From positions 124,001-188,000 of the forward strand of contig CALAMO010000010.1 of the NCBI GenBank assembly GCA_937925855.1: DNA of 64,000 nucleotides, in the 5' to 3' direction. Origin of the DNA: an uncultured Thiotrichaceae bacterium (GTDB taxonomy: Bacteria > Pseudomonadota > Gammaproteobacteria > Thiotrichales > Thiotrichaceae). Below are positions 1 to 64,000 of the stretch, piece by piece; within the stretch, counting starts at the first letter, position 1; each line of letters starts with the position of its first letter. The notes below the pieces were generated by a model. That model saw only the letters and a list, made by a program, of their open reading frames with translations, was not told the DNA's origin and searched no databases. The position numbers and the translations under genes were made by a program.

Positions 1-17
1 AGCAGGAGTAGCCCTTT

Positions 18-602
18 ATGTCTGATTTGCAACAACTCATATTACGCACAGATATTAGCGGTATGCCGTTGGAATGGATTCATTACCAAAGTGCAGTCAA
101 GCTGTATTACACCCAGCAGGTGGCTTATACCTGTGGTACACCATTGCTGGAGATTAAAGGCGGGATTAATGCCAAAACTGGGGTGCGCAGTGAATTAACC
201 TTAAATTCTATTATTGCCACGGTTGGCAGTAAGCAGCGGTTTTTTTCAGGCGCGTATGCGCCACCATTGAATAATCCCACTTTATTCAAACGCGATAACC
301 ATGTCTGCCTTTATTGTGGTAAGCATTACAACAGCTCGGCATTGTCGCGTGATCACATTATTCCGACGGTGAAAGGCGGCGAGGACATTTGGACTAATGT
401 GGTGACGGCGTGTAAGAGCTGCAACAGCCATAAGGGTGGCCGTACCCCAGAGCAGGCCGGCATGCCGCTGTTAGCGGTGCCGTTTATGCCGACCTATGCG
501 GAATATGTATTTCTTCAGGGCAGAAATATTTTGTCTGACCAAATGGAGTTTCTCAGTGCGCATTTTCCACGGGGCAGCTGCCTGCGTGAAAGGTGTCACT
601 GA
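18..602 (+). CDS. HNH endonuclease family protein
   Basis: This 194-residue protein carries an HNH nuclease domain in its second half. It has a CLYCG zinc knuckle near residue 98, an SRDHIIP core (the DH pair of the HNH motif) near residue 110, and a second CKSC knuckle followed by NSHKGGRTPEQA, the usual end of the fold. The first ~90 residues match no domain I recognise. Two zinc-binding CxxC pairs around the DH are typical of small stand-alone HNH proteins common in gammaproteobacteria, whose substrate is generally unknown. An AGGAG lies 8 bases before the ATG. The downstream gene starts 115 bases later behind a terminator-like hairpin, so this is probably a separate unit. No methylase or restriction partner is visible. 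Confidence 0.85.
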   Translation: MSDLQQLILRTDISGMPLEWIHYQSAVKLYYTQQVAYTCGTPLLEIKGGINAKTGVRSELTLNSIIATVGSKQRFFSGAYAPPLNNPTLFKRDNHVCLYCGKHYNSSALSRDHIIPTVKGGEDIWTNVVTACKSCNSHKGGRTPEQAGMPLLAVPFMPTYAEYVFLQGRNILSDQMEFLSAHFPRGSCLRERCH

Positions 603-643
603 TTGCCCTATGCTTTATTAGGCGTACCATACCCATCGTTGTC

Positions 644-668
644 ACACATAATGCGGGTATGTGTTTTT
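644..668 (+). terminator. Likely rho-independent terminator after the HNH gene
   Basis: A 7-bp perfect stem (ACACATA at 644-650 with TATGTGT at 658-664) and a 7-base loop run straight into five T residues. It lies 42 bases after the stop codon of the HNH gene. The stem is short and AU-rich, so it is probably weak. Confidence 0.5.
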
Positions 669-716
669 GATTGATGATAGGTGCTTGTGATTAATTAATT
701 GATAGGAGTAGGTGCA

Positions 717-1510
<794 letters not shown>

Positions 1511-1526
<16 letters not shown>

Positions 1527-2068
1527 CACTGCGCGGCCGCCTCGCCACTGGCGCATGTAAACTGCGGGTTTATGTGACTTTTCTGCTGATTGCTGCAGGG
1601 AGTACTGCCTGTGACCAGCCTAATTCTATGGCTTTGAATACCTTAGCTATCCCTGAGCGTGCTGAAACGGTTTATATCACTGATCAGATCTATGTGGCGG
1701 GCAATAGCCTGTCACTCTGGACGCAGGCGTCGGACGGCGGCGGCTGTCAGCTTCAGGTCGCCCAGGATAAGAGTCAGCATAATAGTAGCCAGCAGGTGCT
1801 AAAGCCCATGTCGCCCTGCTATTTTGTCAAATCACCGGGGTCAGACAAGGTACAAATCTTCCAACAGGACAAGACCACGCGCATTATCGCGGTATTAGGC
1901 ACAGGAGTGAAGGACGATGCCGCACAGCGCTGTGGCAGCGAAGTTCAGGGGCTTATTATCGACCGAAACGGTAAGGTGCGCTTATCTGATCATTTGTTGC
2001 AAGACAAGGTGTACTGTGCCGCCGGTGGACTAGATAACTTTCAATATTCCTTGTTTCACGGCTCCTAA
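1511..2068 (+). CDS. Small exported protein, candidate immunity partner of the amidase
   Basis: I recognise no family. The reading frame overlaps the end of the amidase gene. The likely start is TTG 1511 (GAGGA at 1497-1501) or GTG 1505, giving about 185 residues. Near residue 18 a basic residue precedes a hydrophobic stretch (VYVTFLLIAAG) ending in STAC, which reads as a signal peptide, possibly an atypical lipobox because Ser replaces the usual Leu at -3. The mature part (~145 residues) has four cysteines and a beta-rich look, unlike the helical Tai4 immunity proteins. Position directly behind a Tae4-like gene, coupling by overlap and predicted periplasmic location fit an immunity protein, but that role is inference from context. 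Confidence 0.5.
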
Positions 2069-2076
2069 GTCCGCGC

Positions 2077-2481
2077 TCAAAGTCTTAGCTCGGGAGCATG
2101 TGTTTTGCGCCTGAACCAGTTCAGTGTGGATAATACGCCGTTGCGGCTAACTAGCCAGCGTTCTAGCTGGTATTTGCCCGGAAACTGCATGATCGCAATG
2201 CCCACCATCACCGTCAGAATGCCTTGTCCGGGTAACACAAACATCGCCAGTCCGGCCAGTAGAATGCAAAAGCCAAGCGCATTACGCACAATATTATGTG
2301 GAGCAAACAGCATGCCTGCGGGTGCGTGGCTAGGCGGGCGCTGGAAATAGTCGGCTGGAATTTTTTTGATTAGCCAAGGTAGTAACAACAGAGAGAAAAC
2401 AAACATCAGGAGTGAAACAAGGCCCAGCCAGGTTAAGATTGCTTGGTACTGGCTGAGCCATGTGAGGGTTGTGTTGATCAT
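2077..2481 (-). CDS. PGPGW-type small membrane protein
   Basis: This 134-residue protein has two predicted membrane helices near the N-terminus (AILTWLGLVSLLMFVFSLLL) and two hydrophobic stretches in the middle around FVLPGQGILTVMVGIAIM. The LPGQGI turn corresponds to the PGPGW-type signature of a family of small uncharacterised inner-membrane proteins. A basic C-terminal tail follows. It converges on the upstream exported-protein gene with only 8 bases between the stops, and lies 39 bases downstream of amt on the same strand, so it may be co-transcribed with it. Function is unknown. Confidence 0.6.
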   Translation of the reverse strand: MINTTLTWLSQYQAILTWLGLVSLLMFVFSLLLLPWLIKKIPADYFQRPPSHAPAGMLFAPHNIVRNALGFCILLAGLAMFVLPGQGILTVMVGIAIMQFPGKYQLERWLVSRNGVLSTLNWFRRKTHAPELRL

Positions 2482-2520
2482 GGGCTTGAATCTAGCACAG
2501 ATGCAAGCGCCGATCCTAGT

Positions 2521-3714
2521 CTACATTTCGGGACTGGCTTTGATTTTGTGAATGCTCAGATCCGCGCCCTGGTGTTCTTCTTCCTCAGTCAGGCGAATAC
2601 CCACCGTCTTTTTCAACGCACCATAAACAATAAAGCCTGCTGCGGTGGCGAAAGCTACGCCCATGAGCGTACCGGCCAACTGTGCCATGAAGCTAACCCC
2701 GCCCATACCACCGAGGGCTTCCAAACCAAAAATACCTGCTGCAATACCACCCCAGGCACCACAGATACCGTGTAACGGCCAGACGCCAAGGACATCATCA
2801 ATTTTCCAGCGGTTCTGTGCAGCAGTGAAGGCCCAAACAAACAGCGCACCGGCGATTAAGCCAGTGATTAAGGCACCCAAGGGATGCATCAGGTCAGAAC
2901 CCGCACAGACTGCGACCAAGCCCGCTAGCGGGCCGTTATGCACAAAGCCGGGATCATTTTTGCCGAATACAACGGCGGCCAAAATGCCACCGACCATGGC
3001 CATCAATGAGTTAATCGCGACCAGCCCACTAATACCTTCTATCGCCTGGGCGGAGACGACGTTAAAGCCAAACCAGCCAACGCTCAGCGTCCATGCGCCC
3101 AGGGCGAGAAATGGAATGCTGGAAGGAGGGTGGGCCGACATAGGCTGTCCTTTCTGATTGTAGCGGCCCCGTCTTGCACCCAGCATGACCACGGCCCCCA
3201 GCGCCAGCCAGCCGCCCATGGCGTGAACCACTATGGATCCAGCGAAATCATGGAAGGCTGCGCCAAACGTTGATTCAAACAGGGCCTGTATGCCGAGTGC
3301 GCCGTTCCAAACAACACCTTCAAATAGAGGATAAATCAGCGCGACTAGTATAAATGTCGCGGCTACCTGTGGGTAAAATTTTGCTCGTTCTGCAATACCC
3401 CCGGAGATAATGGCTGGGATAGCGGCTGCAAACGTCAACAGGAAGAAAAACTTCACTAATTCATAACCATTTTTTTCAGCGAGTATATTTGCGCTTTCAA
3501 AAAAACCGACCTGATAGGCGATATAATAGCCAATAAAAAAATAGGCAATGGTTGATACTGCAAAATCGGCTATAATTTTAACCAGTGCATTGACCTGATT
3601 TTTGTGGCGCACCGTGCCGACTTCCAAAAAAGCAAAACCTGCGTGCATAGCGAGTACCATTACAGCGCCAATGAGAACAAACAGGGTATCTAATGCTGAG
3701 ACAACGTTTTCCAT
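2521..3714 (-). CDS. amt: Ammonium transporter Amt
   Basis: This 397-residue Amt/Mep/Rh-family channel conducts ammonium across the inner membrane under nitrogen limitation. About eleven hydrophobic helices are readable. Family landmarks include MHAGFAFLEVGTVRHKN near the N-terminus, DFAGSIVVHAMGG in the middle (the Asp and His region of the conduction pathway), and DDVLGVWPLHGICGAWGG toward the C-terminus. There is no obvious cleavable signal peptide, unlike E. coli AmtB, and no glnK gene is adjacent, so the usual glnK-amtB pairing is broken here. Two NtrC-like operators lie 170-210 bases upstream. Confidence 0.96.
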   Translation of the reverse strand: MENVVSALDTLFVLIGAVMVLAMHAGFAFLEVGTVRHKNQVNALVKIIADFAVSTIAYFFIGYYIAYQVGFFESANILAEKNGYELVKFFFLLTFAAAIPAIISGGIAERAKFYPQVAATFILVALIYPLFEGVVWNGALGIQALFESTFGAAFHDFAGSIVVHAMGGWLALGAVVMLGARRGRYNQKGQPMSAHPPSSIPFLALGAWTLSVGWFGFNVVSAQAIEGISGLVAINSLMAMVGGILAAVVFGKNDPGFVHNGPLAGLVAVCAGSDLMHPLGALITGLIAGALFVWAFTAAQNRWKIDDVLGVWPLHGICGAWGGIAAGIFGLEALGGMGGVSFMAQLAGTLMGVAFATAAGFIVYGALKKTVGIRLTEEEEHQGADLSIHKIKASPEM

Positions 3715-3771
3715 CCTATAACCTCTGTGGAGATAACGGTTAAAAATTTAAGCGGCTATCATTAATGATGG

Positions 3772-3788
3772 TGCTGTGACTTGACCAG
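3772..3788 (-). promoter_or_regulatory. Weak sigma-54-like promoter candidate for amt
   Basis: Read on the minus strand, a GG-N10-GC spacing occurs (TGGTCAAGTCACAGCA), with the -24 GG at 3785-3786 and the -12 GC at 3773-3774. It lies about 58 bases before the amt start and 100-150 bases downstream of the two NtrC-like sites, the expected geometry for an NtrC-activated promoter. Outside the invariant GG and GC the match to consensus is poor. Confidence 0.35.
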
Positions 3789-3885
3789 TTTTTTCTGAGC
3801 GCGCGCGCTGGTTTTTAACGGCTTTGCGTTCAATTAGCAAAAATTCAGCTCAATTATTCACTGAAATTGTGCATGATGTGATTAA

Positions 3886-3924
3886 AGCACTGAATTGGTG
3901 AATTATTTGCACCAATTCAGTGCT
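3886..3924. promoter_or_regulatory. Paired NtrC-like operators between amt and the divergent gene
   Basis: A perfect 15-bp inverted repeat (arms 3886-3900 and 3910-3924, 9-base spacer) is made of two NtrC-type sites. The left is GCACTGAATTGGTGA and the right is GCACCAATTCAGTGC. Both fit the GCAC-N7-GTGC pattern of NtrC boxes, and the left resembles the site upstream of E. coli glnA as I recall it. The rest of the 344-base gap between amt and the divergent membrane-protein gene holds a perfect -10 box TATAAT at 3997-4002 facing the latter, with no good -35. No gene is evident in the gap. Confidence 0.6.
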
Positions 3925-4058
3925 GCTCTGCGGCTAGGTGAGTGGGCAAATTTGTGAGTTGCCCCGTAATATTCTGGCTGTGTTGGCAGAAAGCCTTATA
4001 ATAGGAGCGTGCTAAATGAAATCCCTGAATTTAATGTTATGACCGCTGGAATTAGCCG

Positions 4059-4523
4059 ATGCCTTCCCTGTTGTTAAGCCGCTTACCGATTGCCTCGCCC
4101 GCACTATTTTTGGGCGGATTGCTGTGGGTGGCCGCCTTTTGGCTGCCGGTTTTTGAAACGCCGGAGCGGACAATTGTCGGCTATTGGGTATTTGCGACTG
4201 GCTGGATGGGTGCTGTTATCTTTCAGTTCGCTTGGTACGCGAACCTACTAATGCTGATGGCGGTCATTATGATGTATTCCGCCCCAGTGCGAGCCACCTT
4301 GCTTGCTGCATTCGGCTTACTGGTTGCGACCCAGGCTTTCTGGTTTAACACGCTGCCGGGCACCACCCAAAGCACTGAAATCATTGAGCAGGGCCTCGGG
4401 TTCTGGTTTTGGTACGGGAGTATTTTTTTGCTCGGACTTGGGGTCGTGTTTGGTTCTGATGAGTTGACAGAACAAGCGCATAAGGCGTCAACTAGACAGG
4501 CGCAGGTGCAGCACGGTGATTAA
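4059..4523 (+). CDS. Small integral membrane protein, function unknown
   Basis: I do not recognise this 154-residue protein. It has four to five hydrophobic segments: ALFLGGLLWVAAFWLPVF, IVGYWVFATGWMGAVIF, WYANLLMLMAVIMMY, a helix around VRATLLAAFGLLVATQAF, and FWFWYGSIFLLGLGVVFG. A short polar, basic tail is likely cytoplasmic. It is rich in Trp and Phe. The gene is divergent from amt and shares the intergenic region holding the NtrC-like sites, so nitrogen control is possible but unproven. Its 3' end lies 22 bases from the convergent SCP2-like gene. Confidence 0.65.
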   Translation: MPSLLLSRLPIASPALFLGGLLWVAAFWLPVFETPERTIVGYWVFATGWMGAVIFQFAWYANLLMLMAVIMMYSAPVRATLLAAFGLLVATQAFWFNTLPGTTQSTEIIEQGLGFWFWYGSIFLLGLGVVFGSDELTEQAHKASTRQAQVQHGD

Positions 4524-4545
4524 GCTATGGTCTATACTGCGCCTG

Positions 4546-4950
4546 TTACTCCGTTTCAATACGTTTCATTAAGCTCAGTGCTTTAGCAAAGGCCTGACCT
4601 AATGTTGGGTTTTTAAGCATGTCCTTGTAATCACCCCTCACAAATTCTAATTTGCCCGTGGTGCAAGCAATACCTAGTCCGGTGAGGCCAATGCCTTTAG
4701 ACACCCATTGCATCCAGTGTTTGCGAGAGGCCCGCATATCCCAGTCTAATGCTTCGCCAGCATAAGCGCCACAGCTGACGCATTCCCCCGCCTCAATGAC
4801 GAAAACTCCGCTGGGCTCGTCTTCATTTTTGAAACCGCAGGCAATAATGCCACTAAAATCTATATCGGCAAGGCGTTCTTTTACACCAGGTTCATTATTC
4901 CAATGTGTTTGTAATTCTTTGATCCATATGGGGGAAAATAACTTCGACAT
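4546..4950 (-). CDS. SCP2 sterol-transfer family protein
   Basis: This 134-residue, single-domain protein has the layout of bacterial SCP2-like proteins. It opens with FSPIWIKELQTHWNNEP, continues with GECVSCGAYAGEALDWDMRA, and ends with GLTGLGIACTTGKLEFVRGDY followed by a short helix. These fold into a lipid-binding alpha/beta domain; the ligand in bacteria is generally unknown. No signal peptide is seen, so it should be cytoplasmic. It stands alone between two plus-strand genes. Confidence 0.75.
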   Translation of the reverse strand: MSKLFSPIWIKELQTHWNNEPGVKERLADIDFSGIIACGFKNEDEPSGVFVIEAGECVSCGAYAGEALDWDMRASRKHWMQWVSKGIGLTGLGIACTTGKLEFVRGDYKDMLKNPTLGQAFAKALSLMKRIETE

Positions 4951-5076
4951 GCGCTACTCGCTTATAAGTTTTGTATAGACGTTAGTCTAGGTCTTGTAAT
5001 AGTTAATAGTCAGATGACAGGGAGTGTTATATCCTTCGTTGTACTATTTCGCAATACTGTTATGTTTATAATCCAA

Positions 5077-6750
5077 ATGAAACTGATTAATAAAATTGCA
5101 CTAACAGGTTTGGTTGCACTTATCTGTTCGGTGTTTTCTCTGACCGCTGCGGCTGAAGATAATAACAATGAAGCACTGGCAGTGACCGTGGTGATGCTGG
5201 AAACGGTGGCCTCTAAGCGACAGCGTGATGTGGAGGCTGAGCTGGTGAGTGTCAATGACGCCGCCATAAACGCCGAAGTGACCGCGCGCGTCACAGAAAT
5301 CAATGTCCGAGTGGGTGATCAGGTACAGACCAGCGACGTGCTGGCGCGCCTTGAATGCCGGGATTTTGAGGTGGCACTGCGTCAAGCGACTGCCGGTGCA
5401 GCGACCGTTAGAGCGCGGATTGCGGCCACAGCAGCGCGTGCTGAGGCGGCGGAGTCGCGTGCTGACGCCGCAGCGGAGCGGGCAGCAGCGGCGCTGGCAC
5501 GGGTCAGAGTTGCGGTTTCGCAGGTGAGGGCCAATGAATTTCAGGTGCAAGCTGCTGCCTCACAGGTGCAAGCGGCGCAGGCGCGAGTCAGCGGTGCGTC
5601 GGCCAGAGCGAAAGCGACGACCGCCACTATGAATGCCAGCGGCACGCGGATAAATACGGTGAAATCCAGAGCGAATACCGCTAAAGCACAGGCAGCGGCA
5701 GCACAGGCGCGAATACCGGCAGCGCAGAGCCAGCTGAGCGTGACACAAGCCCAGCTAAAGCGAAATCAGCAGTTACGGGCACAACAATTAATTGCCGCGA
5801 ATGTGCTGGAGCAGTCGCAGGCCAGTGTTGAGTCCGCGCGCAGTTCATTACGTGCCGCTCAGGCAGATGCCACCGCCGCCCAAGCTGCCGTGGTAACAGC
5901 CAATGCTGAGATTAGTACGGCGGGCAGTGATTTTCGTGCGGCCCAAGCGCAGATGGAGGCCAGCAACGCGGATGTCGCCAGTTCGCAGGCGGAGATCGTG
6001 ATTAACGAATCCAATGTTGCGGCAGTGCGGGCTGGGGTGGAAACGGCGCAGTCCAATGCCGATGTGTCTGCGGCCGAAGCGGCGGTGGCTGATGCGGATG
6101 TTGTGACCGCACAGTCGGAGTGGGCTGCCGCCAAAGCGGATCTTATGGCGGCGGAAACTGAGCTGGAAACGGCGCTGGCGCAGGTCGAAGCTGCTGACAT
6201 TGTGGTGGCGCGCTGTGAAATAACCGCGCCGTTCTCTGGCCAGATCACGGCACGCGCCTTGCAGCTCGGGCAGGTGGCCGCACCCGGTGCGCTGGCTTTT
6301 CAGATTTTACAAACGGATGAAATGGAGGTCAGCGTGCAGCTGTCTGCCGAAGCTATTCGTGCTGAAGCGGAGAGTGAGCAGACCTTATTCATCGTGGGTG
6401 ACGAAGCGCTGGCCGTTGAACGGCGCGCAGTGATTGCGCGGGTTGATCAGGCGACGGGTACACAGGAAGTGCGCTTTAAAGTTAATGACTTACACGGCTT
6501 TCCTGTTGGGCAAAGTGGTCGTTTGCGCTGGCAGAGTAAGCTGTCCTCGCTGCCGCCTAATTGGCTGGTGCGGCGCGATGGTGAGCTAGGCATTATGTTG
6601 GCGGTTGGCGATAAAGCACAGTTTGAGCCGCTGACTAACGCACAAGAGGGGCAGCCTGTACGGGTTGATTTACCGCCTGATACACGGCTTATTGATGCTA
6701 ACCGTCTACGTGCGCGTGACGGTCAGAAAATCCAATATGAGCAGCCATGA
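5077..6750 (+). CDS. RND efflux periplasmic adaptor (HlyD/MFP) with very long hairpin
   Basis: This periplasmic adaptor of a tripartite efflux pump begins with a signal peptide (MKLINKIALTGLVALICSVF then SLTAAAE). A first lipoyl half (INVRVGDQVQTSDVLARLEC) precedes about 285 alanine-rich residues of predicted coiled coil. The second half-motif, CEITAPFSGQITAR, and beta-barrel and membrane-proximal sections follow. Typical AcrA-type hairpins are near 70 residues, so this one is several times longer. Starts at 5014 or 5062 are also open, but 5077 gives the cleanest signal peptide; none has a strong ribosome site. The RND permease follows 100 bases downstream. No outer-membrane TolC-type gene is in the window. 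Confidence 0.85.
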   Translation: MKLINKIALTGLVALICSVFSLTAAAEDNNNEALAVTVVMLETVASKRQRDVEAELVSVNDAAINAEVTARVTEINVRVGDQVQTSDVLARLECRDFEVALRQATAGAATVRARIAATAARAEAAESRADAAAERAAAALARVRVAVSQVRANEFQVQAAASQVQAAQARVSGASARAKATTATMNASGTRINTVKSRANTAKAQAAAAQARIPAAQSQLSVTQAQLKRNQQLRAQQLIAANVLEQSQASVESARSSLRAAQADATAAQAAVVTANAEISTAGSDFRAAQAQMEASNADVASSQAEIVINESNVAAVRAGVETAQSNADVSAAEAAVADADVVTAQSEWAAAKADLMAAETELETALAQVEAADIVVARCEITAPFSGQITARALQLGQVAAPGALAFQILQTDEMEVSVQLSAEAIRAEAESEQTLFIVGDEALAVERRAVIARVDQATGTQEVRFKVNDLHGFPVGQSGRLRWQSKLSSLPPNWLVRRDGELGIMLAVGDKAQFEPLTNAQEGQPVRVDLPPDTRLIDANRLRARDGQKIQYEQP

Positions 6751-6850
6751 TGCCGATAAAAATGTATAGCAATTTACGGTATAGCCATTTACTGTGGCCG
6801 CTTTCCTGTGTTCGTTCTTTTCCTGCAATTTTAAAAGACGGAGCTGACTG

Positions 6851-9800
6851 ATGTATGCCCGTTTATTGCAAAATCATGTGCTCGCCAATCTGACTTTTGT
6901 GTTGGTGTTGGTGATTGGATTGATCGCCTACAACAGCATGCCGCGTCAGCAAGACCCCACGATTAACTTTAACTGGATTTCAGTCGCGACGGTGCTGCCA
7001 GGGGCGAGTGCGGAAGATGTTGAAAAGCGCGTGACCGATCCGTTGGAAGACGCGATTCGCGGCATCGCTGACATTAAATTTGCCTCCAGCAACAGCCGCG
7101 AAAATATTTCTAGCCTGCTGATACGTTTTAACGACATCGATGAGCGCACCTTCGATAAGCGCATCGCCGATTTGCGGCGTGAAATTCAGAATGTAGCCGA
7201 TACCTTGCCGGAAGAAACGCTGGATTCTGAAATCATTGAGATCACTACCGCGAATGCGTTTCCTGCGGCAATGATTGCGGTGCAAGGGGTGGGTGATGAT
7301 GAAAATTTACGCATTCAAGCGCGCAATATTGAAAAAGCGATTGAGCAAATTAAAGGCGTGGATCGAGTTGATCCTACCGGACTAGATGATCCTGAAATTC
7401 AGGTGTTATTTGATACTGAGGCCTTGGAATCACTCAGCCTGACACCTGGCCAACTGGTGGATACGATTCAGGGTTGGTTCCAAGATTTATCGGCTGGCGT
7501 GCTGGATGTTGAAGGCCAAAGCTGGTTAGTACGCCTAGTTGGTAAAACTAATGATCCGGCGCTGTTGGGTGATATGCCAGTGCAGGGCCTTGGGCGCGAA
7601 GTCCCATTATCTAGACTAGCGACTATCCAGCGCGCCCGTTCTGAAGCGAGTCAGGAAGTGCGTCTCCTGGGCGAGCCCGCCATTATGCTGGCGGTGATGA
7701 AGCAGGATAAGAGCAATATTTTGCAGCTGGTCGAGCGCCTCAAGACCTATATCGCAGACCGCAATCGGTTCACTGATGTGACCGGGGTTAAGCTGGTGCT
7801 GATTGATGACCAGACCATTCCAACGCGGGAAGCGATTAACATTATGGAAAGTAATGCGCTGATCGGTTTGCTGCTGGTGCTGTTTGTGGCCTGGCTGTTT
7901 CTTGGTTTGCGCATTGCCATTTTGACGGCGATTGCGATTCCTTTCATTCTGGCGGCGACTTTTTGGGTGCTGTCGATGAAAGGAGAGACGCTGAATGTGA
8001 CGGTGTTACTCGGTGTGGTCATCGTGTTGGGCATGCTGGTGGATGATGCTGTGGTGGTGGTGGAGTCGATTTACTATCGGCTACAGCGTGGGGCAACGCC
8101 GATTGATGCGGCAGTGGGAGCGATTAATGAGATTGCACTCCCAGTGACGACGGCGGTTTTAACCACGATTGCGGCTTTTTTGCCCTTGATGCTGCTGCCG
8201 GGGATTCTGGGTGAGTTCATGCGGGTCATTCCGATGGTGGTGTCGATTGCGCTGGCGATTAGTTTGATTGAGGCGTTCTGGATGTTGCCCGCACACGTGG
8301 GGGTGGCCAAGGTTGATTTCAACAATCCAGGGCGCGTGCAACGTTTCCGTGAGCGCGCTACCCGCTGGATTCAGATTAAGTACGCTAAGCTGTTAATGCG
8401 CGCGCTGCGTTGGCCGATACTTACCCTAGTATTGATTGTTTCACTGTTTGGCAGTTCGCTCGGTATTGTGGGAATGGGTTTAATACCGATGAATTTCTTT
8501 GCTTCCGATAATCTGCGCCTGTTCTACGTTAATGTCGAAATGCCTAGCTCGACGCCGCTGAACGAAACCATGGCAAAAACTATGGAGGTGGAAGAGAGGA
8601 TTCGGGCGAATGTACAGCCTAATGATGTGCGCTCCATTTTGTCCTATGCCGGGCAGCGTTTTACCGAGACTGAACCCTTGTTTGGGGAGCGCTATGGTCA
8701 GATTGTGGTGAGCTTAAAGCCGGTTTCAGAAGGCTCACGCGAGGTAAAAGCCATTATCGATGGGATGCGTGCCGCAGTGACCAGCGTGCTTGGGCCGGTG
8801 GATATCAATTTCCTTGAACTAGCGGGTGGGCCACCGTCGGCGAAACCGATCAGTGTCAAAGTACGCGGTGATGTCTATGAAGAAATTGAAGCCGCTGCCG
8901 CTAAGTTGCGGGCGGTATTAGATGCCCACCCGGCGATTAAAGATGTCAGTGATGATGCTAGCCCGGGGCGGATGGAAATGACGCTGCGGCTGCGCCATGA
9001 GGTGATTCGTCGTGCCGGAATTGCGCCACGTGAAGTGGTGCGCACGCTGCGATTATTAGTCGATGGTGATGTGGTCGCTGATATGCAAAGTGAAGGTGAG
9101 AAGCTGGAACTGCGGGTGAAAGCCGATTTGGGTAACTATCAGTCCGTGACGGATTTGCTGGGCTTCCGTATGCCGCTGCCGGGTGGTGGATCAATGGTGC
9201 TGCGTGATCTCGTGTATGAGGAGCGTGGGGTGTCCTTAGGTAATATCCGCCACTATAATTTCCGGCGAGCCATTACGCTGGAGGCGGATCTGGTGGAGCG
9301 CCCAGATGCGCCGCGCGCGGCGTGCGGTGGTAAGCCGGAGGATATTGACTATACGGTGTGTCCGATGGATACCGTGCAGGCGAATAATATGCTGAAGGCT
9401 GCCTGGGAACAGCATCAGGCGGATTTCCCGGATATAGACCTGGATTTTTCTGGGCAGCTGGATGATATACAGGAGAGCTTGGATTCGATTGGCGTGCTCT
9501 TTCTGTTTGGGGTCGGGCTGATGTACCTGATTCTAGGCACGCAGTTCGGCAGTTACTGGCAGCCGCTGATGATTCTGTTTACAGTGCCAATGGCGTTTAC
9601 CGGTGTGGTTTTTGGGCTATTGGTCACCCAAAACCCGCTGAGTCTTTATACCCTTTATGGCGTAGTGGCACTGGCGGGTATTGCGGTGAACGCGGCGATT
9701 GTGCTGATCTCGGCGGCTAATGACCGGCGTAAGCGCGGTATGAGCGTTTTGCATGCCACAGTGTATGCGGCGCGGCGGCGAGTCATTCCGATTATGATTA

Positions 9801-10042
9801 CGACGCTGACCACGATCGCTGGCCTTTTTTCGCTGGCGACAGGCCTGGGTGGACAGTCCTTAATCTGGGGGCCGGTGGCAACGGCGATTGTTTGGGGGGT
9901 GGGATTCTCGACGCTGTTGACGTTGTTTGCCGTACCGTTGCTGTATCGTTTGTCGAATCGGCGCTGGCGGCGCAAGCCCAGAAAACCAAAGCCAGAAAAA
10001 GTGAAACTTAGTGATCCCTTCAAACGGCCCTACGAGCTATAA
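6851..10042 (+). CDS. RND efflux transporter permease
   Basis: This 1063-residue inner-membrane pump of the AcrB/MexF superfamily is a proton-driven exporter and partner of the preceding adaptor. The first helix (LANLTFVLVLVIGLIAYNSM) is followed by a large periplasmic loop, a helix cluster containing the proton-relay pair in GMLVDDAVVVVESIYYRL, a second large loop, and a final helix cluster ending in a basic tail. The length matches the family. A cysteine pair around residues 820-835 (AACGG and YTVCPMD) lies in the second periplasmic loop and may form a disulfide. GGAG precedes the ATG. The substrate cannot be read from sequence. The gene converges with the SPOR gene 38 bases later. Confidence 0.93.
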   Translation: MYARLLQNHVLANLTFVLVLVIGLIAYNSMPRQQDPTINFNWISVATVLPGASAEDVEKRVTDPLEDAIRGIADIKFASSNSRENISSLLIRFNDIDERTFDKRIADLRREIQNVADTLPEETLDSEIIEITTANAFPAAMIAVQGVGDDENLRIQARNIEKAIEQIKGVDRVDPTGLDDPEIQVLFDTEALESLSLTPGQLVDTIQGWFQDLSAGVLDVEGQSWLVRLVGKTNDPALLGDMPVQGLGREVPLSRLATIQRARSEASQEVRLLGEPAIMLAVMKQDKSNILQLVERLKTYIADRNRFTDVTGVKLVLIDDQTIPTREAINIMESNALIGLLLVLFVAWLFLGLRIAILTAIAIPFILAATFWVLSMKGETLNVTVLLGVVIVLGMLVDDAVVVVESIYYRLQRGATPIDAAVGAINEIALPVTTAVLTTIAAFLPLMLLPGILGEFMRVIPMVVSIALAISLIEAFWMLPAHVGVAKVDFNNPGRVQRFRERATRWIQIKYAKLLMRALRWPILTLVLIVSLFGSSLGIVGMGLIPMNFFASDNLRLFYVNVEMPSSTPLNETMAKTMEVEERIRANVQPNDVRSILSYAGQRFTETEPLFGERYGQIVVSLKPVSEGSREVKAIIDGMRAAVTSVLGPVDINFLELAGGPPSAKPISVKVRGDVYEEIEAAAAKLRAVLDAHPAIKDVSDDASPGRMEMTLRLRHEVIRRAGIAPREVVRTLRLLVDGDVVADMQSEGEKLELRVKADLGNYQSVTDLLGFRMPLPGGGSMVLRDLVYEERGVSLGNIRHYNFRRAITLEADLVERPDAPRAACGGKPEDIDYTVCPMDTVQANNMLKAAWEQHQADFPDIDLDFSGQLDDIQESLDSIGVLFLFGVGLMYLILGTQFGSYWQPLMILFTVPMAFTGVVFGLLVTQNPLSLYTLYGVVALAGIAVNAAIVLISAANDRRKRGMSVLHATVYAARRRVIPIMITTLTTIAGLFSLATGLGGQSLIWGPVATAIVWGVGFSTLLTLFAVPLLYRLSNRRWRRKPRKPKPEKVKLSDPFKRPYEL

Positions 10043-10080
10043 GGGATGGCGAGTCAGCAGCCTGTAGTGACAGTGGGGGT

Positions 10081-10812
10081 TTACTGGCCTGCCCGCAGTA
10101 ATACAAAACTCTTGCCCATTTTCTGGGGGTAGCTACGGCGGATCTTACTCTTCATCGCAAAGGCATCCGAACGATTCGTGTATTCACCGATGCGCACCTT
10201 AAACAGAATGCCTTGGCGGGTTTCCTCGGTATGGATATAGGAACGGTAGCCATCGCGTTGCAGCGCCTTCTGTAAGTCATAGGCGCTTTTCGAGTTGTAG
10301 CCGGAAAAAACCTGTACCGTGTAATAACCTGTAGTGAGATTGGCCGGATACTGTCGGTCGTATTGACTCGTTTTAGGGGATTTTTTTGCCGCTGTGGTGG
10401 TGTGCCGCACGGGCCTGGCGAGCATTAGAGATTCCGAATGATATTCGTTGACTGGTGATTCCCGACTCACACGTACGCGCGGTGGTTGAATATCGCTTGG
10501 CTCGTAGTCAGTAGGTCGGGGCTGCGCTGAATGTTGCTGGCTTTGTCCGCTGCGACGGCTGGAAAATCCGGGGATAGCGGGCAGGAGGTTACTGTCTAAT
10601 TTGCCGATGATGGGCGCTTCAGTCTGGAAGAAGGGGACGGTGCCGCGCTTGCCGCATAGCGCCAGCGTCACTGCAATGATCACTAACAGCATCACATGCC
10701 ATAAGGCAATACCGCGCTGTTTGATGAGGGAAGTTCTGTCGCTTTTGCTCAAATTGCCCTTGCTCAAATCACTCTTACCCACCTTGTATCCTGCCAATGT
10801 TTTCAGCCACAC
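10081..10812 (-). CDS. SPOR-domain membrane protein
   Basis: This 243-residue protein has a cytoplasmic basic N-terminus with repeated LSKxxLSK elements and one membrane helix near residue 40 (ALWHVMLLVIIAVTLAL). A Pro/Ser/Gln-rich linker leads to a C-terminal SPOR domain that begins YYTVQVFSGYNSKSAYDLQ and ends SYPQKMGKSFVLLRAG. SPOR domains bind denuded peptidoglycan glycans at the division septum, so a septal or cell-wall role is likely. The architecture is that of FtsN/DamX-type bitopic proteins, but the linker shows no specific FtsN motif. It converges with the RND gene and is divergent from clpB. Confidence 0.8.
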   Translation of the reverse strand: MWLKTLAGYKVGKSDLSKGNLSKSDRTSLIKQRGIALWHVMLLVIIAVTLALCGKRGTVPFFQTEAPIIGKLDSNLLPAIPGFSSRRSGQSQQHSAQPRPTDYEPSDIQPPRVRVSRESPVNEYHSESLMLARPVRHTTTAAKKSPKTSQYDRQYPANLTTGYYTVQVFSGYNSKSAYDLQKALQRDGYRSYIHTEETRQGILFKVRIGEYTNRSDAFAMKSKIRRSYPQKMGKSFVLLRAGQ

Positions 10813-10897
10813 CCACCATTATGCCATAGATTATGACATAGATTACTTGTGGTCGTATTTTTTCGGGCGTGCCAGGGTTTGCCCTAATGCGCTCTCA

Positions 10898-10926
10898 CTT
10901 GATTTATCAGGATTTCTGCCCCATAT
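10898..10926 (+). promoter_or_regulatory. Sigma-32 (heat-shock) promoter for clpB
   Basis: A -35 element CTTGATT (10898-10904) and a -10 element CCCCATAT (10919-10926) are separated by 14 bases. This closely matches the RpoH consensus CTTGAAA-N14-CCCCATnT. The -10 ends 40 bases before the clpB start, and clpB is a classic RpoH target. Confidence 0.82.
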
Positions 10927-10966
10927 CTAGTAACAATTCAAAGATAATTCTATGGGGTAATGCTCA

Positions 10967-13561
10967 ATGAGAATGGACAAATTAACCAGCAAATTCCAGC
11001 TGGCTTTACAGGATGCCCAGTCCCTTGCGCTGGGGCGTGATCAACAATTTATTGAGCCGGTTCACCTGATGACAGCACTGTTGGATCAGGAGGGCGGCTC
11101 CTCACGCGGCCTGCTGACGAAAGCAGGCACTAACGTTAACCAGCTGCGTTCAAAGTTGGGTGAAGCGCTGGATCGAATGCCGAGTGTATCGGGTGGTGAT
11201 GCGGGAGATGTGCATGTGTCACGCGATCTCAACAAGCTGCTGAACAGTACCGATAAACTGGCACAGCAGCGTAATGATCAGTACATATCATCTGAGCTTT
11301 ATGTCTTGGCGGCGCTGGATGATAAGGGCCAGCTCGGTAATGTGCTGCGTGAATGTGGCGCGACTCAGCCGGCGGTAGAGAAAGCTATCGAAGAAATGCG
11401 CGGCGGCCAGAATGTCAGCGATCCGAATGCAGAAGATCAGCGGCAGGCGTTGGAAAAATACACCATCGACGTGACCGAGCGCGCTGAGCAGGGCAAGATT
11501 GACCCTATCATTGGGCGTGATGAAGAAATCCGCCGTATGGTGCAGATCCTACAGCGCCGCACCAAGAATAATCCGATTGTGATTGGTGAGCCGGGGGTGG
11601 GTAAAACCGCATTAGTGGAAGCGTTGGCGCAGCGTATTGTGGATGGTCAGGTACCGGAAGGGGTTAAGGGCAAACGGTTGTTGTCGCTTGATCTTGGCGC
11701 TTTGCTGGCCGGGGCGAAATTCCGGGGTGACTTTGAAGAGCGTCTGAAAGCGGTGCTGAATGACATCGCTAAGTCCGATGGCAACGTTATCCTGTTTATC
11801 GACGAAATCCATATGATGGTCGGAGCCGGTAAGTCGGAAGGCTCGATGGATGCCGGTAATATGCTGAAGCCCGCGCTGGCGCGGGGTGAGCTGCGCTGTG
11901 TTGGTGCGACGACGCTGGATGAATACCGGGAGTATCTGGAGAAGGATGCGGCCTTGGAGCGGCGCTTTCAGAAGATTTTGGTGGACGAGCCGAGTGTTGA
12001 GGATACCGTGGCGATTCTGCGTGGCCTGCAGGAGAAGTACGAGGTGCACCACGGTGTTGAGATCACCGATCCGGCGCTGGTGGCAGCGGCTACGTTGTCG
12101 CATCGCTATATTACCGAGCGTAATTTACCGGATAAGGCGATTGACCTGATTGATGAAGCGGCGTCGCGCATTCGGATTGAAATCGATTCTAAACCGGAAG
12201 CGCTGGATATTATTGATCGGCGCCTTATTCAGCTCAAAATGGAGCGCGAGGCGCTAAAGAAAGAGAAGGATGAGGCGTCGCAGAAGCGTTTGGCGATTAT
12301 TGATGATGAGCTGCTGAAGGCTGAAAAAGAGTATTCCGATCTGGATGAAATCTGGAAAGCGGAAAAAGCCGCAATGCAGGGCACGACGCATATCAAGGAG
12401 GCGCTGGATCAGGCGCGGATTGAGTTTGAAACCGCTAAGCGTGCCGGTGATCTGGCGCGGATGTCTGAGCTGCAATACGGCAAGATTCCTGAGCTGGAAG
12501 GGCAGTTGGAACAGGCAGTTGAGCAGAGTGATGGCGGTAAAAATAATAAGCTGCTGAAGCATCAGGTCACTGAAGAAGAGATTGCTGACATTGTGGCGCG
12601 CTGGACGGGGATTCCGGTGAGTAAAATGATGGAGTCTGAGAAGGAAAAGCTGCTGCAGATGGAAGATGAGCTGCGTAAGCGTCTGATTGGACAAGATGAA
12701 GCGGTGGTCGCAGTGTCGAATGCGATCCGACGTGCGCGTGCCGGTTTGTCTGACCCGAAGAAGCCGAGTGGTTCGTTTATGTTTCTTGGGCCTACCGGGG
12801 TAGGTAAGACGGAATTGACGAAAGCGCTGGCGCAATTTTTGTTTGATACCGATGATTCGATGGTGCGGATTGATATGTCCGAGTTTATGGAGAAGCATTC
12901 GGTAGCGCGTTTAATTGGTGCGCCTCCGGGCTATGTGGGCTATGAAGAAGGCGGTTATCTCACTGAAGCGGTGCGGCGGCGTCCATACTCAGTAATTCTG
13001 ATGGATGAGGTCGAGAAGGCGCATCCCGACGTGTTCAATATCCTGTTACAGGTGCTGGATGATGGTCGTTTGACAGACGGGCAGGGGCGCACGGTAGATT
13101 TCCGTAATACGGTGATCGTGATGACCTCGAATCTTGGCTCGAATGTGATTCAGGAAATGGCGGGCGAGGAGAATTATGAGCGCATGAAAGCGGCGGTGAT
13201 GGAGATCGTTGGCACGCATTTCCGCCCTGAGTTCATTAACCGGATTGATGAGACGGTGGTGTTTCATCCGCTGAACCGGGCTGAGATTCGGCAAATTGCT
13301 ACCTTAGTGCTGGGTGGACTGCGCAAGCGCCTGGCGGTGCGCGAGCTGACGATTGCGTTTAGCGACGCGGCGATGGATCTGATTGCTGAGGCGGGGTACG
13401 ACCCGGTTTATGGTGCGAGGCCGTTGAAGCGGGCGATCCAGCAGCTGGTGGAGAATCCATTGGCGCAGGAAATCTTGGCGAGCCGGTTTGCGCCGGGTGA
13501 GACGATTGCAGTGGATGCCGGTGAGGATGGGTTAGTGTTTACTGAGACGGTTTCGGCTTAG
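10967..13561 (+). CDS. clpB: Disaggregase chaperone ClpB
   Basis: This 864-residue Hsp100 AAA+ disaggregase acts with DnaK to resolubilise aggregated proteins. The N-terminal Clp-N repeats start [20 protein letters not shown]. The first nucleotide domain has Walker [10 protein letters not shown] and Walker [12 protein letters not shown]. The coiled-coil M-domain (roughly residues 400-530) distinguishes ClpB from ClpA and ClpC. The second domain has GPTGVGKTE and a sensor region ending [19 protein letters not shown]. Length is standard. ATG 10967 and ATG 10973 are both possible starts, the second giving the more usual MDKLTSK. Confidence 0.98.
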
Positions 13562-13610
13562 GTTCGTTTCTGCTGTAGATGTCGCTGCTGAGTGCGACAG
13601 CATCGTGCTA

Positions 13611-13635
13611 TGACCAGTCTTTTCAAGACTGGTCA
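13611..13635. terminator. Hairpin between convergent clpB and gntR genes
   Basis: An 11-bp perfect stem (TGACCAGTCTT at 13611-13621 with AAGACTGGTCA at 13625-13635) closes a 3-base loop between the two convergent stops. There is no clear T tract on either side, so it may act as a bidirectional transcript end or 3' stabiliser rather than a classical terminator. Confidence 0.45.
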
Positions 13636-13668
13636 GTCAACGCTCTTCGTCCCGATAAGGCATCGTTT

Positions 13669-14361
13669 TTACCTTTCCAGCACCGGTAACAACGTCTGGC
13701 TCGGCCCCAGAATATGCTGATGAACTAACGCTTCAGCCTCAGCTTTCTCACCACCCAACACTGCCTCCACCAGTGCCTCATGTTCCCGGTTATTGGCAAA
13801 AAAAGCGGTAGGTTCTGCCATATCACTGTTTAACCACAAATTCCGGTAACGCGAAGCGCGTTCATACAACGAGCGTCTGACTTGAAGCAGGGAAGGGGAG
13901 GCGCAACCACTCACAATCGCAGTATGAAACTCATGATGGCACAGTTCCCAAGCCTGAATTTCCTGGTGCGTTTTATCCGCTAAACTTCCGGCTTTTTTCA
14001 GCCGGTGTGCCGCCGCAACAATGCCAGCTTCCCAGTGATCATCGCCTTTATCCATCGCCAGTCCGACACACAGCGTTTCGATATGGGCGCGGGTTTCGTA
14101 AATATCCAGCATTTCCGCCAGCGTCACCGGGCAGGTACGAAAGCCCCGTTGGTTTTCGACTTCAACGAGTTGTTCAACCAACAGGCGTGATAGCGCTTCC
14201 CGCAGCGGACTGACGCCCACCTGATAATGCTGTTTCAGGCGCGACATCACCAGTTTCTCGCCGGGTTGAAAGTAACCGCTGAGGATATCCTGTTTGAGCT
14301 GGCCCAACACCTGAGCCGCGTAGTTGTCCGGGCTGGCGTTGCTGGGTTTGTTATTGACCAT
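13669..14361 (-). CDS. GntR-family FCD-type regulator of glutarate genes (likely)
   Basis: This 230-residue regulator has an N-terminal winged helix (QLKQDILSGYFQPGEKLVMSRL, then VGVSPLREALSRLL, the GntR recognition helix) and an all-helical FCD effector domain (DIYETRAHIETLCVGLA onward, with the metal-site type sequence CHHEFHTAIVSG). FCD regulators usually sense small carboxylates, and the FCD protein GlaR/CsiR of E. coli responds to glutarate as I recall. It is divergent from the glutaryl-CoA dehydrogenase gene with operator-like half-sites between, so it most likely represses that gene until glutarate appears. Ligand identity is inferred from context. Confidence 0.82.
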   Translation of the reverse strand: MVNNKPSNASPDNYAAQVLGQLKQDILSGYFQPGEKLVMSRLKQHYQVGVSPLREALSRLLVEQLVEVENQRGFRTCPVTLAEMLDIYETRAHIETLCVGLAMDKGDDHWEAGIVAAAHRLKKAGSLADKTHQEIQAWELCHHEFHTAIVSGCASPSLLQVRRSLYERASRYRNLWLNSDMAEPTAFFANNREHEALVEAVLGGEKAEAEALVHQHILGPSQTLLPVLER

Positions 14362-14423
14362 ATGGATTGACGTGATGAAAAAACTGATAGTAATGGATGT
14401 GGTGCATATTAGTCAAAAATGTT

Positions 14424-14459
14424 GACATTTATTTGGAATGTCGTCATTTTACAGGACAT
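14424..14459. promoter_or_regulatory. Candidate regulator binding region, GACAT half-sites
   Basis: Three inverted half-sites lie between the divergent GntR-type gene and the acyl-CoA dehydrogenase gene: GACATT (14424-14429), AATGTC (14437-14442) and GACAT (14455-14459). The first two form a 6-bp inverted repeat with a 7-base spacer. The position, 60 to 30 bases before the dehydrogenase start, suits a repressor site. Assignment to the adjacent regulator is inferred. Confidence 0.42.
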
Positions 14460-14489
14460 ATTAAATCACCCGACTTTGAGGATCAATCC

Positions 14490-15683
14490 ATGGCCGCATC
14501 GGTAAAACTCGCTGCTTTCGACTGGGAAGACCCGCTGGCACTAAACGCCCAGCTCACCGAAGAAGAACAAATGATCCGCGATAGCGCCCAGCGCTATTGT
14601 CAGGATAAGCTGATGCCGCGTGTGTTGGCCGCCAATCGGCATGAAACTTTTGAGCGCGAAATCTTTAATGAGATGGGCGAGCTGGGTTTGTTGGGGAGTA
14701 CGATTGAGGGTTACGGCTGTGCGGGTCTAAACTATGTGAGCTATGGTCTGGTGGCGCGTGAGGTGGAGCGGGTGGATTCCGGCTATCGTTCGATGATGAG
14801 CGTGCAGTCCAGCCTGGTGATGTTCCCGATTCATGCCTTTGGCAGCGAAGCACAGCGTGAGAAATACTTGCCGAAGCTGGCCAGCGGTGAGTGGATCGGT
14901 TGTTTTGGTCTGACTGAGCCGGATCATGGTTCTGATCCCGGTGGGATGATTAGCCGTGCTAAATCAGTCGATGGTGGTTACAGCCTCAGCGGGGCTAAGA
15001 TGTGGATCACTAACTCACCGGCGGCGGATGTGTTTGTGGTGTGGGCGAAAGATGATGACGGTGTGATTCGCGGTTTTATTCTCGAAAAAGGCATGCAAGG
15101 CCTGTCAGCGCCAAAAATTGAAGGCAAATTTTCCTTACGCGCCTCGATCACCGGTGAAATTGTGATGGACGAAGTGTTTGTGCCGGAAGAAAATAAACTG
15201 CCTAATGCGAAAGGCCTGTTTGGGCCATTTAGCTGTCTGAATCGAGCGCGTTATGGTATTGCCTGGGGCACGATGGGGGCGGCGGAATTTTGCTGGCACG
15301 CCGCGCGTACTTACACCATGGAACGCAAGCAGTTTGGCCGTCCGCTGGCGGCGAATCAGCTGATCCAGCTTAAGCTGGCGAATATGCAGACCGAAATTGC
15401 GCTGGGACTGCAAAGCGCTTTGCAGATGGGGCGGATGATGGATGCGGGTACGTTGGCACCGGAAGGGATTTCGCTGATGAAGCGTAATAACTGTGGTAAG
15501 GCGCTGGATATTGCGCGAGTGGCGCGGGATATGCACGGTGGTAACGGGGTGTCGGATGAATATCATGTGATTCGGCATGCGATGAATCTGGAGGCGGTGA
15601 ATACTTATGAAGGGACGCATGATGTGCATGCGTTGATTTTGGGGCGGGCGCAGACGGGTTTGCAGGCGTTTACCGGGCGGTGA
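14490..15683 (+). CDS. gcdH: Glutaryl-CoA dehydrogenase
   Basis: This 397-residue flavoprotein oxidises and decarboxylates glutaryl-CoA to crotonyl-CoA and CO2, the committed step of lysine, hydroxylysine and glutarate catabolism. GCDH-specific features are visible: [55 protein letters not shown], and the C-terminal [20 protein letters not shown] with the catalytic Glu in YEGTHD. ATG 14490 follows TGAGGA; upstream in-frame codons would cover the operator region. The CoA-transferase and semialdehyde dehydrogenase that feed this enzyme are downstream. Confidence 0.93.
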
Positions 15684-15697
15684 GGGTGTAACAGTCT

Positions 15698-16435
15698 ATG
15701 AAAAAACGGACACTTCTGATCTTTCTTGTACTAGCCCTAATAGCTGCAGTCCTCTATCACTATTACCCTCAAAAAGCTGAAATCGCCGTGGACTACGCCA
15801 AGCAAAAGGTGCGCAATCAGAAATATACCGTTGCCGACCGGCTGGAACAGTTTGGTGATTCCGCACGTTCTCGTCTTGAACCTCATTTTGAGGCAGCAGG
15901 TATCAATTTGCCTCCTAAAGCGGTTCGCCTGTTAGCTTTCAAAGACACTGAACAATTGGAGCTATACGCTCAAAATGACGGTGGCGGGTGGCGCAAAATC
16001 CACACCTACCCTATCCAAGCCAGCAGCGGCGTCGCCGGGCCAAAGTTACGCGAAGGTGATCACCAGGTACCGGAAGGCTTCTACACTATTGAAGCTTTCA
16101 ACCCCAACAGTCGTTTCCATGTTTCTTTGCGCCTGAATTATCCCAATCCGTTTGACCTGAAAATGGCGCGGGCCGAACAGCGTGCGAACCCCGGCTCCGA
16201 TATTATGATCCATGGTAAAGCGGTATCGGTGGGCTGTTTGGCCATGGGTGATGAAGTGGCGGAAGAGCTGTTTGCGCTGACTGCCTGGGTGGGGCGGGAG
16301 AATGTGAAAGTCATTATTGCACCTACTGATTTTCGTAAAACACCGGATTATAAATCTGCTGGCGAACAGCCTGACTGGCTACCCGGCTTATATCAGAATA
16401 TTCGTGCCGAGCTGGCGAATTTCCTGCTTTCCTGA
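15698..16435 (+). CDS. L,D-transpeptidase-fold protein, YafK/DpaA-like
   Basis: This 245-residue protein has an N-terminal membrane anchor or uncleaved signal (LLIFLVLALIAAVLYHYYP) and a YkuD-type catalytic domain. The sequence SDIMIHGKAVSVGCLAMGDE carries the His and Cys of the active site in the spacing typical of the YafK branch. E. coli YafK (DpaA) is an amidase that releases Braun's lipoprotein from peptidoglycan rather than a cross-linking enzyme, so a similar role is plausible. It lies 14 bases after gcdH and 18 before the CoA-transferase gene, probably within one transcript, although its function has no link to glutarate. Confidence 0.82.
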   Translation: MKKRTLLIFLVLALIAAVLYHYYPQKAEIAVDYAKQKVRNQKYTVADRLEQFGDSARSRLEPHFEAAGINLPPKAVRLLAFKDTEQLELYAQNDGGGWRKIHTYPIQASSGVAGPKLREGDHQVPEGFYTIEAFNPNSRFHVSLRLNYPNPFDLKMARAEQRANPGSDIMIHGKAVSVGCLAMGDEVAEELFALTAWVGRENVKVIIAPTDFRKTPDYKSAGEQPDWLPGLYQNIRAELANFLLS

Positions 16436-16453
16436 TACCGCAAGGAGTTTCCA

Positions 16454-17686
16454 ATGACACAGACCACCGCACTGGGCCATATCCGTGTGCTCGATATGTC
16501 ACGTATTCTCGCCGGGCCATGGGCAGGGCAGCTGTTGGCTGATTTAGGCGCGGAGGTGATTAAAATTGAGCGTCCGGGGCACGGAGATGACACCCGTGGT
16601 TGGGGGCCGCCGTGGCTAAAGGATGCTGCGGGCAATGACAGCCGGGAAGCCGCGTATTACACCTGTGCCAATCGCGGCAAGCAGTCCGTCACACTGGATA
16701 TTACGCAGCCGGAAGGGCAGCAGCTGATTCGTGAATTGGCGGCACAGAGTGATGTGTTGCTGGAAAATTATAAGGTTGGTGGATTGGCGAAATACGGTTT
16801 AGATTATGAGCGCCTGAAAGCTGTCAATCCAAAGCTAATTTACTGTTCGATTACCGGTTTTGGTCAGACCGGGCCATATAAACACCGGGCGGGCTATGAT
16901 TTTATGATTCAGGCCATGGGTGGCTTAATGAGTATCACCGGCGCACCAGATGGCGAGCCGGGAGGCGGGCCGCAGAAGGTAGGAGTGGCGCTGGCCGATG
17001 TGATCACCGGTTTGTATGCCAGTAATGCCTGTTTGGCGGCGCTGGCCTTTCGGGATCGTACCGGTAAGGGGCAATATATTGATATGAGCCTGTTGGATGT
17101 GCAGGTGGCGGCTTTGGCAAATCAGTCCGCGAATTATCTGGTGTCGGGCAAGGTGCCACAGCGTATGGGGAATGCGCACCCGAATATTGTGCCGTATCAG
17201 GCTTTCGCTACCGCAGATGGACACTTTATTCTGGCGGTGGGGAATGATAGCCAGTTTGAGCGGTTATGTGGTTTATTGGGGCGGGATGAATGGGTACTTG
17301 AATATGCCTATAAGACTAACCGGTTACGGGTACAAAAGCGTGCTGAATTAGTGCCACTGCTGGAACCCTTATTACGTGCCCAAACGACGGCTTATTGGAT
17401 CGCAGAACTGGAAAAACTGGGCGTGCCGTGCGGGCCGATTAATACGCTGGATCAGGTCTTTGCCAATGAACAGGTACAGGCCCGGGATATGATTGTAGAG
17501 ACAGAGCATCCGCTAGCGGGTGAAATGACGATGGTGAATAACCCGATTAAATTGTCTGAGTCACCGGTCGTTACAAATAAACCACCACCGTTGTTAGGGG
17601 AGCATACCCAGCAGGTATTGACGGATGTGCTGGATCTGAGCGAAGAGCAACAAGCAAAATTACGTGAGCTGGGTGTGGTGTCGTAG
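16454..17686 (+). CDS. gcdG: CaiB/BaiF CoA-transferase, probable succinyl-CoA:glutarate CoA-transferase
   Basis: This 410-residue family III CoA-transferase opens with GHIRVLDMSRILAGPWAGQ and LGAEVIKIERPGHGDDTRGW. The catalytic Asp lies in QYIDMSLLDVQVAAL. GFGQTGPYKHRAGYDFMIQA and GPINTLDQVF are also family features. Placed beside glutaryl-CoA dehydrogenase and its regulator, it most likely activates glutarate to glutaryl-CoA using succinyl-CoA, as human SUGCT does; the substrate is inferred from context. AAGGAG precedes the ATG. The stop codon abuts the next start directly. Confidence 0.85.
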   Translation: MTQTTALGHIRVLDMSRILAGPWAGQLLADLGAEVIKIERPGHGDDTRGWGPPWLKDAAGNDSREAAYYTCANRGKQSVTLDITQPEGQQLIRELAAQSDVLLENYKVGGLAKYGLDYERLKAVNPKLIYCSITGFGQTGPYKHRAGYDFMIQAMGGLMSITGAPDGEPGGGPQKVGVALADVITGLYASNACLAALAFRDRTGKGQYIDMSLLDVQVAALANQSANYLVSGKVPQRMGNAHPNIVPYQAFATADGHFILAVGNDSQFERLCGLLGRDEWVLEYAYKTNRLRVQKRAELVPLLEPLLRAQTTAYWIAELEKLGVPCGPINTLDQVFANEQVQARDMIVETEHPLAGEMTMVNNPIKLSESPVVTNKPPPLLGEHTQQVLTDVLDLSEEQQAKLRELGVVS

Positions 17687-18286
17687 ATGGACTCAGCAAG
17701 ACCGCTGGCTAAGGATTTAAGCTCTTTTGCAGAGCTGACATCTTATTATGTGCGGGATGTTGATTACCGGGTGCGGACACGTATTGATACCGATTCGGAG
17801 ATTGCTGTGATCGCGCCACATGGCGGTGAAATTGAAAACATGACCTCAGAGATAACAGACGGTATCTGTCGGGATGCTTTCAGTTATTATCTGTTTGAAG
17901 GCATGTTGTCATATGGTAGTTATAGGTACCTGCACCTGACCAGTACGAAATTTGATGATCCGGTATGTTTGAAGGTCATTGCTCAGTGTGCTTCGGTGGT
18001 TTCGATTCATGGTTGTAAAGGTGCTGAGCCTGAGGTGTTAATCGGTGGCCGGGATCATCTGCTAAAAGAAAAACTGGCCGATGGCTTACGTGATGCTGGT
18101 GTGTCAACTCGCACTGAGGGGCACCAATTTCCGGGGATTCACCCGCGTAATATTTGTAACCGGGGTGCTACGGGGAAGGGTGTACAGCTGGAATTTACCG
18201 ATGCGATTCGCAATACGCATGCCGAATTATTAGGGTGTGCAGTTCGTTCCATCCGTTCTACACTAAGCAGCACTATTAGTGGATAA
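17687..18286 (+). CDS. Poly-gamma-glutamate hydrolase family protein
   Basis: This 199-residue protein matches the phage-type poly-gamma-glutamate hydrolase family (zinc carboxypeptidase-like fold). Motifs in order are IAPHGGEIE with the likely zinc-binding His and Glu, [18 protein letters not shown] with the second zinc His, and [16 protein letters not shown] near the end with the likely general-acid Glu. No signal peptide is visible, so the product should be cytoplasmic unless released by lysis. Its ATG begins at the base after the CoA-transferase stop, implying translational coupling. Homologues are often seen in phages and Bacillus, and what substrate it would have in this cell is unclear. 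Confidence 0.78.
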
Positions 18287-18330
18287 ATATCTTTGCCATC
18301 CGGGTATCAGTTAAATTAGGAATTTCCGTC

Positions 18331-18744
18331 GTGCTCATTATCTCAAATCAGGTCAGTATCCCCGATGATGAAATCGATTGTCAGGCGATTCGTGCTCAGG
18401 GCGCCGGAGGGCAGAACGTCAATAAAGTATCGTCTGCCATTCACCTGCGCTTTGATATAGGTGCGTCCTCGCTGCCTGATTTTTATAAAGAACGCCTGCT
18501 GAAATTGTCCGACCAGCGTATTAATAAAGATGGCACTATCGTCATTAAAGCGCAGCAATATCGCACGCAGGAGAAAAACCGGGCTGATGCGCTGGCGCGA
18601 CTACAGGTGCTGATCAAATCCGTTGCAATTACCCAAAAAAAACGCAAAGCCACCAAACCAACCAAAGGTTCGCAGCGGCGACGGCTGGACAGCAAAACGA
18701 AACGATCCCGGCTTAAGGCATCACGCGGAAAAGTTGGCTACTGA
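18331..18744 (+). CDS. arfB: Alternative ribosome-rescue factor ArfB (YaeJ)
   Basis: This 137-residue, release-factor-like peptidyl-tRNA hydrolase frees stalled ribosomes lacking a stop codon. The GGQ motif is in [20 protein letters not shown] (residues ~22-40). The C-terminal ~35 residues are strongly basic ([10 protein letters not shown], then [11 protein letters not shown]); this is the tail that inserts into the empty mRNA channel. Length matches the family. It sits between the poly-gamma-glutamate hydrolase gene and the semialdehyde dehydrogenase gene, 44 bases after the former. Confidence 0.93.
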
Positions 18745-18846
18745 TTCCGGGACATTTCCGTGAAATACTCCCCTGAATGCTATTGCTGCTCCGCATGATC
18801 ACCGGTATGGTGCAGTCACTAAATTATATGATTGTGGAGTTAACCC

Positions 18847-20304
18847 ATGGACTTAAATGATAAAGAATTATTCCGCCAGCAAGCCTATATCAACGGAGAA
18901 TGGGTGGATGCGGACAATGGTGCAACCTTTGAAGTCACTAACCCGGCGACCGGCGAAGTCATTGGTACGGTGCCTGATATGGGCGCGGCGGAAACCCGGC
19001 GGGCGCTTGAAGCGGCGAATGCAGCCTGGGGCGCATGGCGCAAGAAAACGGCTAAAGAGCGCGGTGCGATTCTGCGCAAGCTGAATGATCTGATGCTGGC
19101 AAATAAGGATGATCTGGCGCAATTAATGACGCTGGAGCAGGGTAAGTCGCTGGCGGAAGCCACCGGTGAAATTGGTTACGCCGCATCCTTCATCGACTGG
19201 TTTGCGGAAGAGGGGAAGCGCACCTATGGTGATACTATTCCGACCCATAACCCGGATCAGCGCATTCTGGTGACCCGTGAGCCCATTGGTGTTTGTGCGG
19301 CGATTACCCCCTGGAATTTCCCGACGGCGATGATTACACGTAAAGCTGGCCCGGCGCTGGCGGCGGGCTGTCCGATGGTCATTAAACCGGCGGAAGCCAC
19401 ACCTTATTCGGCGCTGGCGCTGGCCGTTTTAGCTGAGCGAGCGGGTATACCGGCGGGTATTCTGAGTATTGTCACCGGTGATGCGCGGGCGATTGGCGGT
19501 GAGATGACGTCTAATCCGATTGTGCGCAAAGTGACGTTTACCGGCTCGACGCCGGTTGGCAAGCTGCTGATGAAGCAGAGTGCCGATACCCTGAAGAAAG
19601 TCTCGCTGGAGCTGGGTGGTAACGCACCGCTGATCGTGTTCGATGATGCCGATCTGGATAAGGCTGTCGAAGGTGCGATGATTTCTAAGTACCGCAATAG
19701 TGGTCAGACCTGTGTGTGTGCCAACCGGATTTTGGTACAGGACAGTGTGTATGATGCCTTCGCTGAGAAGTTGTCAGCCGCGGTCGCGGGGCTGAAAGTC
19801 GGTAATGGCATGGACGCAGGGGTGACGCAGGGGCCGCTGATTGATGAAAAAGCGGTGCAGAAAGTTGAGTCGCATATTGCTGATGCGGTAGAGAAGGGCG
19901 CACGCATTTTGGCGGGGGGTAAGCGCCATGCATTAGGTCATACCTTTTTTGAGCCGACGCTGTTGGCGGATGTGACCACGGATATGATGATTACCCGTGA
20001 TGAAACCTTTGGCCCGGTAGCGCCGTTGTATCGGTTTAGCGATGAAGCTGAGGCGATTCAAATGGCGAATGCTACCGAGTTTGGTTTGGCGACTTACTTC
20101 TTCTCACGTGACATAGGTCGGATTTACCGGGTTTCTGAGGCGCTGGAATACGGTATGGTTGGGGTGAACACCGGGCTGATTTCGACTGAGATTGCGCCGT
20201 TTGGTGGGGTTAAGGAATCCGGGTTGGGGCGTGAAGGCTCCAAGTATGGGATTGAGGACTTTATGGAGTTGAAATATACCTGTATGGCGGGGATTAGTGC
20301 TTAA
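18847..20304 (+). CDS. gabD: NAD(P)-dependent succinate/glutarate-semialdehyde dehydrogenase
   Basis: This 485-residue aldehyde dehydrogenase is closest in look to GabD/DavD. It has PWNFPTAMITRKAGPALAAG, the general-base Glu in VSLELGGNAPLIV, the catalytic Cys in NSGQTCVCANRI, and PFGGVKESGLGREGS near the end. DavD converts glutarate semialdehyde from the 5-aminovalerate route of lysine breakdown to glutarate; GabD converts succinate semialdehyde in GABA catabolism. Linkage to gcdH and the CoA-transferase favours the DavD role, though many enzymes use both substrates. Its stop overlaps the stop of the convergent DUF2007 gene by 4 bases. Confidence 0.92.
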   Translation: MDLNDKELFRQQAYINGEWVDADNGATFEVTNPATGEVIGTVPDMGAAETRRALEAANAAWGAWRKKTAKERGAILRKLNDLMLANKDDLAQLMTLEQGKSLAEATGEIGYAASFIDWFAEEGKRTYGDTIPTHNPDQRILVTREPIGVCAAITPWNFPTAMITRKAGPALAAGCPMVIKPAEATPYSALALAVLAERAGIPAGILSIVTGDARAIGGEMTSNPIVRKVTFTGSTPVGKLLMKQSADTLKKVSLELGGNAPLIVFDDADLDKAVEGAMISKYRNSGQTCVCANRILVQDSVYDAFAEKLSAAVAGLKVGNGMDAGVTQGPLIDEKAVQKVESHIADAVEKGARILAGGKRHALGHTFFEPTLLADVTTDMMITRDETFGPVAPLYRFSDEAEAIQMANATEFGLATYFFSRDIGRIYRVSEALEYGMVGVNTGLISTEIAPFGGVKESGLGREGSKYGIEDFMELKYTCMAGISA

Positions 20305-20639
20305 AATATAAACCAGAGCAGCAAGCCTAGTAATACCCCAATCGTGACCCAAAATAAAACCGGCGGAGTGAACAGGCCCATGCGCTTAGCCGGTTTCGTC
20401 ACCTGTTCAGCGTGGCTCACATCCTCGGGTTCGTGTTGCTCATACGCTGCGATGAGCGGCAGCGCGGCGGCATAATCTGCCTCCGTCACCCATACCCGCG
20501 CAAAATCCAGGGTCGCGATTTCGCCCACGCCCCCCTGAAGGTGGTGGCCGCCCACGTAGCTTTGGATGCCGTGTGCTTCTAACATGCCCGCAACAATATG
20601 TGCTTCGGTGGTGCTGCCTGCTCGGTATAGGGTTTTCAT
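20301..20639 (-). CDS. DUF2007-type putative signal-transducing protein
   Basis: This 112-residue protein starts with the DUF2007 pattern (KTLYRAGSTTEAHIVAGML, GIQSYVGGHHLQGGVGE, LDFARVWVTEADYAAAL), a ferredoxin-like alpha/beta fold thought to bind small ligands or partners. It ends in one membrane helix (FWVTIGVLLGLLLWFIF), so the domain is tethered to the inner membrane. No biochemical role is established for the family. GGAGAA precedes its start. Confidence 0.75.
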   Translation of the reverse strand: MKTLYRAGSTTEAHIVAGMLEAHGIQSYVGGHHLQGGVGEIATLDFARVWVTEADYAAALPLIAAYEQHEPEDVSHAEQVTKPAKRMGLFTPPVLFWVTIGVLLGLLLWFIF

Positions 20640-20799
20640 TAGGGTTCTCCTTAGGGCCTAAAGGTTAAGAAAATATGATCTCAAAGAGGGCTGGCTGAGC
20701 TCATCATTTACCACGAAACGCATAAGGGCTGTTTCCGCCCTGCCTTAGCAGCGTTATACTGAGCATCCAAATAATCACACGCATCGCAGCCACTTAATT

Positions 20800-21870
20800 A
20801 TGAGTCAATTCTGGAGCCAGCTGGTACATCATCTTGACCCTTATGTGCCGGGCGAGCAGCCGAAAGATCAGCGTTATATTAAGCTGAATACCAACGAATG
20901 TCCTTATCCACCGTCACCGCGTGCGCTGGCTGCGATTGAAGCGGCGGGTGGTGCTGCATTACGCCTGTATTCTGACCCGTCGTGCGGTGTATTGAAGCAG
21001 GCAACGGCGGATTTTTACGGTGTTGCGCCGGAGAATGTGTTTGTGGGGAACGGTTCGGATGAGGTGTTGGGCCATGTGTTTCATGGGCTGTTGAAGCAGG
21101 ACAAGCCGCTGTTGTATCCCGACTTGTCCTATGGCTTTTATCCGATTTATAAGCTGCTGTATGAGATTAATGCGCAGGAAATTCCGCTGCGACAGGACTT
21201 CAGCCTGTGCCTGGATGATTATCGGGTGGACAACGGCGGGATTATTTTCGCCAATCCGAATGCACCCACGGGGCTGGCGGTGGGCGTGGCTGAAATCGAG
21301 CGACTGCTGCAAGATAACACCGAGTCGGTTGTGGTGGTGGATGAAGCCTACGTCGACTTTGGCGCTGAGTCGGCGGTGCCGCTCACAAAAACATACCCCA
21401 ATCTGCTGGTGGTGCAGACCTTTTCTAAATCACGGGCGCTGGCCGGGCTGCGGGTTGGACTCGCGATCGGTGACGCAGGGCTGATTCAAGGGCTAGAGCG
21501 GATCAAGGGTTCGTTTCACCCCTACACGCTGGGCCGGATGGAATTGGCGGGTGCCGCGGCGTCCATGCAGGATCGGGCGCATCTGCTGGCCAACTGCAGC
21601 AAAGTGGTCGCGACGCGGGAGCGTATAACTCAGGCATTACAGCAGCTGAATTTTGCCGTGCTGCCGTCCAAGACGAACTTCTTATTGGTGCGCCCGCCTG
21701 CTGGGAATGCGGCAGCGCTGTATCGCGGCCTGAAGCAGCGCGGCATCTTAGTGCGTTACTTCAGCACCGAACGTATCAAGGAATACCTGCGTATTAGCAT
21801 AGGCACAGACGCAGAAATGGACTGCTTTATGGAAAAGCTAGGGGAAATAATGACGGAGGCAGCGGCGTGA
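20800..21870 (+). CDS. hisC: Histidinol-phosphate aminotransferase
   Basis: This 356-residue PLP-dependent class I/II aminotransferase is of the HisC type and converts imidazole-acetol phosphate to histidinol phosphate. KLNTNECPYPPSP corresponds to the LNxNENPY signature, FVGNGSDEVL binds the cofactor phosphate region, FANPNAPTG and VVVDEAYVDF are standard, and the Schiff-base lysine is in TFSKSRALAGLRVG. No other his gene is adjacent. Its stop overlaps the GTG start of the NIF3 gene by 4 bases, so the two are translationally coupled. Confidence 0.92.
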   Translation: MSQFWSQLVHHLDPYVPGEQPKDQRYIKLNTNECPYPPSPRALAAIEAAGGAALRLYSDPSCGVLKQATADFYGVAPENVFVGNGSDEVLGHVFHGLLKQDKPLLYPDLSYGFYPIYKLLYEINAQEIPLRQDFSLCLDDYRVDNGGIIFANPNAPTGLAVGVAEIERLLQDNTESVVVVDEAYVDFGAESAVPLTKTYPNLLVVQTFSKSRALAGLRVGLAIGDAGLIQGLERIKGSFHPYTLGRMELAGAAASMQDRAHLLANCSKVVATRERITQALQQLNFAVLPSKTNFLLVRPPAGNAAALYRGLKQRGILVRYFSTERIKEYLRISIGTDAEMDCFMEKLGEIMTEAAA

Positions 21871-22634
21871 GCAGTGCGGTGAGTTTGCTGGAGCTGGAGC
21901 AATACCTAGCTGAATTATTACAGGTCAGTCGTTTCCATGATTACGCGCCTAATGGCGTGCAGGTTGAGGGCAAGGCTGAGATTAAAACACTGGTCACGGG
22001 GGTGACAGCGAGTCAGCAGTTGCTGGACCAGGCGGTGGCTGTGGGGGCGGATGCGGTGTTGGTGCACCACGGCTATTTTTGGAAGAACGAAGCGCCGGTG
22101 CTGCGCGGTATGAAGAAGCGGCGCATTAAAACGCTGCTTGAGCATGATATCAGTCTATTGGGTTATCATCTGCCGTTGGATGCACACTCCGAACTGGGCA
22201 ATAACGCGCAGTTGGCCCGGCGTTTAGGGATTATCAGCCAGCAGGTGATGGACGCGCGTGATTTGCAGGGGGTGGGCAATGTCGGTGTGCTAGAAACCGA
22301 AATGTCGCTGGCTGATTTTGGCGCGCGGGTCGCCGAGGTGTTGCAGCGTGAGCCGCTATTAGTCAGCGGGGGCGAGCACCCTATTCGGCGCATCGCTTGG
22401 TGTACCGGTGGCGCGCAGGGCTATATCGATCAAGCCTGTGCCCTTGGGGTGGATGCCTATCTCAGCGGTGAAATTTCAGAGAACACCACGCACAGTGCGC
22501 GTGAAAATGGCGTGCATTACATTGCAGCGGGTCATCACGCAACGGAGCGTTACGGGGCCGAGGCTTTAGGCGAGCATCTGGCGCAGCAGTTTGGCCTAGC
22601 GCATTTTTACTTTGATATGGACAATCCTGCATAG
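21867..22634 (+). CDS. NIF3-family dinuclear metal protein (YbgI-like)
   Basis: This 255-residue member of the NIF3/DUF34 family has the metal-ligand clusters VLVHHGYFW and GYHLPLDAHSELGNN in the first half, and SGEISENTTHSAREN with GHHATERYGAEAL near the C-terminus. Together they make the dinuclear site in a hexameric toroid. The family is often annotated GTP cyclohydrolase I type 2, but its reaction is not settled. The GTG start overlaps the hisC stop. NIF3 genes next to petABC are seen in other gammaproteobacteria. Confidence 0.92.
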   Translation: MSSAVSLLELEQYLAELLQVSRFHDYAPNGVQVEGKAEIKTLVTGVTASQQLLDQAVAVGADAVLVHHGYFWKNEAPVLRGMKKRRIKTLLEHDISLLGYHLPLDAHSELGNNAQLARRLGIISQQVMDARDLQGVGNVGVLETEMSLADFGARVAEVLQREPLLVSGGEHPIRRIAWCTGGAQGYIDQACALGVDAYLSGEISENTTHSARENGVHYIAAGHHATERYGAEALGEHLAQQFGLAHFYFDMDNPA

Positions 22635-22876
22635 GCCCGATTTTAATGCCGGAAGAAGCGTTATTTTGCGTTCCTTTTTGTGCTATCATCCGGCCCGGTT
22701 GAAATCTACTCAAGGCGGTGCGCAAAAGCGCCGGTACTATGGGTCTGGATTTGGCGACCTAAACGATTTTTAGCTGCCTGCAAGGTATCGTGTTTAAGTT
22801 CAGCGGTGTGCAGGGAGTCTTGGTTTATAAAGTTTTGTTTTCTTAAGATTTTAATTTATCTGGGAGTAAGCTGATA

Positions 22877-23479
22877 ATGGCTAATTCTGAAGTAGATCAG
22901 AGCCGCCGGCGCTTCCTGACGACCGCTACCGCAGTAGTGGGCGCAGGGGGCGTGGCAGCGGTGGCCACTCCTTTCCTTTCATCGATGGCTCCGAGTGCGC
23001 GTGCTTTAGCAGCAGGTGCGCCGGTGCAGTACAATGTAAGTAAAGTAGAACCGGGGCAACTGGTGCGGGTCATGTGGCGCGGTAAGCCGGTGTGGGTGGT
23101 GAATCGCACCGAACAGATGTTGGGTGATTTGCCATCGATGGAGGCCAATTTGAAAGACCCGGCTTCGGACGATACCAATATGCAGCCGGAATATGCGAAA
23201 AACGGGGTGCGTGCCCGTGAGGACAAATCAGCGTATTTGGTGCTGGTTGGCATTTGCACGCACTTGGGCTGTTCGCCTACTTTCCGTCCTGAAGTGGCTC
23301 CGGCTGATTTGGGTGCGGATTGGAAAGGTGGCTTCTACTGCGCCTGTCATGGCTCGCGTTTTGATATGGCAGGTCGGGTATACAAAAATGTACCGGCAGG
23401 CGCTAATCTAGAAGTGCCGCCGTATTACTTTATGGATGATCAGACCATTCTGATCGGTGAAAGTGGAGGTAAAGCATAA
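22877..23479 (+). CDS. petA: Ubiquinol-cytochrome c reductase Rieske iron-sulfur subunit
   Basis: This 200-residue Rieske protein of the cytochrome bc1 complex transfers electrons from ubiquinol to cytochrome c1. A twin-arginine style N-terminus (SRRRFLTTATAVVGAGGVAA) anchors it in the membrane. The cluster ligands are in CTHLGCSP and CACHGSRFD, with the flexible-neck region before them. It starts the petABC operon and its stop overlaps petB by one base. The 240 bases upstream carry no gene and presumably hold the operon promoter, though no convincing -35/-10 pair stands out. Confidence 0.97.
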   Translation: MANSEVDQSRRRFLTTATAVVGAGGVAAVATPFLSSMAPSARALAAGAPVQYNVSKVEPGQLVRVMWRGKPVWVVNRTEQMLGDLPSMEANLKDPASDDTNMQPEYAKNGVRAREDKSAYLVLVGICTHLGCSPTFRPEVAPADLGADWKGGFYCACHGSRFDMAGRVYKNVPAGANLEVPPYYFMDDQTILIGESGGKA

Positions 23480-25089
23480 TGGCTGACCGTCCTGCACATG
23501 ATTACAGCGGTTTCTTAGGTTGGGTCGAAGACCGTTTCCCGATGATGGAAACCTGGAATAAGCATATCGCGCAGTATTATGCGCCGAAGAACTTTAATTT
23601 CTGGTACTTTATGGGCTCGCTGGCGATGGTCGTGCTAGCGATTCAGATCTTTTCAGGCCTGTTTCTTGCCTTCCACTACAAGCCGGATACCAGCCTAGCT
23701 TTCGCTTCCGTTGAATACATCATGCGTGATGTGCCCGGCGGCTGGTTTATTCGTTATATGCACTCAACGGGCGCTTCTGCGTTCTTCGTTGTGGTCTATC
23801 TGCATATGTTCCGCGCGCTGATTTATGGTTCTTATAAAGGCAAGCGTGAACTGATCTGGCTGATCGGTATGACCATTTATCTAGCGTTGATGGCAACAGC
23901 CTTTATGGGTTATTTGCTGCCATGGGGCCAGATGTCTTACTGGGGTGCACAGGTTATTATCAATCTGTTTAACACGATCCCGCTGATTGGTGAGTCGCTG
24001 TCCATCTGGATCCGAGGTGACTTCGTACTGGGCGATGCTACGCTGAACCGTTTCTTTGCGCTGCACTTCTTTATTCCCGTATTGGTGTTACCGGCGCTGG
24101 TGTTTGTGCACATCGTTGCTCTGCATGCGGTGGGTTCTAACAACCCAGACGGTGTCGAAATCAAGCAGGGGCCAAAAGGCAATAAATGGAGTGAAACCGC
24201 ACCTGCGGATGGTATTCCTTTCCACCCCTATTACACCGTAAAAGACTTGGTGGGCGTTGTCGTCTTTATGATTGGCTTTTTTGCCGTGGTCTTTTTCGCG
24301 CCTGAAATGGGTGGCTACTTCCTGGAAAAGCCGAACTTTGAACCGGCTAACGCACTGAAGACGCCGGAGCATATCGCACCCGTTTGGTACTTCACGCCGT
24401 TTTACACGGTGCTGAGGGCGATTCCTGATCCGTGGTGGGGCACGGTGGCGATGTTTGCGGCCATTATTATGCTGTTCTTCATTCCGTGGATCGATAAGAA
24501 CCCGGTGAAGTCTTGGCGCTATCGCAATCTGGCGCACAAGTTTAACCTACTGATCTTTGCCGCTGTGTTTATTGTGCTCGGCTGGATGGGGGTTGAAGCG
24601 GTGACGCCGGTTTATAAGGAGCTGGGGACGCGCATGACGCAGGTTTACTTCCTGTTCTTTGCGGTGCTGGCGATTCATAGCCGCCCCACCTCGAACGAAC
24701 TGCAGGCCTCCTCAGTGTTCTTCATCCTGGGGCTGGCGGTCTCCGTTGGCATCGCAGTGGTGCTCACGCTGTTTGGCAGTGGTTTCCTGAACGGTATTTT
24801 GCTGGGGCTATTGGTCGTGGCGCTGTTTGTGGGTGCACGCATGCTGGCTGAAAAGCTGTATGGTGAAACACCGAAAGGCCGCTATGTGATGTGGTTTAGT
24901 ATTCTGCTGGGTCTGGTGTTGATCTATGACTTATTGTTCCGTCTGAACCTTGAAGCCCCTGGCGAAGCGGTACAGCTGGTGTTGCAGCTGCCTCTGATTA
25001 TCATTTATCTGGGCGCGACCTTACTGCTACCTGCGTTTAAACCGGCGTTTAACGCAGAAAAGCCTGTGCCAGAACGTGTAACCGGATGA
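23479..25089 (+). CDS. petB: Cytochrome b of the bc1 complex, with extra C-terminal membrane segment
   Basis: The core of this 536-residue cytochrome b is standard and carries the quinol oxidation and reduction sites. It shows GGWFIRYMHSTGASAFFVVVY, GYLLPWGQMSYWGAQVI, the PEWY-like loop PVWYFTPFYTVLRAIPD, and histidine pairs for two hemes. Bacterial versions end soon after the eighth helix with KPVPERVT. Here about 115 residues, with roughly three further hydrophobic segments (ASSVFFILGLAVSVGIAVVL, NGILLGLLVVALFVG, VMWFSILLGLVLIYDLLF), are inserted between that helix and the conserved KPVPERVT end. The reading frame is intact and coupled to petA and petC. Confidence 0.95.
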   Translation: MADRPAHDYSGFLGWVEDRFPMMETWNKHIAQYYAPKNFNFWYFMGSLAMVVLAIQIFSGLFLAFHYKPDTSLAFASVEYIMRDVPGGWFIRYMHSTGASAFFVVVYLHMFRALIYGSYKGKRELIWLIGMTIYLALMATAFMGYLLPWGQMSYWGAQVIINLFNTIPLIGESLSIWIRGDFVLGDATLNRFFALHFFIPVLVLPALVFVHIVALHAVGSNNPDGVEIKQGPKGNKWSETAPADGIPFHPYYTVKDLVGVVVFMIGFFAVVFFAPEMGGYFLEKPNFEPANALKTPEHIAPVWYFTPFYTVLRAIPDPWWGTVAMFAAIIMLFFIPWIDKNPVKSWRYRNLAHKFNLLIFAAVFIVLGWMGVEAVTPVYKELGTRMTQVYFLFFAVLAIHSRPTSNELQASSVFFILGLAVSVGIAVVLTLFGSGFLNGILLGLLVVALFVGARMLAEKLYGETPKGRYVMWFSILLGLVLIYDLLFRLNLEAPGEAVQLVLQLPLIIIYLGATLLLPAFKPAFNAEKPVPERVTG

Positions 25090-25100
25090 GGACGGACACT

Positions 25101-25856
25101 ATGAAAACATTAATTGCAGGTGTATTACTGGTGTTGAGCACCGGTTTACTCGCAACGTCAGCCGCGTTTGCGGCTGGCCCAAAGGCCGATTTGGAGCAGG
25201 TTAAGATTGACCTGCATGATCAGGCCGGTCTACAGCGCGGTGCAAAGTACTACATTAACTACTGTATGGGTTGTCACTCCGTTAAATTCAGCCGTTACAA
25301 TCGGGTGGCCTTGGATTTGGGACTCACTGAGGAACAGGTGGCGGAGAATTTCATTTTTACGCGCGCCAAAGGTGAAAAAACCAAGATTGGTGACCTAATG
25401 ACCAACGGCATGTCTGCCGAAGATTCCGAGCGTTGGTTTGGGGTGACGCCGCCGGATCTGTCGCTGGTTGGCCGTTCACGCGGTGGCGACTGGATTTATA
25501 GCTTTCTGAAAGCTTTTTATGTCGATCCTGCGCGCCCATTGGGTGTCAATAATACGGTTTTCGCCAATGCAGGTATGCCTCATGTGCTGTGGGAATTGCA
25601 GGGCTGGCAGGAAATGGCGACTAAGGACGACGGCGAGGGTGGCACTGAAAAAACGCTAACCCTAGCACAGCCCGGCAGCGCCTCACCGGAAGAGTATGAC
25701 CAGATCATTACCGATATTACCAATTTCTTAGTGTATGTCGGCGAACCGGCGCGACTGCATCGTACGACAATAGGTTGGTGGGTTCTTCTCTTCCTCAGTA
25801 TTTTTGCGGTATTAGCCTACCTGCTGAAGAAAGAATACTGGAAGGATGTACATTAA
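25101..25856 (+). CDS. petC: Cytochrome c1 of the bc1 complex
   Basis: This 251-residue cytochrome c1 is exported by a signal peptide (MKTLIAGVLLVLSTGLLATS), carries a single covalent heme at CMGCH near residue 55, and is held by a C-terminal helix (IGWWVLLFLSIFAVLAYLL). The likely axial Met is in NAGMPHVLWEL. An ATG at 25086 overlaps the petB stop, but GAGGA placed 8 bases before ATG 25101 favours the later start, which also gives a normal signal peptide. A strong terminator follows. Confidence 0.96.
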   Translation: MKTLIAGVLLVLSTGLLATSAAFAAGPKADLEQVKIDLHDQAGLQRGAKYYINYCMGCHSVKFSRYNRVALDLGLTEEQVAENFIFTRAKGEKTKIGDLMTNGMSAEDSERWFGVTPPDLSLVGRSRGGDWIYSFLKAFYVDPARPLGVNNTVFANAGMPHVLWELQGWQEMATKDDGEGGTEKTLTLAQPGSASPEEYDQIITDITNFLVYVGEPARLHRTTIGWWVLLFLSIFAVLAYLLKKEYWKDVH

Positions 25857-25883
25857 TCGTTAATACCGTTATGGTATAATTCG

Positions 25884-25920
25884 AAAGCTGTTTCGGTGTT
25901 CTGCGCTGAAACAGCTTTTT
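25884..25920 (+). terminator. Rho-independent terminator of petABC
   Basis: An 11-bp perfect stem (AAAGCTGTTTC at 25884-25894 with GAAACAGCTTT at 25908-25918) and a 13-base loop run into a T5 tract (25916-25920), 28 bases after the petC stop. Confidence 0.9.
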
Positions 25921-26016
25921 CTGTTTAATAGCAGGCCACCGGTTTTCACCCCGTGTGATTAACGCGCCTGCATTGTAGTAACAAGTGTAGTAATAAGTAG
26001 GGAGTTACCTTTTAAC

Positions 26017-26646
26017 ATGGCCTCGATTTCAAGCCGCCGTTCTGTTATGACCCTTTTTTCCGCACCTGACTGCGCTGATAGTCACCGTGTTCGTATTGTG
26101 CTGGCGGAAAAAGACATTACCGTGGACATTCTGAACGTAAATCCCGATGACAAGCCGGACGATCTGGCTGAGCTGAATCCCTACAATACAACGCCGACAC
26201 TGATTGATCGTGATCTGGTGTTGTACGATGCTCGCATTATTATGGAATACCTGGACGAGCGCTTCCCGCATCCGCCGCTAATGCCGGTTGATCCGGTGAC
26301 CCGCGCTCATTCGCGCTTGGCACTGTTTCGGATTGAGAGGGATTGGTTCTCTCTAGTGCAAGACATTGAGGGCAAGGATCCGGCTGCGGCCGATCAAGCT
26401 CGTGATATCCTGCGTGAAAGTGTGCTGTCTGCGGCGGAGGTGTTCGCCATTAAGCCGTATTTCCTCAGCGATGAATACACGCTAGTTGACTGTACGATTG
26501 CGCCGGTGCTATGGCGATTACCTAAATACGGCATTGACGTGCCTGCGAAAACCGGCAAGCCCATTCTAAGCTATATGGATCGTGTCTTTTCACGCGATGG
26601 TTTTCAGGTTTCACTCAGTAAAGTAGAAAAGTCTATTCGGCCATGA
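26017..26646 (+). CDS. sspA: Stringent starvation protein A
   Basis: This 209-residue, glutathione-transferase-fold RNA-polymerase-associated protein modulates transcription under starvation. The thioredoxin-like N-domain reads MTLFSAPDCADSHRVRIVLAEKD, NPYNTTPTLIDRDLVLYDAR, then IIMEYLDERFPHPPLMP. The helical C-domain follows with YTLVDCTIAPVLWRLPKYGI. The gene lies downstream of petABC and overlaps sspB by ATGA, the usual gammaproteobacterial arrangement. Confidence 0.96.
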   Translation: MASISSRRSVMTLFSAPDCADSHRVRIVLAEKDITVDILNVNPDDKPDDLAELNPYNTTPTLIDRDLVLYDARIIMEYLDERFPHPPLMPVDPVTRAHSRLALFRIERDWFSLVQDIEGKDPAAADQARDILRESVLSAAEVFAIKPYFLSDEYTLVDCTIAPVLWRLPKYGIDVPAKTGKPILSYMDRVFSRDGFQVSLSKVEKSIRP

Positions 26647-27191
26647 TACCTAAACGCCCCTTTTTACTGCGTGCTTTCTACGACTGGATCGCGGAAAGCA
26701 ATATGACGCCTCATATTCTGGTGAACACAGAGTCGGAAGAAGTTTCCGTGCCCAGGCAGCACATCAAAGAGGGTAAAATCGTTCTGAACGTCAGTCCGAT
26801 GGCGGTGCAAGACTTCATGATGGACAATGAGGCGCTGAGTTTTAGCGCCCGTTTTGGCGGTGTGGCGTTTTATATTTACTGCCCGATGTACGCCATTGAA
26901 GCGATTTATGCGCGTGAGGCGCCGACTGAGGGCATTAGTTTTGCCCCCGATGAATACGCTGATATCACGCCCGTTGTACCAGCCGCTGAGGCTGTGGCAG
27001 CACCAGTACTGAGTGCGGTCGACAACCATGCCCCCGATGAGTCCGCCACAGGTGCTACAACAGCAGTGCGCAGCGATGAGGCTGTTGCCGCAGAGGCAGA
27101 CGGCGCTGCGGCTGGGACAGAATCGCAGGACAAGCGCGACAGTGATGCCAAGCCGTCACGCAAGCGACCTGCGCTAAGGGTCGTGAAATAG
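26643..27191 (+). CDS. sspB: ClpXP adaptor SspB
   Basis: This 182-residue adaptor delivers ssrA-tagged proteins to ClpXP. The folded N-domain (residues ~1-110) includes PFLLRAFYDWIAESNMTPHI, IVLNVSPMAVQDFMMDN and SFSARFGGVAFYIYCPM, the tag-binding groove region. A long Ala/Glu-rich flexible linker ends in the ClpX-binding tail RPALRVVK. The linker, about 70 residues, makes it slightly longer than the E. coli protein. The start overlaps the sspA stop. Confidence 0.96.
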   Translation: MIPKRPFLLRAFYDWIAESNMTPHILVNTESEEVSVPRQHIKEGKIVLNVSPMAVQDFMMDNEALSFSARFGGVAFYIYCPMYAIEAIYAREAPTEGISFAPDEYADITPVVPAAEAVAAPVLSAVDNHAPDESATGATTAVRSDEAVAAEADGAAAGTESQDKRDSDAKPSRKRPALRVVK

Positions 27192-27201
27192 GGCAGGCCC
27201 T

Positions 27202-27690
27202 ATGGTATCCATGATCGCGGCAATGACGCCGCAGCGTGTGATTGGTTTGCAGGGCGACATGCCGTGGCACTTACCCGCCGACCTTGCCTGGTTTAAGCGC
27301 AACACGCTGGCTAAGCCGGTGTTAATGGGGCGCAAAACTTGGCAATCTATTGGCAGCAAGCCGCTGCCGCAACGCACTAATATCGTGATCAGCCGTAACC
27401 CGCAGCTGGCTTTCTCTGGCGCAACTGCTGTTCCCTCCATTGAGCGGGCTTTGGCGGAGGTAGCGGATGCCAACGAGGTGATGGTGATTGGCGGGGCGCA
27501 AATTTATACACAGTTTTTGCCGCAGGCCGAGCGTTTATATATTACGCTTATTGATGTCAATGTGGCGGGTGACAGCTGGTTTCCTGCTTATGAACACCTC
27601 GGCTGGCAGCAGCGCTTTAGTGAGCAGCGTTTGGCTGATGCAAAAAATCCCTATGATTGCACGTTTATGATCCTGGATCGTCTATTCTGA
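27202..27690 (+). CDS. folA: Dihydrofolate reductase
   Basis: This 162-residue DHFR reduces dihydrofolate to tetrahydrofolate with NADPH. It shows MIAAMTPQRVIGLQGDMPWHLPADLAWFK split over the Met20 loop and catalytic acidic site, then GRKTWQSIGSKPLP for cofactor binding and VMVIGGAQIYTQFL. The acidic residue in HLPADL fills the role of E. coli Asp27. The gene begins 10 bases after sspB, so it is probably read through from that operon. The next gene follows within 32 bases. Confidence 0.97.
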   Translation: MVSMIAAMTPQRVIGLQGDMPWHLPADLAWFKRNTLAKPVLMGRKTWQSIGSKPLPQRTNIVISRNPQLAFSGATAVPSIERALAEVADANEVMVIGGAQIYTQFLPQAERLYITLIDVNVAGDSWFPAYEHLGWQQRFSEQRLADAKNPYDCTFMILDRLF

Positions 27691-27721
27691 ATCCTCTGTA
27701 CCATCTGTGTTGGAAGCTATT

Positions 27722-29074
27722 GTGGAACAACTGCTGATTTGCAATGCAAAAATCGTTAATGAGGGTGCTATCACTGAAGGTGATGTGCTCATCCAGGACG
27801 GACGTATTGCTGCCCTGGGCAGCGGCTTTCCAGCGCAGGGCGAGGTATTGGACGCTGCGGGCCGCTATTTATTGCCCGGCATGATTGATAGTCAGGTCAG
27901 TTTTTGTGAACCGGGTATGACGGTGGTGGCGGATATTGCTTCAGAAAGCAGTGCGGCGATTGCGGGCGGCGTCACTAGTTATCTCGATTTGCCCGATCCG
28001 GTGCACATGACCGCCACGCCCCAGCAGATAGCAGAAAAGCAGCAGCTGGCGCAGGGACGTTCTTGTGCTAACTACGGGTTTTATCTCAATGCGATTGGAG
28101 CAAACGCTGATTCACTGGCGACGCTCCCAGTGGAGCAGATCTGTGCGCTCAATATTATGCTGGGCGGCAATAGCAGCGATCCCCGCTTGTTGGAAGACCC
28201 TGAAGTTGTAGAACAACTGTTTGCGCATGCGCCGCTGCTGGTGACCGCGCACTGTGAAGACATGCCGCTGATCCTGGAACACGAGGAAAGTTACCGCAGT
28301 ATTTATGGCGATAATATTCCGCTGGAGTTTCATCCGGTGATTCGGAGTGCTGAAGCCTGCTTGCAGTCCACGGCGTTTGCGCTGGATTTAGCGCGGCGCT
28401 ATGACACCCCCTTGCATCTGATGCAGGTGTCTTCTACGCTGGAGTTGGACTTATTGTCTGACGCTGCGCTAGCTGACAAGCAGATTACGGCGGGCGTTAG
28501 TATTCCGCTGTTACACTTCTCCCATACAGACTATGCTGAAAAGGGTGCCGTGTTGAAATCACTGCCCGCCATTAAGTCACCTGAGGATCGTGCCAGCCTG
28601 ATTCAGGGGATGATGGAGGGTCGGTTGGATATAGTGAGTAGCGCGCATCAGCCGCAGGAACTGGCGCAAAAGCAAAAGCGCAGTTATTTTGACACGCCCG
28701 ACGGTATGCCTATGGTGCAGCATGGTTTGTTGAGCTTGTTGGAGCATTATCACGACGGTATTTTTTCGCTGGAGCTGATTGTGCAGAAAGCTAGCCACGC
28801 GGTGGCAGAGCGCTTTGCTATCCAAGAACGGGGCTTTATTCGGGAAGGTTATTTCGCCGACCTGGTCTTAGTGGATACTGAGCAGAATCATCGGGCCACC
28901 CGAAGCAATAGCCTGTCGCGTTGCGGCTGGACGCCGTTTGATGGCTATCGTTTTCGTTCTACTATTGCTGCCACCTTAGTGAATGGTCAGCTGGCTTGGC
29001 ATGAAGGTAAGCTCAAGGATATGGCTCCCGCTGGGATGGCGTTAAAATATGATCGATTGGCGCTGAAACCCTAA
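27722..29074 (+). CDS. Dihydroorotase-like protein lacking most metal ligands
   Basis: The overall layout of this ~450-residue amidohydrolase follows class I dihydroorotases (LLICNAKIVNEGAI at the start, AAGRYLLPGMID, TAHCEDMPLILEHE, LHLMQVSSTLELD, then a C-terminal beta-sandwich). Key ligands are missing. The HxH of the metal site is replaced (MIDSQVSFCEPG), the carboxylated-lysine region reads ALNIMLGG without Lys, the second His of LHxxHxS is Gln, and the DHAPH-type Asp is replaced (VSSAHQPQ). Only the AHCED histidine remains. It is therefore probably not catalytic and resembles the non-catalytic PyrC-like partners known beside some aspartate transcarbamoylases, though no pyrB is here. I chose GTG 27722, with GGAAG 6 bases before; GTG 27707 is possible. 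Confidence 0.8.
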   Translation: MEQLLICNAKIVNEGAITEGDVLIQDGRIAALGSGFPAQGEVLDAAGRYLLPGMIDSQVSFCEPGMTVVADIASESSAAIAGGVTSYLDLPDPVHMTATPQQIAEKQQLAQGRSCANYGFYLNAIGANADSLATLPVEQICALNIMLGGNSSDPRLLEDPEVVEQLFAHAPLLVTAHCEDMPLILEHEESYRSIYGDNIPLEFHPVIRSAEACLQSTAFALDLARRYDTPLHLMQVSSTLELDLLSDAALADKQITAGVSIPLLHFSHTDYAEKGAVLKSLPAIKSPEDRASLIQGMMEGRLDIVSSAHQPQELAQKQKRSYFDTPDGMPMVQHGLLSLLEHYHDGIFSLELIVQKASHAVAERFAIQERGFIREGYFADLVLVDTEQNHRATRSNSLSRCGWTPFDGYRFRSTIAATLVNGQLAWHEGKLKDMAPAGMALKYDRLALKP

Positions 29075-29149
29075 ATTTTCCTAGAATTTCATGTCCTGGC
29101 AGCGAATCTGTACTATATTCTTGGCAAGATAATAAGAGAGGGGATTGTT

Positions 29150-29341
29150 ATGGTGTCTTGTCAAACCGCTACTTCCAGGTCGATGCATAAGGGCTACGCA
29201 GGGACGGCACGGAAATTATTAGATAGTCTGATCGTATATCGTGCCGAACTAGGCGAGACGGGGCGACAGCTGGAAAAGTTGTTACGTGTTTATGGGGTAG
29301 CAGCGAGTTCGGATCTGCCGCATTCTAAGCAAATACACTAA
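29150..29341 (+). CDS. Hypothetical 63-residue protein
   Basis: No family is recognised. GAGAGGGG lies 8 bases before the ATG, a good ribosome site. The product is mildly basic, with an amphipathic helix in the middle (TARKLLDSLIVYRAELGETG, then RQLEKLLRVYGVAA) and no signal peptide or membrane helix. It ends just before the 53-bp repeat array. It could equally be a chance open frame, but the ribosome site and helical periodicity favour a real gene. Confidence 0.45.
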   Translation: MVSCQTATSRSMHKGYAGTARKLLDSLIVYRAELGETGRQLEKLLRVYGVAASSDLPHSKQIH

Positions 29342-29372
29342 TTATCTTTTGCTGCAACAAGCGGGTGGAAAT

Positions 29373-29567
29373 GTTATCGCAAGCATGGAAATCTGCGATT
29401 TCCACGGTGTTGCGCTGGCGGACGTGTTATCGCAAGCATGGAAATCTGCGATTTCCACGGTGTTGCGCTGGTGGACATGTTATCGCAAGCATGGAAATCT
29501 GCGATTTCCACGGTGTTGCGCTGGCGGACGTGTTATCGCAAGCATGGAAATCTGCGATTTCCACGGT
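29373..29567 (+). repeat. 53-bp tandem repeat array, four copies, each with a hairpin
   Basis: Four head-to-tail units start at 29373, 29426, 29479 and 29532 (period exactly 53; the last unit is cut at 36 bases). Each holds GTTATCGCAAGCA followed by an 8-bp perfect hairpin, TGGAAATC-TGC-GATTTCCA, and CGGT. The 17-base connectors are near-identical, differing by two transitions in the third. A diverged single copy lies about 1 kb downstream. Open frames through the array are artefacts, since 53 is not a multiple of three. Confidence 0.95.
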
Positions 29568-29610
29568 ACTATCGTCTAAGTGGTCTGCCTCATTTATAGT
29601 CAATCGTTGG

Positions 29611-29650
29611 AAAGCCTGCCTCATACATGTAAGGGTGTATGGGGCTTTTT
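29611..29650 (+). terminator. Rho-independent terminator downstream of the repeat array
   Basis: AAAGCC with a distal TCATACA arm pairs with TGTATG and GGCTTT across 29611-29646 and ends in a T6 run. It lies about 45 bases after the last repeat, so the array could be the body of a transcript ending here. The remaining bases up to the next start (29651-29811) hold an AT-rich stretch with TATTAT at 29786-29791 as a possible -10 and no gene. Confidence 0.7.
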
Positions 29651-29811
29651 TGCTGTATAAAATTAGGCTTTCTGCGCCTTAGCTTTAATCCCATAGCACT
29701 TTATTCACCTGTGTTTGCCTGTTGTTCATGGCTGCTGTTTAAATCATTTTTACTAATTCTTCTGAAATTCGTTAATATATGCGCTTATTATAGGCAACTC
29801 GGAGGAAGGGT

Positions 29812-30501
29812 ATGACTGATCTTAAAGCATCTGAAGGAACGTTAGCTAACTGTAATTCTGCGGTTTCAGAAAGCGCTAGTGTTTGGTGTGAACGTTCTGA
29901 TGCTGACAAAATTCCCTGTCCCGCACTGCTGAGTTTTTACAACAATGGCGTATTAAATCCAGACGCAGCCGGTAATGTCAGCATTGATCATCTGGACGCA
30001 GTGCTAGCCAGCGTCGGGGTCAGTGCCACGGTGCGCAAAGTCCTGACCAAAGGGGCGGACAAAACGGATGAAATCCCCGATAGCTTTAATTTGTTTGCGC
30101 TGCGTGATTCCAGTCTGGATCACAGTGGTAGCACGGGTATTCGTGACCCAGACGTTAATCCTGAGAAATTAGAGCAGGCTTTATTGCGCTTCAGTGAAGA
30201 CGGCCGTATGTACGCCGAACATTTTGCCGCTGCCGCCAATCAGGCTTGTTTGCATGACCCTGGTTTTAAAGGCAGTGCGATTCAAACCGTAGAATTTAGC
30301 GCGCTGCTTGAGGTATTTGGTCGCCTTGATGAGGCTGAAAAGCGTTATCTTACACTGGAGGATGTGCGGCGTCTCTGGCTGGACGGTCAATACCCAGAGG
30401 CTTGGCAGCCGCGCCCAGCGGATGATATTGGTGTGAGTGATGTGCTGGCGAGTGTGGCGGTTTTGTCGGTGAAGCGTATAGTGCAGACCCTCGGGCTCTG
30501 A
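29812..30501 (+). CDS. Possible heme-thiolate (family 2, chloroperoxidase-like) peroxidase
   Basis: This 229-residue protein follows a strong GGAGG ribosome site. The sequence KIPCPALLSFYNNGVLN near residue 33 resembles the PCP-ALxxLxNHG heme-thiolate motif of chloroperoxidases and unspecific peroxygenases, in which the Cys is the axial heme ligand. Later NLFALRDSSLDHSGSTGIRD sits where the EHDxSLSR element would be, and LTLEDVRRLWLDGQYPEAW resembles the C-terminal family pattern. The conserved acid Glu before His-Asp is not evident. No signal peptide is present. The assignment rests on motif order only and could be wrong; otherwise the protein is unrecognised. Confidence 0.4.
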   Translation: MTDLKASEGTLANCNSAVSESASVWCERSDADKIPCPALLSFYNNGVLNPDAAGNVSIDHLDAVLASVGVSATVRKVLTKGADKTDEIPDSFNLFALRDSSLDHSGSTGIRDPDVNPEKLEQALLRFSEDGRMYAEHFAAAANQACLHDPGFKGSAIQTVEFSALLEVFGRLDEAEKRYLTLEDVRRLWLDGQYPEAWQPRPADDIGVSDVLASVAVLSVKRIVQTLGL

Positions 30502-30553
30502 CAAGTCGCTGCGTAACCCAAAAGTGTGTAATGACGAGCATAAAATAACTCAC

Positions 30554-30611
30554 CGTGACCGTAGAAGAACGTTCACCGCAAGCATAGAAATCTACGATTT
30601 CTACCGTCACG
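30554..30611 (+). repeat. Dispersed relative of the 53-bp repeat, with alternative pairing
   Basis: CGCAAGCA (30578-30585) followed by TAGAAATC-TAC-GATTTCTA and CCGT matches the core of the array units at 29.4 kb. Stem bases change on both sides (G-C becomes A-T), so pairing is kept. In addition the right arm (30599-30611) is complementary, 12 of 13 bases, to CGTGACCGTAGAA at 30554-30566, so two competing hairpins can form. It lies between the stop of the putative peroxidase and the cyclase gene. Confidence 0.75.
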
Positions 30612-30793
30612 AGTGTTACAAATTAATAGAGTGGTAGGAGTGACAGCACTCGTTAGTGCAGCGGAGCTGGCATAGTTTTTATGCGTGGTGTCAATGTACC
30701 ACAAATGCTTAGTGTATAAACGTTAACCCCGGTGTTGATGGCGACTGCTTAGGCAGTTTGCCGCATCTGCCCAGTTTGAGAGGTGGGTCTAAA

Positions 30794-32143
30794 ATGGGTA
30801 AAAAACGCTATCAGTATCCCAGGCATATTCAGGTAGCACTGGATGCCTCATTAATGGTGCGTGTGTTAACTTATCCACCTCTATTGGTGGGTATTTTGTT
30901 ATTGCCCGAGTACAATTTAATGGCTGTTATTTTTTCAGCTCTGATGATTGTTGTCTGGATACCCCTGGCTTACGGTGTGACCAGACGTACTGAAAAGCCA
31001 ATAGCAAGAGAAATTATTAATCTACATACGGAGGCTTGGCTAGTCGGCCTCATTGTGCCACTGGTAGATTTTAATCCGGTTTTTATATTAGTGGTTGTCG
31101 TTATTGTTGGGATGGGGGGAGTCGCCTATGGTGGTTTCTGGTTGTGTGCAAAACGATACGTGTTTTTAGCTATTGGCATCGGTATATCTGTGTATGTTGT
31201 TGGGTTTAGCTATAAATATGAGGCGTGGTTGTCAACTGTTGCCATTATGGGACTCAGCGTTTTGTTTTCAGCTTTTGCGATTAGCTACGGGTCATTGGTG
31301 GGGGCAAAAGAAGCGGTTAGTGCTAGAAAAGCGCTCAAAAATAAGAAAGCAGAGTTAGAGCAGCTCAATGCAAAACTGGCGAAATACCTCTCTCCTCAGG
31401 TCTACGATTCTATTTTCCAGGGTAAACAAGAAGTCAGGATTGGCACGCATCGCAAGCGACTGACCGTCTTCTTTTCAGATATAAAAGATTTCACCAAAAT
31501 AACAGAAAATATGGAGTCAGAGGCTTTAGCTTCTTTGTTAAATAGTTATTTGAATGAAATGGCAGAAATTGCGCTACGGCATGGTGGTACGATCGATAAA
31601 TTTATCGGGGATGCCATCCTAATATTTTTTGGTGACCCTGAGTCAAAGGGTAAGCAGGAAGACGCTGAGGCCTGCGTGCTTATGGCGCTTGAAATGCGTG
31701 AACGCATGCAGGAGCTGCGCAAAAAATGGAAAAGTGAGGGTGTGGCAAGTGCCCTGCATATCAGGTGTGGCATTACCACGGGTTTTTGTACGGTCGGTAA
31801 TTTTGGCTCAGAGAATCGCTTGGATTATACGATTATTGGCGGGCAGGTTAATATAGCTGCTAGATTAGAATTAGAAGCGCAGCCGGATCATATACTTATT
31901 TCACAAGAGACGCACGCCCTGGTGAAAAATAAAGTCTTATGCGAAAAGAAAGATGAAATAACGGTAAAAGGCATTGCTTATCCGATTGAAACCTTTCAGG
32001 TCGTCGACCTGCGGGACAGGGTGAATACCGGTAAAGAGGCCATTGATGGAAAGATTAGTGATTTTATCGAGCAGGTTGAAAATGAGAATTTATCACCTGC
32101 GGATAAAGATTATATCGCCAAGAAAATATTACAGCAGCTGTGA
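30794..32143 (+). CDS. Membrane-bound class III adenylate/guanylate cyclase
   Basis: This ~449-residue protein has an N-terminal membrane domain of five to six helices (residues ~25-180, MASE2-like in layout), a short coiled coil (ARKALKNKKAELEQLNAKLA), and a class III cyclase catalytic domain. The first metal Asp is in TVFFSDIKDFTKIT, the adenine-specifying Lys and second Asp are in GGTIDKFIGDAILIFFGD, and the transition-state Asn/Arg pair is in IIGGQVNIAARLE. The Lys indicates ATP rather than GTP. It should make cAMP in response to a membrane or periplasmic cue. ATG 30794 follows GAGAGGTGG. Confidence 0.92.
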   Translation: MGKKRYQYPRHIQVALDASLMVRVLTYPPLLVGILLLPEYNLMAVIFSALMIVVWIPLAYGVTRRTEKPIAREIINLHTEAWLVGLIVPLVDFNPVFILVVVVIVGMGGVAYGGFWLCAKRYVFLAIGIGISVYVVGFSYKYEAWLSTVAIMGLSVLFSAFAISYGSLVGAKEAVSARKALKNKKAELEQLNAKLAKYLSPQVYDSIFQGKQEVRIGTHRKRLTVFFSDIKDFTKITENMESEALASLLNSYLNEMAEIALRHGGTIDKFIGDAILIFFGDPESKGKQEDAEACVLMALEMRERMQELRKKWKSEGVASALHIRCGITTGFCTVGNFGSENRLDYTIIGGQVNIAARLELEAQPDHILISQETHALVKNKVLCEKKDEITVKGIAYPIETFQVVDLRDRVNTGKEAIDGKISDFIEQVENENLSPADKDYIAKKILQQL

Positions 32144-32333
32144 TTTATTCACTTTCTATTTAGATAAAGAAACACTATCCTTAAGGTTACGTTAAATTAT
32201 TAAGTATCAGCAGATGCTTTTTTAACGAGCTTAACAGTTGGCGCGAGGAACAAACAGGCCATAACGACTGGTCACTCAGTATGTTTAGCGCTGTCGGTGA
32301 ACTTGCGCCAGATGAATAGCCTAAGGAGGGAAG

Positions 32334-33065
32334 ATGTCGAATATTGCAGGTAAGGCGTATGCTATGAATGTTATTACGCCCAGCCATCCTAAATGTACCT
32401 GGTTCAACCGCTTTATCTTTATGCTGGCGCGCAGCCAGCCAGCTCAGCTCAAAGGCTTATTAGGCCTGTCGATTATTCATTTTGCTCGCTGGGTCATTAT
32501 TAAGCGCGATCAGTGGCCTGACCTAGGTCAAGGCAAGCAAACGCTTAAAAATGACTATATGCTCTTTTGCTCAAACTTTAATGGTACCTGGGATCAATAT
32601 ATCGACGCCTTTTCCGATGGGATTCCCGATGGCCTGGATATGTTTTGGTATAGCGCCACCAAATACCCGAAATCCTTACCCGTTACACCATTTAAAGACT
32701 ATATCAGCCATAATCAGATTTATACCGACTATTATTACAATGCCACGCCCGGTTCGGCGCAGCGTGATATTAAAGCCTCTATTCACGTCTATGATGAGGT
32801 AAAGAAGTTGGCACAGCGACACCAAGACGCTGATCCCGCGACATTTGCCGCTGCCTATCGTGAGATGCTGCTGGCGGTACAGCACCATTTAGGCGAACCC
32901 GGCTATGCGCCGGTTGCTAGCTTGGATACGGAAAGGGCGGATTTTAATCGCAGGGATGTGATTCAAGCGACCCAGAATCGCCTACGCCAGCTGCGTGCGG
33001 CGGAGACAGTAGTGGCCGAGCCTGCGGACAAGCACCAACAGCTTGGAGGTGCAGACAATGCCTAA
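32334..33065 (+). CDS. DyP-operon protein 1, uncharacterised soluble domain
   Basis: This 243-residue protein has an excellent ribosome site (AAGGAGGG). I recognise no named family. Notable stretches are IIHFARWVIIKRDQWPDLGQ, then NDYMLFCSNFNGTWDQYIDAF, then PVTPFKDYISHNQIYTDYYY. The same order of elements recurs in the next protein (THICRFVVLDD, NCAYLMFTAEIDA, CMRYMQRCQVET), so the two seem to share a domain. A hydrophobic helix near residue 40 is weak and may not span the membrane. Its stop lies 8 bases inside the next gene, and the third gene encodes a DyP peroxidase, so the three products very likely act together. Confidence 0.7.
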   Translation: MSNIAGKAYAMNVITPSHPKCTWFNRFIFMLARSQPAQLKGLLGLSIIHFARWVIIKRDQWPDLGQGKQTLKNDYMLFCSNFNGTWDQYIDAFSDGIPDGLDMFWYSATKYPKSLPVTPFKDYISHNQIYTDYYYNATPGSAQRDIKASIHVYDEVKKLAQRHQDADPATFAAAYREMLLAVQHHLGEPGYAPVASLDTERADFNRRDVIQATQNRLRQLRAAETVVAEPADKHQQLGGADNA

Positions 33066-34134
33066 TTTTGATACCGGACATTATTTTCTGACGTTGCTAT
33101 CACCCATTAAACAAGGCACCACGGCGGATGGCATTTCCTACGCCCAAAATTTACGGATGCTGCTGACCGCGCTGCGCACGGCACACCAATCACCGGCGAC
33201 CGAGGGTGATGATGTTAGCGCACAGGATAACAGTCCCTTTGTGCTGAGTCAGCGCACGCATATTTGCCGCTTTGTGGTGCTGGATGACGTGGTGTTTAAC
33301 GGTCGAGTGCAGCGCAATGCGCTGCTGACTAAGTTAACAATGAAGCTGATGAAGAGATTCCAAGGGGCTGAGGCAACTAATCCGCTGCTGGAGCCGCAGG
33401 ACGTTGATCGGTTGAACTGTGCCTACCTGATGTTTACCGCAGAAATTGATGCTTCACGCCGGCCTGAGGATGCGCTGCCGCAGACCTTGACCCTGGAACA
33501 GCAGGATGAGGTGCGTGATACCTATGCGCGCGAGCTGTGGGAGACGATGCCCGAGGCGATTCATGAAATTTACAAAAATTGTGAAGGCTTTGCACCAACC
33601 AGCGCAGAGGATTGCATGCGGTATATGCAGCGCTGTCAGGTAGAAACAACCCTGCCATTTAACGATTATTGGCTGGAGCCACCTGAGTTGCCAGGGTTGC
33701 CAGGGAAAATTCTGTTGCCCCTGCTGCTGTTGCCGCTGGGGGTGACCCTGTTGGCGCTGCTGAGTTGGCTACTCCAGCTGGATAAAGTGCTGCTATTGGG
33801 TTGGCTGTTGGGCTTAAGCTCGGGCTGGACATTGTTAATCGGATCGGCACTTACGGCGGCGGCATTTTATGGGGTCTATCGCTATATCCTCGCAAATGGC
33901 AATAAGCCGATGCCAGCGGGGCGGTATGCAGATCTACCGTCCGTATTGAAAGCGCTGTATACACAGCAGCACTTCGCACAGTTTGCGATTGAGATGCAGG
34001 GCAAAAGTGATGAGGAGCTGTACGAACAGTTCGGGCAGTTTATCGCCAAACATAAACCCGACGATAAAATGAGTCCGAGTCAGGCCCCAGGGGTCATTGC
34101 CAGCAAAACTGCGAACGGGGGAGAACAAGCATGA
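33058..34134 (+). CDS. DyP-operon protein 2, accessory domain plus two membrane helices
   Basis: This ~358-residue protein has an N-terminal soluble part (residues ~1-210) with THICRFVVLDDVVFNG, NCAYLMFTAEIDASR and CMRYMQRCQVETTLPFNDYW, resembling the first operon protein. A hydrophobic hairpin follows (ILLPLLLLPLGVTLLALLSW, then helices through LLIGSALTAAAFYGVYRYIL), and then a cytoplasmic-type tail. ATG 33058 follows GGAGG by 8 bases and overlaps the previous gene; an earlier TTG at 33043 lies before that site. It overlaps the peroxidase gene by ATGA. A role as membrane anchor or lipid-facing partner of the peroxidase is inference. Confidence 0.7.
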   Translation: MPNFDTGHYFLTLLSPIKQGTTADGISYAQNLRMLLTALRTAHQSPATEGDDVSAQDNSPFVLSQRTHICRFVVLDDVVFNGRVQRNALLTKLTMKLMKRFQGAEATNPLLEPQDVDRLNCAYLMFTAEIDASRRPEDALPQTLTLEQQDEVRDTYARELWETMPEAIHEIYKNCEGFAPTSAEDCMRYMQRCQVETTLPFNDYWLEPPELPGLPGKILLPLLLLPLGVTLLALLSWLLQLDKVLLLGWLLGLSSGWTLLIGSALTAAAFYGVYRYILANGNKPMPAGRYADLPSVLKALYTQQHFAQFAIEMQGKSDEELYEQFGQFIAKHKPDDKMSPSQAPGVIASKTANGGEQA

Positions 34135-35864
34135 TCGCCAGACAAGCAGCAGACGAGTGTTTGCAGCTGGATGAAATCCAGGGCAATGTGGTGCGTGCTT
34201 ATGGCCGCTTCAGCTTTCCCTGCGCGCGTTATTTTTTTCTTAATATTCGTAATGTAGCCCAGGGTAGGGCCTTTATTGAGGCCATAAGGACGGAAGTCAC
34301 GACGGCACAGCGCTGGACGGCAGCGGGTGCGCCGGGCCTGGATAAGCCGCTGGTCACCTTGAACATTGGTTTTACCTTTAGGGGGCTACTCCGCTTAGGT
34401 CTACCGACGCGCACCTTGCAAAATATGCCGGAAGAGTACATCGATGGGATGCGCAAGCGGGCGCATATTTTGGGTGACAGTGATAGCGCATTGCTGGATA
34501 AAGATCAGGATCACGTTCAGCATTGGGATCGCCTGTGGCGCGAGAGCCATCAGGATGATGATGCCTTCGATAGTGAGGATGATGTCCATATCTGGATCTC
34601 AATGAATGCACAGGTCAAGGAAGCCGGGAGTCATGAACCACACCCCGCGCTTGAGGATAAAACGAAATACCTCAAGCAATTGTGTGCAGCGTCTGCTGGA
34701 GGTGTTGCCATTCTCGCCAAGAACGGCCCCGCAGGCGATGAGGAGTATCAGTCCGCCACGGCCATTTTTAAGCCGGGGCCGGAGGGTAAGCTGTGGCCGT
34801 CTCCGACTGAACATTTTGGCTTTGCCGATGGAATTGGTGATCCGGTCTTTAAAGGTCAATACCGGGCGAAAGACGAGGCGGAAGCTGTGATTGGGCGCGG
34901 TAAGTGGATGGACGCAAAACAAGGCTGGCAGCCGCTGGCGACCGGTGAATTTATCCTGGGTTATCCCGATGAAAGCCAGGAATTACCCCCCACAGCGGCA
35001 CCGGCTAACTTTATGAATAACGGCACGTTCATGGTGTACCGCAAGCTGCATGAGAATGTTGAGACGTTTGAGGCAGTGATCGCTGAGGAAGCCGCCGCCT
35101 ATGCGCAGGTGATGCAGGTCGATTTGGCCGAGGCCAAGGTGACCTTAAAAGCCAAAATGGTCGGGCGTTGGCCGGACGGTGTGCCGCTGTCGAAGGTGCC
35201 GGATTACCCGGCCTGGCGTCAGTTTCGTCAGGCGAAGGGTTTTGATCAGCTCGGCGAGATAGACCCCGCGCGCGCAACGCCGGAGCAGCTGAAAGCATTA
35301 GCTCAGGCCGCGCAAAATTATAAGACCTACTTTAAGTCCAATGAGATCAAAGACTTTCGTTACGGCGATGACCTCAAAGGCTATAAGTGTCCGGTAGGTT
35401 CGCATCTGCGCCGGACGAATACGCGCGATTATATGGATCCGTTGAACACCAAGGATGGCCAGAATGCAACGGCGACGACGCAGCTGAATAAGCGGCGGCG
35501 TATTTTACGTCGCGGTCTGCCTTATGGTCCTGCGGTCGCCGGGCAGCCGATGACTGACCAGACTGAGCAGGGCGTTATTTTCATGGCAATCTGCACCAGT
35601 CTGTTTCGCCAGTTTGAATTTGTGCAGCAGCAGTGGATTCAATACGGCCTGGATTTTAATGCCGGTAATAATACCTGCCCGGTGTTGGGAAACCATGCGC
35701 ATCATCAGCGCTACACGATTAACGCTGATCCGGCGTCGGGTAAACCGCCTTATATTATGAGTAAGCTGAAGACCTTTGTGGAAACGCGCGGCGGGGATTA
35801 TTTCTTTATTCCATCGATGACGGCGCTGCGCATGATTGGGATGGGGATTGTTGATCCCACCTGA
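34131..35864 (+). CDS. DyP-type heme peroxidase
   Basis: This 577-residue dye-decolorizing peroxidase is of the long (class C/D-like) type. LDEIQGNVVRAYGRF opens it. The distal Asp motif GxxDG appears as EHFGFADGIGDP, the segment CPVGSHLRRTNTRDYMDP includes the likely proximal heme His, and RRRILRRGLPYGPA supplies the distal Arg region. FMAICTSLFRQFEFVQQQW and NTCPVLGN are further family features. It oxidises dyes, phenolics or other bulky donors with H2O2. No signal peptide or Tat motif is present, so it is cytoplasmic unless held by the upstream membrane protein. A strong terminator closes the operon. Confidence 0.93.
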   Translation: MIARQAADECLQLDEIQGNVVRAYGRFSFPCARYFFLNIRNVAQGRAFIEAIRTEVTTAQRWTAAGAPGLDKPLVTLNIGFTFRGLLRLGLPTRTLQNMPEEYIDGMRKRAHILGDSDSALLDKDQDHVQHWDRLWRESHQDDDAFDSEDDVHIWISMNAQVKEAGSHEPHPALEDKTKYLKQLCAASAGGVAILAKNGPAGDEEYQSATAIFKPGPEGKLWPSPTEHFGFADGIGDPVFKGQYRAKDEAEAVIGRGKWMDAKQGWQPLATGEFILGYPDESQELPPTAAPANFMNNGTFMVYRKLHENVETFEAVIAEEAAAYAQVMQVDLAEAKVTLKAKMVGRWPDGVPLSKVPDYPAWRQFRQAKGFDQLGEIDPARATPEQLKALAQAAQNYKTYFKSNEIKDFRYGDDLKGYKCPVGSHLRRTNTRDYMDPLNTKDGQNATATTQLNKRRRILRRGLPYGPAVAGQPMTDQTEQGVIFMAICTSLFRQFEFVQQQWIQYGLDFNAGNNTCPVLGNHAHHQRYTINADPASGKPPYIMSKLKTFVETRGGDYFFIPSMTALRMIGMGIVDPT

Positions 35865-35970
35865 GGTCTGTGCGCCAAGCTGTAGCCACTGGAAACAGGG
35901 CCTGCAGGTCTGGCAATACGCTCGCGTTGCCGCCGTGCTCACCCGTTAGTCACTCAATACTTCAATCACT

Positions 35971-36005
35971 AAAGCCCGCCGCGCTGTGTCAGTGCGGTGG
36001 GTTTT
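35971..36005 (+). terminator. Rho-independent terminator of the DyP operon
   Basis: A 16-position stem (35971-35986 with 35990-36005), three of its pairs being G-U, has a 3-base loop and a TTTT end. It lies about 105 bases after the DyP stop. The surrounding gap (35865-36167) otherwise contains the Fur-type sites of the iron transporter and no gene. Confidence 0.8.
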
Positions 36006-36080
36006 GGCGTGTCTGCGTTGGGTGTGCCTTTCGGTTTTGGCCTTGTCGTTGCCAGCGATCTGGGAAATAGTATTTGCAGT

Positions 36081-36150
36081 TGAGAATCACTTGCAAATAT
36101 AAATGAGAATGATTATCATAAATTCATTAACGAGAATCATTACCATTTAC
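36081..36150 (+). promoter_or_regulatory. Cluster of Fur-box-like elements before the iron transporter
   Basis: Three GAGAAT-containing elements occur at 36082, 36105 and 36132. The middle one (AAATGAGAATGATTATCAT, 36101-36119) is a near-consensus Fur box, and GAGAATCATTACCATTT at 36132-36148 is a second. They lie 18-90 bases before the first gene of an Fe(III) importer, so iron repression by Fur is the natural reading. Confidence 0.82.
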
Positions 36151-36167
36151 TCAGAGTGTTTTTAATC

Positions 36168-37190
36168 ATGTTCAATAAACTGTTAACGGGTCTGCTGTGT
36201 ACGGCTTTACTACTGCCTGCGGCGGCGACTGCGGACGAAGTTAATGTCTATTCCGCGCGTAAGGAAAAGCTGATTAAGCCGCTGCTAGACCAGTTCACTG
36301 CGGCCACCGGTATTAAGGTCAATCTGCTGACCGGTAAGGCCGATGCGCTGCTGAAAAAGCTAGAGTTAGAAGGTGAAAACACACCCGCCGACCTATTGAT
36401 TACGACCGATGCGGGACGCCTGCATCGGGCGCAGCAAGCCGGTGTGCTCCAGCCCGTGGATTCGGCCACGCTGATGGCGCATATTCCACTTAATATGCGT
36501 GATCCTGAACATTATTGGTTTGGACTGACTTATCGGGCGCGCCCTATTATGTATGTCAAGGCACGGGTCTCGCCGGATGAGCTGTCGACCTATGAGGCGC
36601 TGACTGATGAAACCTGGAAAGGGCGCATTTGTATTCGTTCGTCCAGCAATATTTACAATCAGTCGCTGGTGGCGTCCATGTTAGCCAGCCAGAGCGCGGA
36701 GCAAACCCAGGACTGGGCCAATGGTCTGGTGCAAAACTTCGCGCGTCCCCCCAAAGGCGGTGATCGAGACCAGATTAAAGCGGCGGCTGCCGGGCAGTGC
36801 GATATTGCGATTGCCAATAGCTATTACTACGCGGCGATGCTGGCCGGTAGCGATGAGGCACAGCGCGCCAGCGCTGAGAAGCTGGCGATTTTCTGGCCGA
36901 ATCAGGGCGCGGATGCGCGTGGGACGCACATTAATATCAGCGGTGCAGCGGTGACTAAGGCGGCTAAGCACAAAGACAATGCGATTAAGCTACTGGAATA
37001 CATGACGCAGGACGAGGCACAGCGCTGGTATTCTGATGTGAATGGCGAATATCCGGTCAAAGTTGGCGTAGCAGCGAATGAATTACTGCAAAGTTGGGGA
37101 GAATTTAAGGCGGATACGTTGAATTTATCGGAATTGGGCACACATAATGCAGAGGCCCTCAGGATAATGGATAAAGCCGGTTGGAGATAG
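36168..37190 (+). CDS. fbpA: Fe(III) ABC transporter substrate-binding protein
   Basis: This 340-residue periplasmic ferric-binding protein has a signal peptide (MFNKLLTGLLCTALLLPAAA), then DEVNVYSARKEKLIKPLLDQ, the usual opening of the FbpA/FutA family. Tyr residues in IANSYYYAAMLAG supply the iron-binding phenolates, and GTHINISGAAVTKAAKHKDN is also typical. An upstream GTG at 36156 would extend the signal peptide by four residues. It leads a three-gene operon with permease and ATPase behind Fur-like boxes. Confidence 0.94.
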   Translation: MFNKLLTGLLCTALLLPAAATADEVNVYSARKEKLIKPLLDQFTAATGIKVNLLTGKADALLKKLELEGENTPADLLITTDAGRLHRAQQAGVLQPVDSATLMAHIPLNMRDPEHYWFGLTYRARPIMYVKARVSPDELSTYEALTDETWKGRICIRSSSNIYNQSLVASMLASQSAEQTQDWANGLVQNFARPPKGGDRDQIKAAAAGQCDIAIANSYYYAAMLAGSDEAQRASAEKLAIFWPNQGADARGTHINISGAAVTKAAKHKDNAIKLLEYMTQDEAQRWYSDVNGEYPVKVGVAANELLQSWGEFKADTLNLSELGTHNAEALRIMDKAGWR

Positions 37191-37191
37191 T

Positions 37192-38907
37192 TTGGATATA
37201 GCCCGGACACAGCGTCCGTTAACCCCGCTCGGCACGGTCACTGCGGCCCAAGCGCGCACGAGCAAACGGACGCGGTATCTGTTCAGAGCCCTGCTAATCA
37301 GCATGGCTTTACTCGTTGCGCTCCCGGTTCTGGCGGTGTTTGCCTATGTGTTTGTGCCTGCGCCGGACGTTTGGCAGCATTTAGTCGATACCGTACTGGC
37401 AGATTATCTGGCTAATTCATTTTGGCTGTTAATTGGCGTCGGCTTTGGGGTGTTGTTGCTAGGCGTGCCGGTGGCGTGGCTTAACAGCATGTGCCGTTTT
37501 CCGGGGCAGCGTATCTTTGAGTGGGCGCTGCTGCTGCCGCTGGCAATGCCCGCTTATATTATCGCTTATACTTATACCGGCATGCTGGACTTCGCTGGGC
37601 CGGTGCAAACCTTTATTCGTGATGCCACGGGTTTAGGTTATGGTGAGTATTATTTCCCCGAAGTGCGCTCCTTGCCGGGGGCCATTGCGATGCTATCGCT
37701 GGTGTTATATCCCTATGTGTATTTATTGGCGCGTGCAGCGTTTCTGGAGCAGTCCGTCTGCGTGTTGGAGGTGAGCCGGACGCTGGGGTCGAGTGCTTGG
37801 CACAGCTTTTTCCACCTCGCGCTGCCGCTGGCGCGCCCGGCGATTATTACCGGGCTGTCGCTGGCGCTGATGGAGACGCTGGCGGATTTTGGTACGGTGC
37901 ACTACTTTGGGGTCGATACCTTTACCACCGGTATTTTCCGCACCTGGTTTGGTCTGGGCGATAGCGCAGCGGCGGCGCAGCTAGCGGCGCTCTTAATGAG
38001 CGTTGTGTTTATGCTGGTGCTGCTGGAGCGCTGGTCGCGGCATAAGGCGCGATACCATCATACCTCCGGCAAATACTCTGTGCTGCCGAAGCAGCAGCTG
38101 CGTGGCAAGTGGGGCGCGCTGGCGATCGTGGTGTGTACGCTGCCGATTGTGCTGGGGTTCCTGATTCCGGTCTTACAGCTGCTGTACTGGGCGTTCACCG
38201 TGGGGGAACAAAGCATTGACCAGGCGTTTTTGCGTCTAGTGGCTAATAGCCTGTTTTTAGCCGCGCTGGCGGCCGGTTTTGCGCTGCTGCTGGCGCTGCT
38301 GCTGGGCTACGGTAAACGCCTTGATACGCATCCGGTGGTGCGACTGTCGGCCCGCATTGCCGCGTTGGGCTACGCCATTCCGGGCACGGTGATTGCGATT
38401 GGCGTGCTGATTCCGTTTGTTTGGTTGGATACCCAGCTGAATAACCTGAGCAAAGCCGGGTTTGGCCTGTCGCTTGGGCTGCTGTTCAGTGGTTCTTTGT
38501 TTACCCTGCTGTTTGCCTACAACGTACGCTTTCTGGCGGTATCACTGCAAACGGTGGAAGCCGGGTTAGGGAAGGTTAAACCGACGATTGATGAGGCCGG
38601 ACGCTCGCTTGGGCTGAAGGCGTTTGGCGTGCTGCGCAGGCTGCATTTGCCGATGATGCAGGGCAGCTTACTAACGGCGCTGCTGCTGGTGTTTGTGGAT
38701 GTGTTAAAAGAGCTACCGGCGACGCTGGTGCTGCGGCCGTTTAACTTTAATACGCTGGCAGTGCGCGCCTATGAAATGGCGGCGGATGAACGTTTAGCCG
38801 ATGCTGGACTGCCCTCGCTAATGATTGTGCTAGTGGGGATTATCCCGGTGATTTTGTTATCGTATTCGATTGGCAGGGCGCGGGCCGGGAGTAAAGTGCA
38901 GGCATGA
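37192..38907 (+). CDS. fbpB: Fe(III) ABC transporter permease (fused two-domain)
   Basis: This 571-residue inner-membrane permease has about 12 helices in two homologous halves, each ending in a BPD/EAA loop: EVSRTLGSSAWHSFFHLALP in the first and EAGRSLGLKAFGVLRRLHLP in the second. This fused arrangement is standard for FbpB/SfuB. The start is a TTG one base after the fbpA stop, with GGAG inside the end of fbpA; no better start exists without losing N-terminal sequence. The stop overlaps the ATPase gene by ATGA. Confidence 0.93.
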   Translation: MDIARTQRPLTPLGTVTAAQARTSKRTRYLFRALLISMALLVALPVLAVFAYVFVPAPDVWQHLVDTVLADYLANSFWLLIGVGFGVLLLGVPVAWLNSMCRFPGQRIFEWALLLPLAMPAYIIAYTYTGMLDFAGPVQTFIRDATGLGYGEYYFPEVRSLPGAIAMLSLVLYPYVYLLARAAFLEQSVCVLEVSRTLGSSAWHSFFHLALPLARPAIITGLSLALMETLADFGTVHYFGVDTFTTGIFRTWFGLGDSAAAAQLAALLMSVVFMLVLLERWSRHKARYHHTSGKYSVLPKQQLRGKWGALAIVVCTLPIVLGFLIPVLQLLYWAFTVGEQSIDQAFLRLVANSLFLAALAAGFALLLALLLGYGKRLDTHPVVRLSARIAALGYAIPGTVIAIGVLIPFVWLDTQLNNLSKAGFGLSLGLLFSGSLFTLLFAYNVRFLAVSLQTVEAGLGKVKPTIDEAGRSLGLKAFGVLRRLHLPMMQGSLLTALLLVFVDVLKELPATLVLRPFNFNTLAVRAYEMAADERLADAGLPSLMIVLVGIIPVILLSYSIGRARAGSKVQA

Positions 38908-40004
38908 CGATACCGATAAATAAAGCCGCAAGTACCGAGTTACAGCTGTGTGATGTGAGCGTGAGCTACGATAAAACAGCGGCGGTTAAAGCCATCACAC
39001 TGCTGATTGAACACGGCCAGTTAGCCTGTTTGCTTGGCCCCAGCGGCTGCGGTAAAACAACGCTGCTGCGGGCCATTGCGGGCTTTGAAGCGCTGTCGTC
39101 CGGCACGATTCAGCTGGGCCAGGATATTATCAGCAATACACAGCACACGCTGGCCCCAGAGCGTCGCAATATTGGCATGGTGTTTCAAGATTTTGCGCTG
39201 TTTCCGCATTTGGATATTGCGGGTAATATTGCTTTCGGGATGCGCAAACAGGGCAGAAAACAACGCCGCCAGCGGGTCAGTGAGCTGCTGGAGCTGGTGA
39301 ATCTGGCGGGTTATGAGCGGCGTTATCCCCATGAGCTGTCCGGCGGACAGCAGCAGCGCATTGCTCTAGCCCGCGCGCTGGCCCCAAAGCCCAAACTGCT
39401 ATTGTTGGACGAGCCGTTCGCCAGCCAGGATATGGAGCTGCGGGAAATGCTGGCGCGCGAGGTGCGGCAGATTCTACAGCAGGAGGCCGTGACCGCAGTC
39501 CTGGTGACGCATGATCAGCATGAAGCCTTTGCCATGGCGGATGTGATTGGGGTCATGCGCCAAGGCCAAATTCAGCAGTGGGACACGGCTTATAACCTTT
39601 ATCATCAGCCGCTGAACCCGTTTGTGGCTGATTTTATTGGCGAAGGCAGCATGATTAATGGTGAGGTGCTGAACCCGCATACCGTGAGTACGGTGTTGGG
39701 TGAGGCCAGCGGCAATGTGCCGTTGGGCTGTCAGCCCGGTAGCCCGGTCTCAGTGCTGATTCGCCCGGATGATGTGGTATTAACACCAGAAGCGGCGGAG
39801 CCTGCCTTGGCGTCTACCGCACCGTTCAGTACCCAAGCGGTGATTAAGGCTAAGGTGTTTCGCGGCTCGCATTTTCTTTATCAGCTGCAGCTGGTCGATG
39901 GCACGCGCATTTCTGCGCTAGCGCCGAGTCATCAGGATTACTCGCTGGGGGTGACGGTGAGTTTTACCTTGGATATGCGCCATTTAGTGATTTTGCAGCG
40001 TTAA
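38904..40004 (+). CDS. fbpC: Fe(III) ABC transporter ATP-binding protein
   Basis: This 366-residue ABC ATPase of the FbpC type has Walker A GPSGCGKTTLLRAI, Q-loop MVFQDFALFPHLDI, signature LSGGQQQRIALARAL, Walker B LLLLDEPFASQD (a slightly unusual D-loop in place of SALD), the switch His in VLVTHDQHEAFAMAD, and a C-terminal TOBE-like regulatory domain. It powers import of periplasmic iron through the preceding permease. Confidence 0.94.
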   Translation: MTIPINKAASTELQLCDVSVSYDKTAAVKAITLLIEHGQLACLLGPSGCGKTTLLRAIAGFEALSSGTIQLGQDIISNTQHTLAPERRNIGMVFQDFALFPHLDIAGNIAFGMRKQGRKQRRQRVSELLELVNLAGYERRYPHELSGGQQQRIALARALAPKPKLLLLDEPFASQDMELREMLAREVRQILQQEAVTAVLVTHDQHEAFAMADVIGVMRQGQIQQWDTAYNLYHQPLNPFVADFIGEGSMINGEVLNPHTVSTVLGEASGNVPLGCQPGSPVSVLIRPDDVVLTPEAAEPALASTAPFSTQAVIKAKVFRGSHFLYQLQLVDGTRISALAPSHQDYSLGVTVSFTLDMRHLVILQR

Positions 40005-40011
40005 GCGGCGC

Positions 40012-40039
40012 AAAAAAATGCCCGATTAAATAATCGGGC
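40012..40039 (-). terminator. Rho-independent terminator, best for the minus-strand reductase gene
   Basis: An 8-bp perfect stem (GCCCGATT at 40020-40027 with AATCGGGC at 40032-40039) and 4-base loop lie beside seven A residues at 40012-40018, which read as a T7 tract on the minus strand. It therefore ends transcripts of the aldo/keto reductase gene. The hairpin lies 15 bases after the fbpC stop and may also protect that mRNA. Confidence 0.82.
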
Positions 40040-40146
40040 GAAGTCGCTAGTAAGCGTTACCAGCTGTTTGAATCAATGTTGTTCAATAATAAGACAGATT
40101 ATAATTTAGGCAATTTCTGTCTGATAAGCGGTCTAATCGTGCGCCA

Positions 40147-41184
40147 CTAAAACGGCATGGGGTGTGCCCGATTGATGTCATCAATGCGCGCCAGCACTTC
40201 CTGGCTGAGCACCATATCCTGCGCGCCCAGTGCGACCTCCAGCTGTGGCATCTGGGTGGCGCCAAAAATGACCGATCCCATAAATGGACGCTGCATCGCC
40301 CAGGCCAGCGCCATCTGTGCCGGATCGAGCTCATGCTGCTGCGCCAGCGCTAAATAAGCCGCAATCGCAGGCCAAACCCGTTCAGTCGTCCGACCATGTA
40401 GGCCCCCAGGCAGCGTCATGCGCGAGCCGGCGGGGACTGCGCCGTGCTGATATTTTCCGCTGAGCAGACCGCAGGCCAGCGGTGAATACGCCAGCAGGCC
40501 CACCGCTTCGTTCACACACAGTTCGCCCAGGTCGGTATCAAACAGGCGACACAGCAGGGAGTATTCATTCTGGATGCTAATCGGTGCGGTTTGTGCGCTG
40601 CTGTGCTCAATCCATTTTGCCATGCCCCAGGCGGATTCGTTCGACAGGCCCCAGTGGCGAATTTTACCGGCCTGCACGAGCTGATCGAGCTGGGCGCTGA
40701 CCTCAGCAAAATGCGCATCAGTGTCCTGGGCCTGATGCTTCGGTGCGCGGTAATTCCAATACCTGCGGAAATGATAGGAACCCCGGTTGGGCCAATGCAG
40801 CTGGTACAGGTCAATATAATCGGTGTTCAGGCGGCGCAGCGAGGCTTCGAGCGCCTGTGTGAGGCTGGCTGGGGTGATGCGGCCACCGTCGCGCACAAAA
40901 GAGAGGCCTTCACCGGTCATCTTGGTCGCGAGGATCAGTTTATCGCGCTGGCCGTATTGTTTGATCCAGCTGCCAATGGTAGCTTCGCTATCGCCAATGG
41001 TTTCTGCGGTCACCGGACTGACAGGATACATTTCAGCGGTATCAATAAAGTTTAGGCCGTTGGCGAGGGCCATGCTGATTTGTTCTCGGCCTTGTGCCGG
41101 GGTGTTTTGTGAGCCCCAGGTCATAGAGCCGAGACAGAGCAGGGGGACGGTAAGGGCGTTGTTGCCGAGCGTTTTGTATTGCAT
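40147..41184 (-). CDS. Aldo/keto reductase, Tas family
   Basis: This 345-residue NADPH-dependent oxidoreductase has a TIM barrel closest to E. coli Tas in look: LCLGSMTWGSQNT, then DTAEMYPVSPVTAETIGDSE with catalytic Asp and Tyr, KLILATKM with the Lys, and DYIDLYQLHWPNRG with the His. The C-terminal GSVIFGATQMPQLEVAL contacts NADP phosphate. The physiological substrate of Tas is uncertain. The gene is single, transcribed leftward, and ends at a strong terminator. Confidence 0.9.
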   Translation of the reverse strand: MQYKTLGNNALTVPLLCLGSMTWGSQNTPAQGREQISMALANGLNFIDTAEMYPVSPVTAETIGDSEATIGSWIKQYGQRDKLILATKMTGEGLSFVRDGGRITPASLTQALEASLRRLNTDYIDLYQLHWPNRGSYHFRRYWNYRAPKHQAQDTDAHFAEVSAQLDQLVQAGKIRHWGLSNESAWGMAKWIEHSSAQTAPISIQNEYSLLCRLFDTDLGELCVNEAVGLLAYSPLACGLLSGKYQHGAVPAGSRMTLPGGLHGRTTERVWPAIAAYLALAQQHELDPAQMALAWAMQRPFMGSVIFGATQMPQLEVALGAQDMVLSQEVLARIDDINRAHPMPF

Positions 41185-41307
41185 GAGAGGATTCCGTTGG
41201 GTGGTTATGCCATCGTTGCGGTATTTTATACGTGCCGTGAAGCGGCAAACAACGCCGCAGGCAGTAATTTTTACACGATAACTTTAACACTATAGAGGAC
41301 GCTATCC

Positions 41308-41748
41308 GTGAAAAAACGCCCCGCTGAGCAAGAACCGTTTATGCCGCCGCCTGATTTTGGGCATTCACTCACCGGTATGAGTTTGAATCTGCTGGTGACT
41401 GATATGGCGCGGGCCTGCCGCTTTGCCCGCGAGGTGCTGGCGGCGGAGCTGCGCTACGCCGACCCGGATATTGCGATTGTAGTGAAAAATGGCATGCAGT
41501 GGATGCTGCATGCTGATCATACTTATGACAAACACCCCTTATTACCGAGGACACAGGCGGTGAGCCTGCGCGGGGCCGGGCTGGAAATTCGCGTGCACCG
41601 CGCAGATCCCGATAAAACGGCGCTGCTGGCACAGGCGGCGGGCTTTCACATTCTGGACGGGCCGCGTGATCAGCCGGATCATGGCCTGCGCGAAGTGCAT
41701 ATTATTGACCAGGACGGTTATGTCTGGGTGATTGATTGCCCCCTATAG
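41308..41748 (+). CDS. VOC (glyoxalase/bleomycin-resistance) fold protein
   Basis: This 146-residue protein has a single vicinal-oxygen-chelate domain, with MSLNLLVTDMARACRFAREV at the start, a paired half around GLEIRVHRADPDKTALLAQA, and VHIIDQDGYVWVIDCPL, the usual end. Candidate metal ligands are His in MLHADH and Glu in GAGLEIRV. The substrate is unknown. The start is GTG with GAGGA 8 bases upstream. It is divergent from the Tas-like gene. Confidence 0.75.
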   Translation: MKKRPAEQEPFMPPPDFGHSLTGMSLNLLVTDMARACRFAREVLAAELRYADPDIAIVVKNGMQWMLHADHTYDKHPLLPRTQAVSLRGAGLEIRVHRADPDKTALLAQAAGFHILDGPRDQPDHGLREVHIIDQDGYVWVIDCPL

Positions 41749-41891
41749 CGGTGGTTGGTGGCTGAGAGCAGGTGTGAAGGCTGTTTAATTTGAAAATATT
41801 TAAATTATAATTTTAAAAAGTTGAAATTGTTTTTATTGCAGTGGCGTCCCACAATGAGCCGTATTAATCATACTGCACAAGAGTGAATACT

Positions 41892-42788
41892 ATGAACGCC
41901 CCGACCCCGCTCCATGCCGCTAGCCACAAGCCTCAAAATCACCCGTTGCCGTTTTCCTTTGAATTTTTTCCGGCCCGTAATGAACTGATGGCGCATAACC
42001 TATGGCGCACGGTTGGCCAGTTAGAACTGTTGAATCCGGCGTTCTTTTCCATGACCTATGGTGCCTTAAACAGTGCGCGGGAGCAGAGTATTAGCGCCGT
42101 TGCCACGCTGTGCCAGCAACAGTCAGTGCCGGTGGCGGCCCATCTGACGAGTGCGGGTCATACCCGTGCAGATATGCTGGCAACCGCCCAAGATTTTCAT
42201 GCCGCAGGCGTGCGTCATATCGTAGCGCTGCGCGGGGATGCTGAGGGTGTGCCCGGTGCGATTACTGATGTGGCCGAGATGGTCACGGCGCTGCGGCAGG
42301 TTGCTGATTTTGAGATTAGCGTGGCGGCCTATCCTGAGGTGCATCCACAGGCAGCGAGTGCCGCCGCCGATTTAGCGCACCTCAAGCGCAAGCTGGATGC
42401 CGGAGCTAGTCGCGCGTTGACGCAATACTTTTTTGAGGCGGATGTGTTTTTGCGGTTCCGTGATAACGCGGTGCAGGCTGGCATTGAGCACGCCATCGTG
42501 CCGGGTATTTTGCCGGTTAATAATCTGGAGAAAGTCGAAGCCTTCAGCGCGCGCTGTGGGGCGCAGGTACCGGCGGCATTTAAGCAGCACTTTGTTGGCA
42601 CCGAGTCCGGGAGCCTGGAGCAGCAAAAAATAGGCATTGCACACGCGCTGGAACTGTGTGAAACCCTGCGGCGGGAGGGCGTGGAGGCCATGCATTTTTA
42701 TACGCTCAACCTGCCGAATATGAGTTTTGAGGTGGCACGGCATTTAGGCGCTGGCGTGGACGATGCAAGGCTACAGCAGGCGGCATAA
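41892..42788 (+). CDS. metF: Methylenetetrahydrofolate reductase
   Basis: This 298-residue flavin-dependent TIM-barrel enzyme makes 5-methyltetrahydrofolate for methionine synthesis. PFSFEFFPARNELMAHNLW opens the fold with the catalytic Glu in FEFFP. PAFFSMTYGAL, VAAHLTSAGHTRADML, HIVALRGDAEG, ITQYFF-type sequence (ALTQYFFEADVFLRF) and FYTLNLPN follow in the family order. I chose ATG 41892 over GTG 41883. No MetJ-like operator or SAM riboswitch was seen upstream. Confidence 0.93.
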   Translation: MNAPTPLHAASHKPQNHPLPFSFEFFPARNELMAHNLWRTVGQLELLNPAFFSMTYGALNSAREQSISAVATLCQQQSVPVAAHLTSAGHTRADMLATAQDFHAAGVRHIVALRGDAEGVPGAITDVAEMVTALRQVADFEISVAAYPEVHPQAASAAADLAHLKRKLDAGASRALTQYFFEADVFLRFRDNAVQAGIEHAIVPGILPVNNLEKVEAFSARCGAQVPAAFKQHFVGTESGSLEQQKIGIAHALELCETLRREGVEAMHFYTLNLPNMSFEVARHLGAGVDDARLQQAA

Positions 42789-42835
42789 TGCGCTAAAATA
42801 ACAGCCATACCCCGAGCGAAAGCAGGATGGATGTT

Positions 42836-43780
42836 ATGGCTGTTAACCCTATCAGTGATTATAGCGAGCTGATTGATGATGAAATTAGGGCGTTTATCGA
42901 GCAGACTAACGCCCATTATCCGCCGGACGCGGTGCGGTTGTCGATCGCGGCCCAGCGCGCGGTCTACGATCAAATGTGTGCCGCCTTTCGGCGTGATTAT
43001 CCCACCGGCGTGTCCGCTCAAGACAGCGTGCTGACCGGCCCGCATGCGGTGCCCATGCGTACTTATACCCCCGCTACGCCCAGCGCCAAAGCCCATATTC
43101 TCTACTACCACGGCGGTGGTTTTGTGGTCGGCGGTTTGGATAGCCATGACGAGGTGTGTGCCGACCTGTGCGCCCGCACCGGTTTAAGCCTAAGCGCGGT
43201 GGATTATCGGCTGGCACCGGAACATACCCATCCCGCTGCTTTTGAGGACGCGCTGGCGGCCTACCAGCATTGGCAACAGGCCAGTGACGCGCCGCTGATT
43301 CTGGCGGGGGACAGTGCCGGGGCGACGCTGGCGGCTGCGGTGGCACACGCCGTGCGTGGCCAGACGCCTTATCCGCTGGGGCAGGTGTTGATTTATCCGG
43401 CTTTAGGCGGTGATAACACGCGGGGCTCTTACGTGACGCATGCGGCCGCGCCGCTGTTAAGCACACAAGACGTCGCGTTTTACCAGGCAACTGTGGCGGG
43501 CGGCGCGGCTACCGCCCAAGATCCACGCATTAATCCACTGGCGGATAGCGATTTCTCTGGCCTGCCGCCGACAACAATTATAACGGCGCAGTGTGATCCG
43601 CTGTCGGATGATGGGCGCGATTACCGGGATGGCCTGTTGGCGGCGGGTGTGGCGGCTGAATGGGTCAATGAAGCGGGCTTGGTGCATGGCTACCTGCGCG
43701 CACGCCACAGTTCGGCGCGTGCTGCCGCCAGCTTTGAGCGCATTGTGGCGGCGCTTAAACGTTACGCGAACGGCGCTTAA
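42836..43780 (+). CDS. Alpha/beta hydrolase, HSL (type IV esterase) family
   Basis: This ~314-residue esterase has the oxyanion-hole motif HGGGFVVGGLDSHD, the nucleophile Ser in ILAGDSAGATLAAAV, Asp in TAQCDPLSDDGRDY, and His in GLVHGYL, which together form the catalytic triad of hormone-sensitive-lipase-like esterases. SAVDYRLAPEHTHPAAFEDA is also diagnostic. No signal peptide is present, so it is cytoplasmic. An ATG at 42827 is also possible, but an AGGATGG site favours 42836. It lies 47 bases after metF. Confidence 0.9.
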   Translation: MAVNPISDYSELIDDEIRAFIEQTNAHYPPDAVRLSIAAQRAVYDQMCAAFRRDYPTGVSAQDSVLTGPHAVPMRTYTPATPSAKAHILYYHGGGFVVGGLDSHDEVCADLCARTGLSLSAVDYRLAPEHTHPAAFEDALAAYQHWQQASDAPLILAGDSAGATLAAAVAHAVRGQTPYPLGQVLIYPALGGDNTRGSYVTHAAAPLLSTQDVAFYQATVAGGAATAQDPRINPLADSDFSGLPPTTIITAQCDPLSDDGRDYRDGLLAAGVAAEWVNEAGLVHGYLRARHSSARAAASFERIVAALKRYANGA

Positions 43781-43984
43781 ATTCCTTTTTTTCCTACGTT
43801 TAGTTTACCGCTATTGATGGCCTATTTCCGCCTTGCGCGCCTGGGATTTCTGCTGTGCGCGGCTCAGGTAAATATTTCTTAACACGCTCGTGATTTTTTG
43901 TCGCTTGTTGGGTTTTTGTGGACTGTTTATTATCGACCCCATCAAATGATTAAGCGCGTACCGAAACGCGAATGAGAGCAGAAA

Positions 43985-44155
43985 ATGATTGTTAATAGCT
44001 TTGTAAAAGCAGCCGCGGCCTACCGCACTTACGTTGAGCGCGTCGAAGGTTTGCGCCGCTTGCGCCAGTTGAGTCCGCGTGAATTAGCGGATATTGGCGT
44101 TGAGCCTTTTGAACTAGAAGCCAGTGTACTGCACTGCATGCGCAAGCGTAAATAG
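43985..44155 (+). CDS. DUF1127 family small protein (56 residues)
   Basis: This short reading frame encodes a DUF1127-type protein: an amphipathic basic helix followed by LRRLRQLSPRELADIGVEP, the family's signature (LxxLSDRELxDIGL in most members). DUF1127 proteins such as YjiS-type and alphaproteobacterial examples are small, basic and often linked to RNA metabolism, phosphate or stress responses. A second family member follows 80 bases downstream, and a strong terminator closes the pair. Upstream, GAGAGCAGAAA gives a modest ribosome site. Confidence 0.82.
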   Translation: MIVNSFVKAAAAYRTYVERVEGLRRLRQLSPRELADIGVEPFELEASVLHCMRKRK

Positions 44156-44235
44156 ACAACGGTGGCACAGCAGTAGGGCACTGCATGCCTAATATTTTTT
44201 GAAAGATGTCACTAAGTAAATATGAGGGTAACGTA

Positions 44236-44529
44236 ATGATTATTTTACATCGAATTGGATCATGGGTGACTGAGTTTGCTGACTACTATGCAAAAGCGAA
44301 TACAGTCGCTGCGCTGAGTCAGCTAAGCGATCGCCAGCTACAGGACATTGGTATTTCGCGTGGCCAGCTTAATGTGGGCGTGGAAGAACTATGGGCTGAT
44401 CAGCAACAAACTAAAACAGCAACCGCCAAGACCCAGCACAAGCCTGCGGCTGTTAAGCAAGACAGCAGCTTGAGTGATTACCTGGCGTCTTTATATAGCA
44501 CACGGAACCGTCCGGGCTATATGGTATAA
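44236..44529 (+). CDS. DUF1127 family protein (97 residues)
   Basis: The N-terminal half carries the DUF1127 motif (ALSQLSDRQLQDIGISRGQL) after a helix with two aromatic residues (FADYYAKANTVAA). An additional ~45-residue polar tail rich in Gln, Lys and Thr ends in YLASLYSTRNRPGYMV. GAGGGT lies 6 bases before ATG 44236; a longer frame from 44206 would lie before that site. It forms a tandem pair with the 56-residue homologue upstream. Confidence 0.8.
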   Translation: MIILHRIGSWVTEFADYYAKANTVAALSQLSDRQLQDIGISRGQLNVGVEELWADQQQTKTATAKTQHKPAAVKQDSSLSDYLASLYSTRNRPGYMV

Positions 44530-44577
44530 ATGAGACGACGACTCCACTCCATTAATGTTAATGCATTAATGACTTGC

Positions 44578-44615
44578 CAGGAGAGGCACTCCTCCTCCCG
44601 CCTCTCCTGCTTTTT
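44578..44615 (+). terminator. Rho-independent terminator of the DUF1127 pair
   Basis: A 10-bp perfect GC-rich stem (CAGGAGAGGC at 44578-44587 with GCCTCTCCTG at 44600-44609) and 12-base loop are followed by C and T5. It lies 48 bases after the second DUF1127 stop. The following ~190 bases up to the PadR operator hold no gene that I can see. Confidence 0.92.
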
Positions 44616-44803
44616 CCTCTCTCTTTGCTAGCCTGTTAATTCCCCACCGTTTTCCCTAATCAAATTTCTCCTACTCTATTGCTGTCGACTTTAATTTCGT
44701 TTGGCTTAGCGCTGCGCATAATGATTCCGTTTTAAAGCTGCCGTTCTGCCGCTGCGTTGTGGGCTGATTGATGCGTTTGGTGTGCGCTAATGGATGATTT
44801 TAA

Positions 44804-44843
44804 AAAATACTTTGCAATGCAAGGTATTTTGTTTTTTTATAAT
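44804..44843 (+). promoter_or_regulatory. PadR-type operator palindrome and -10 box
   Basis: A near-perfect palindrome covers 44804-44830: arms of 13 bases with one mismatch around a single central base, core ATACTTTGCAATGCAAGGTAT. TATAAT follows at 44838-44843. The ATG of the PadR gene is only 5 bases further, so the transcript would begin at or near the start codon. Autorepression by the encoded PadR protein is the simplest reading. Confidence 0.68.
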
Positions 44844-44847
44844 CGCT

Positions 44848-45198
44848 ATGAACACTTCACACGAACTTGACCCTAAATGGCAATCACAGCTGCGCAAAGG
44901 CTATCTTGAGCTCTGCGTGCTGCTGGTATTGCGTCAGCAACAGTCATCGTATGGCCTGGAAATTTTGCAGCTGCTTAATGGCGCAGGCTTAGCGATTAAC
45001 GAAGGCACGTTGTACCCCTTATTAAACCGCATGCATAAAAATGGTTGGCTGGAATCTACCTGGGAAGCGCCCGCAGCCAGCGGCCACCCCCGGCGCTTTT
45101 ATCAGCTCAGCGCCCTGGGCAACACGCAACTGCCACCGATGCTGCAGCACTTTAATGCCAACGTGAAAATAATTGAAAGACTTGAGGAAACGCAATGA
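44848..45198 (+). CDS. PadR-family transcriptional regulator
   Basis: This 116-residue winged-helix regulator reads WQSQLRKGYLELCVLLVLRQ, SSYGLEILQLLNGAGLAINEG, then TLYPLLNRMHKNGWLESTWE, with the wing RRFYQLSALGNTQL. A short C-terminal helix for dimerisation makes it a PadR-s2 type. It is followed, with an ATGA overlap, by a HAAS-domain membrane protein, a common pairing in which the regulator and membrane protein form a small sensory unit. No ribosome site precedes the ATG, consistent with leaderless translation. Confidence 0.88.
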   Translation: MNTSHELDPKWQSQLRKGYLELCVLLVLRQQQSSYGLEILQLLNGAGLAINEGTLYPLLNRMHKNGWLESTWEAPAASGHPRRFYQLSALGNTQLPPMLQHFNANVKIIERLEETQ

Positions 45199-45971
45199 AC
45201 AACCAGGATTATCTTAACGCTTTGAAAAAAGCATTGGCGGGTATGGATAGAACCGCGCGCGCCGAAGTGCTGCGTGAAATTGACAGTCACATCAGCGAGT
45301 CTGGCGCTGATAGTGCCACGCTGTTGGCGCGCTTTGGCACCCCGGAAACTCTGGCGCAGCAGTACCTGGAGGGTGAAACGCTGCGCACGCCCATCACTAA
45401 AACCGTGGGCGGGATCGGTAAGAAAATTTTGATGCTGGTGGGCGGAGCGGTTCTGCTGCTCGTGCTGCTGATTGTGCTGTTGGTGTATTGGTTTTCTCCC
45501 GATGACTTTAACTATGCCGACGAGCGTGCCAGCGAGTTAATTTCGCCACAGCGCAGCTGGCTGGAGGTGCCGGTGACAGGGCCATTGGCGCTGAGTATTG
45601 ACCAGGCGCGCGCTGTATTTTACTGGCATGATGCGCCAACCATGCGCTGGTCATGTAAAGCCACCGTCTCGCCAACGACAGACGAGGAGGGCCGCTATGC
45701 ACTGCGCCACAACAGCTGTTTAGTTTATCTACCGCCGCAGCCCGTCACGCTGCTGGGGCAGCAGGCCGACATTGTTATGGTTAAACCAGAGACCGAGGTG
45801 GCGCTGAAGCTGCATCAGGGGCAGCTACGGTTAGCGGAAAACGGCATGAGCTATCGCTACAATATTAATGCACCGCGCAGCAAGGTCGCTGATTTTAAGA
45901 CGGATACTGCGGCGGCGTTGACGATTAGCATTGAGGCGACTGAGTCTGATCTGGGATTTTATGCGCATTAA
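45195..45971 (+). CDS. HAAS-domain membrane protein paired with PadR
   Basis: This 258-residue protein begins with a HAAS (helical, DUF1700-like) domain, QDYLNALKKALAGMDRTARA then EIDSHISESG, ending ARFGTPETLAQQYLEGE. One membrane helix follows (LMLVGGAVLLLVLLIVLLVYWF), then an extracytoplasmic beta-rich domain of about 150 residues with two cysteines (WSCKATV and HNSCLVY). HAAS proteins act with PadR regulators as one-transmembrane partners; the extracytoplasmic part presumably senses an envelope signal. Confidence 0.8.
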   Translation: MNNQDYLNALKKALAGMDRTARAEVLREIDSHISESGADSATLLARFGTPETLAQQYLEGETLRTPITKTVGGIGKKILMLVGGAVLLLVLLIVLLVYWFSPDDFNYADERASELISPQRSWLEVPVTGPLALSIDQARAVFYWHDAPTMRWSCKATVSPTTDEEGRYALRHNSCLVYLPPQPVTLLGQQADIVMVKPETEVALKLHQGQLRLAENGMSYRYNINAPRSKVADFKTDTAAALTISIEATESDLGFYAH

Positions 45972-46066
45972 CGGCCTTAAAATAGGGTATGTTGGGATTG
46001 CACGGCTGGGCGTTAGCTCAGCCGTCTTTCGTTTCGAACAAGCAAGCGTATCAGGGAGCAAATAGC

Positions 46067-46879
46067 ATGCGAAGCCAGCACTCAGTTAGCCTGCCCATGT
46101 ATGATTTTCCAGCTATTAGGACCGCCACCGATGCGTGGTGGCGTGGGATCGCGCAGCACTTACAGCGTGCGGGCGTGGCTGCCGCACACTTAAGTCTGTT
46201 ACACGACCGGCCGGTACGTGAATTATGGGGTGATAAGCAGCTCTTAATGAGTCAGTGCTGCGGCTATGATGTGGTTTTTGGTCATCGCACGGTGCTAGCC
46301 GTGTTAGCGACTCCAGTGTATGCGGTGGAGGGCTGTCGCGGGGGGTATTATCACAGTCGGATTGTGGTGCATCAGGACAGCGGTTTGCAGGCGCTGTCGG
46401 CGCTGCGGGGTAAGGTCGCCGCTATTAATGGCCCGGAATCACATTCCGGCATGAATGCGCTGCTGAGTCTAGTGCAGCCCCTAAGTAGAGCGGGCTATTT
46501 TTTCAGCCAAATTAAAGTGTCTGGCGCGCATGTCGATAGCTTGGCCCTGGTGCAGCAGCGCGCCGTCGATGTGGCGGCGATTGATTGCGTGACCTATGCC
46601 TTATTAGCGCGCTATCAGCCCGCCGCCGTGACTGATTTGGTGACGATTGCGCGCACTGAACGCGCACCCGCTGTGCCCTACGTTACCCGCCAAGCCCTGG
46701 ACGCGACCCAGCAGCAGCGCCTGCGCGCCGGGCTGTTGGCGGCGTTCAGTGATCCCGCGTTGGCGACGGTGCGGGAGGCCTTATTGCTGGCGGATGTGGT
46801 GGTAAAACCGCCGGAGTTTTATCAGTCAATGGTTGAGCGCTTTCAGTTTGATCCGCAGCTGCTGGCGGTGATGGCGTGA
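46067..46879 (+). CDS. PhnD-like phosphate/phosphonate-binding-fold protein without signal peptide
   Basis: This ~270-residue protein has the PhnD/transferrin-like periplasmic binding fold. MYDFPAIRTATDAWWRGIAQ, GYDVVFGHRTVLAVLATPVY, GKVAAINGPESHSGMNALLS and VDVAAIDCVTYALLARY follow the order of the family, which binds phosphate, phosphonate or related oxyanions. No signal peptide or lipobox is present from ATG 46067 (AGGGAG 8 bases upstream), nor in the upstream extension, so it is probably cytoplasmic. No ABC permease or ATPase is beside it. A cytosolic sensor or chaperone role is possible; the ligand is unknown. Confidence 0.78.
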   Translation: MRSQHSVSLPMYDFPAIRTATDAWWRGIAQHLQRAGVAAAHLSLLHDRPVRELWGDKQLLMSQCCGYDVVFGHRTVLAVLATPVYAVEGCRGGYYHSRIVVHQDSGLQALSALRGKVAAINGPESHSGMNALLSLVQPLSRAGYFFSQIKVSGAHVDSLALVQQRAVDVAAIDCVTYALLARYQPAAVTDLVTIARTERAPAVPYVTRQALDATQQQRLRAGLLAAFSDPALATVREALLLADVVVKPPEFYQSMVERFQFDPQLLAVMA

Positions 46880-47018
46880 GGTGATAGCGCGTAACCGCGC
46901 CGCCTATGCCGGTAAAAAGTACCGCTACTGTTCAACGCTGGGCAATTCGCGTAAATTAAATCACACATTTTTTGCTACACACTCTTTGCAATTTGTCATT
47001 TACAAAAGGAGATACACT

Positions 47019-47492
47019 ATGATTCAGGTCGGCGATAAAATCCCAGACGCACCGCTTAGCATTGGTAGCGCGGATGGCCCACAAAATACAACGACGGGCG
47101 AATTTTTTGGCGGTAAGAAAGTAGTCCTGTTTGCCTTGCCCGGCGCATTCACGCCGACCTGTTCGGCGGCGCATCTGCCGGGCTATGTGGTGCATGCTGA
47201 TCAGCTGAAAGCCAAAGGCGTGGATACCATCGCCTGTCTGTCAGTGAATGATGCCTTCGTCATGCAGGCTTGGGGTGAGGCGCAGAACGCTGAGGAAATC
47301 ACCATGGTCGGTGATGGCGGCGGGGCCTTTACGCAGGCGGTCGGCCTGGAATTAGACACGGCTGATTTCGGCGGTGTGCGTTCACAGCGTTATGCCATGA
47401 TTGTTGATGATGGCACGGTGACGGCGCTTAACGTCGAAGCCCCTCAGCAGTTTGAAGTGAGTTCAGCGGAGGCGATGCTGTCTAAGCTATGA
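47019..47492 (+). CDS. Peroxiredoxin, Prx5 type
   Basis: This 157-residue thiol peroxidase has the Prx5 active site FALPGAFTPTCSAAHLPGYV with the peroxidatic Cys in PTCS, then VDTIACLSVNDAFVMQAWGE and GLELDTADFGGVRSQRYAMIV. It reduces H2O2 and alkyl hydroperoxides, with glutathione or glutaredoxin as likely reductant. AAAGGAGA precedes ATG 47019. The last bases overlap the start of a truncated acetyltransferase frame. Confidence 0.92.
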   Translation: MIQVGDKIPDAPLSIGSADGPQNTTTGEFFGGKKVVLFALPGAFTPTCSAAHLPGYVVHADQLKAKGVDTIACLSVNDAFVMQAWGEAQNAEEITMVGDGGGAFTQAVGLELDTADFGGVRSQRYAMIVDDGTVTALNVEAPQQFEVSSAEAMLSKL

Positions 47493-47635
47493 CCGTTCTA
47501 CCTCAGCCGACCTGTCGGACTGAACGGCTATCGCTGCGGCCCTTTGTGCGCAGCGATAGTGCTGAGGTGCAACGCATTGCTGTGGTCAAGGCTAATAGCC
47601 CACACCCTGATCCAGACGGACTAGCCGCAGCCTAA
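47489..47635 (+). pseudogene. N-terminal remnant of a RimJ/RimL-type GNAT acetyltransferase
   Basis: A 48-codon frame starts with an ATGA overlap on the peroxiredoxin stop. It reads TERLSLRPFVRSDSAEVQRI, then ANSPHPDPDGLAAA, then stop. This is the beginning of GNAT acetyltransferases of the RimJ/RimL type (TERLxLRPF at the start and PHPYPDG about 30 residues later). The acetyl-CoA-binding remainder is absent; the next gene on the opposite strand ends 7 bases later. It is therefore a 3'-deleted relic. The hairpin TATCGCTGCG/CGCAGCGATA inside it is probably incidental. Confidence 0.72.
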
Positions 47636-47641
47636 GTCCTT

Positions 47642-47914
47642 TTACCTAAACACCCCATCACCGAGCTGGTCAATCGTCATTTGCGCCTTGCGCAGCGTTT
47701 CCTGCGCGCACTGTTCGGCGCTGCCTAATAAATCCGCGCGAATAAACTGATGCGCCTGCTCGCCCCGGCGAATCGTGCCGCATACCCGAAACTGGCCGCC
47801 TTCTGCTAGGGGTGTTGGGGTGATAGTGAAACCTTCATACTCGGTTGAGGGAAAGGCCTGCGGTTTTTTTTCGCTTGGGGTGACCAGTGATTTCAGGCTG
47901 TCCAGCAGTCCCAT
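47642..47914 (-). CDS. HlyU-family protein (PF10115-like)
   Basis: This 90-residue protein matches the small HlyU family by pattern: STEYEGFTITPTPLAEGGQF, RVCGTIRRGEQAHQFIRAD, and a C-terminal KAQMTIDQLGDGVFR. The family name comes from a Vibrio haemolysin activator, but this fold has no helix-turn-helix and its role in most bacteria is unknown. It is the last gene of a leftward pair with the HAD phosphatase, 26 bases apart. Confidence 0.75.
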   Translation of the reverse strand: MGLLDSLKSLVTPSEKKPQAFPSTEYEGFTITPTPLAEGGQFRVCGTIRRGEQAHQFIRADLLGSAEQCAQETLRKAQMTIDQLGDGVFR

Positions 47915-47940
47915 GGCTATTGCTCCGTTGTTCGGTACCG

Positions 47941-48540
47941 TTATGAAAACGAGGGTAACAGCTCATTTAGCGTCTGTACACTGAGGTCGGCCTGCTGCTG
48001 ATGGGGGAAGGCAGCGCTGGGGTCAACGTGGATGGTGGCCGTGCCCGCATTGCGCCCGGTATCGAGGTCAAACAGGTGATCGCCGACCATGACGGCTGTG
48101 CCGGCTGTTGCACCCCAGCGTTCTAATAATAAGTGAATGCCATCCGGCTGCGGTTTGGGCGCGGCACAGTCACGGCTCACTAAGCTATCCGCTGTAAAGA
48201 AATGAGCCAGTCCGGCGGCGTGGAGGGTGGCCGTAATATTAGGCGCATTATTCCGGGTCAGAATCCCCAGCTGGCAGCCCTGAGCCGTCAGCGCCGTTAA
48301 TAGGGCTGCCGCTCCGGGAGCGGCGCTGGACTGATGCGCAATGTCCAGTTCAATCGCATTAAGCTGTGCGTGGATGGGGCGAGCCTCCGCTTCTGGCAGG
48401 GCGGCGAGCGCTTCGAGTATCGGTTTACCTGCCGGTAGGCCCAGCTGGATACGGATCGCCTCAAAATCGTGGATGGCGTGGGTCAGCGTGCCATCCATGT
48501 CGAATATCCAGTGGCGGTAGTGTCTTGGGTTAAAGGTCAT
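47941..48540 (-). CDS. HAD-superfamily phosphatase (phosphoglycolate-phosphatase-like)
   Basis: This 199-residue HAD hydrolase has motif I HWIFDMDGTLTHAIHD (nucleophile and acid Asp), motif II LGILTRNNAPN, motif III Lys in AAPKPQPDGIH, and motif IV MVGDHLFDLDTGRNAG. The cap is the small helical C1 type. Likely substrates are small phosphate esters such as phosphoglycolate; specificity cannot be read from sequence. It is divergent from topB. Confidence 0.88.
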   Translation of the reverse strand: MTFNPRHYRHWIFDMDGTLTHAIHDFEAIRIQLGLPAGKPILEALAALPEAEARPIHAQLNAIELDIAHQSSAAPGAAALLTALTAQGCQLGILTRNNAPNITATLHAAGLAHFFTADSLVSRDCAAPKPQPDGIHLLLERWGATAGTAVMVGDHLFDLDTGRNAGTATIHVDPSAAFPHQQQADLSVQTLNELLPSFS

Positions 48541-48606
48541 GGCACTACGCTAATCAGGATTCGGTCGAAATGCAAGTCTGCGCGCCGTTTGCGGTATCAT
48601 TCCAGC

Positions 48607-50616
48607 ATGATTCTTTACATCGCAGAAAAACCCAGCCTGGGCCGCGCCCTGGCGGCGGTGCTCCCAACGCCACAGCACAAGGGGGATGGCTTTATTCGCT
48701 TGGGCAACGGCGACGTGGTCAGCTGGTGTATCGGGCATTTGCTGGAGCAGGCCGAGCCAGAGCAGTACGACGCCGCGTTTAAGCAGTGGTCGCAGGCGCA
48801 TCTGCCCATTGTGCCGGAACGCTGGCAGCTGAGGGTGAAGCCGAAGACCCGTAAGCAGTTTAACCTATTGAAAAAACTGATTAAAGAAGCTGATGGGCTG
48901 GTGCACGTCGGCGACCCAGATCGTGAAGGGCAGATTCTGATTGATGAGGTGATTAATCACTGTCAGGTGAGTAAGGCGAAGGTGCAGGCGACGCAGCGCT
49001 GCCTGATTAGTGACCTGAACCCTGCGGCGGTGAAAAAGGCGCTGGAAAAGCGGCGCAGCAATACGGAATTTGTGCCGCTGGCGACCTCGGCGCTGGCGCG
49101 GGCGCGGGCCGACTGGCTGTACGGTATTAATATGACGCGGCTGTGCACGCTGAAGGGGCAGCAATCCGGCTATCGCGGCGTGCTGTCAATTGGGCGAGTG
49201 CAGACGCCGCTGTTGGGGCTGGTGGTTAAGCGCGACCTGGAGATTGAGAACTTCGTGTCCAAGCCGTTCTACGAGGTGTTTATCACGCTGGCGACGGCGG
49301 CGGGTGAGTGCTACCGCGCGCGCTGGAAGCCGAGTGCGGCCTGTGCGGATTACCAGGATGATGAGGGGCGAGTGCTGTCGAAGCCGCTGGCGCAAAAGGT
49401 GATCGCGCGCGTCACCGACCAAGACGGCACCGTTACTAACGTTGAGCACAAGCAGCAGCAACAGCCACCGCCGCTGCCTTATAATTTATCTGCGTTACAA
49501 ATTGATGCGGCGCGGCGCTTTAGCATGAGCGCCAAACAGGTGCTCGATACCTGCCAGCAGCTCTATGAGCGTCACAAGCTGATCACCTACCCGCGTTCGG
49601 ACTGTCGCTACCTGCCGGAGGAGCATTATAGCGGTGCGGCGCAGGTCGTGGCGGCGATTGAGGGCAACTGTCCTGCTTTACAGTCGGCGGTGGCCGGAGC
49701 CGATACACGCCTTAAAACCAAGGCGTGGAACGATAAGAAAATCAGTGCGCACCACGCGATTATTCCGACGCACAAAGCGCTGGCGGCCAGTCGCCTGTCC
49801 GCGTCGGAAACCAAGCTCTATGAGCTGATTGCGCGCCAGTATCTCGCGCAGTTTTATCCGCCGTTTCAATACCTGGATAAGCAGATTGATACGGTGGTGG
49901 CCGGCGGTTTGTTTATCGCGCGGCAGAAGGACATTCTGGCAGCGGGGTGGAAAGTGCTGTATCCCAGTGCGAAGCCCCGCCCGCCGAGCGCGCCGCGCCA
50001 GCCAGCGGCGGATGAGTCCGCAACGCTGGCGCAGGCCGCGTCACCAACTGCCGAGGCAACGACCGACCGCGAGGGCTTCGCACTCAAGCAGCTGCCGCCG
50101 GTCAATGAGGGCGACACGGTGCACTGTACGGCGGCGGAATTAGTCGAAAAGCAAACCACGCCACCACGGCATTTTACCGATGCGACCCTGCTGAGCGCGA
50201 TGACGGGGATTGCGCGTTTTGTCGGCGACCCGGCGATTAAGAAAGTACTGCGCGCCACCGATGGCTTGGGCACCGAGGCGACGCGGGCTGGGATCATCGA
50301 GCTTTTGTTTAAGCGTGAATTTCTGCTGCGCCAGGGGAAGGATATCCGCGCCAGCGCCACTGGACGCCAGCTGATTATCAGCCTGCCGGAGCGTGTCGCT
50401 GCGCCAGATATGACGGCGCAGTGGGAGGCGCAGCTGGAAGCGATTAGCCAGAAATCACTGCGCTATGGGGATTTCATGCAGCCGATGGTGGCGGGTTTGC
50501 GCCAGCTGATTACGGACGTCGAGCGCGTGGATTTTGCGGGCTTACAAGGCATGGGCAAGCCGGTGGCGTTTAAGAAAAAGCGCCGCAAGCCGGCTCAACG
50601 CCGAGGTGGCCTTTAG
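48607..50616 (+). CDS. topB: DNA topoisomerase III
   Basis: This 669-residue type IA topoisomerase decatenates and relaxes DNA. The TOPRIM domain starts ILYIAEKPSLGRALAAVLP, with the metal Asp pair in HVGDPDREGQILIDEV. SIGRVQTPLLGLVVKRDLEI and the catalytic Tyr in LITYPRSDCRYLPEEHY follow. The C-terminal region includes a basic tail (KKKRRKPAQRRGG). Length matches E. coli TopB. ATG 48607 is preceded only by a weak site; the frame extends upstream but into the divergent promoter region. Confidence 0.95.
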   Translation: MILYIAEKPSLGRALAAVLPTPQHKGDGFIRLGNGDVVSWCIGHLLEQAEPEQYDAAFKQWSQAHLPIVPERWQLRVKPKTRKQFNLLKKLIKEADGLVHVGDPDREGQILIDEVINHCQVSKAKVQATQRCLISDLNPAAVKKALEKRRSNTEFVPLATSALARARADWLYGINMTRLCTLKGQQSGYRGVLSIGRVQTPLLGLVVKRDLEIENFVSKPFYEVFITLATAAGECYRARWKPSAACADYQDDEGRVLSKPLAQKVIARVTDQDGTVTNVEHKQQQQPPPLPYNLSALQIDAARRFSMSAKQVLDTCQQLYERHKLITYPRSDCRYLPEEHYSGAAQVVAAIEGNCPALQSAVAGADTRLKTKAWNDKKISAHHAIIPTHKALAASRLSASETKLYELIARQYLAQFYPPFQYLDKQIDTVVAGGLFIARQKDILAAGWKVLYPSAKPRPPSAPRQPAADESATLAQAASPTAEATTDREGFALKQLPPVNEGDTVHCTAAELVEKQTTPPRHFTDATLLSAMTGIARFVGDPAIKKVLRATDGLGTEATRAGIIELLFKREFLLRQGKDIRASATGRQLIISLPERVAAPDMTAQWEAQLEAISQKSLRYGDFMQPMVAGLRQLITDVERVDFAGLQGMGKPVAFKKKRRKPAQRRGGL

Positions 50617-50633
50617 CGCAGGCCGGTATAGGG

Positions 50634-51620
50634 TTAACCCAAGCCAATAATACGCTTAAAGTTATCTTCGCCCGCATCGCGCACCAGCTTAGGCACTAAA
50701 TACCCCGAGGTGCTGGCGGCCAAGTCCCGATAAATCTGCTGGGCCGTTGTATCGGGCACGTAGAAATGTTCGGCGCCTTTCACCTCATCCAGTAAATTCA
50801 GGTAATACGGCATCACCCCGAGCGCAAACAAAGCCTCCGACAGCTCCCGCAGGCTGGACGCACTGTCATTCACCCCACGCAGTAACACGGACTGATTCAG
50901 CAGCCTAAGTTCCAGGCCGCGCAGCGTGTGGAGCGCGGTTTTCACCTCCGGCAGCAGCTCACTGCGATGATTAATGTGCATCACCAGCAGCAGCATAGGG
51001 CGGTACTGCGACAGCAGGGCAATCAAACCTTTATTCAGCCGTTCCGGTAAGACGCTCAGCAGCCGTGAGTGAATGCGGATGCGCCGCACGGTTGTGCTCG
51101 CCTGAAGTGCCTCCAGCAATAGCGCGAGCTGCCTGTTCTTCAGGGTGAGCGGGTCACCGCCGCTGAGAATCACTTCATCAATTTCAGGATGCTGTGCCAG
51201 ATAGTCTGTCAGCAGCGGCAGGTCGGCTAAATCAAAGGTTTGGCTGGTGTAGTCGAAATGCTGGCGGAAACAGTAGCGGCAGTGCACGGCACAGTGGCTG
51301 CTGGCGATGAGCAGGATGCGGTTATGGTACTTGCGGATAATGCCCCGGTGCACGAGGTACTGCGTGTCAGCGACCGCATCGTGTTTAAAGGCTGGGAGGG
51401 CGGCGCTCGTGGCCGCGCCGCCGGTGCTTGGGTCGGCGCTGGGGGAGGGATCGATAAATTGACGGGCAATTTCTGGCTGCGCCAGCCGGGCTTTAATCAG
51501 GGGGGTGAGCTTATGTGGGAACAGCGTGTCCTGCTGTGGGGGGTGCGGCTGAGGGGCGGCAGTGTCTGAGTCTGGGGTCATGGGCTTAAGGTCAGGTGGT
51601 GGTGGCATGGCGCGCTGCAT
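50634..51620 (-). CDS. epmB: EF-P beta-lysylation protein EpmB (lysine 2,3-aminomutase homologue)
   Basis: This ~328-residue radical-SAM, PLP-dependent enzyme isomerises lysine to (R)-beta-lysine for modification of elongation factor P. The cluster motif is CAVHCRYCFRQHFDY. EVILSGGDPLTLKNRQL, the RIHSRLLSVLPERL segment and a C-terminal PYYLNLLDEVKGAEHF complete the core. The PLP Lys would be near the C-terminus (LVPKLVRD). The start at 51620 overlaps the ung stop as TGATG, suggesting coupling. The first ~70 residues are Pro-rich and poorly conserved. efp and epmA are not in the window. Confidence 0.9.
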   Translation of the reverse strand: MQRAMPPPPDLKPMTPDSDTAAPQPHPPQQDTLFPHKLTPLIKARLAQPEIARQFIDPSPSADPSTGGAATSAALPAFKHDAVADTQYLVHRGIIRKYHNRILLIASSHCAVHCRYCFRQHFDYTSQTFDLADLPLLTDYLAQHPEIDEVILSGGDPLTLKNRQLALLLEALQASTTVRRIRIHSRLLSVLPERLNKGLIALLSQYRPMLLLVMHINHRSELLPEVKTALHTLRGLELRLLNQSVLLRGVNDSASSLRELSEALFALGVMPYYLNLLDEVKGAEHFYVPDTTAQQIYRDLAASTSGYLVPKLVRDAGEDNFKRIIGLG

Positions 51621-52315
51621 CAGGCAGTGGCTTTGGCTAGCGCCCAGTCGATGGGTTCGCGGCCTTGTTGCTGCAGCCACTGGTTGGTGCGTGAGAACGG
51701 CTGGCTGCCAAAAAAGCCGCGCCGGGCGGACAGCGGAGACGGATGAGCGCTGGCAATAATCGCGTGTTTCTCTTGATTAATCAGCGCTGTTTTCTGTTGG
51801 GCCTGCTTGCCCCACAGGATAAAAACACTGGCCTGTGCCTGCTGGTTAATGCAGCTGATGACGGCGTCGGTGAAGGCTTCCCAGCCGCGCTTTTGGTGGC
51901 TTCCGGCCTGACCAGCGGCGACGCTGAGTACGGTATTTAGCAGCAGCACACCCTGTTGTGCCCAGGGTTGCAGACAGCCGCTGTGGCTATTATCAATGCC
52001 GAGGTCGCTGTGCAGCTCTTTATTGATATTGCTCAGCGAGCGTGGCAGGGGTGTAACGCCGGCTTGTACCGAAAAGGATAGGCCGTGGGCATGGCCGGGG
52101 GTCGGGTAAGGGTCTTGGCCGAGGATCACCACCTTCACCCGCGCCAGCGGCGTGCTGTGTAGGGCATTAAAACGCTGGGCTGCTGGCGGCAGGATGAGCT
52201 TGCCAGCGGCCGTTTCCGCCGCCAGGAAAGCCTGCAAGGCTTGCATCGAGGGCTGCTTGAACGCGGTGGCCAATGCCTGCTGCCAGTCCGCAGGTAAGGC
52301 TTCGTTACTTCTCAT
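51620..52315 (-). CDS. ung: Uracil-DNA glycosylase
   Basis: This 231-residue family 1 UDG excises uracil from DNA. It shows the water-activating motif VKVVILGQDPYPTPGHAHGL, the uracil-binding SLSNINKEL region and LLLNTVLSV, the Asn-containing FILWGKQAQQK, and the Leu intercalation loop AHPSPLSARRGF. Length and motifs are complete. It is first in a leftward pair with epmB. Confidence 0.96.
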   Translation of the reverse strand: MRSNEALPADWQQALATAFKQPSMQALQAFLAAETAAGKLILPPAAQRFNALHSTPLARVKVVILGQDPYPTPGHAHGLSFSVQAGVTPLPRSLSNINKELHSDLGIDNSHSGCLQPWAQQGVLLLNTVLSVAAGQAGSHQKRGWEAFTDAVISCINQQAQASVFILWGKQAQQKTALINQEKHAIIASAHPSPLSARRGFFGSQPFSRTNQWLQQQGREPIDWALAKATA

Positions 52316-52654
52316 AATGGGTTAGCTATCCTGTTGGCTCATCCTATCACTACCTACGGCTTAAGCAGCCCGTGTCGTTTGGAAACGGTGCAAACGGCTG
52401 GGGCAGTATAACGCAGAATTAGTAACCAGTTGTCAGGGAAATTTAGTCGCCCAGCGGGGCTAGGTTAGCTTGCCCTATCATGAACGGGGTAGTCTAAATG
52501 GTGTGATGAGGCTAGAGGAGATAGCCGACACCACACGTTTATCACAGTTCAATATTAAGTCCTTAAGTGCAGAAATCGATAACAGCTATAGCCCCTGGGT
52601 CAATCTCAGAGTGCGGCGTTCTGCATTCCCTATAATGGATTTTTGGAGAGTATT
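52316..52654. other. Gap between ung and the giant-protein gene, with a -10 box
   Basis: These 339 bases separate divergent genes. A perfect TATAAT lies at 52631-52636, 19 bases before the giant gene's ATG, with no convincing -35. GGAGAG (52645-52650) serves as ribosome site, so the 5' leader would be only about a dozen bases. An open frame from 52470 runs through this box into the next gene in another frame and looks non-coding. No other structure stands out. Confidence 0.5.
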
Positions 52655-55600
52655 ATGTCCCTACGCGACAAATCCGTCAGGCACCGTCTGTTGTGCCTAC
52701 CGTGTGACGCTGTGTCTAAGGCAGCGTCCCGCATCGGTCTCAGGTGCGCTTCCTACCTGAAGCTTCCGATTATGTTGACTCTGATGGTTGTTGTAACCGG
52801 TTTGGTGACGACGACCTATACCCCTACCGCAGAAGCTAAGGCGGTTAAGAATCGCTTATCGACCTGTTCGGTGACGCCAACTAGGAAATTTTATGATGCG
52901 ATACGTAAGGATCTCGCCAAATACGAACGTCATTTCAAAGCGGGCGAACGCGCGCTATCGCATGGCGCCGCCGGTTTTCTGGAATTTCACATTTTAACGG
53001 CTCGCCCCAAAGCCGGCGCCAAGAAAGAAAAAGTTTTTGCATCGGTGAAAGCACTGCACGATACGTTGAGCACCTTGTCACTGTGTACCCGAAAGCTGAA
53101 AGACCTGAACTATCAGCTAAGATCACAGTTGAGGTCGACCTACAACGCTTATATGAGTCTGTATAAACGTTACCTTAATTCAGCGAGTAAGGTGATGTCG
53201 GATCAACTCGAATCATCGCTCTTCTCATCCCGACGTATTGCCAATAGCACCACTAATATCAATACTAACGCAAGATTCAAGGCTAGATTAGCGTGGACAA
53301 AATCCGTTAATTGGAAGAACCCGAACTTAAATAGACGGGTGTTTAGTCATAACTCAGCCAAAAAAAATGACAAGGCCTTAGCCTTAGCGATGAATGTGGG
53401 GCATTACTTCCACGGTAGTAAGTCGATCTGGCAAAGTAATCGACCTCTACTGCAAGCGGGTAATGATTTTGCTCGGCTCACGCAGTATGACGACTTCGTT
53501 GAGAAGCGGTTGGCGTATTTGGATGATGCTGACGCGCAGTATAAGAGTGATTTTGCAAAATTAGTCGATCATCGTTTGGTAGTGAAGGATAAAAATAGAA
53601 GAAAAGCTTACAAAAAGCGCAAAAAAAGCAAGCGTATCAAAGATCATCTGAAATTAACGGCGCTCTCACAGACAGCAAAAGTGCGGTCTTGGCGCAGTTA
53701 TAAAGCGGCGCAAGTTGCAATGGGATTCACGCAGATCATTAAAACCATGCAGTATACGCGGGGTGAGATAGAAAGAAATAAGTCGCGGGCTACCGAGCAT
53801 GCGGAAAGAAATGTGTCCGCGGCCTTAAACAAACTAGTTAATATGCGGCGCCTGTATTTAACGCTTGAAAGATTTGCAGATAAGCGTTCGGCCGCTGAAC
53901 TTAGTGTGGTTGATATTGCGAAACGGCTAAGCGGTAGTAGTGCGGGTACTTCGTCAGAACTGAGTCCGCCAAGATTGAACCCTCCAGCGGCGGCTGCCCC
54001 GCTCATGGCAAGAAGCGGTGGTAACTCAGTTGTTAATTGTCGCAAGTTAGACTATCCTGTTTATATTTATAATAATATTGATACTTTTTCTGCAGATCCG
54101 AGGAAGGCAGTGCATAGATTTACTGTGCATCAAGCTGACTTACCTGATGGGCGGACTTCATTTGCCAATCTTTTATTACAACTTCGTTTGTATACTTTAA
54201 ACGTGAGGCCTGGGTTAGCCTCTTCTGGATCCAGAATTAATTCTGCAGCTCGCAGAGGATTTGGCTGCAATATGGGAAAGTTTTTTTATGCAGCAACTAA
54301 GTATTTCCACGATTATTTTCAGGTGATCAGTGAGAATTTTTCGACACACAGTCGTTTGCTCAACACCGGAGGTGTGAATGAAGATGGTTTGAAAAATATT
54401 CTCGATGTCTCAACCCTAGAACAGTATGACCTGCTTGAAAGAGTTGCGGGTACGCCACAGGGCGTTGGGGTGTTCAACGCCGCCCACCTAGTGCAGCCAG
54501 GTAGCCATCGCCCAGCGAACTGCTTTGGTACCTATGGTGGTTTGTTGTCAACGTGTAACGCTCAATTTGGGCCCAAAATGATGATGGCAATTCCTTTTGC
54601 GCTGCTAGCCAGCAAAGACGCGGCTACAAGAAAAACGATTGCATTAGAGTACTTGGGAAGTCTATTCGATCGTTCAGACGATCAGATTTATAATGAACGT
54701 TATGAAAACCTTTATAATTTTAGAGAGGAGTTCACGAGGTATTATCTACGGTATATAGATCAGGCTTTTGATGGTGAGGGGTATCAATACCTTGCGGAAG
54801 ATCTGCGTGTTAATCACTATATGCTTGATTTTATGCTGATGATGGAAATTTTTCAGTCCATCATTTCCTATGATACGAGTTATGTTCCCAGAGAAATGAA
54901 AGCTGAGATTGATTCGATTTACAGCGATCTTTATGCCAAAACCAGGGATGTGGGTTTAAGCCTGCGTAATTATTCTATTGCCGAAGGGTATAACCAACGG
55001 TTATCTGATGCAAAAAGGTATTATGAGCCGAGTGAATCGTTCGACATTACAAAAGATTCATCTAAGTTTTCGTTTTTTTATTACACAAACCGGTGGCTTG
55101 ACCCCGCGATAGATGCCATGGAGACCGTCAAGCGAGTGCGCAGTACAAATCCCGATGACCAGGGAAGAGTCACTAATCGCCAACCCTATTATAGCTTGGT
55201 TGTGGGTGGTCCTGATCCCACTACTTGTAGAAGTATACGAAGTATAGGATCTTGCGTAACTGCGCCAAGGAGTAATACGGCAGCAAGGCATGGTGTGGCG
55301 GGCGCTAAACTCTACAATGCGTTTGAAAACGACACGATGGCTTATTTGAATTCCTATCAGTCCCACCTTGAGAGAATGGTGGTTAATTCTGAGCGATTCG
55401 CCGATTTAGAATGGGATAGCTTGAACGGTACTTCTTCAGTGGCACAAAATGCTACGAAAATGATCGAGATCATGGGGAAACAACAACGCGCCACTGAAGA
55501 AATGTTTGCTGCGTTGCGCCAAGCCACGGTCGCGGCTGCGGTAGCATCCGATGAGATCAGGAAAAGGTATTACGACTGGAATGACTTTGATGGCGGAAGC

Positions 55601-57304
55601 ATTTCTAGGGGGCTCAGAGATAGGCGGGGTTCGAATGATGAGCGCTACGATAGGCTGCTTGAACACAGTGAGAATCTTTTCAAAGTGGCGGAAGCAGGAC
55701 GCCTGGTCAGTACCGAATTTTATACCGGCGGGTCTTCCAAGGCGGTTCTCGATCAAGTCAATAGCAATATAGCGACGGGCTTGGCGAATTACCGTGACTA
55801 CCTGAAAAATTCCAGGAATAATCTAATCGATATCATCGAGTATGAAAGACAGCAGACAGTCTTGAAAAAAGTCATGCTGGCTTTGACGGCGATTTCATTA
55901 TTTACCAGCGGTGCGGATTTGTTCACGAACGATCTCTACGCCCTTCGGCAGGGAATTAAGGGTATGCGTGAAAAAGGTTTGAATAGGGCAGATGCGATTA
56001 AAATTCTACCTGCGGCTAATGCTGCTGCCACCGGTCTTAATGCAGCTCTTCTCGGTGCCAATTCTGCTTGGCTCAGTAAGCCATTGATGCTATTGAACTG
56101 GGAAAAAGCAAAGTTTAATAGAAATCGGATGTTACCTTATAGTCGATATGCGGACGTGGCCAGGGCATTCAGGAATGAAATAAATCGTCTACCGCAGGCA
56201 GCGCTGATAAAACAGGTGGCGCGGGAGGAGTATGAGATTCGTAAACTGCTGTTGAATACGAATCCAAGACGCTTTGGTCCTATGGTAGCTGATACCGCCC
56301 TGTATATGCCTGAAGGGGATGGATGGCTCAGTTATTTTGATTTCAAAATTGAAGTGGGGGCCGGATTACGTACAGCCAGCTACCCCGGATTCACTTATAA
56401 AATAGAAAAAGAAGATCTCGACGATTTACTTAAAAATCGTGCTTTCAGGCCTAACCTAGCGAATTATCGGGGGCATAAGTTCAGCCCAATCGGTAGTCAA
56501 ACCTCTGTAGATTTTTCAAAAGTACCGGTTTTTGATCCATGCTTTCAACGTGGGCAAGCTGTTTGGCATCCTTTTGGTTCAGTTGGGCGCGATATACACA
56601 TGGCGTTCTATATATACGACCTACACCAGGGCAGTGATGCGGATATAACCCGGTTAATGACGAAGATGAGAAATGCCACGGTTAAGGTCGAGAGCGCAAT
56701 TCTGCATCGATTACGGTATCAAGATTACTGTAAAGAAAAGTCGCCTTGGATAGATATCTCTGGATTACCTAATTACGCCACTGGTGTCAATCGCGATGAT
56801 TATTTCGCAGCATCTTGGAGGGTGGATGGTATTGGAAATAGTAGATCTAGTAACCAACCTTTACTCGGTCTTAAGCAAAATACCCGAATGGCGTTGCAAC
56901 TGGCCTATGCCTATAACCTTAGGGCTTTGGATCTGCCGCCGCCGCCGTTTTCTTCTGTGGCGGCCCATTCCAAAATTAGTCCGGCGCTACCCGGTTATGC
57001 GCAAGAATCATCCGAAGCTGCCCCACCTAGGCTATATACCATGTGGGTAAAGAAAGGAGAGGCTTGGGATCGCACTTATGAGATTTCCAAGGGTCCGGGT
57101 AGAGGCATGACCAGCCTGAGAGATATCTATTATAGAGGCCGTGACCATAATGGCGACAGACGAGAGCACATGTACGATAAGATGGATCAATTTGCAAGGA
57201 TCAACGGAACTAGCAATTTTGATCTGATCAAGAAGTATATGGAAGTAGGTCGTGTAGATCCCGCTAAGTTTATTCACTCTGAATTGTACGCCATACCTTG
57301 GTAA
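52655..57304 (+). CDS. Giant exported protein of unknown function (1549 residues)
   Basis: No family is recognised anywhere in its length. A long basic N-region (~40 residues) precedes a hydrophobic core (LPIMLTLMVVVTGLVTTTYT) and a TAEAKA-type cleavage site, so it is likely exported. The predicted mature part has ten cysteines. It is rich in Arg, Lys, Tyr and Asn, with a very basic patch near residue 320 (KAYKKRKKSKRIKD), a Pro/Ala linker near 436-450 that may divide two large helical parts, and two weakly hydrophobic stretches near 1075-1140 (VMLALTAISLFTSGADLF; LPAANAAATGLNAALLG). Base composition is clearly more AT-rich than its neighbours. Start ATG 52655 has GGAG 6 bases upstream. It stands alone, bounded by terminators. 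Confidence 0.85.
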   Translation: MSLRDKSVRHRLLCLPCDAVSKAASRIGLRCASYLKLPIMLTLMVVVTGLVTTTYTPTAEAKAVKNRLSTCSVTPTRKFYDAIRKDLAKYERHFKAGERALSHGAAGFLEFHILTARPKAGAKKEKVFASVKALHDTLSTLSLCTRKLKDLNYQLRSQLRSTYNAYMSLYKRYLNSASKVMSDQLESSLFSSRRIANSTTNINTNARFKARLAWTKSVNWKNPNLNRRVFSHNSAKKNDKALALAMNVGHYFHGSKSIWQSNRPLLQAGNDFARLTQYDDFVEKRLAYLDDADAQYKSDFAKLVDHRLVVKDKNRRKAYKKRKKSKRIKDHLKLTALSQTAKVRSWRSYKAAQVAMGFTQIIKTMQYTRGEIERNKSRATEHAERNVSAALNKLVNMRRLYLTLERFADKRSAAELSVVDIAKRLSGSSAGTSSELSPPRLNPPAAAAPLMARSGGNSVVNCRKLDYPVYIYNNIDTFSADPRKAVHRFTVHQADLPDGRTSFANLLLQLRLYTLNVRPGLASSGSRINSAARRGFGCNMGKFFYAATKYFHDYFQVISENFSTHSRLLNTGGVNEDGLKNILDVSTLEQYDLLERVAGTPQGVGVFNAAHLVQPGSHRPANCFGTYGGLLSTCNAQFGPKMMMAIPFALLASKDAATRKTIALEYLGSLFDRSDDQIYNERYENLYNFREEFTRYYLRYIDQAFDGEGYQYLAEDLRVNHYMLDFMLMMEIFQSIISYDTSYVPREMKAEIDSIYSDLYAKTRDVGLSLRNYSIAEGYNQRLSDAKRYYEPSESFDITKDSSKFSFFYYTNRWLDPAIDAMETVKRVRSTNPDDQGRVTNRQPYYSLVVGGPDPTTCRSIRSIGSCVTAPRSNTAARHGVAGAKLYNAFENDTMAYLNSYQSHLERMVVNSERFADLEWDSLNGTSSVAQNATKMIEIMGKQQRATEEMFAALRQATVAAAVASDEIRKRYYDWNDFDGGSISRGLRDRRGSNDERYDRLLEHSENLFKVAEAGRLVSTEFYTGGSSKAVLDQVNSNIATGLANYRDYLKNSRNNLIDIIEYERQQTVLKKVMLALTAISLFTSGADLFTNDLYALRQGIKGMREKGLNRADAIKILPAANAAATGLNAALLGANSAWLSKPLMLLNWEKAKFNRNRMLPYSRYADVARAFRNEINRLPQAALIKQVAREEYEIRKLLLNTNPRRFGPMVADTALYMPEGDGWLSYFDFKIEVGAGLRTASYPGFTYKIEKEDLDDLLKNRAFRPNLANYRGHKFSPIGSQTSVDFSKVPVFDPCFQRGQAVWHPFGSVGRDIHMAFYIYDLHQGSDADITRLMTKMRNATVKVESAILHRLRYQDYCKEKSPWIDISGLPNYATGVNRDDYFAASWRVDGIGNSRSSNQPLLGLKQNTRMALQLAYAYNLRALDLPPPPFSSVAAHSKISPALPGYAQESSEAAPPRLYTMWVKKGEAWDRTYEISKGPGRGMTSLRDIYYRGRDHNGDRREHMYDKMDQFARINGTSNFDLIKKYMEVGRVDPAKFIHSELYAIPW

Positions 57305-57315
57305 GCCCTCTGTGC

Positions 57316-57346
57316 AGCGACCCGCGAGTATACGGCGCGGGTCGCT
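57316..57346 (+). terminator. Strong GC hairpin just after the giant gene
   Basis: An 11-bp perfect stem (AGCGACCCGCG at 57316-57326 with CGCGGGTCGCT at 57336-57346) with a 9-base loop lies 12 bases after the stop. No T run follows, so it may protect the 3' end, with termination occurring at the next hairpin. Confidence 0.6.
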
Positions 57347-57393
57347 ATGAGGGTGCGGTTCTAGCCCTCAGGTAGGCTGTTTAAACACACCGT

Positions 57394-57420
57394 GCCCAGG
57401 AAAATCTCCTGGGCATTTTT
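57394..57420 (+). terminator. Rho-independent terminator of the giant-protein gene
   Basis: An 8-bp perfect stem (GCCCAGGA at 57394-57401 with TCCTGGGC at 57407-57414) and 5-base loop are followed by A and T5 (57416-57420). Confidence 0.9.
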
Positions 57421-57493
57421 GTGTGCGCGGCTGCTGAGGCACAGTTCGCCGCGCTGTCAGCACCGCAAACGGGCCTGTAATAGCGCATAAGCA

Positions 57494-57610
57494 TTGACTT
57501 CTAGCGGGGATGCTCATAATGTCGATAATGCAGGGCCAACCCTGCGCTAGCGCGGTGGGGCGCGGTGTGCCCCACTCATCACGCAGAATTTTTTTAGGGA
57601 GGCTGCCGCA
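57494..57610 (+). promoter_or_regulatory. Promoter-like boxes and hairpin-rich leader of dddP
   Basis: TTGACT (57494-57499) is a good -35, followed at 15-17 bases by CATAAT or TAATGT (57515-57522) as imperfect -10 candidates. The presumed leader holds three consecutive GC-rich palindromes: GCAGGG-CCAA-CCCTGC (57530-57545), the self-complementary GCGCTAGCGC overlapping its end, and GTGGGGC-N7-GCCCCAC (57555-57575), then a T7 tract and the ribosome site AGGGAGG (57596-57602). It could be a structured regulatory 5' leader; that role is inference. Confidence 0.4.
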
Positions 57611-58993
57611 ATGGATCTCTATCCCAATCAGCGATCAGCACAAGATGATTTACCCCCAGATCATGCCCGCGCTCATGACAGCACGAGCCGTAAAATTGAT
57701 CCGCAGCGCGGGGCCTTACTGGGTGATCACACGCCGAATGATAATGATCGGGTGGAGATTGGGCCGACGCAGCTGGCATTTTCCGAATGGGCCGCCGCCG
57801 GGCTGGCATTACCCCATCTGCCGCGCATGCGTGAGTACCGCTGGCGGCGCTTAACCCAACACGTCGTGGCGCGTGACTACGGTGGCGTGCTGCTGTTTGA
57901 TCCGCTGAATATTCGTTATGCCACCGACAGTACCAATATGCAGCTGTGGAATACGCATAATCCGTTTCGGGCGGTGTTGCTGTGTGCCGATGGCTATATG
58001 GTGATGTGGGATTATAAAAATTCACCGTTTTTATCAGAATTTAACCCGCTGGTGCGCGAACAGCGAGCCGGTGCTGATTTATTCTATTTTGATCGCGGCG
58101 ATAAAGTCGATGTGGCGGCGGATAAGTTCGCCAATGAGGTGCGGCTACTGATTGAGGAACACGGCGCGAATAATCAGCGGCTGGCGGTGGATAAAATTAT
58201 GTTACACGGCCTGCGTGCGCTGGAAGCGCAGGGTTTTCAGGTGATGGAAGGTGAAGAGCTGACTGAAAAGTCCCGCTCGGTGAAAGGCCCGGATGAAATT
58301 TTGGCGATGCGCTGTGCCGCCCATGCCTGCGAAACCGCAGTGGCTGCGATGGAGCAGGCGTGCCAGCCCGGCCTGTCTGAAAATGAGGTGTGGTCGGTGC
58401 TGCATGCCGAGAATATTCGCCGGGGCGGCGAGTGGATCGAGACACGCCTGCTCACCTCCGGCCCGCGCACTAATCCGTGGTTCCAGGAATGTGGCCCGCG
58501 CCTGATCCAGAATAACGAGCTTATTGCTTATGATACCGATCTGGTGGGGAGCTACGGTATTTGCGTTGATATTTCGCGCAGCTTCTGGCTGGGTGAGCAG
58601 GCCCCGCGCCCCGATATGGTCTACGCGATGCAGCACGCACATGAACATATCATGACGAATATGGCGCTGCTTAAACCCGGTGTGCCCATGCGCGACCTGA
58701 CGTTCAACGCGCATAAACTCGACGCGCATTTCCAGCGCCAAAAGTACGGCTGCATGATGCACGGCGTTGGGCTGTGTGATGAATGGCCGCTGATTGCCTA
58801 CCCGGATCAGCTGGTCGAGGGGGCGTATGACTATGAGTTGGAAGCGGGCATGGTGCTGTGCGTTGAGGCGCTAGTGAGTCCCGAAGGCGGCGACTTCTCG
58901 ATTAAGCTGGAAGATCAGGTGTTGGTGACGGAAACGGGCTATGAGAACTTGACCAAATACCCGTTTGATGCGCGCCTGATGGGTGAGGCTTAA
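57611..58993 (+). CDS. dddP: DMSP lyase DddP (M24 metallopeptidase fold)
   Basis: This 460-residue enzyme cleaves dimethylsulfoniopropionate to dimethyl sulfide and acrylate. It has a pita-bread fold like M24 peptidases. RKIDPQRGALLGDHTPNDND, EIGPTQLAFSEW, GGVLLFDPLNIRYATDSTN, MQLWNTHNPFRAVLLCADGY and SGPRTNPWFQECGPR are as in characterised DddP. Metal ligands are all present: Asp308, Asp310, Asp320, His384, Glu419 and Glu434, plus Asp390 at the position of the proposed catalytic base. Each is offset by exactly 13 from the residues I recall for Ruegeria DddP (295, 297, 307, 371, 406, 421 and 377). No other ddd, acuI or transporter gene is adjacent. Confidence 0.95.
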   Translation: MDLYPNQRSAQDDLPPDHARAHDSTSRKIDPQRGALLGDHTPNDNDRVEIGPTQLAFSEWAAAGLALPHLPRMREYRWRRLTQHVVARDYGGVLLFDPLNIRYATDSTNMQLWNTHNPFRAVLLCADGYMVMWDYKNSPFLSEFNPLVREQRAGADLFYFDRGDKVDVAADKFANEVRLLIEEHGANNQRLAVDKIMLHGLRALEAQGFQVMEGEELTEKSRSVKGPDEILAMRCAAHACETAVAAMEQACQPGLSENEVWSVLHAENIRRGGEWIETRLLTSGPRTNPWFQECGPRLIQNNELIAYDTDLVGSYGICVDISRSFWLGEQAPRPDMVYAMQHAHEHIMTNMALLKPGVPMRDLTFNAHKLDAHFQRQKYGCMMHGVGLCDEWPLIAYPDQLVEGAYDYELEAGMVLCVEALVSPEGGDFSIKLEDQVLVTETGYENLTKYPFDARLMGEA

Positions 58994-58996
58994 GCG

Positions 58997-60412
58997 CTAC
59001 AGGCTGCCTTTGCGCTTGATGTCCAAATAGCTATTAATCAGGCCGGTCGATAATTGTGCCGGCGCTACGTCCAGACACAGCACGCCCTGCGCGCGAATCT
59101 GCCGCAGCGTCTGCGCGCGCGCACTTAAATAATGCTCCGTCGCCGCATAGGTGAGGGCATCTTCTATATGATCGACCGGCTGCGCCAGCTGAGCGTGCAG
59201 GGCCTGTTCCTGCATACTGGCAAATAGCAGCAGATGCCGGTTACCTAACAGATGTAAGGCCGGAATCAGGTCATCGGTATCCTCATCGCGCAGGTTGCTT
59301 AAGACGATGACCAGGGCGCGCTTCTTTTGGCGGATTAATAGCTCGGTCGCGGCCTGACTAAAATCGGGTGCCTGCGTTCCGGCCTGGAGGTCATACAGCG
59401 CATTCAGCATTTGGTTCAGGCAGGGCTGGCCCTTACGCGGTTTGAGCCAGCGTTCGCGATACGCGCGGTTGCCAAACGTGCCCAGGCCGACCGCATCCCC
59501 TTGTTTGAGGGCGATGTGGGACAGCAGTAAGGCCGCATTCAGCGTATGATCGAAATGTGAGAGTTCATCGTCCTGCGCCAGCATGCGATGGCTGCAATCT
59601 AACAGGAAGATAATTTCCTGGTCGCGTTCATCCTGGTATTCACGCGCCACGGGTTTTTGCATGCGAGCGCTGGCTTTCCAGTCAATTTGGCGCAGACTGT
59701 CGCCCGCGCGGTATTCACGCAGCTGGTGAAAGTCCTGGCCTTCGCCGCGACGGCGGCGTTTCATAATCCCGAGGTGACTCAGGTGGTTATCGGTCGCCAA
59801 CAGTGCGTACTGGGCGATGGCGGTAAAATTCGGATAGACCTTAACGGCTGCGTCTAAGGGCAGGCTGCTATTGCGCCACCAGAGCTGTAGCGGAGAGAGC
59901 ACTCTGATCTGCGTGCGCGCGAAGCGCATCAGGCCGCGCTGGAGCGGTTTAATCAGGTAGTGACTTTCTGCCCGTTCATCGCGGGCTAGGTGCAGCTTAA
60001 TCGGCAGGCCGCTGGCCTTAAAGCTGGCGGGGTAGTGGTCATAGAGCTGGAAGGTGAGTGCGCGGCGGCCCGTGTTGTGGCTAATGAGCGCGAGGGGGGT
60101 CTCCACGCCAACGGAGAGCGATGTGGGCAGCGGGCGTTCCAGCCGCAGCGCCGGTTTCGGCAGTACCCACAGCGCATCAACCAGCCACAGCAGCACACTG
60201 ATACCCAGCACGAGATACCATCCGAACCGCCAGTCCGGCAGTAGGCTAACCCCCAGCGCCAGCGCGGCGTGCAGCCACAGCAGCCAGAAGCTGCGGCGGG
60301 CCGGTAAGAGCGGCATGTGCAGCGCTGGCTTGTCCGGCGGTTTGTGCTCCGGTGTGTTCACCGCTTTGTGCTCAGGCTGGTGTTCCGGTGTGTTCATTGG
60401 CGCGGGTTTCAC
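58997..60412 (-). CDS. DUF58 domain protein of the MoxR operon
   Basis: This 471-residue protein has two N-terminal membrane helices (FWLLWLHAALALGVSLL, YLVLGISVLLWLVDALWVL), a beta-rich middle, and the DUF58 core GQDFHQLREYRAGDSLRQID followed by WKASARMQKP. A VWA-like domain follows (IIFLLDCSHRM for the metal site, VIVLSNLRDEDTDDL). Such proteins work with MoxR ATPases, probably as substrate or chaperone targets. Its start overlaps the MoxR stop (ATGA). It is the last gene of the leftward operon and ends 3 bases from dddP with no intervening terminator. The N-terminus contains short repeats of EHKP/PEHQ type. Confidence 0.88.
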   Translation of the reverse strand: MKPAPMNTPEHQPEHKAVNTPEHKPPDKPALHMPLLPARRSFWLLWLHAALALGVSLLPDWRFGWYLVLGISVLLWLVDALWVLPKPALRLERPLPTSLSVGVETPLALISHNTGRRALTFQLYDHYPASFKASGLPIKLHLARDERAESHYLIKPLQRGLMRFARTQIRVLSPLQLWWRNSSLPLDAAVKVYPNFTAIAQYALLATDNHLSHLGIMKRRRRGEGQDFHQLREYRAGDSLRQIDWKASARMQKPVAREYQDERDQEIIFLLDCSHRMLAQDDELSHFDHTLNAALLLSHIALKQGDAVGLGTFGNRAYRERWLKPRKGQPCLNQMLNALYDLQAGTQAPDFSQAATELLIRQKKRALVIVLSNLRDEDTDDLIPALHLLGNRHLLLFASMQEQALHAQLAQPVDHIEDALTYAATEHYLSARAQTLRQIRAQGVLCLDVAPAQLSTGLINSYLDIKRKGSL

Positions 60413-61569
60413 TGCCGTGGCGCTTCGATTTTGTCCAGTATCGACTGCAACACGTCGTCGCTGGAATAGGCTTCCAGTTCCATTTCGGGTGCGAGCGCTA
60501 CTCGGTGGCGTAAGACCGGCAGCGCGACCTGTTTAATATCATCGGGATGGACAAAGTCGCGCTGTTCCAACAGGGCATGCGCCCGCGCCGCTCGGATGAG
60601 CGCGATGCTGCCGCGTGGCCCGGCACCAAAGCGCAGGCCCTGGCCGCTGCGTGTGGCCTGCGTGATCCGTACCGCATAGTCGATGACCGCCGGGTCGACG
60701 CTGATGCCGGCGGTGATTTGCTGTAGTTTTAGGACGGCTTCCGGGTCAATCACGGGCTGGAGTTGGGCCAGATTAAAATGATCGCCGACCTGCTGATGGG
60801 TGACGGTACTGACGAGGGTGTTTTCTTCGTCCAGCGACGGGTAGTCGATATAAAGCTTCATCAGAAAGCGGTCAAGCTGCGCTTCCGGTAAGGGGTAAGT
60901 GCCTTCCTGTTCCAGGGGGTTTTGCGTGGCCAGCGTCATGAAGGGGCGCGGCACCGGATGCGCTTCGCCTTCGATAGTGACCTGCTGCTCCTGCATGACT
61001 TCCAGCAGCGCGGACTGCGTTTTCGCGGGTGCGCGATTGATCTCGTCGGCTAAGAGCAGGTGGGTGAAGACCGGGCCTTTACGCACCTGGAAATGCTGAT
61101 TCTGCATATCATAGAGTACATGGCCGCTAATATCGGCGGGCATTAAATCCGGGGTGAACTGGATACGTGCGAACTGGCCGCTGATGGTTTTTGCCAGCGC
61201 GCGCACTAAGAGCGTTTTACCTAGGCCGGGCACGCCCTCAATCAGCACATGCCCCCCCGCCAGAAGGGCAATCAGCGTTTCGCGAATGACGCCGCGCTGT
61301 CCAATCACAGCTTTGGCGATTTCTGCGCTAATCGCGTTGGCCTGCGCCGCCGCTGCGACCACTTCAGTCCCAGGGCCAGCCTCTGTTGGGCCTGCGTCTG
61401 CTGCTGTTTGCGCCTGCCCGCTGGATGCGGCCGGTATCGCCGTTTCTGCGGGTGGCCGCTGTGCTACGGACTCAGCTTCTAGGGCGGGCATGGCCGCTGC
61501 GCTGTCCGCTGTTGGCGGGTGAGTGGCGGCGTTGTTAGTATCGGCGCTGTGATTATTCGGGGTACTCAT
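60409..61569 (-). CDS. MoxR-family AAA+ ATPase
   Basis: This ~386-residue MoxR ATPase has Walker A LIEGVPGLGKTLLVRALA, Walker B THLLLADEINRAPAKTQSAL, sensor TLATQNPLEQEGTYPLPEAQ, and the C-terminal helical lid with IALIRAARAHALLEQRDFV. An unusual ~80-residue Ala/Pro/Thr-rich low-complexity extension precedes the ATPase domain. ATG 61569 gives an ATGA overlap with the preceding gene and has AGGA 7 bases upstream; the longer frame from 61587 lacks a better site. MoxR proteins act as chaperones in maturation of protein complexes with DUF58/VWA partners. Confidence 0.94.
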   Translation of the reverse strand: MSTPNNHSADTNNAATHPPTADSAAAMPALEAESVAQRPPAETAIPAASSGQAQTAADAGPTEAGPGTEVVAAAAQANAISAEIAKAVIGQRGVIRETLIALLAGGHVLIEGVPGLGKTLLVRALAKTISGQFARIQFTPDLMPADISGHVLYDMQNQHFQVRKGPVFTHLLLADEINRAPAKTQSALLEVMQEQQVTIEGEAHPVPRPFMTLATQNPLEQEGTYPLPEAQLDRFLMKLYIDYPSLDEENTLVSTVTHQQVGDHFNLAQLQPVIDPEAVLKLQQITAGISVDPAVIDYAVRITQATRSGQGLRFGAGPRGSIALIRAARAHALLEQRDFVHPDDIKQVALPVLRHRVALAPEMELEAYSSDDVLQSILDKIEAPRQ

Positions 61570-62765
61570 CGTGGATTCCTTAGGCACTGTACGAGCTGCA
61601 CCAAACGGGTAAAGTGGTGCTCGTCTAGCGCGGTTGCTGTGAGCAAATGCTGTAAATGATCGGGCGTAAACGGTGGCGCGTGAATGGGCTGTAGGTAGGC
61701 GCTAAGGGCGGCATATTGCTCGGTCGTAGACATCAGCTGCCAGCCCGGAATACGTCGCTGTGCCTGTGAGTTCAGGCTGTGCTGTAGCGTCTGGCACAGC
61801 TGTTCACGCCCTTTATCCTGGCGCTTCCACATGAAACGCGCGCTGGCCTTTATGTGGTCTAACAGGCGGCGGCGCTGCGGCGGTGGTTCTGGGATAATCG
61901 CCCCGAAGCGGGGAATTAAGGCCCAAAAGCTAAACAGTAATAGCGCAACACCGACCAGCAGCACCGGGGCTGCGTGGCGTAATAATAGCGTGAATAAGGA
62001 CGGCAGGGTATCCTGATGCAGCAGCCAAACGCGCTGTGGCTGAGCGATATGGCTATGTACGAGGTACCACAGCATCTTGCCGTGATCGGCGTTGTTGATC
62101 AGGTAATTTTCAAAGAAATCCAATTCGGCGAACAGGCTGACATGGCCCGCGCCATAGGGCTGGTCAATGAACCAAGTATCGTGCGCTAGCTGATAATGCG
62201 CGGCGTCAGTGCGGGTCGTATGCAGGCTATGGAAAAAGTTGAGTTCAACACTCAGCGTCTCCGCACTGTTGGCGGGTTGAAATAATACGGGTAGCGCATC
62301 ATCATCCGGCATGATATGCGGCCCGATACGAATATTCAGCCTTTCCTGGAGTAGGTCGCGATCTTCGGTGCTGAAGCGCGCATCAGTGCGGGCCTCACCC
62401 GCGGTATGCGGTGCTGTATCGCTGCGGGCGCGGGTGATTAGGTGTCCACCGGCTGCGACCCAGGCTAGCAGCGCTTCGGTTTTCGCCGCTGATAGGGTGT
62501 AGCGTTCGGTATTGAGGATAATCACGCTATCTGGCGGGGGTAAGGTGAGCAGCCCGTCACGCCGCTCAGCCGGAATGCCCATGCGTTTTAAAAACAGACG
62601 GGCGGCGAACAGGGAATTGCTGCGCGCTTCGCCGCGATAGCCGGTATAGCTATCGACCTGTTTTAGCTCAAAATTATTTAGGAACCAGGAGGTGCCCGCT
62701 GCCAGCAGCGTGAGGGCGAAGAGGGCGTAGAGTAGATAACTCCATTGCAGCTGCGGCCACCTCAT
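61566..62765 (-). CDS. DUF4350 domain membrane protein
   Basis: This 399-residue protein has an N-terminal signal anchor (SYLLYALFALTLLAAGTSWF), then an extracytoplasmic Rossmann-like DUF4350 domain (NSLFAARLFLKRMGIPAERR, VIILNTERYTLSAAKTEALL, WVAAGGHLITRARSD). A second helix (HAAPVLLVGVALLLFSFWAL) and a cytoplasmic helical tail complete it. The family is tied to MoxR operons but has no assigned function. The start at 62765 overlaps the DUF4129 stop as ATGA, better than the longer frame from 62858. Confidence 0.85.
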   Translation of the reverse strand: MRWPQLQWSYLLYALFALTLLAAGTSWFLNNFELKQVDSYTGYRGEARSNSLFAARLFLKRMGIPAERRDGLLTLPPPDSVIILNTERYTLSAAKTEALLAWVAAGGHLITRARSDTAPHTAGEARTDARFSTEDRDLLQERLNIRIGPHIMPDDDALPVLFQPANSAETLSVELNFFHSLHTTRTDAAHYQLAHDTWFIDQPYGAGHVSLFAELDFFENYLINNADHGKMLWYLVHSHIAQPQRVWLLHQDTLPSLFTLLLRHAAPVLLVGVALLLFSFWALIPRFGAIIPEPPPQRRRLLDHIKASARFMWKRQDKGREQLCQTLQHSLNSQAQRRIPGWQLMSTTEQYAALSAYLQPIHAPPFTPDHLQHLLTATALDEHHFTRLVQLVQCLRNPR

Positions 62766-64000
62766 CGGCCTGGCTCCCCGGCCGCGGTGTGGACCGTGTC
62801 TGTGGTCGCTGTGGCCGTGTCGACTGCTGCGCGGGGGTTGGTTGCTGTGGCGGTCCACTGCTGCCAGCTATCGAACAGGGGGGTAACCTCGGTGTCTGCT
62901 GGGATGCGATGGGCATAGGCGATGGTCTGCCAGCAGCGGGTCAGCTGGGCCAAATAAGCGAAGCGCTGGGGGGCTAGCTGGGGGCGGGCGCTATGTAGGA
63001 TGTCGCCTTCGGTATCACTGGCGCTGACGCTGATGGCGTCGTGTCGGGTGAGCTGCATCAGCGTGCCGCGATACAGGAGGCTAAGTGCGGCGCGGTTTTC
63101 TCCGGCCTGCCAGTGGGCTCTGGCCGCTCCGGCGATGTCATCTGGCAGTGATTCCGGGCGAATATCGAGGCCAAATAACACGGCGGGCTGAGTCGGTGGC
63201 AGACTGGCTTTGGGCGCGGGTTTCAGCAGTGCCAAAATGCGCTTGCGGTAGATCAGACCGAGGAACAGGGCGATGAATACTAGGGCCCAAATCAGGTATT
63301 TGAAAATAGTGGATAGCAGTTGAATCAGTTGATGTGCCAGCTCGGTCTCTGTGTCTGGCTGGTCTTTGTCGCGCGGCATCCAGGTTTTGATGGGGCGTAT
63401 ATTATCCAACTCGTCGACCTGCATCACCTGTTCCAGTTCGTGACTGCTGGCACTCACCGGCAGGCGCGTCGGGTGTAAAAACTCGCTTTCGCTGGCCTGT
63501 ACGCCGCTGGGGGCTGTGAGTGCGCTGAAGAGGAGGACGCTACCGAGCAGCGTGAGCACAGTGCGGCCTGCTTGCTGCGCTGGCGTGTTGCGGGCGAGCT
63601 GTTGGAGCCGTGCGCCCAAGCTGCGGAAAGTGATTTCAATATCCCAGGCTTCGAGCTGAGTTCGGCGATTCAGGTAGAGGGCAAACCCGGCGGCGACAAA
63701 AAACGGTTCTATCAGCAGAATGGCAAACGCCTGAATGACCAAGCCGATCAGTTCCATGAGGTAGCGCAGCTCCGCCGTGCTGTTATCACTGAAAAAACTT
63801 ATCAGGTGTTCCCAGGCCTGTTCGCTGGGGTCGAATAATAGGATTAGGGCGTAGAGTGAAAACGTAATAATCAGTTCTAACAGGATGCACGCAAATGTGA
63901 GGCCAACGGCGGTGCTATGACCCTGTAGATACAACAGTTTTTGGCGCTGCACGCGCGCCGCGCCGCGTAATTGCTCCAGCTGCCAGATCGGCAGATTATA
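62762..64000 (-). CDS. DUF4129 domain membrane protein, 5' end beyond the window
   Basis: At least 412 residues are encoded. The frame stays open to the window edge (a GTG at 63952 is only an internal candidate), so the N-terminus is missing. Visible parts are two membrane helices (TFACILLELIITFSLYALIL and VIQAFAILLIEPFFVAAGF), a third around TVLTLLGSVLLFSALTA, a polar periplasmic loop, another helix (YLIWALVFIALFLGLIYRKR), and a C-terminal cytoplasmic DUF4129 part with AARAHWQAGENRAALSLLYRG. It belongs to the MoxR-associated set. A SpoIIM or RDD gene often lies upstream in such operons and may follow beyond the edge. Confidence 0.8.
   Translation of the reverse strand, partial: YNLPIWQLEQLRGAARVQRQKLLYLQGHSTAVGLTFACILLELIITFSLYALILLFDPSEQAWEHLISFFSDNSTAELRYLMELIGLVIQAFAILLIEPFFVAAGFALYLNRRTQLEAWDIEITFRSLGARLQQLARNTPAQQAGRTVLTLLGSVLLFSALTAPSGVQASESEFLHPTRLPVSASSHELEQVMQVDELDNIRPIKTWMPRDKDQPDTETELAHQLIQLLSTIFKYLIWALVFIALFLGLIYRKRILALLKPAPKASLPPTQPAVLFGLDIRPESLPDDIAGAARAHWQAGENRAALSLLYRGTLMQLTRHDAISVSASDTEGDILHSARPQLAPQRFAYLAQLTRCWQTIAYAHRIPADTEVTPLFDSWQQWTATATNPRAAVDTATATTDTVHTAAGEPGR

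What the first reader, a model, noticed from the sequence alone, without database searches (positions are those of the whole stretch)
52655..57304. Giant exported protein with no recognisable family, AT-rich island in the chromosome
The product is 1549 residues long, with a long-N-region signal, ten cysteines in the predicted mature part, a basic patch, a Pro/Ala linker between two large helical parts and weakly hydrophobic segments near the end. Base composition differs visibly from its neighbours, and it has a private -10 box and two terminator hairpins. It could be a secreted toxin, surface or matrix protein, or a contact-dependent factor, acquired horizontally. It is the largest unexplained object in the window.
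Basis: partly seen in the sequence, partly recalled or inferred. Interest (0 to 1): 0.72.

Follow-up and report, generated by a model that had tools for sequence, protein, structure and literature searches.

The report
Giant exported orphan protein, origin unknown
A marine sulfur-bacterium relative carries one very large gene for an exported protein that resembles nothing in the databases searched and is written in an unusual, AT-rich dialect, so it was probably acquired from an unknown source; what it does cannot be read from its sequence.

Summary
Window 52655-57304 (+) is one intact 1549-codon gene: ribosome-binding site, TATAAT box, rho-independent-type terminator, and the best coding score of six frames in every segment. 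GC is 45.8% against 55.5% ± 3.3 for neighbouring genes, and its synonymous-codon score is the lowest of 63 genes (z about -3.6). It stands alone between ung and a DddP-type DMSP lyase gene.

No relative was found by profiles (Pfam, PHROGs, NCBIfam, PADLOC), PDB sequences, plasmids, phages, viral or genome contig scans, the other 62 available genomes of its order/family, or roughly 1,200 further gammaproteobacterial genomes. Weak hits were checked and rejected as chance. There is no paralogue. Structure prediction without an alignment failed for residues 460-1549 and gave only a low-confidence all-helical model for the N part.

Best reading: a species-level ORFan, roughly ten times the usual ORFan length. 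It encodes a Sec-exported protein, probably disulfide-bonded, with a strongly basic helical N part (pI 10.5), acquired from an unsampled AT-richer source. A surface or extracellular binding/structural role is my preferred guess (about 0.3). A toxin is possible but nothing specific supports it. CDI, two-partner, RTX and autotransporter architectures were tested and not met.

The parts
52631..52636 (+). TATAAT, putative -10 box (no recognisable -35)
   Evidence: read; not listed by the two-hexamer scan; pattern search
52645..52650 (+). GGAGAG, Shine-Dalgarno-like, 4 nt before the ATG
52655..57304 (+). orphan gene, 1549 aa
52655..52846 (+). residues 1-64: Sec-type signal with long basic n-region; cleavage motif AEA/AKA
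   Evidence: (hydropathy) and sequence; no dedicated signal predictor available
52847..53974 (+). residues 65-440: basic (net +46, pI 10.5), predicted all-helical; patch KDKNRRKAYKKRKKSKR
   Evidence: structure model of low confidence (pLDDT 52)
53963..54010 (+). residues 437-452: Pro/Ala-rich linker SPPRLNPPAAAAPLMA
54011..55870 (+). residues 453-1072: large central part with Cys 462, 538, 623, 634, 858, 867; near neutral up to residue 860
   Evidence: no confident structure
55871..56059 (+). residues 1073-1135: two weakly hydrophobic stretches (KD 1.54 and 1.26) separated by a polar stretch
56060..57301 (+). residues 1136-1549: C-terminal part with Cys 1296 and 1359
   Evidence: no profile match
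57316..57346 (+). GC-rich hairpin just after the stop, no T-run
   Evidence: -25.4 kcal/mol, z -3.4
57392..57416 (+). terminator-like hairpin followed by T-run, symmetrical (scored on both strands)
   Evidence: -23.0 kcal/mol, z -5.9

Best explanation
A stand-alone, species-level ORFan gene acquired from an unsampled, AT-richer source. Its product is sent through the Sec pathway out of the cytoplasm, stabilised there by disulfides, and possibly passed on through the type II secretion system. Preferred mechanism: a surface or extracellular protein whose basic helical N-terminal part holds on to anionic material (lipopolysaccharide, exopolysaccharide, membrane or nucleic acid), while the disulfide-bonded central and C-terminal part carries the specific activity or assembles with partners. 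SHOWN: an intact coding gene; foreign composition; no detectable relatives in the material searched. STRONGLY INFERRED: Sec export. INFERRED: disulfides, helical N part, acquisition by transfer. GUESSED: secretion route and binding role.
For: Intact frame, best coding score in all six segments. Signal, AxA cleavage motif, long basic n-region. Ten mature Cys that fall into five sequence-adjacent close pairs (gaps 73, 76, 11, 9, 63; P about 0.006 to 0.012 against random placement, post hoc). N part net +46, pI 10.5, helical in the low-confidence model. Codon and GC deviation confined to the gene, with flanks back to about 60%. Absent from all 62 other available genomes of its order/family, including eight of its own genus. 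Type II secretin GspD present in the genome: two frames above the curated cut-off. ung and dddP queries with the same tools do find their relatives, a control for the searches.
Against: No donor and no mobile-element trace. Composition can also deviate in fast-evolving resident genes. No relatives, so selection (dN/dS) cannot be tested. A binding or structural role rests only on charge and helicity. The -10 box lacks a -35. No pathway-specific targeting signal is visible beyond Sec.
Confidence: 0.3

Rival explanations
1. A secreted toxin or antagonistic effector: a delivery part followed by a hydrophobic hairpin (1073-1135) that inserts into a target membrane and a C-terminal toxic domain, acting on competitors, grazers or a host.
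For: Size, export signal, a weakly hydrophobic hairpin-like region at two thirds of the length, and private acquisition fit large toxins in general.
Against: No toxin profile in Pfam, NCBIfam or PADLOC; no RTX GGxGxD repeat, HExxH or other tested motif; no accessory, transporter or immunity-type gene beside it; the hydrophobic stretches are below the usual transmembrane level.
Confidence: 0.18
2. A resident periplasmic or envelope protein that evolves so fast that its orthologues in relatives are no longer recognisable; the AT-rich composition reflects weak codon selection rather than transfer.
For: Large helical, low-complexity-prone proteins lose similarity quickly; another gene in the window is equally AT-rich (30758-32143, 43.3%).
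Against: None of eight same-genus genomes shows even a local match, although ung is found at 63-74% identity in six of them; gene order around ung is not kept in the genus genomes that could be read, and no comparably large exported unknown lies beside ung there.
Confidence: 0.22
3. Cargo of a phage, plasmid or other mobile element (for example a large virion, tape-measure-like or conjugation protein) left behind after the rest of the element was lost.
For: ORFans are often traced to integrative elements (title and abstract of PMC2718499).
Against: No match in 50,697 phage records, 72,556 plasmids or five scans of viral contigs, none in PHROGs; no integrase, tRNA or direct repeats; a signal peptide is unusual for virion proteins.
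Confidence: 0.12
4. A recently acquired gene with no function in this host, not yet decayed.
For: Absence from relatives; no -35 element; isolated position.
Against: 1549 codons remain open, which disfavours a long time without selection; ribosome-binding site and terminator are intact.
Confidence: 0.1

Closest known systems
Bacterial ORFans (species-specific genes without detectable homologues)
   Same: No relatives, lower GC and GC3 than the other genes of the genome; PMC2245933 reports this as typical of bacterial ORFans.
   Different: Length 1549 aa against a mean of 159 aa for bacterial ORFans in PMC2245933; carries a clear export signal.
CDI / two-partner-secretion exoproteins (CdiA, FhaB)
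   Same: Very large, exported, patchily distributed (general knowledge).
   Different: No TPS or haemagglutinin profile, no CdiB/FhaC-like gene adjacent; helical rather than beta-helical as far as predicted.
Type II-secreted exoproteins
   Same: Sec signal, probable disulfides; the genome has GspD secretins.
   Different: The type II route cannot be read from sequence; no known exoprotein domain found.
RTX and autotransporter exoproteins
   Same: Size class only.
   Different: No GGxGxD repeats; no autotransporter barrel or passenger profile; Sec signal argues against type I.

Membership tests
ORFan | no significant match outside its own genome | tested here: met
   metagenome contigs and the full protein databases could not be searched
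ORFan | lower GC/GC3 than the other genes of the genome | tested here: met
   GC3 0.455 against 0.612 +/- 0.059 for neighbouring genes
ORFan | short length (mean 159 aa) | tested here: not met
   1549 aa against PMC2245933; a usual, not a defining, property
Sec-exported protein | N-terminal positive region, hydrophobic core, AxA cleavage site | tested here: met
   by hydropathy and reading; no signal predictor was available
CDI/two-partner exoprotein | TPS secretion domain and haemagglutinin repeats | tested here: not met
   no Pfam or NCBIfam match
CDI/two-partner exoprotein | adjacent outer-membrane transporter gene | tested here: not met
   neighbours are ung, EpmB-like, DddP, DUF58, MoxR, DUF4350
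RTX exoprotein | GGxGxD repeats | tested here: not met
Autotransporter | C-terminal beta-barrel domain | tested here: not met
   C-terminus ...SELYAIPW does not fit a beta-signal by reading
Type II secretion substrate | secreted in a GspD-dependent way | not testable with these tools
   only presence of GspD shown
Horizontally acquired gene | deviating composition and absence from close relatives | tested here: met
   the donor was not identified and the empty site could not be shown, because gene order is not conserved

The most novel reading that the evidence does not exclude
The founding member of a new family of giant Sec-exported, disulfide-bonded proteins with a new fold, encoded as a single-gene mobile trait in Thiotrichaceae and used at the cell surface or against neighbours.
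Probability: 0.2. Interest if true: 0.65.

Novelty: new variant of a known kind. Interest (0 to 1): 0.4.

Why it matters
ORFans are usually short and often suspected of being annotation errors. An intact ORFan of 1549 codons with its own start, terminator and export signal cannot be dismissed that way. If expressed, it would show that a complete giant exported protein can exist outside all sampled sequence families, and would give a new target for structure work. As it stands the finding is a well-documented unknown, not a mechanism.

Tried and rejected
(1) Weak genome hits. G169 (18.3 bits) lies mostly in the frame of a valyl-tRNA-synthetase-like gene and contains stops. Hits at residues 364-441 in several genomes have long frames and coincide with the weak NCBIfam UvrA match at 292-426, so I read them as shared helical composition. 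G1351 and G1434 (23.3 and 16.8 bits) lie on the antisense strand of a lactate-dehydrogenase-like gene, with stops. The reverse idea, that the orphan derives from such an antisense frame, gave only a 35-residue match at E 0.008 in a 4.65-kb test, which is chance.
(2) A frameshifted or antisense known gene: other-frame ORFs give no Pfam match and frame +0 scores best.
(3) Internal repeats: none (self-BLAST).
(4) Flanking direct repeats: only short chance matches.
(5) Structure: C part pLDDT 33, not searched. N part pLDDT 52 gave no Foldseek match below E 1 in PDB or viral models, only generic helical bundles.
(6) Per-segment Pfam: best E 0.012 to a silk protein, below its cut-off.
(7) No Rfam match around the gene.

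Full report
WHAT WAS CHECKED. The open frame 52655-57304 on the + strand is real and intact: 1549 codons, ATG preceded by GGAGAG, with an alternative in-frame TTG 12 bases upstream. A codon-preference score trained on other window genes prefers frame +0 over the five others for the whole gene and for each of six segments. Its fit to local codon usage is poor: lowest of 63 genes (-1.294 against -1.081 +/- 0.059; GC 0.458 against 0.555 +/- 0.033; GC3 0.455 against 0.612 +/- 0.059). GC is about 61% in the 300 bases from 51900 and 59-60% in the 600 bases from 57300; the dip covers the gene and part of the upstream spacer. One other gene of the window (30758-32143, 43.3% GC) is as AT-rich, so low GC alone is not unique here.

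SIGNALS. TATAAT lies at 52631-52636, without a -35 hexamer; a two-hexamer scan does not list it. An ad hoc pattern of TATAAT with a following GGAG also occurs once inside the gene, so this is weak evidence for a promoter. Two hairpins follow the stop: 57316-57346 (-25.4 kcal/mol, no T-run) and 57392-57416 (-23.0 kcal/mol, z -5.9, T-run on both strands). The second probably separates the gene from dddP.

ANATOMY. Residues 1-64 form a signal with an unusually long basic n-region, core 35-53 and an AEA/AKA cleavage motif. The mature protein has 1485 residues, about 169 kDa and pI 9.6, with the charge concentrated in residues 65-440 (net +46, pI 10.5). Ten mature cysteines lie in five close neighbouring pairs; random placement gives pairs this close in about 0.6-1.2% of trials (noticed after the fact). 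Two weakly hydrophobic stretches lie at 1073-1091 and 1117-1135, not at the end. There are no internal repeats, RTX repeats or tested catalytic motifs.

RELATIVES. None. Profile libraries: Pfam, whole and in eight segments, PHROGs, NCBIfam, PADLOC. PDB sequences. Plasmids and phages by tblastn. Genome contigs and viral contigs by peptide patterns; these find only fairly close relatives. Whole genomes: the own genome has no paralogue; all 62 other genomes of the family, which here equals the order; further gammaproteobacteria and other genomes of the phylum drawn evenly; two large orders. In total 1769 genomes were counted by the tool, with some overlap between draws. As controls, the same tool finds ung in all 10 well-assembled relatives tested, and the contig scan finds hundreds of dddP relatives. 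The few weak hits were read and rejected.

STRUCTURE. Without an alignment AlphaFold2 gave pLDDT 52 for residues 64-451, all helical, and 33 for residues 460-1549. Foldseek with the N model gave no match below E 1. The fold is therefore unknown; 'helical N part' is a low-confidence statement.

SURROUNDINGS. Upstream and divergent: ung, then an EpmB-like radical SAM gene, which passes the KamA-family cut-off but scores below the EpmB cut-off, then a topoisomerase-like gene by reading. Downstream: dddP, DMSP lyase, 866 bits against a cut-off of 600, then DUF58, MoxR and DUF4350 genes. Nothing nearby suggests a secretion partner, immunity gene or mobility gene; there is no tRNA in the window. Order around ung or dddP is not conserved in the same-genus genomes that could be read, so an empty site could not be shown. 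The genome carries GspD secretins. The closest named match of the neighbouring dddP is an uncultured Cocleimonas MAG (83%), Thiotrichaceae by NCBI taxonomy. That identification is indirect, since dddP moves between lineages.

INTERPRETATION. Absence from every relative, together with one-gene-long foreign codon usage, makes acquisition likely but not proven: no donor, element or empty site was found. Export is well supported by the signal. Function is not. I commit to a surface or extracellular binding/structural protein at 0.3, because the dominating feature of the N part is charge and helicity, and because no toxin, enzyme or transporter signature was found. Rivals: fast-evolving resident envelope protein 0.22, toxin 0.18, mobile-element cargo 0.12, useless passenger 0.1.

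COMPARISON. It meets the definition of an ORFan and shares the low GC3 reported for bacterial ORFans, but is nearly ten times their mean length of 159 aa (PMC2245933). It works like no known exoprotein class as far as can be tested: the defining features of CDI/two-partner, RTX and autotransporter proteins were tested and not met.

LIMITS. No metagenome protein search, no full UniProt or nr search, no alignment-based structure, no dedicated signal-peptide or coiled-coil predictor, and codon statistics from about 97 kb rather than the whole genome.

Noticed in passing
window 57611-58993 (+): dddP, DMSP lyase (NCBIfam equivalog, 866 bits, cut-off 600), 73-84% identical to roseobacter, Granulosicoccaceae and Cocleimonas copies; full-length copies in only 3 of 9 genus genomes searched and in different gene contexts, so it appears mobile. 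It lies directly downstream of the orphan.
   Followed up: partly
window 29000-33000: A second AT-rich stretch (43-49% GC), with an adenylate/guanylate-cyclase-like gene (30758-32143, 43.3% GC) just upstream of two unassigned ORFs and a DyP-type peroxidase-like gene (34131-35864); the ORF at 33043-34134 has no Pfam match.
   Followed up: partly
L046:10523-15541 (34 kb downstream on the same contig): Another very large protein (1672 aa) with DUF11/SpaA-like surface-protein domains and normal composition.
   Followed up: partly
window 62762-63952 (-): A 396-aa protein at the end of the MoxR/DUF58/DUF4350 cluster has no Pfam or NCBIfam match.
   Followed up: no
window 57316-57346: Perfect 11-bp GC-rich hairpin right after the orphan's stop codon without a T-run, upstream of the real terminator; role unclear.
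   Followed up: partly
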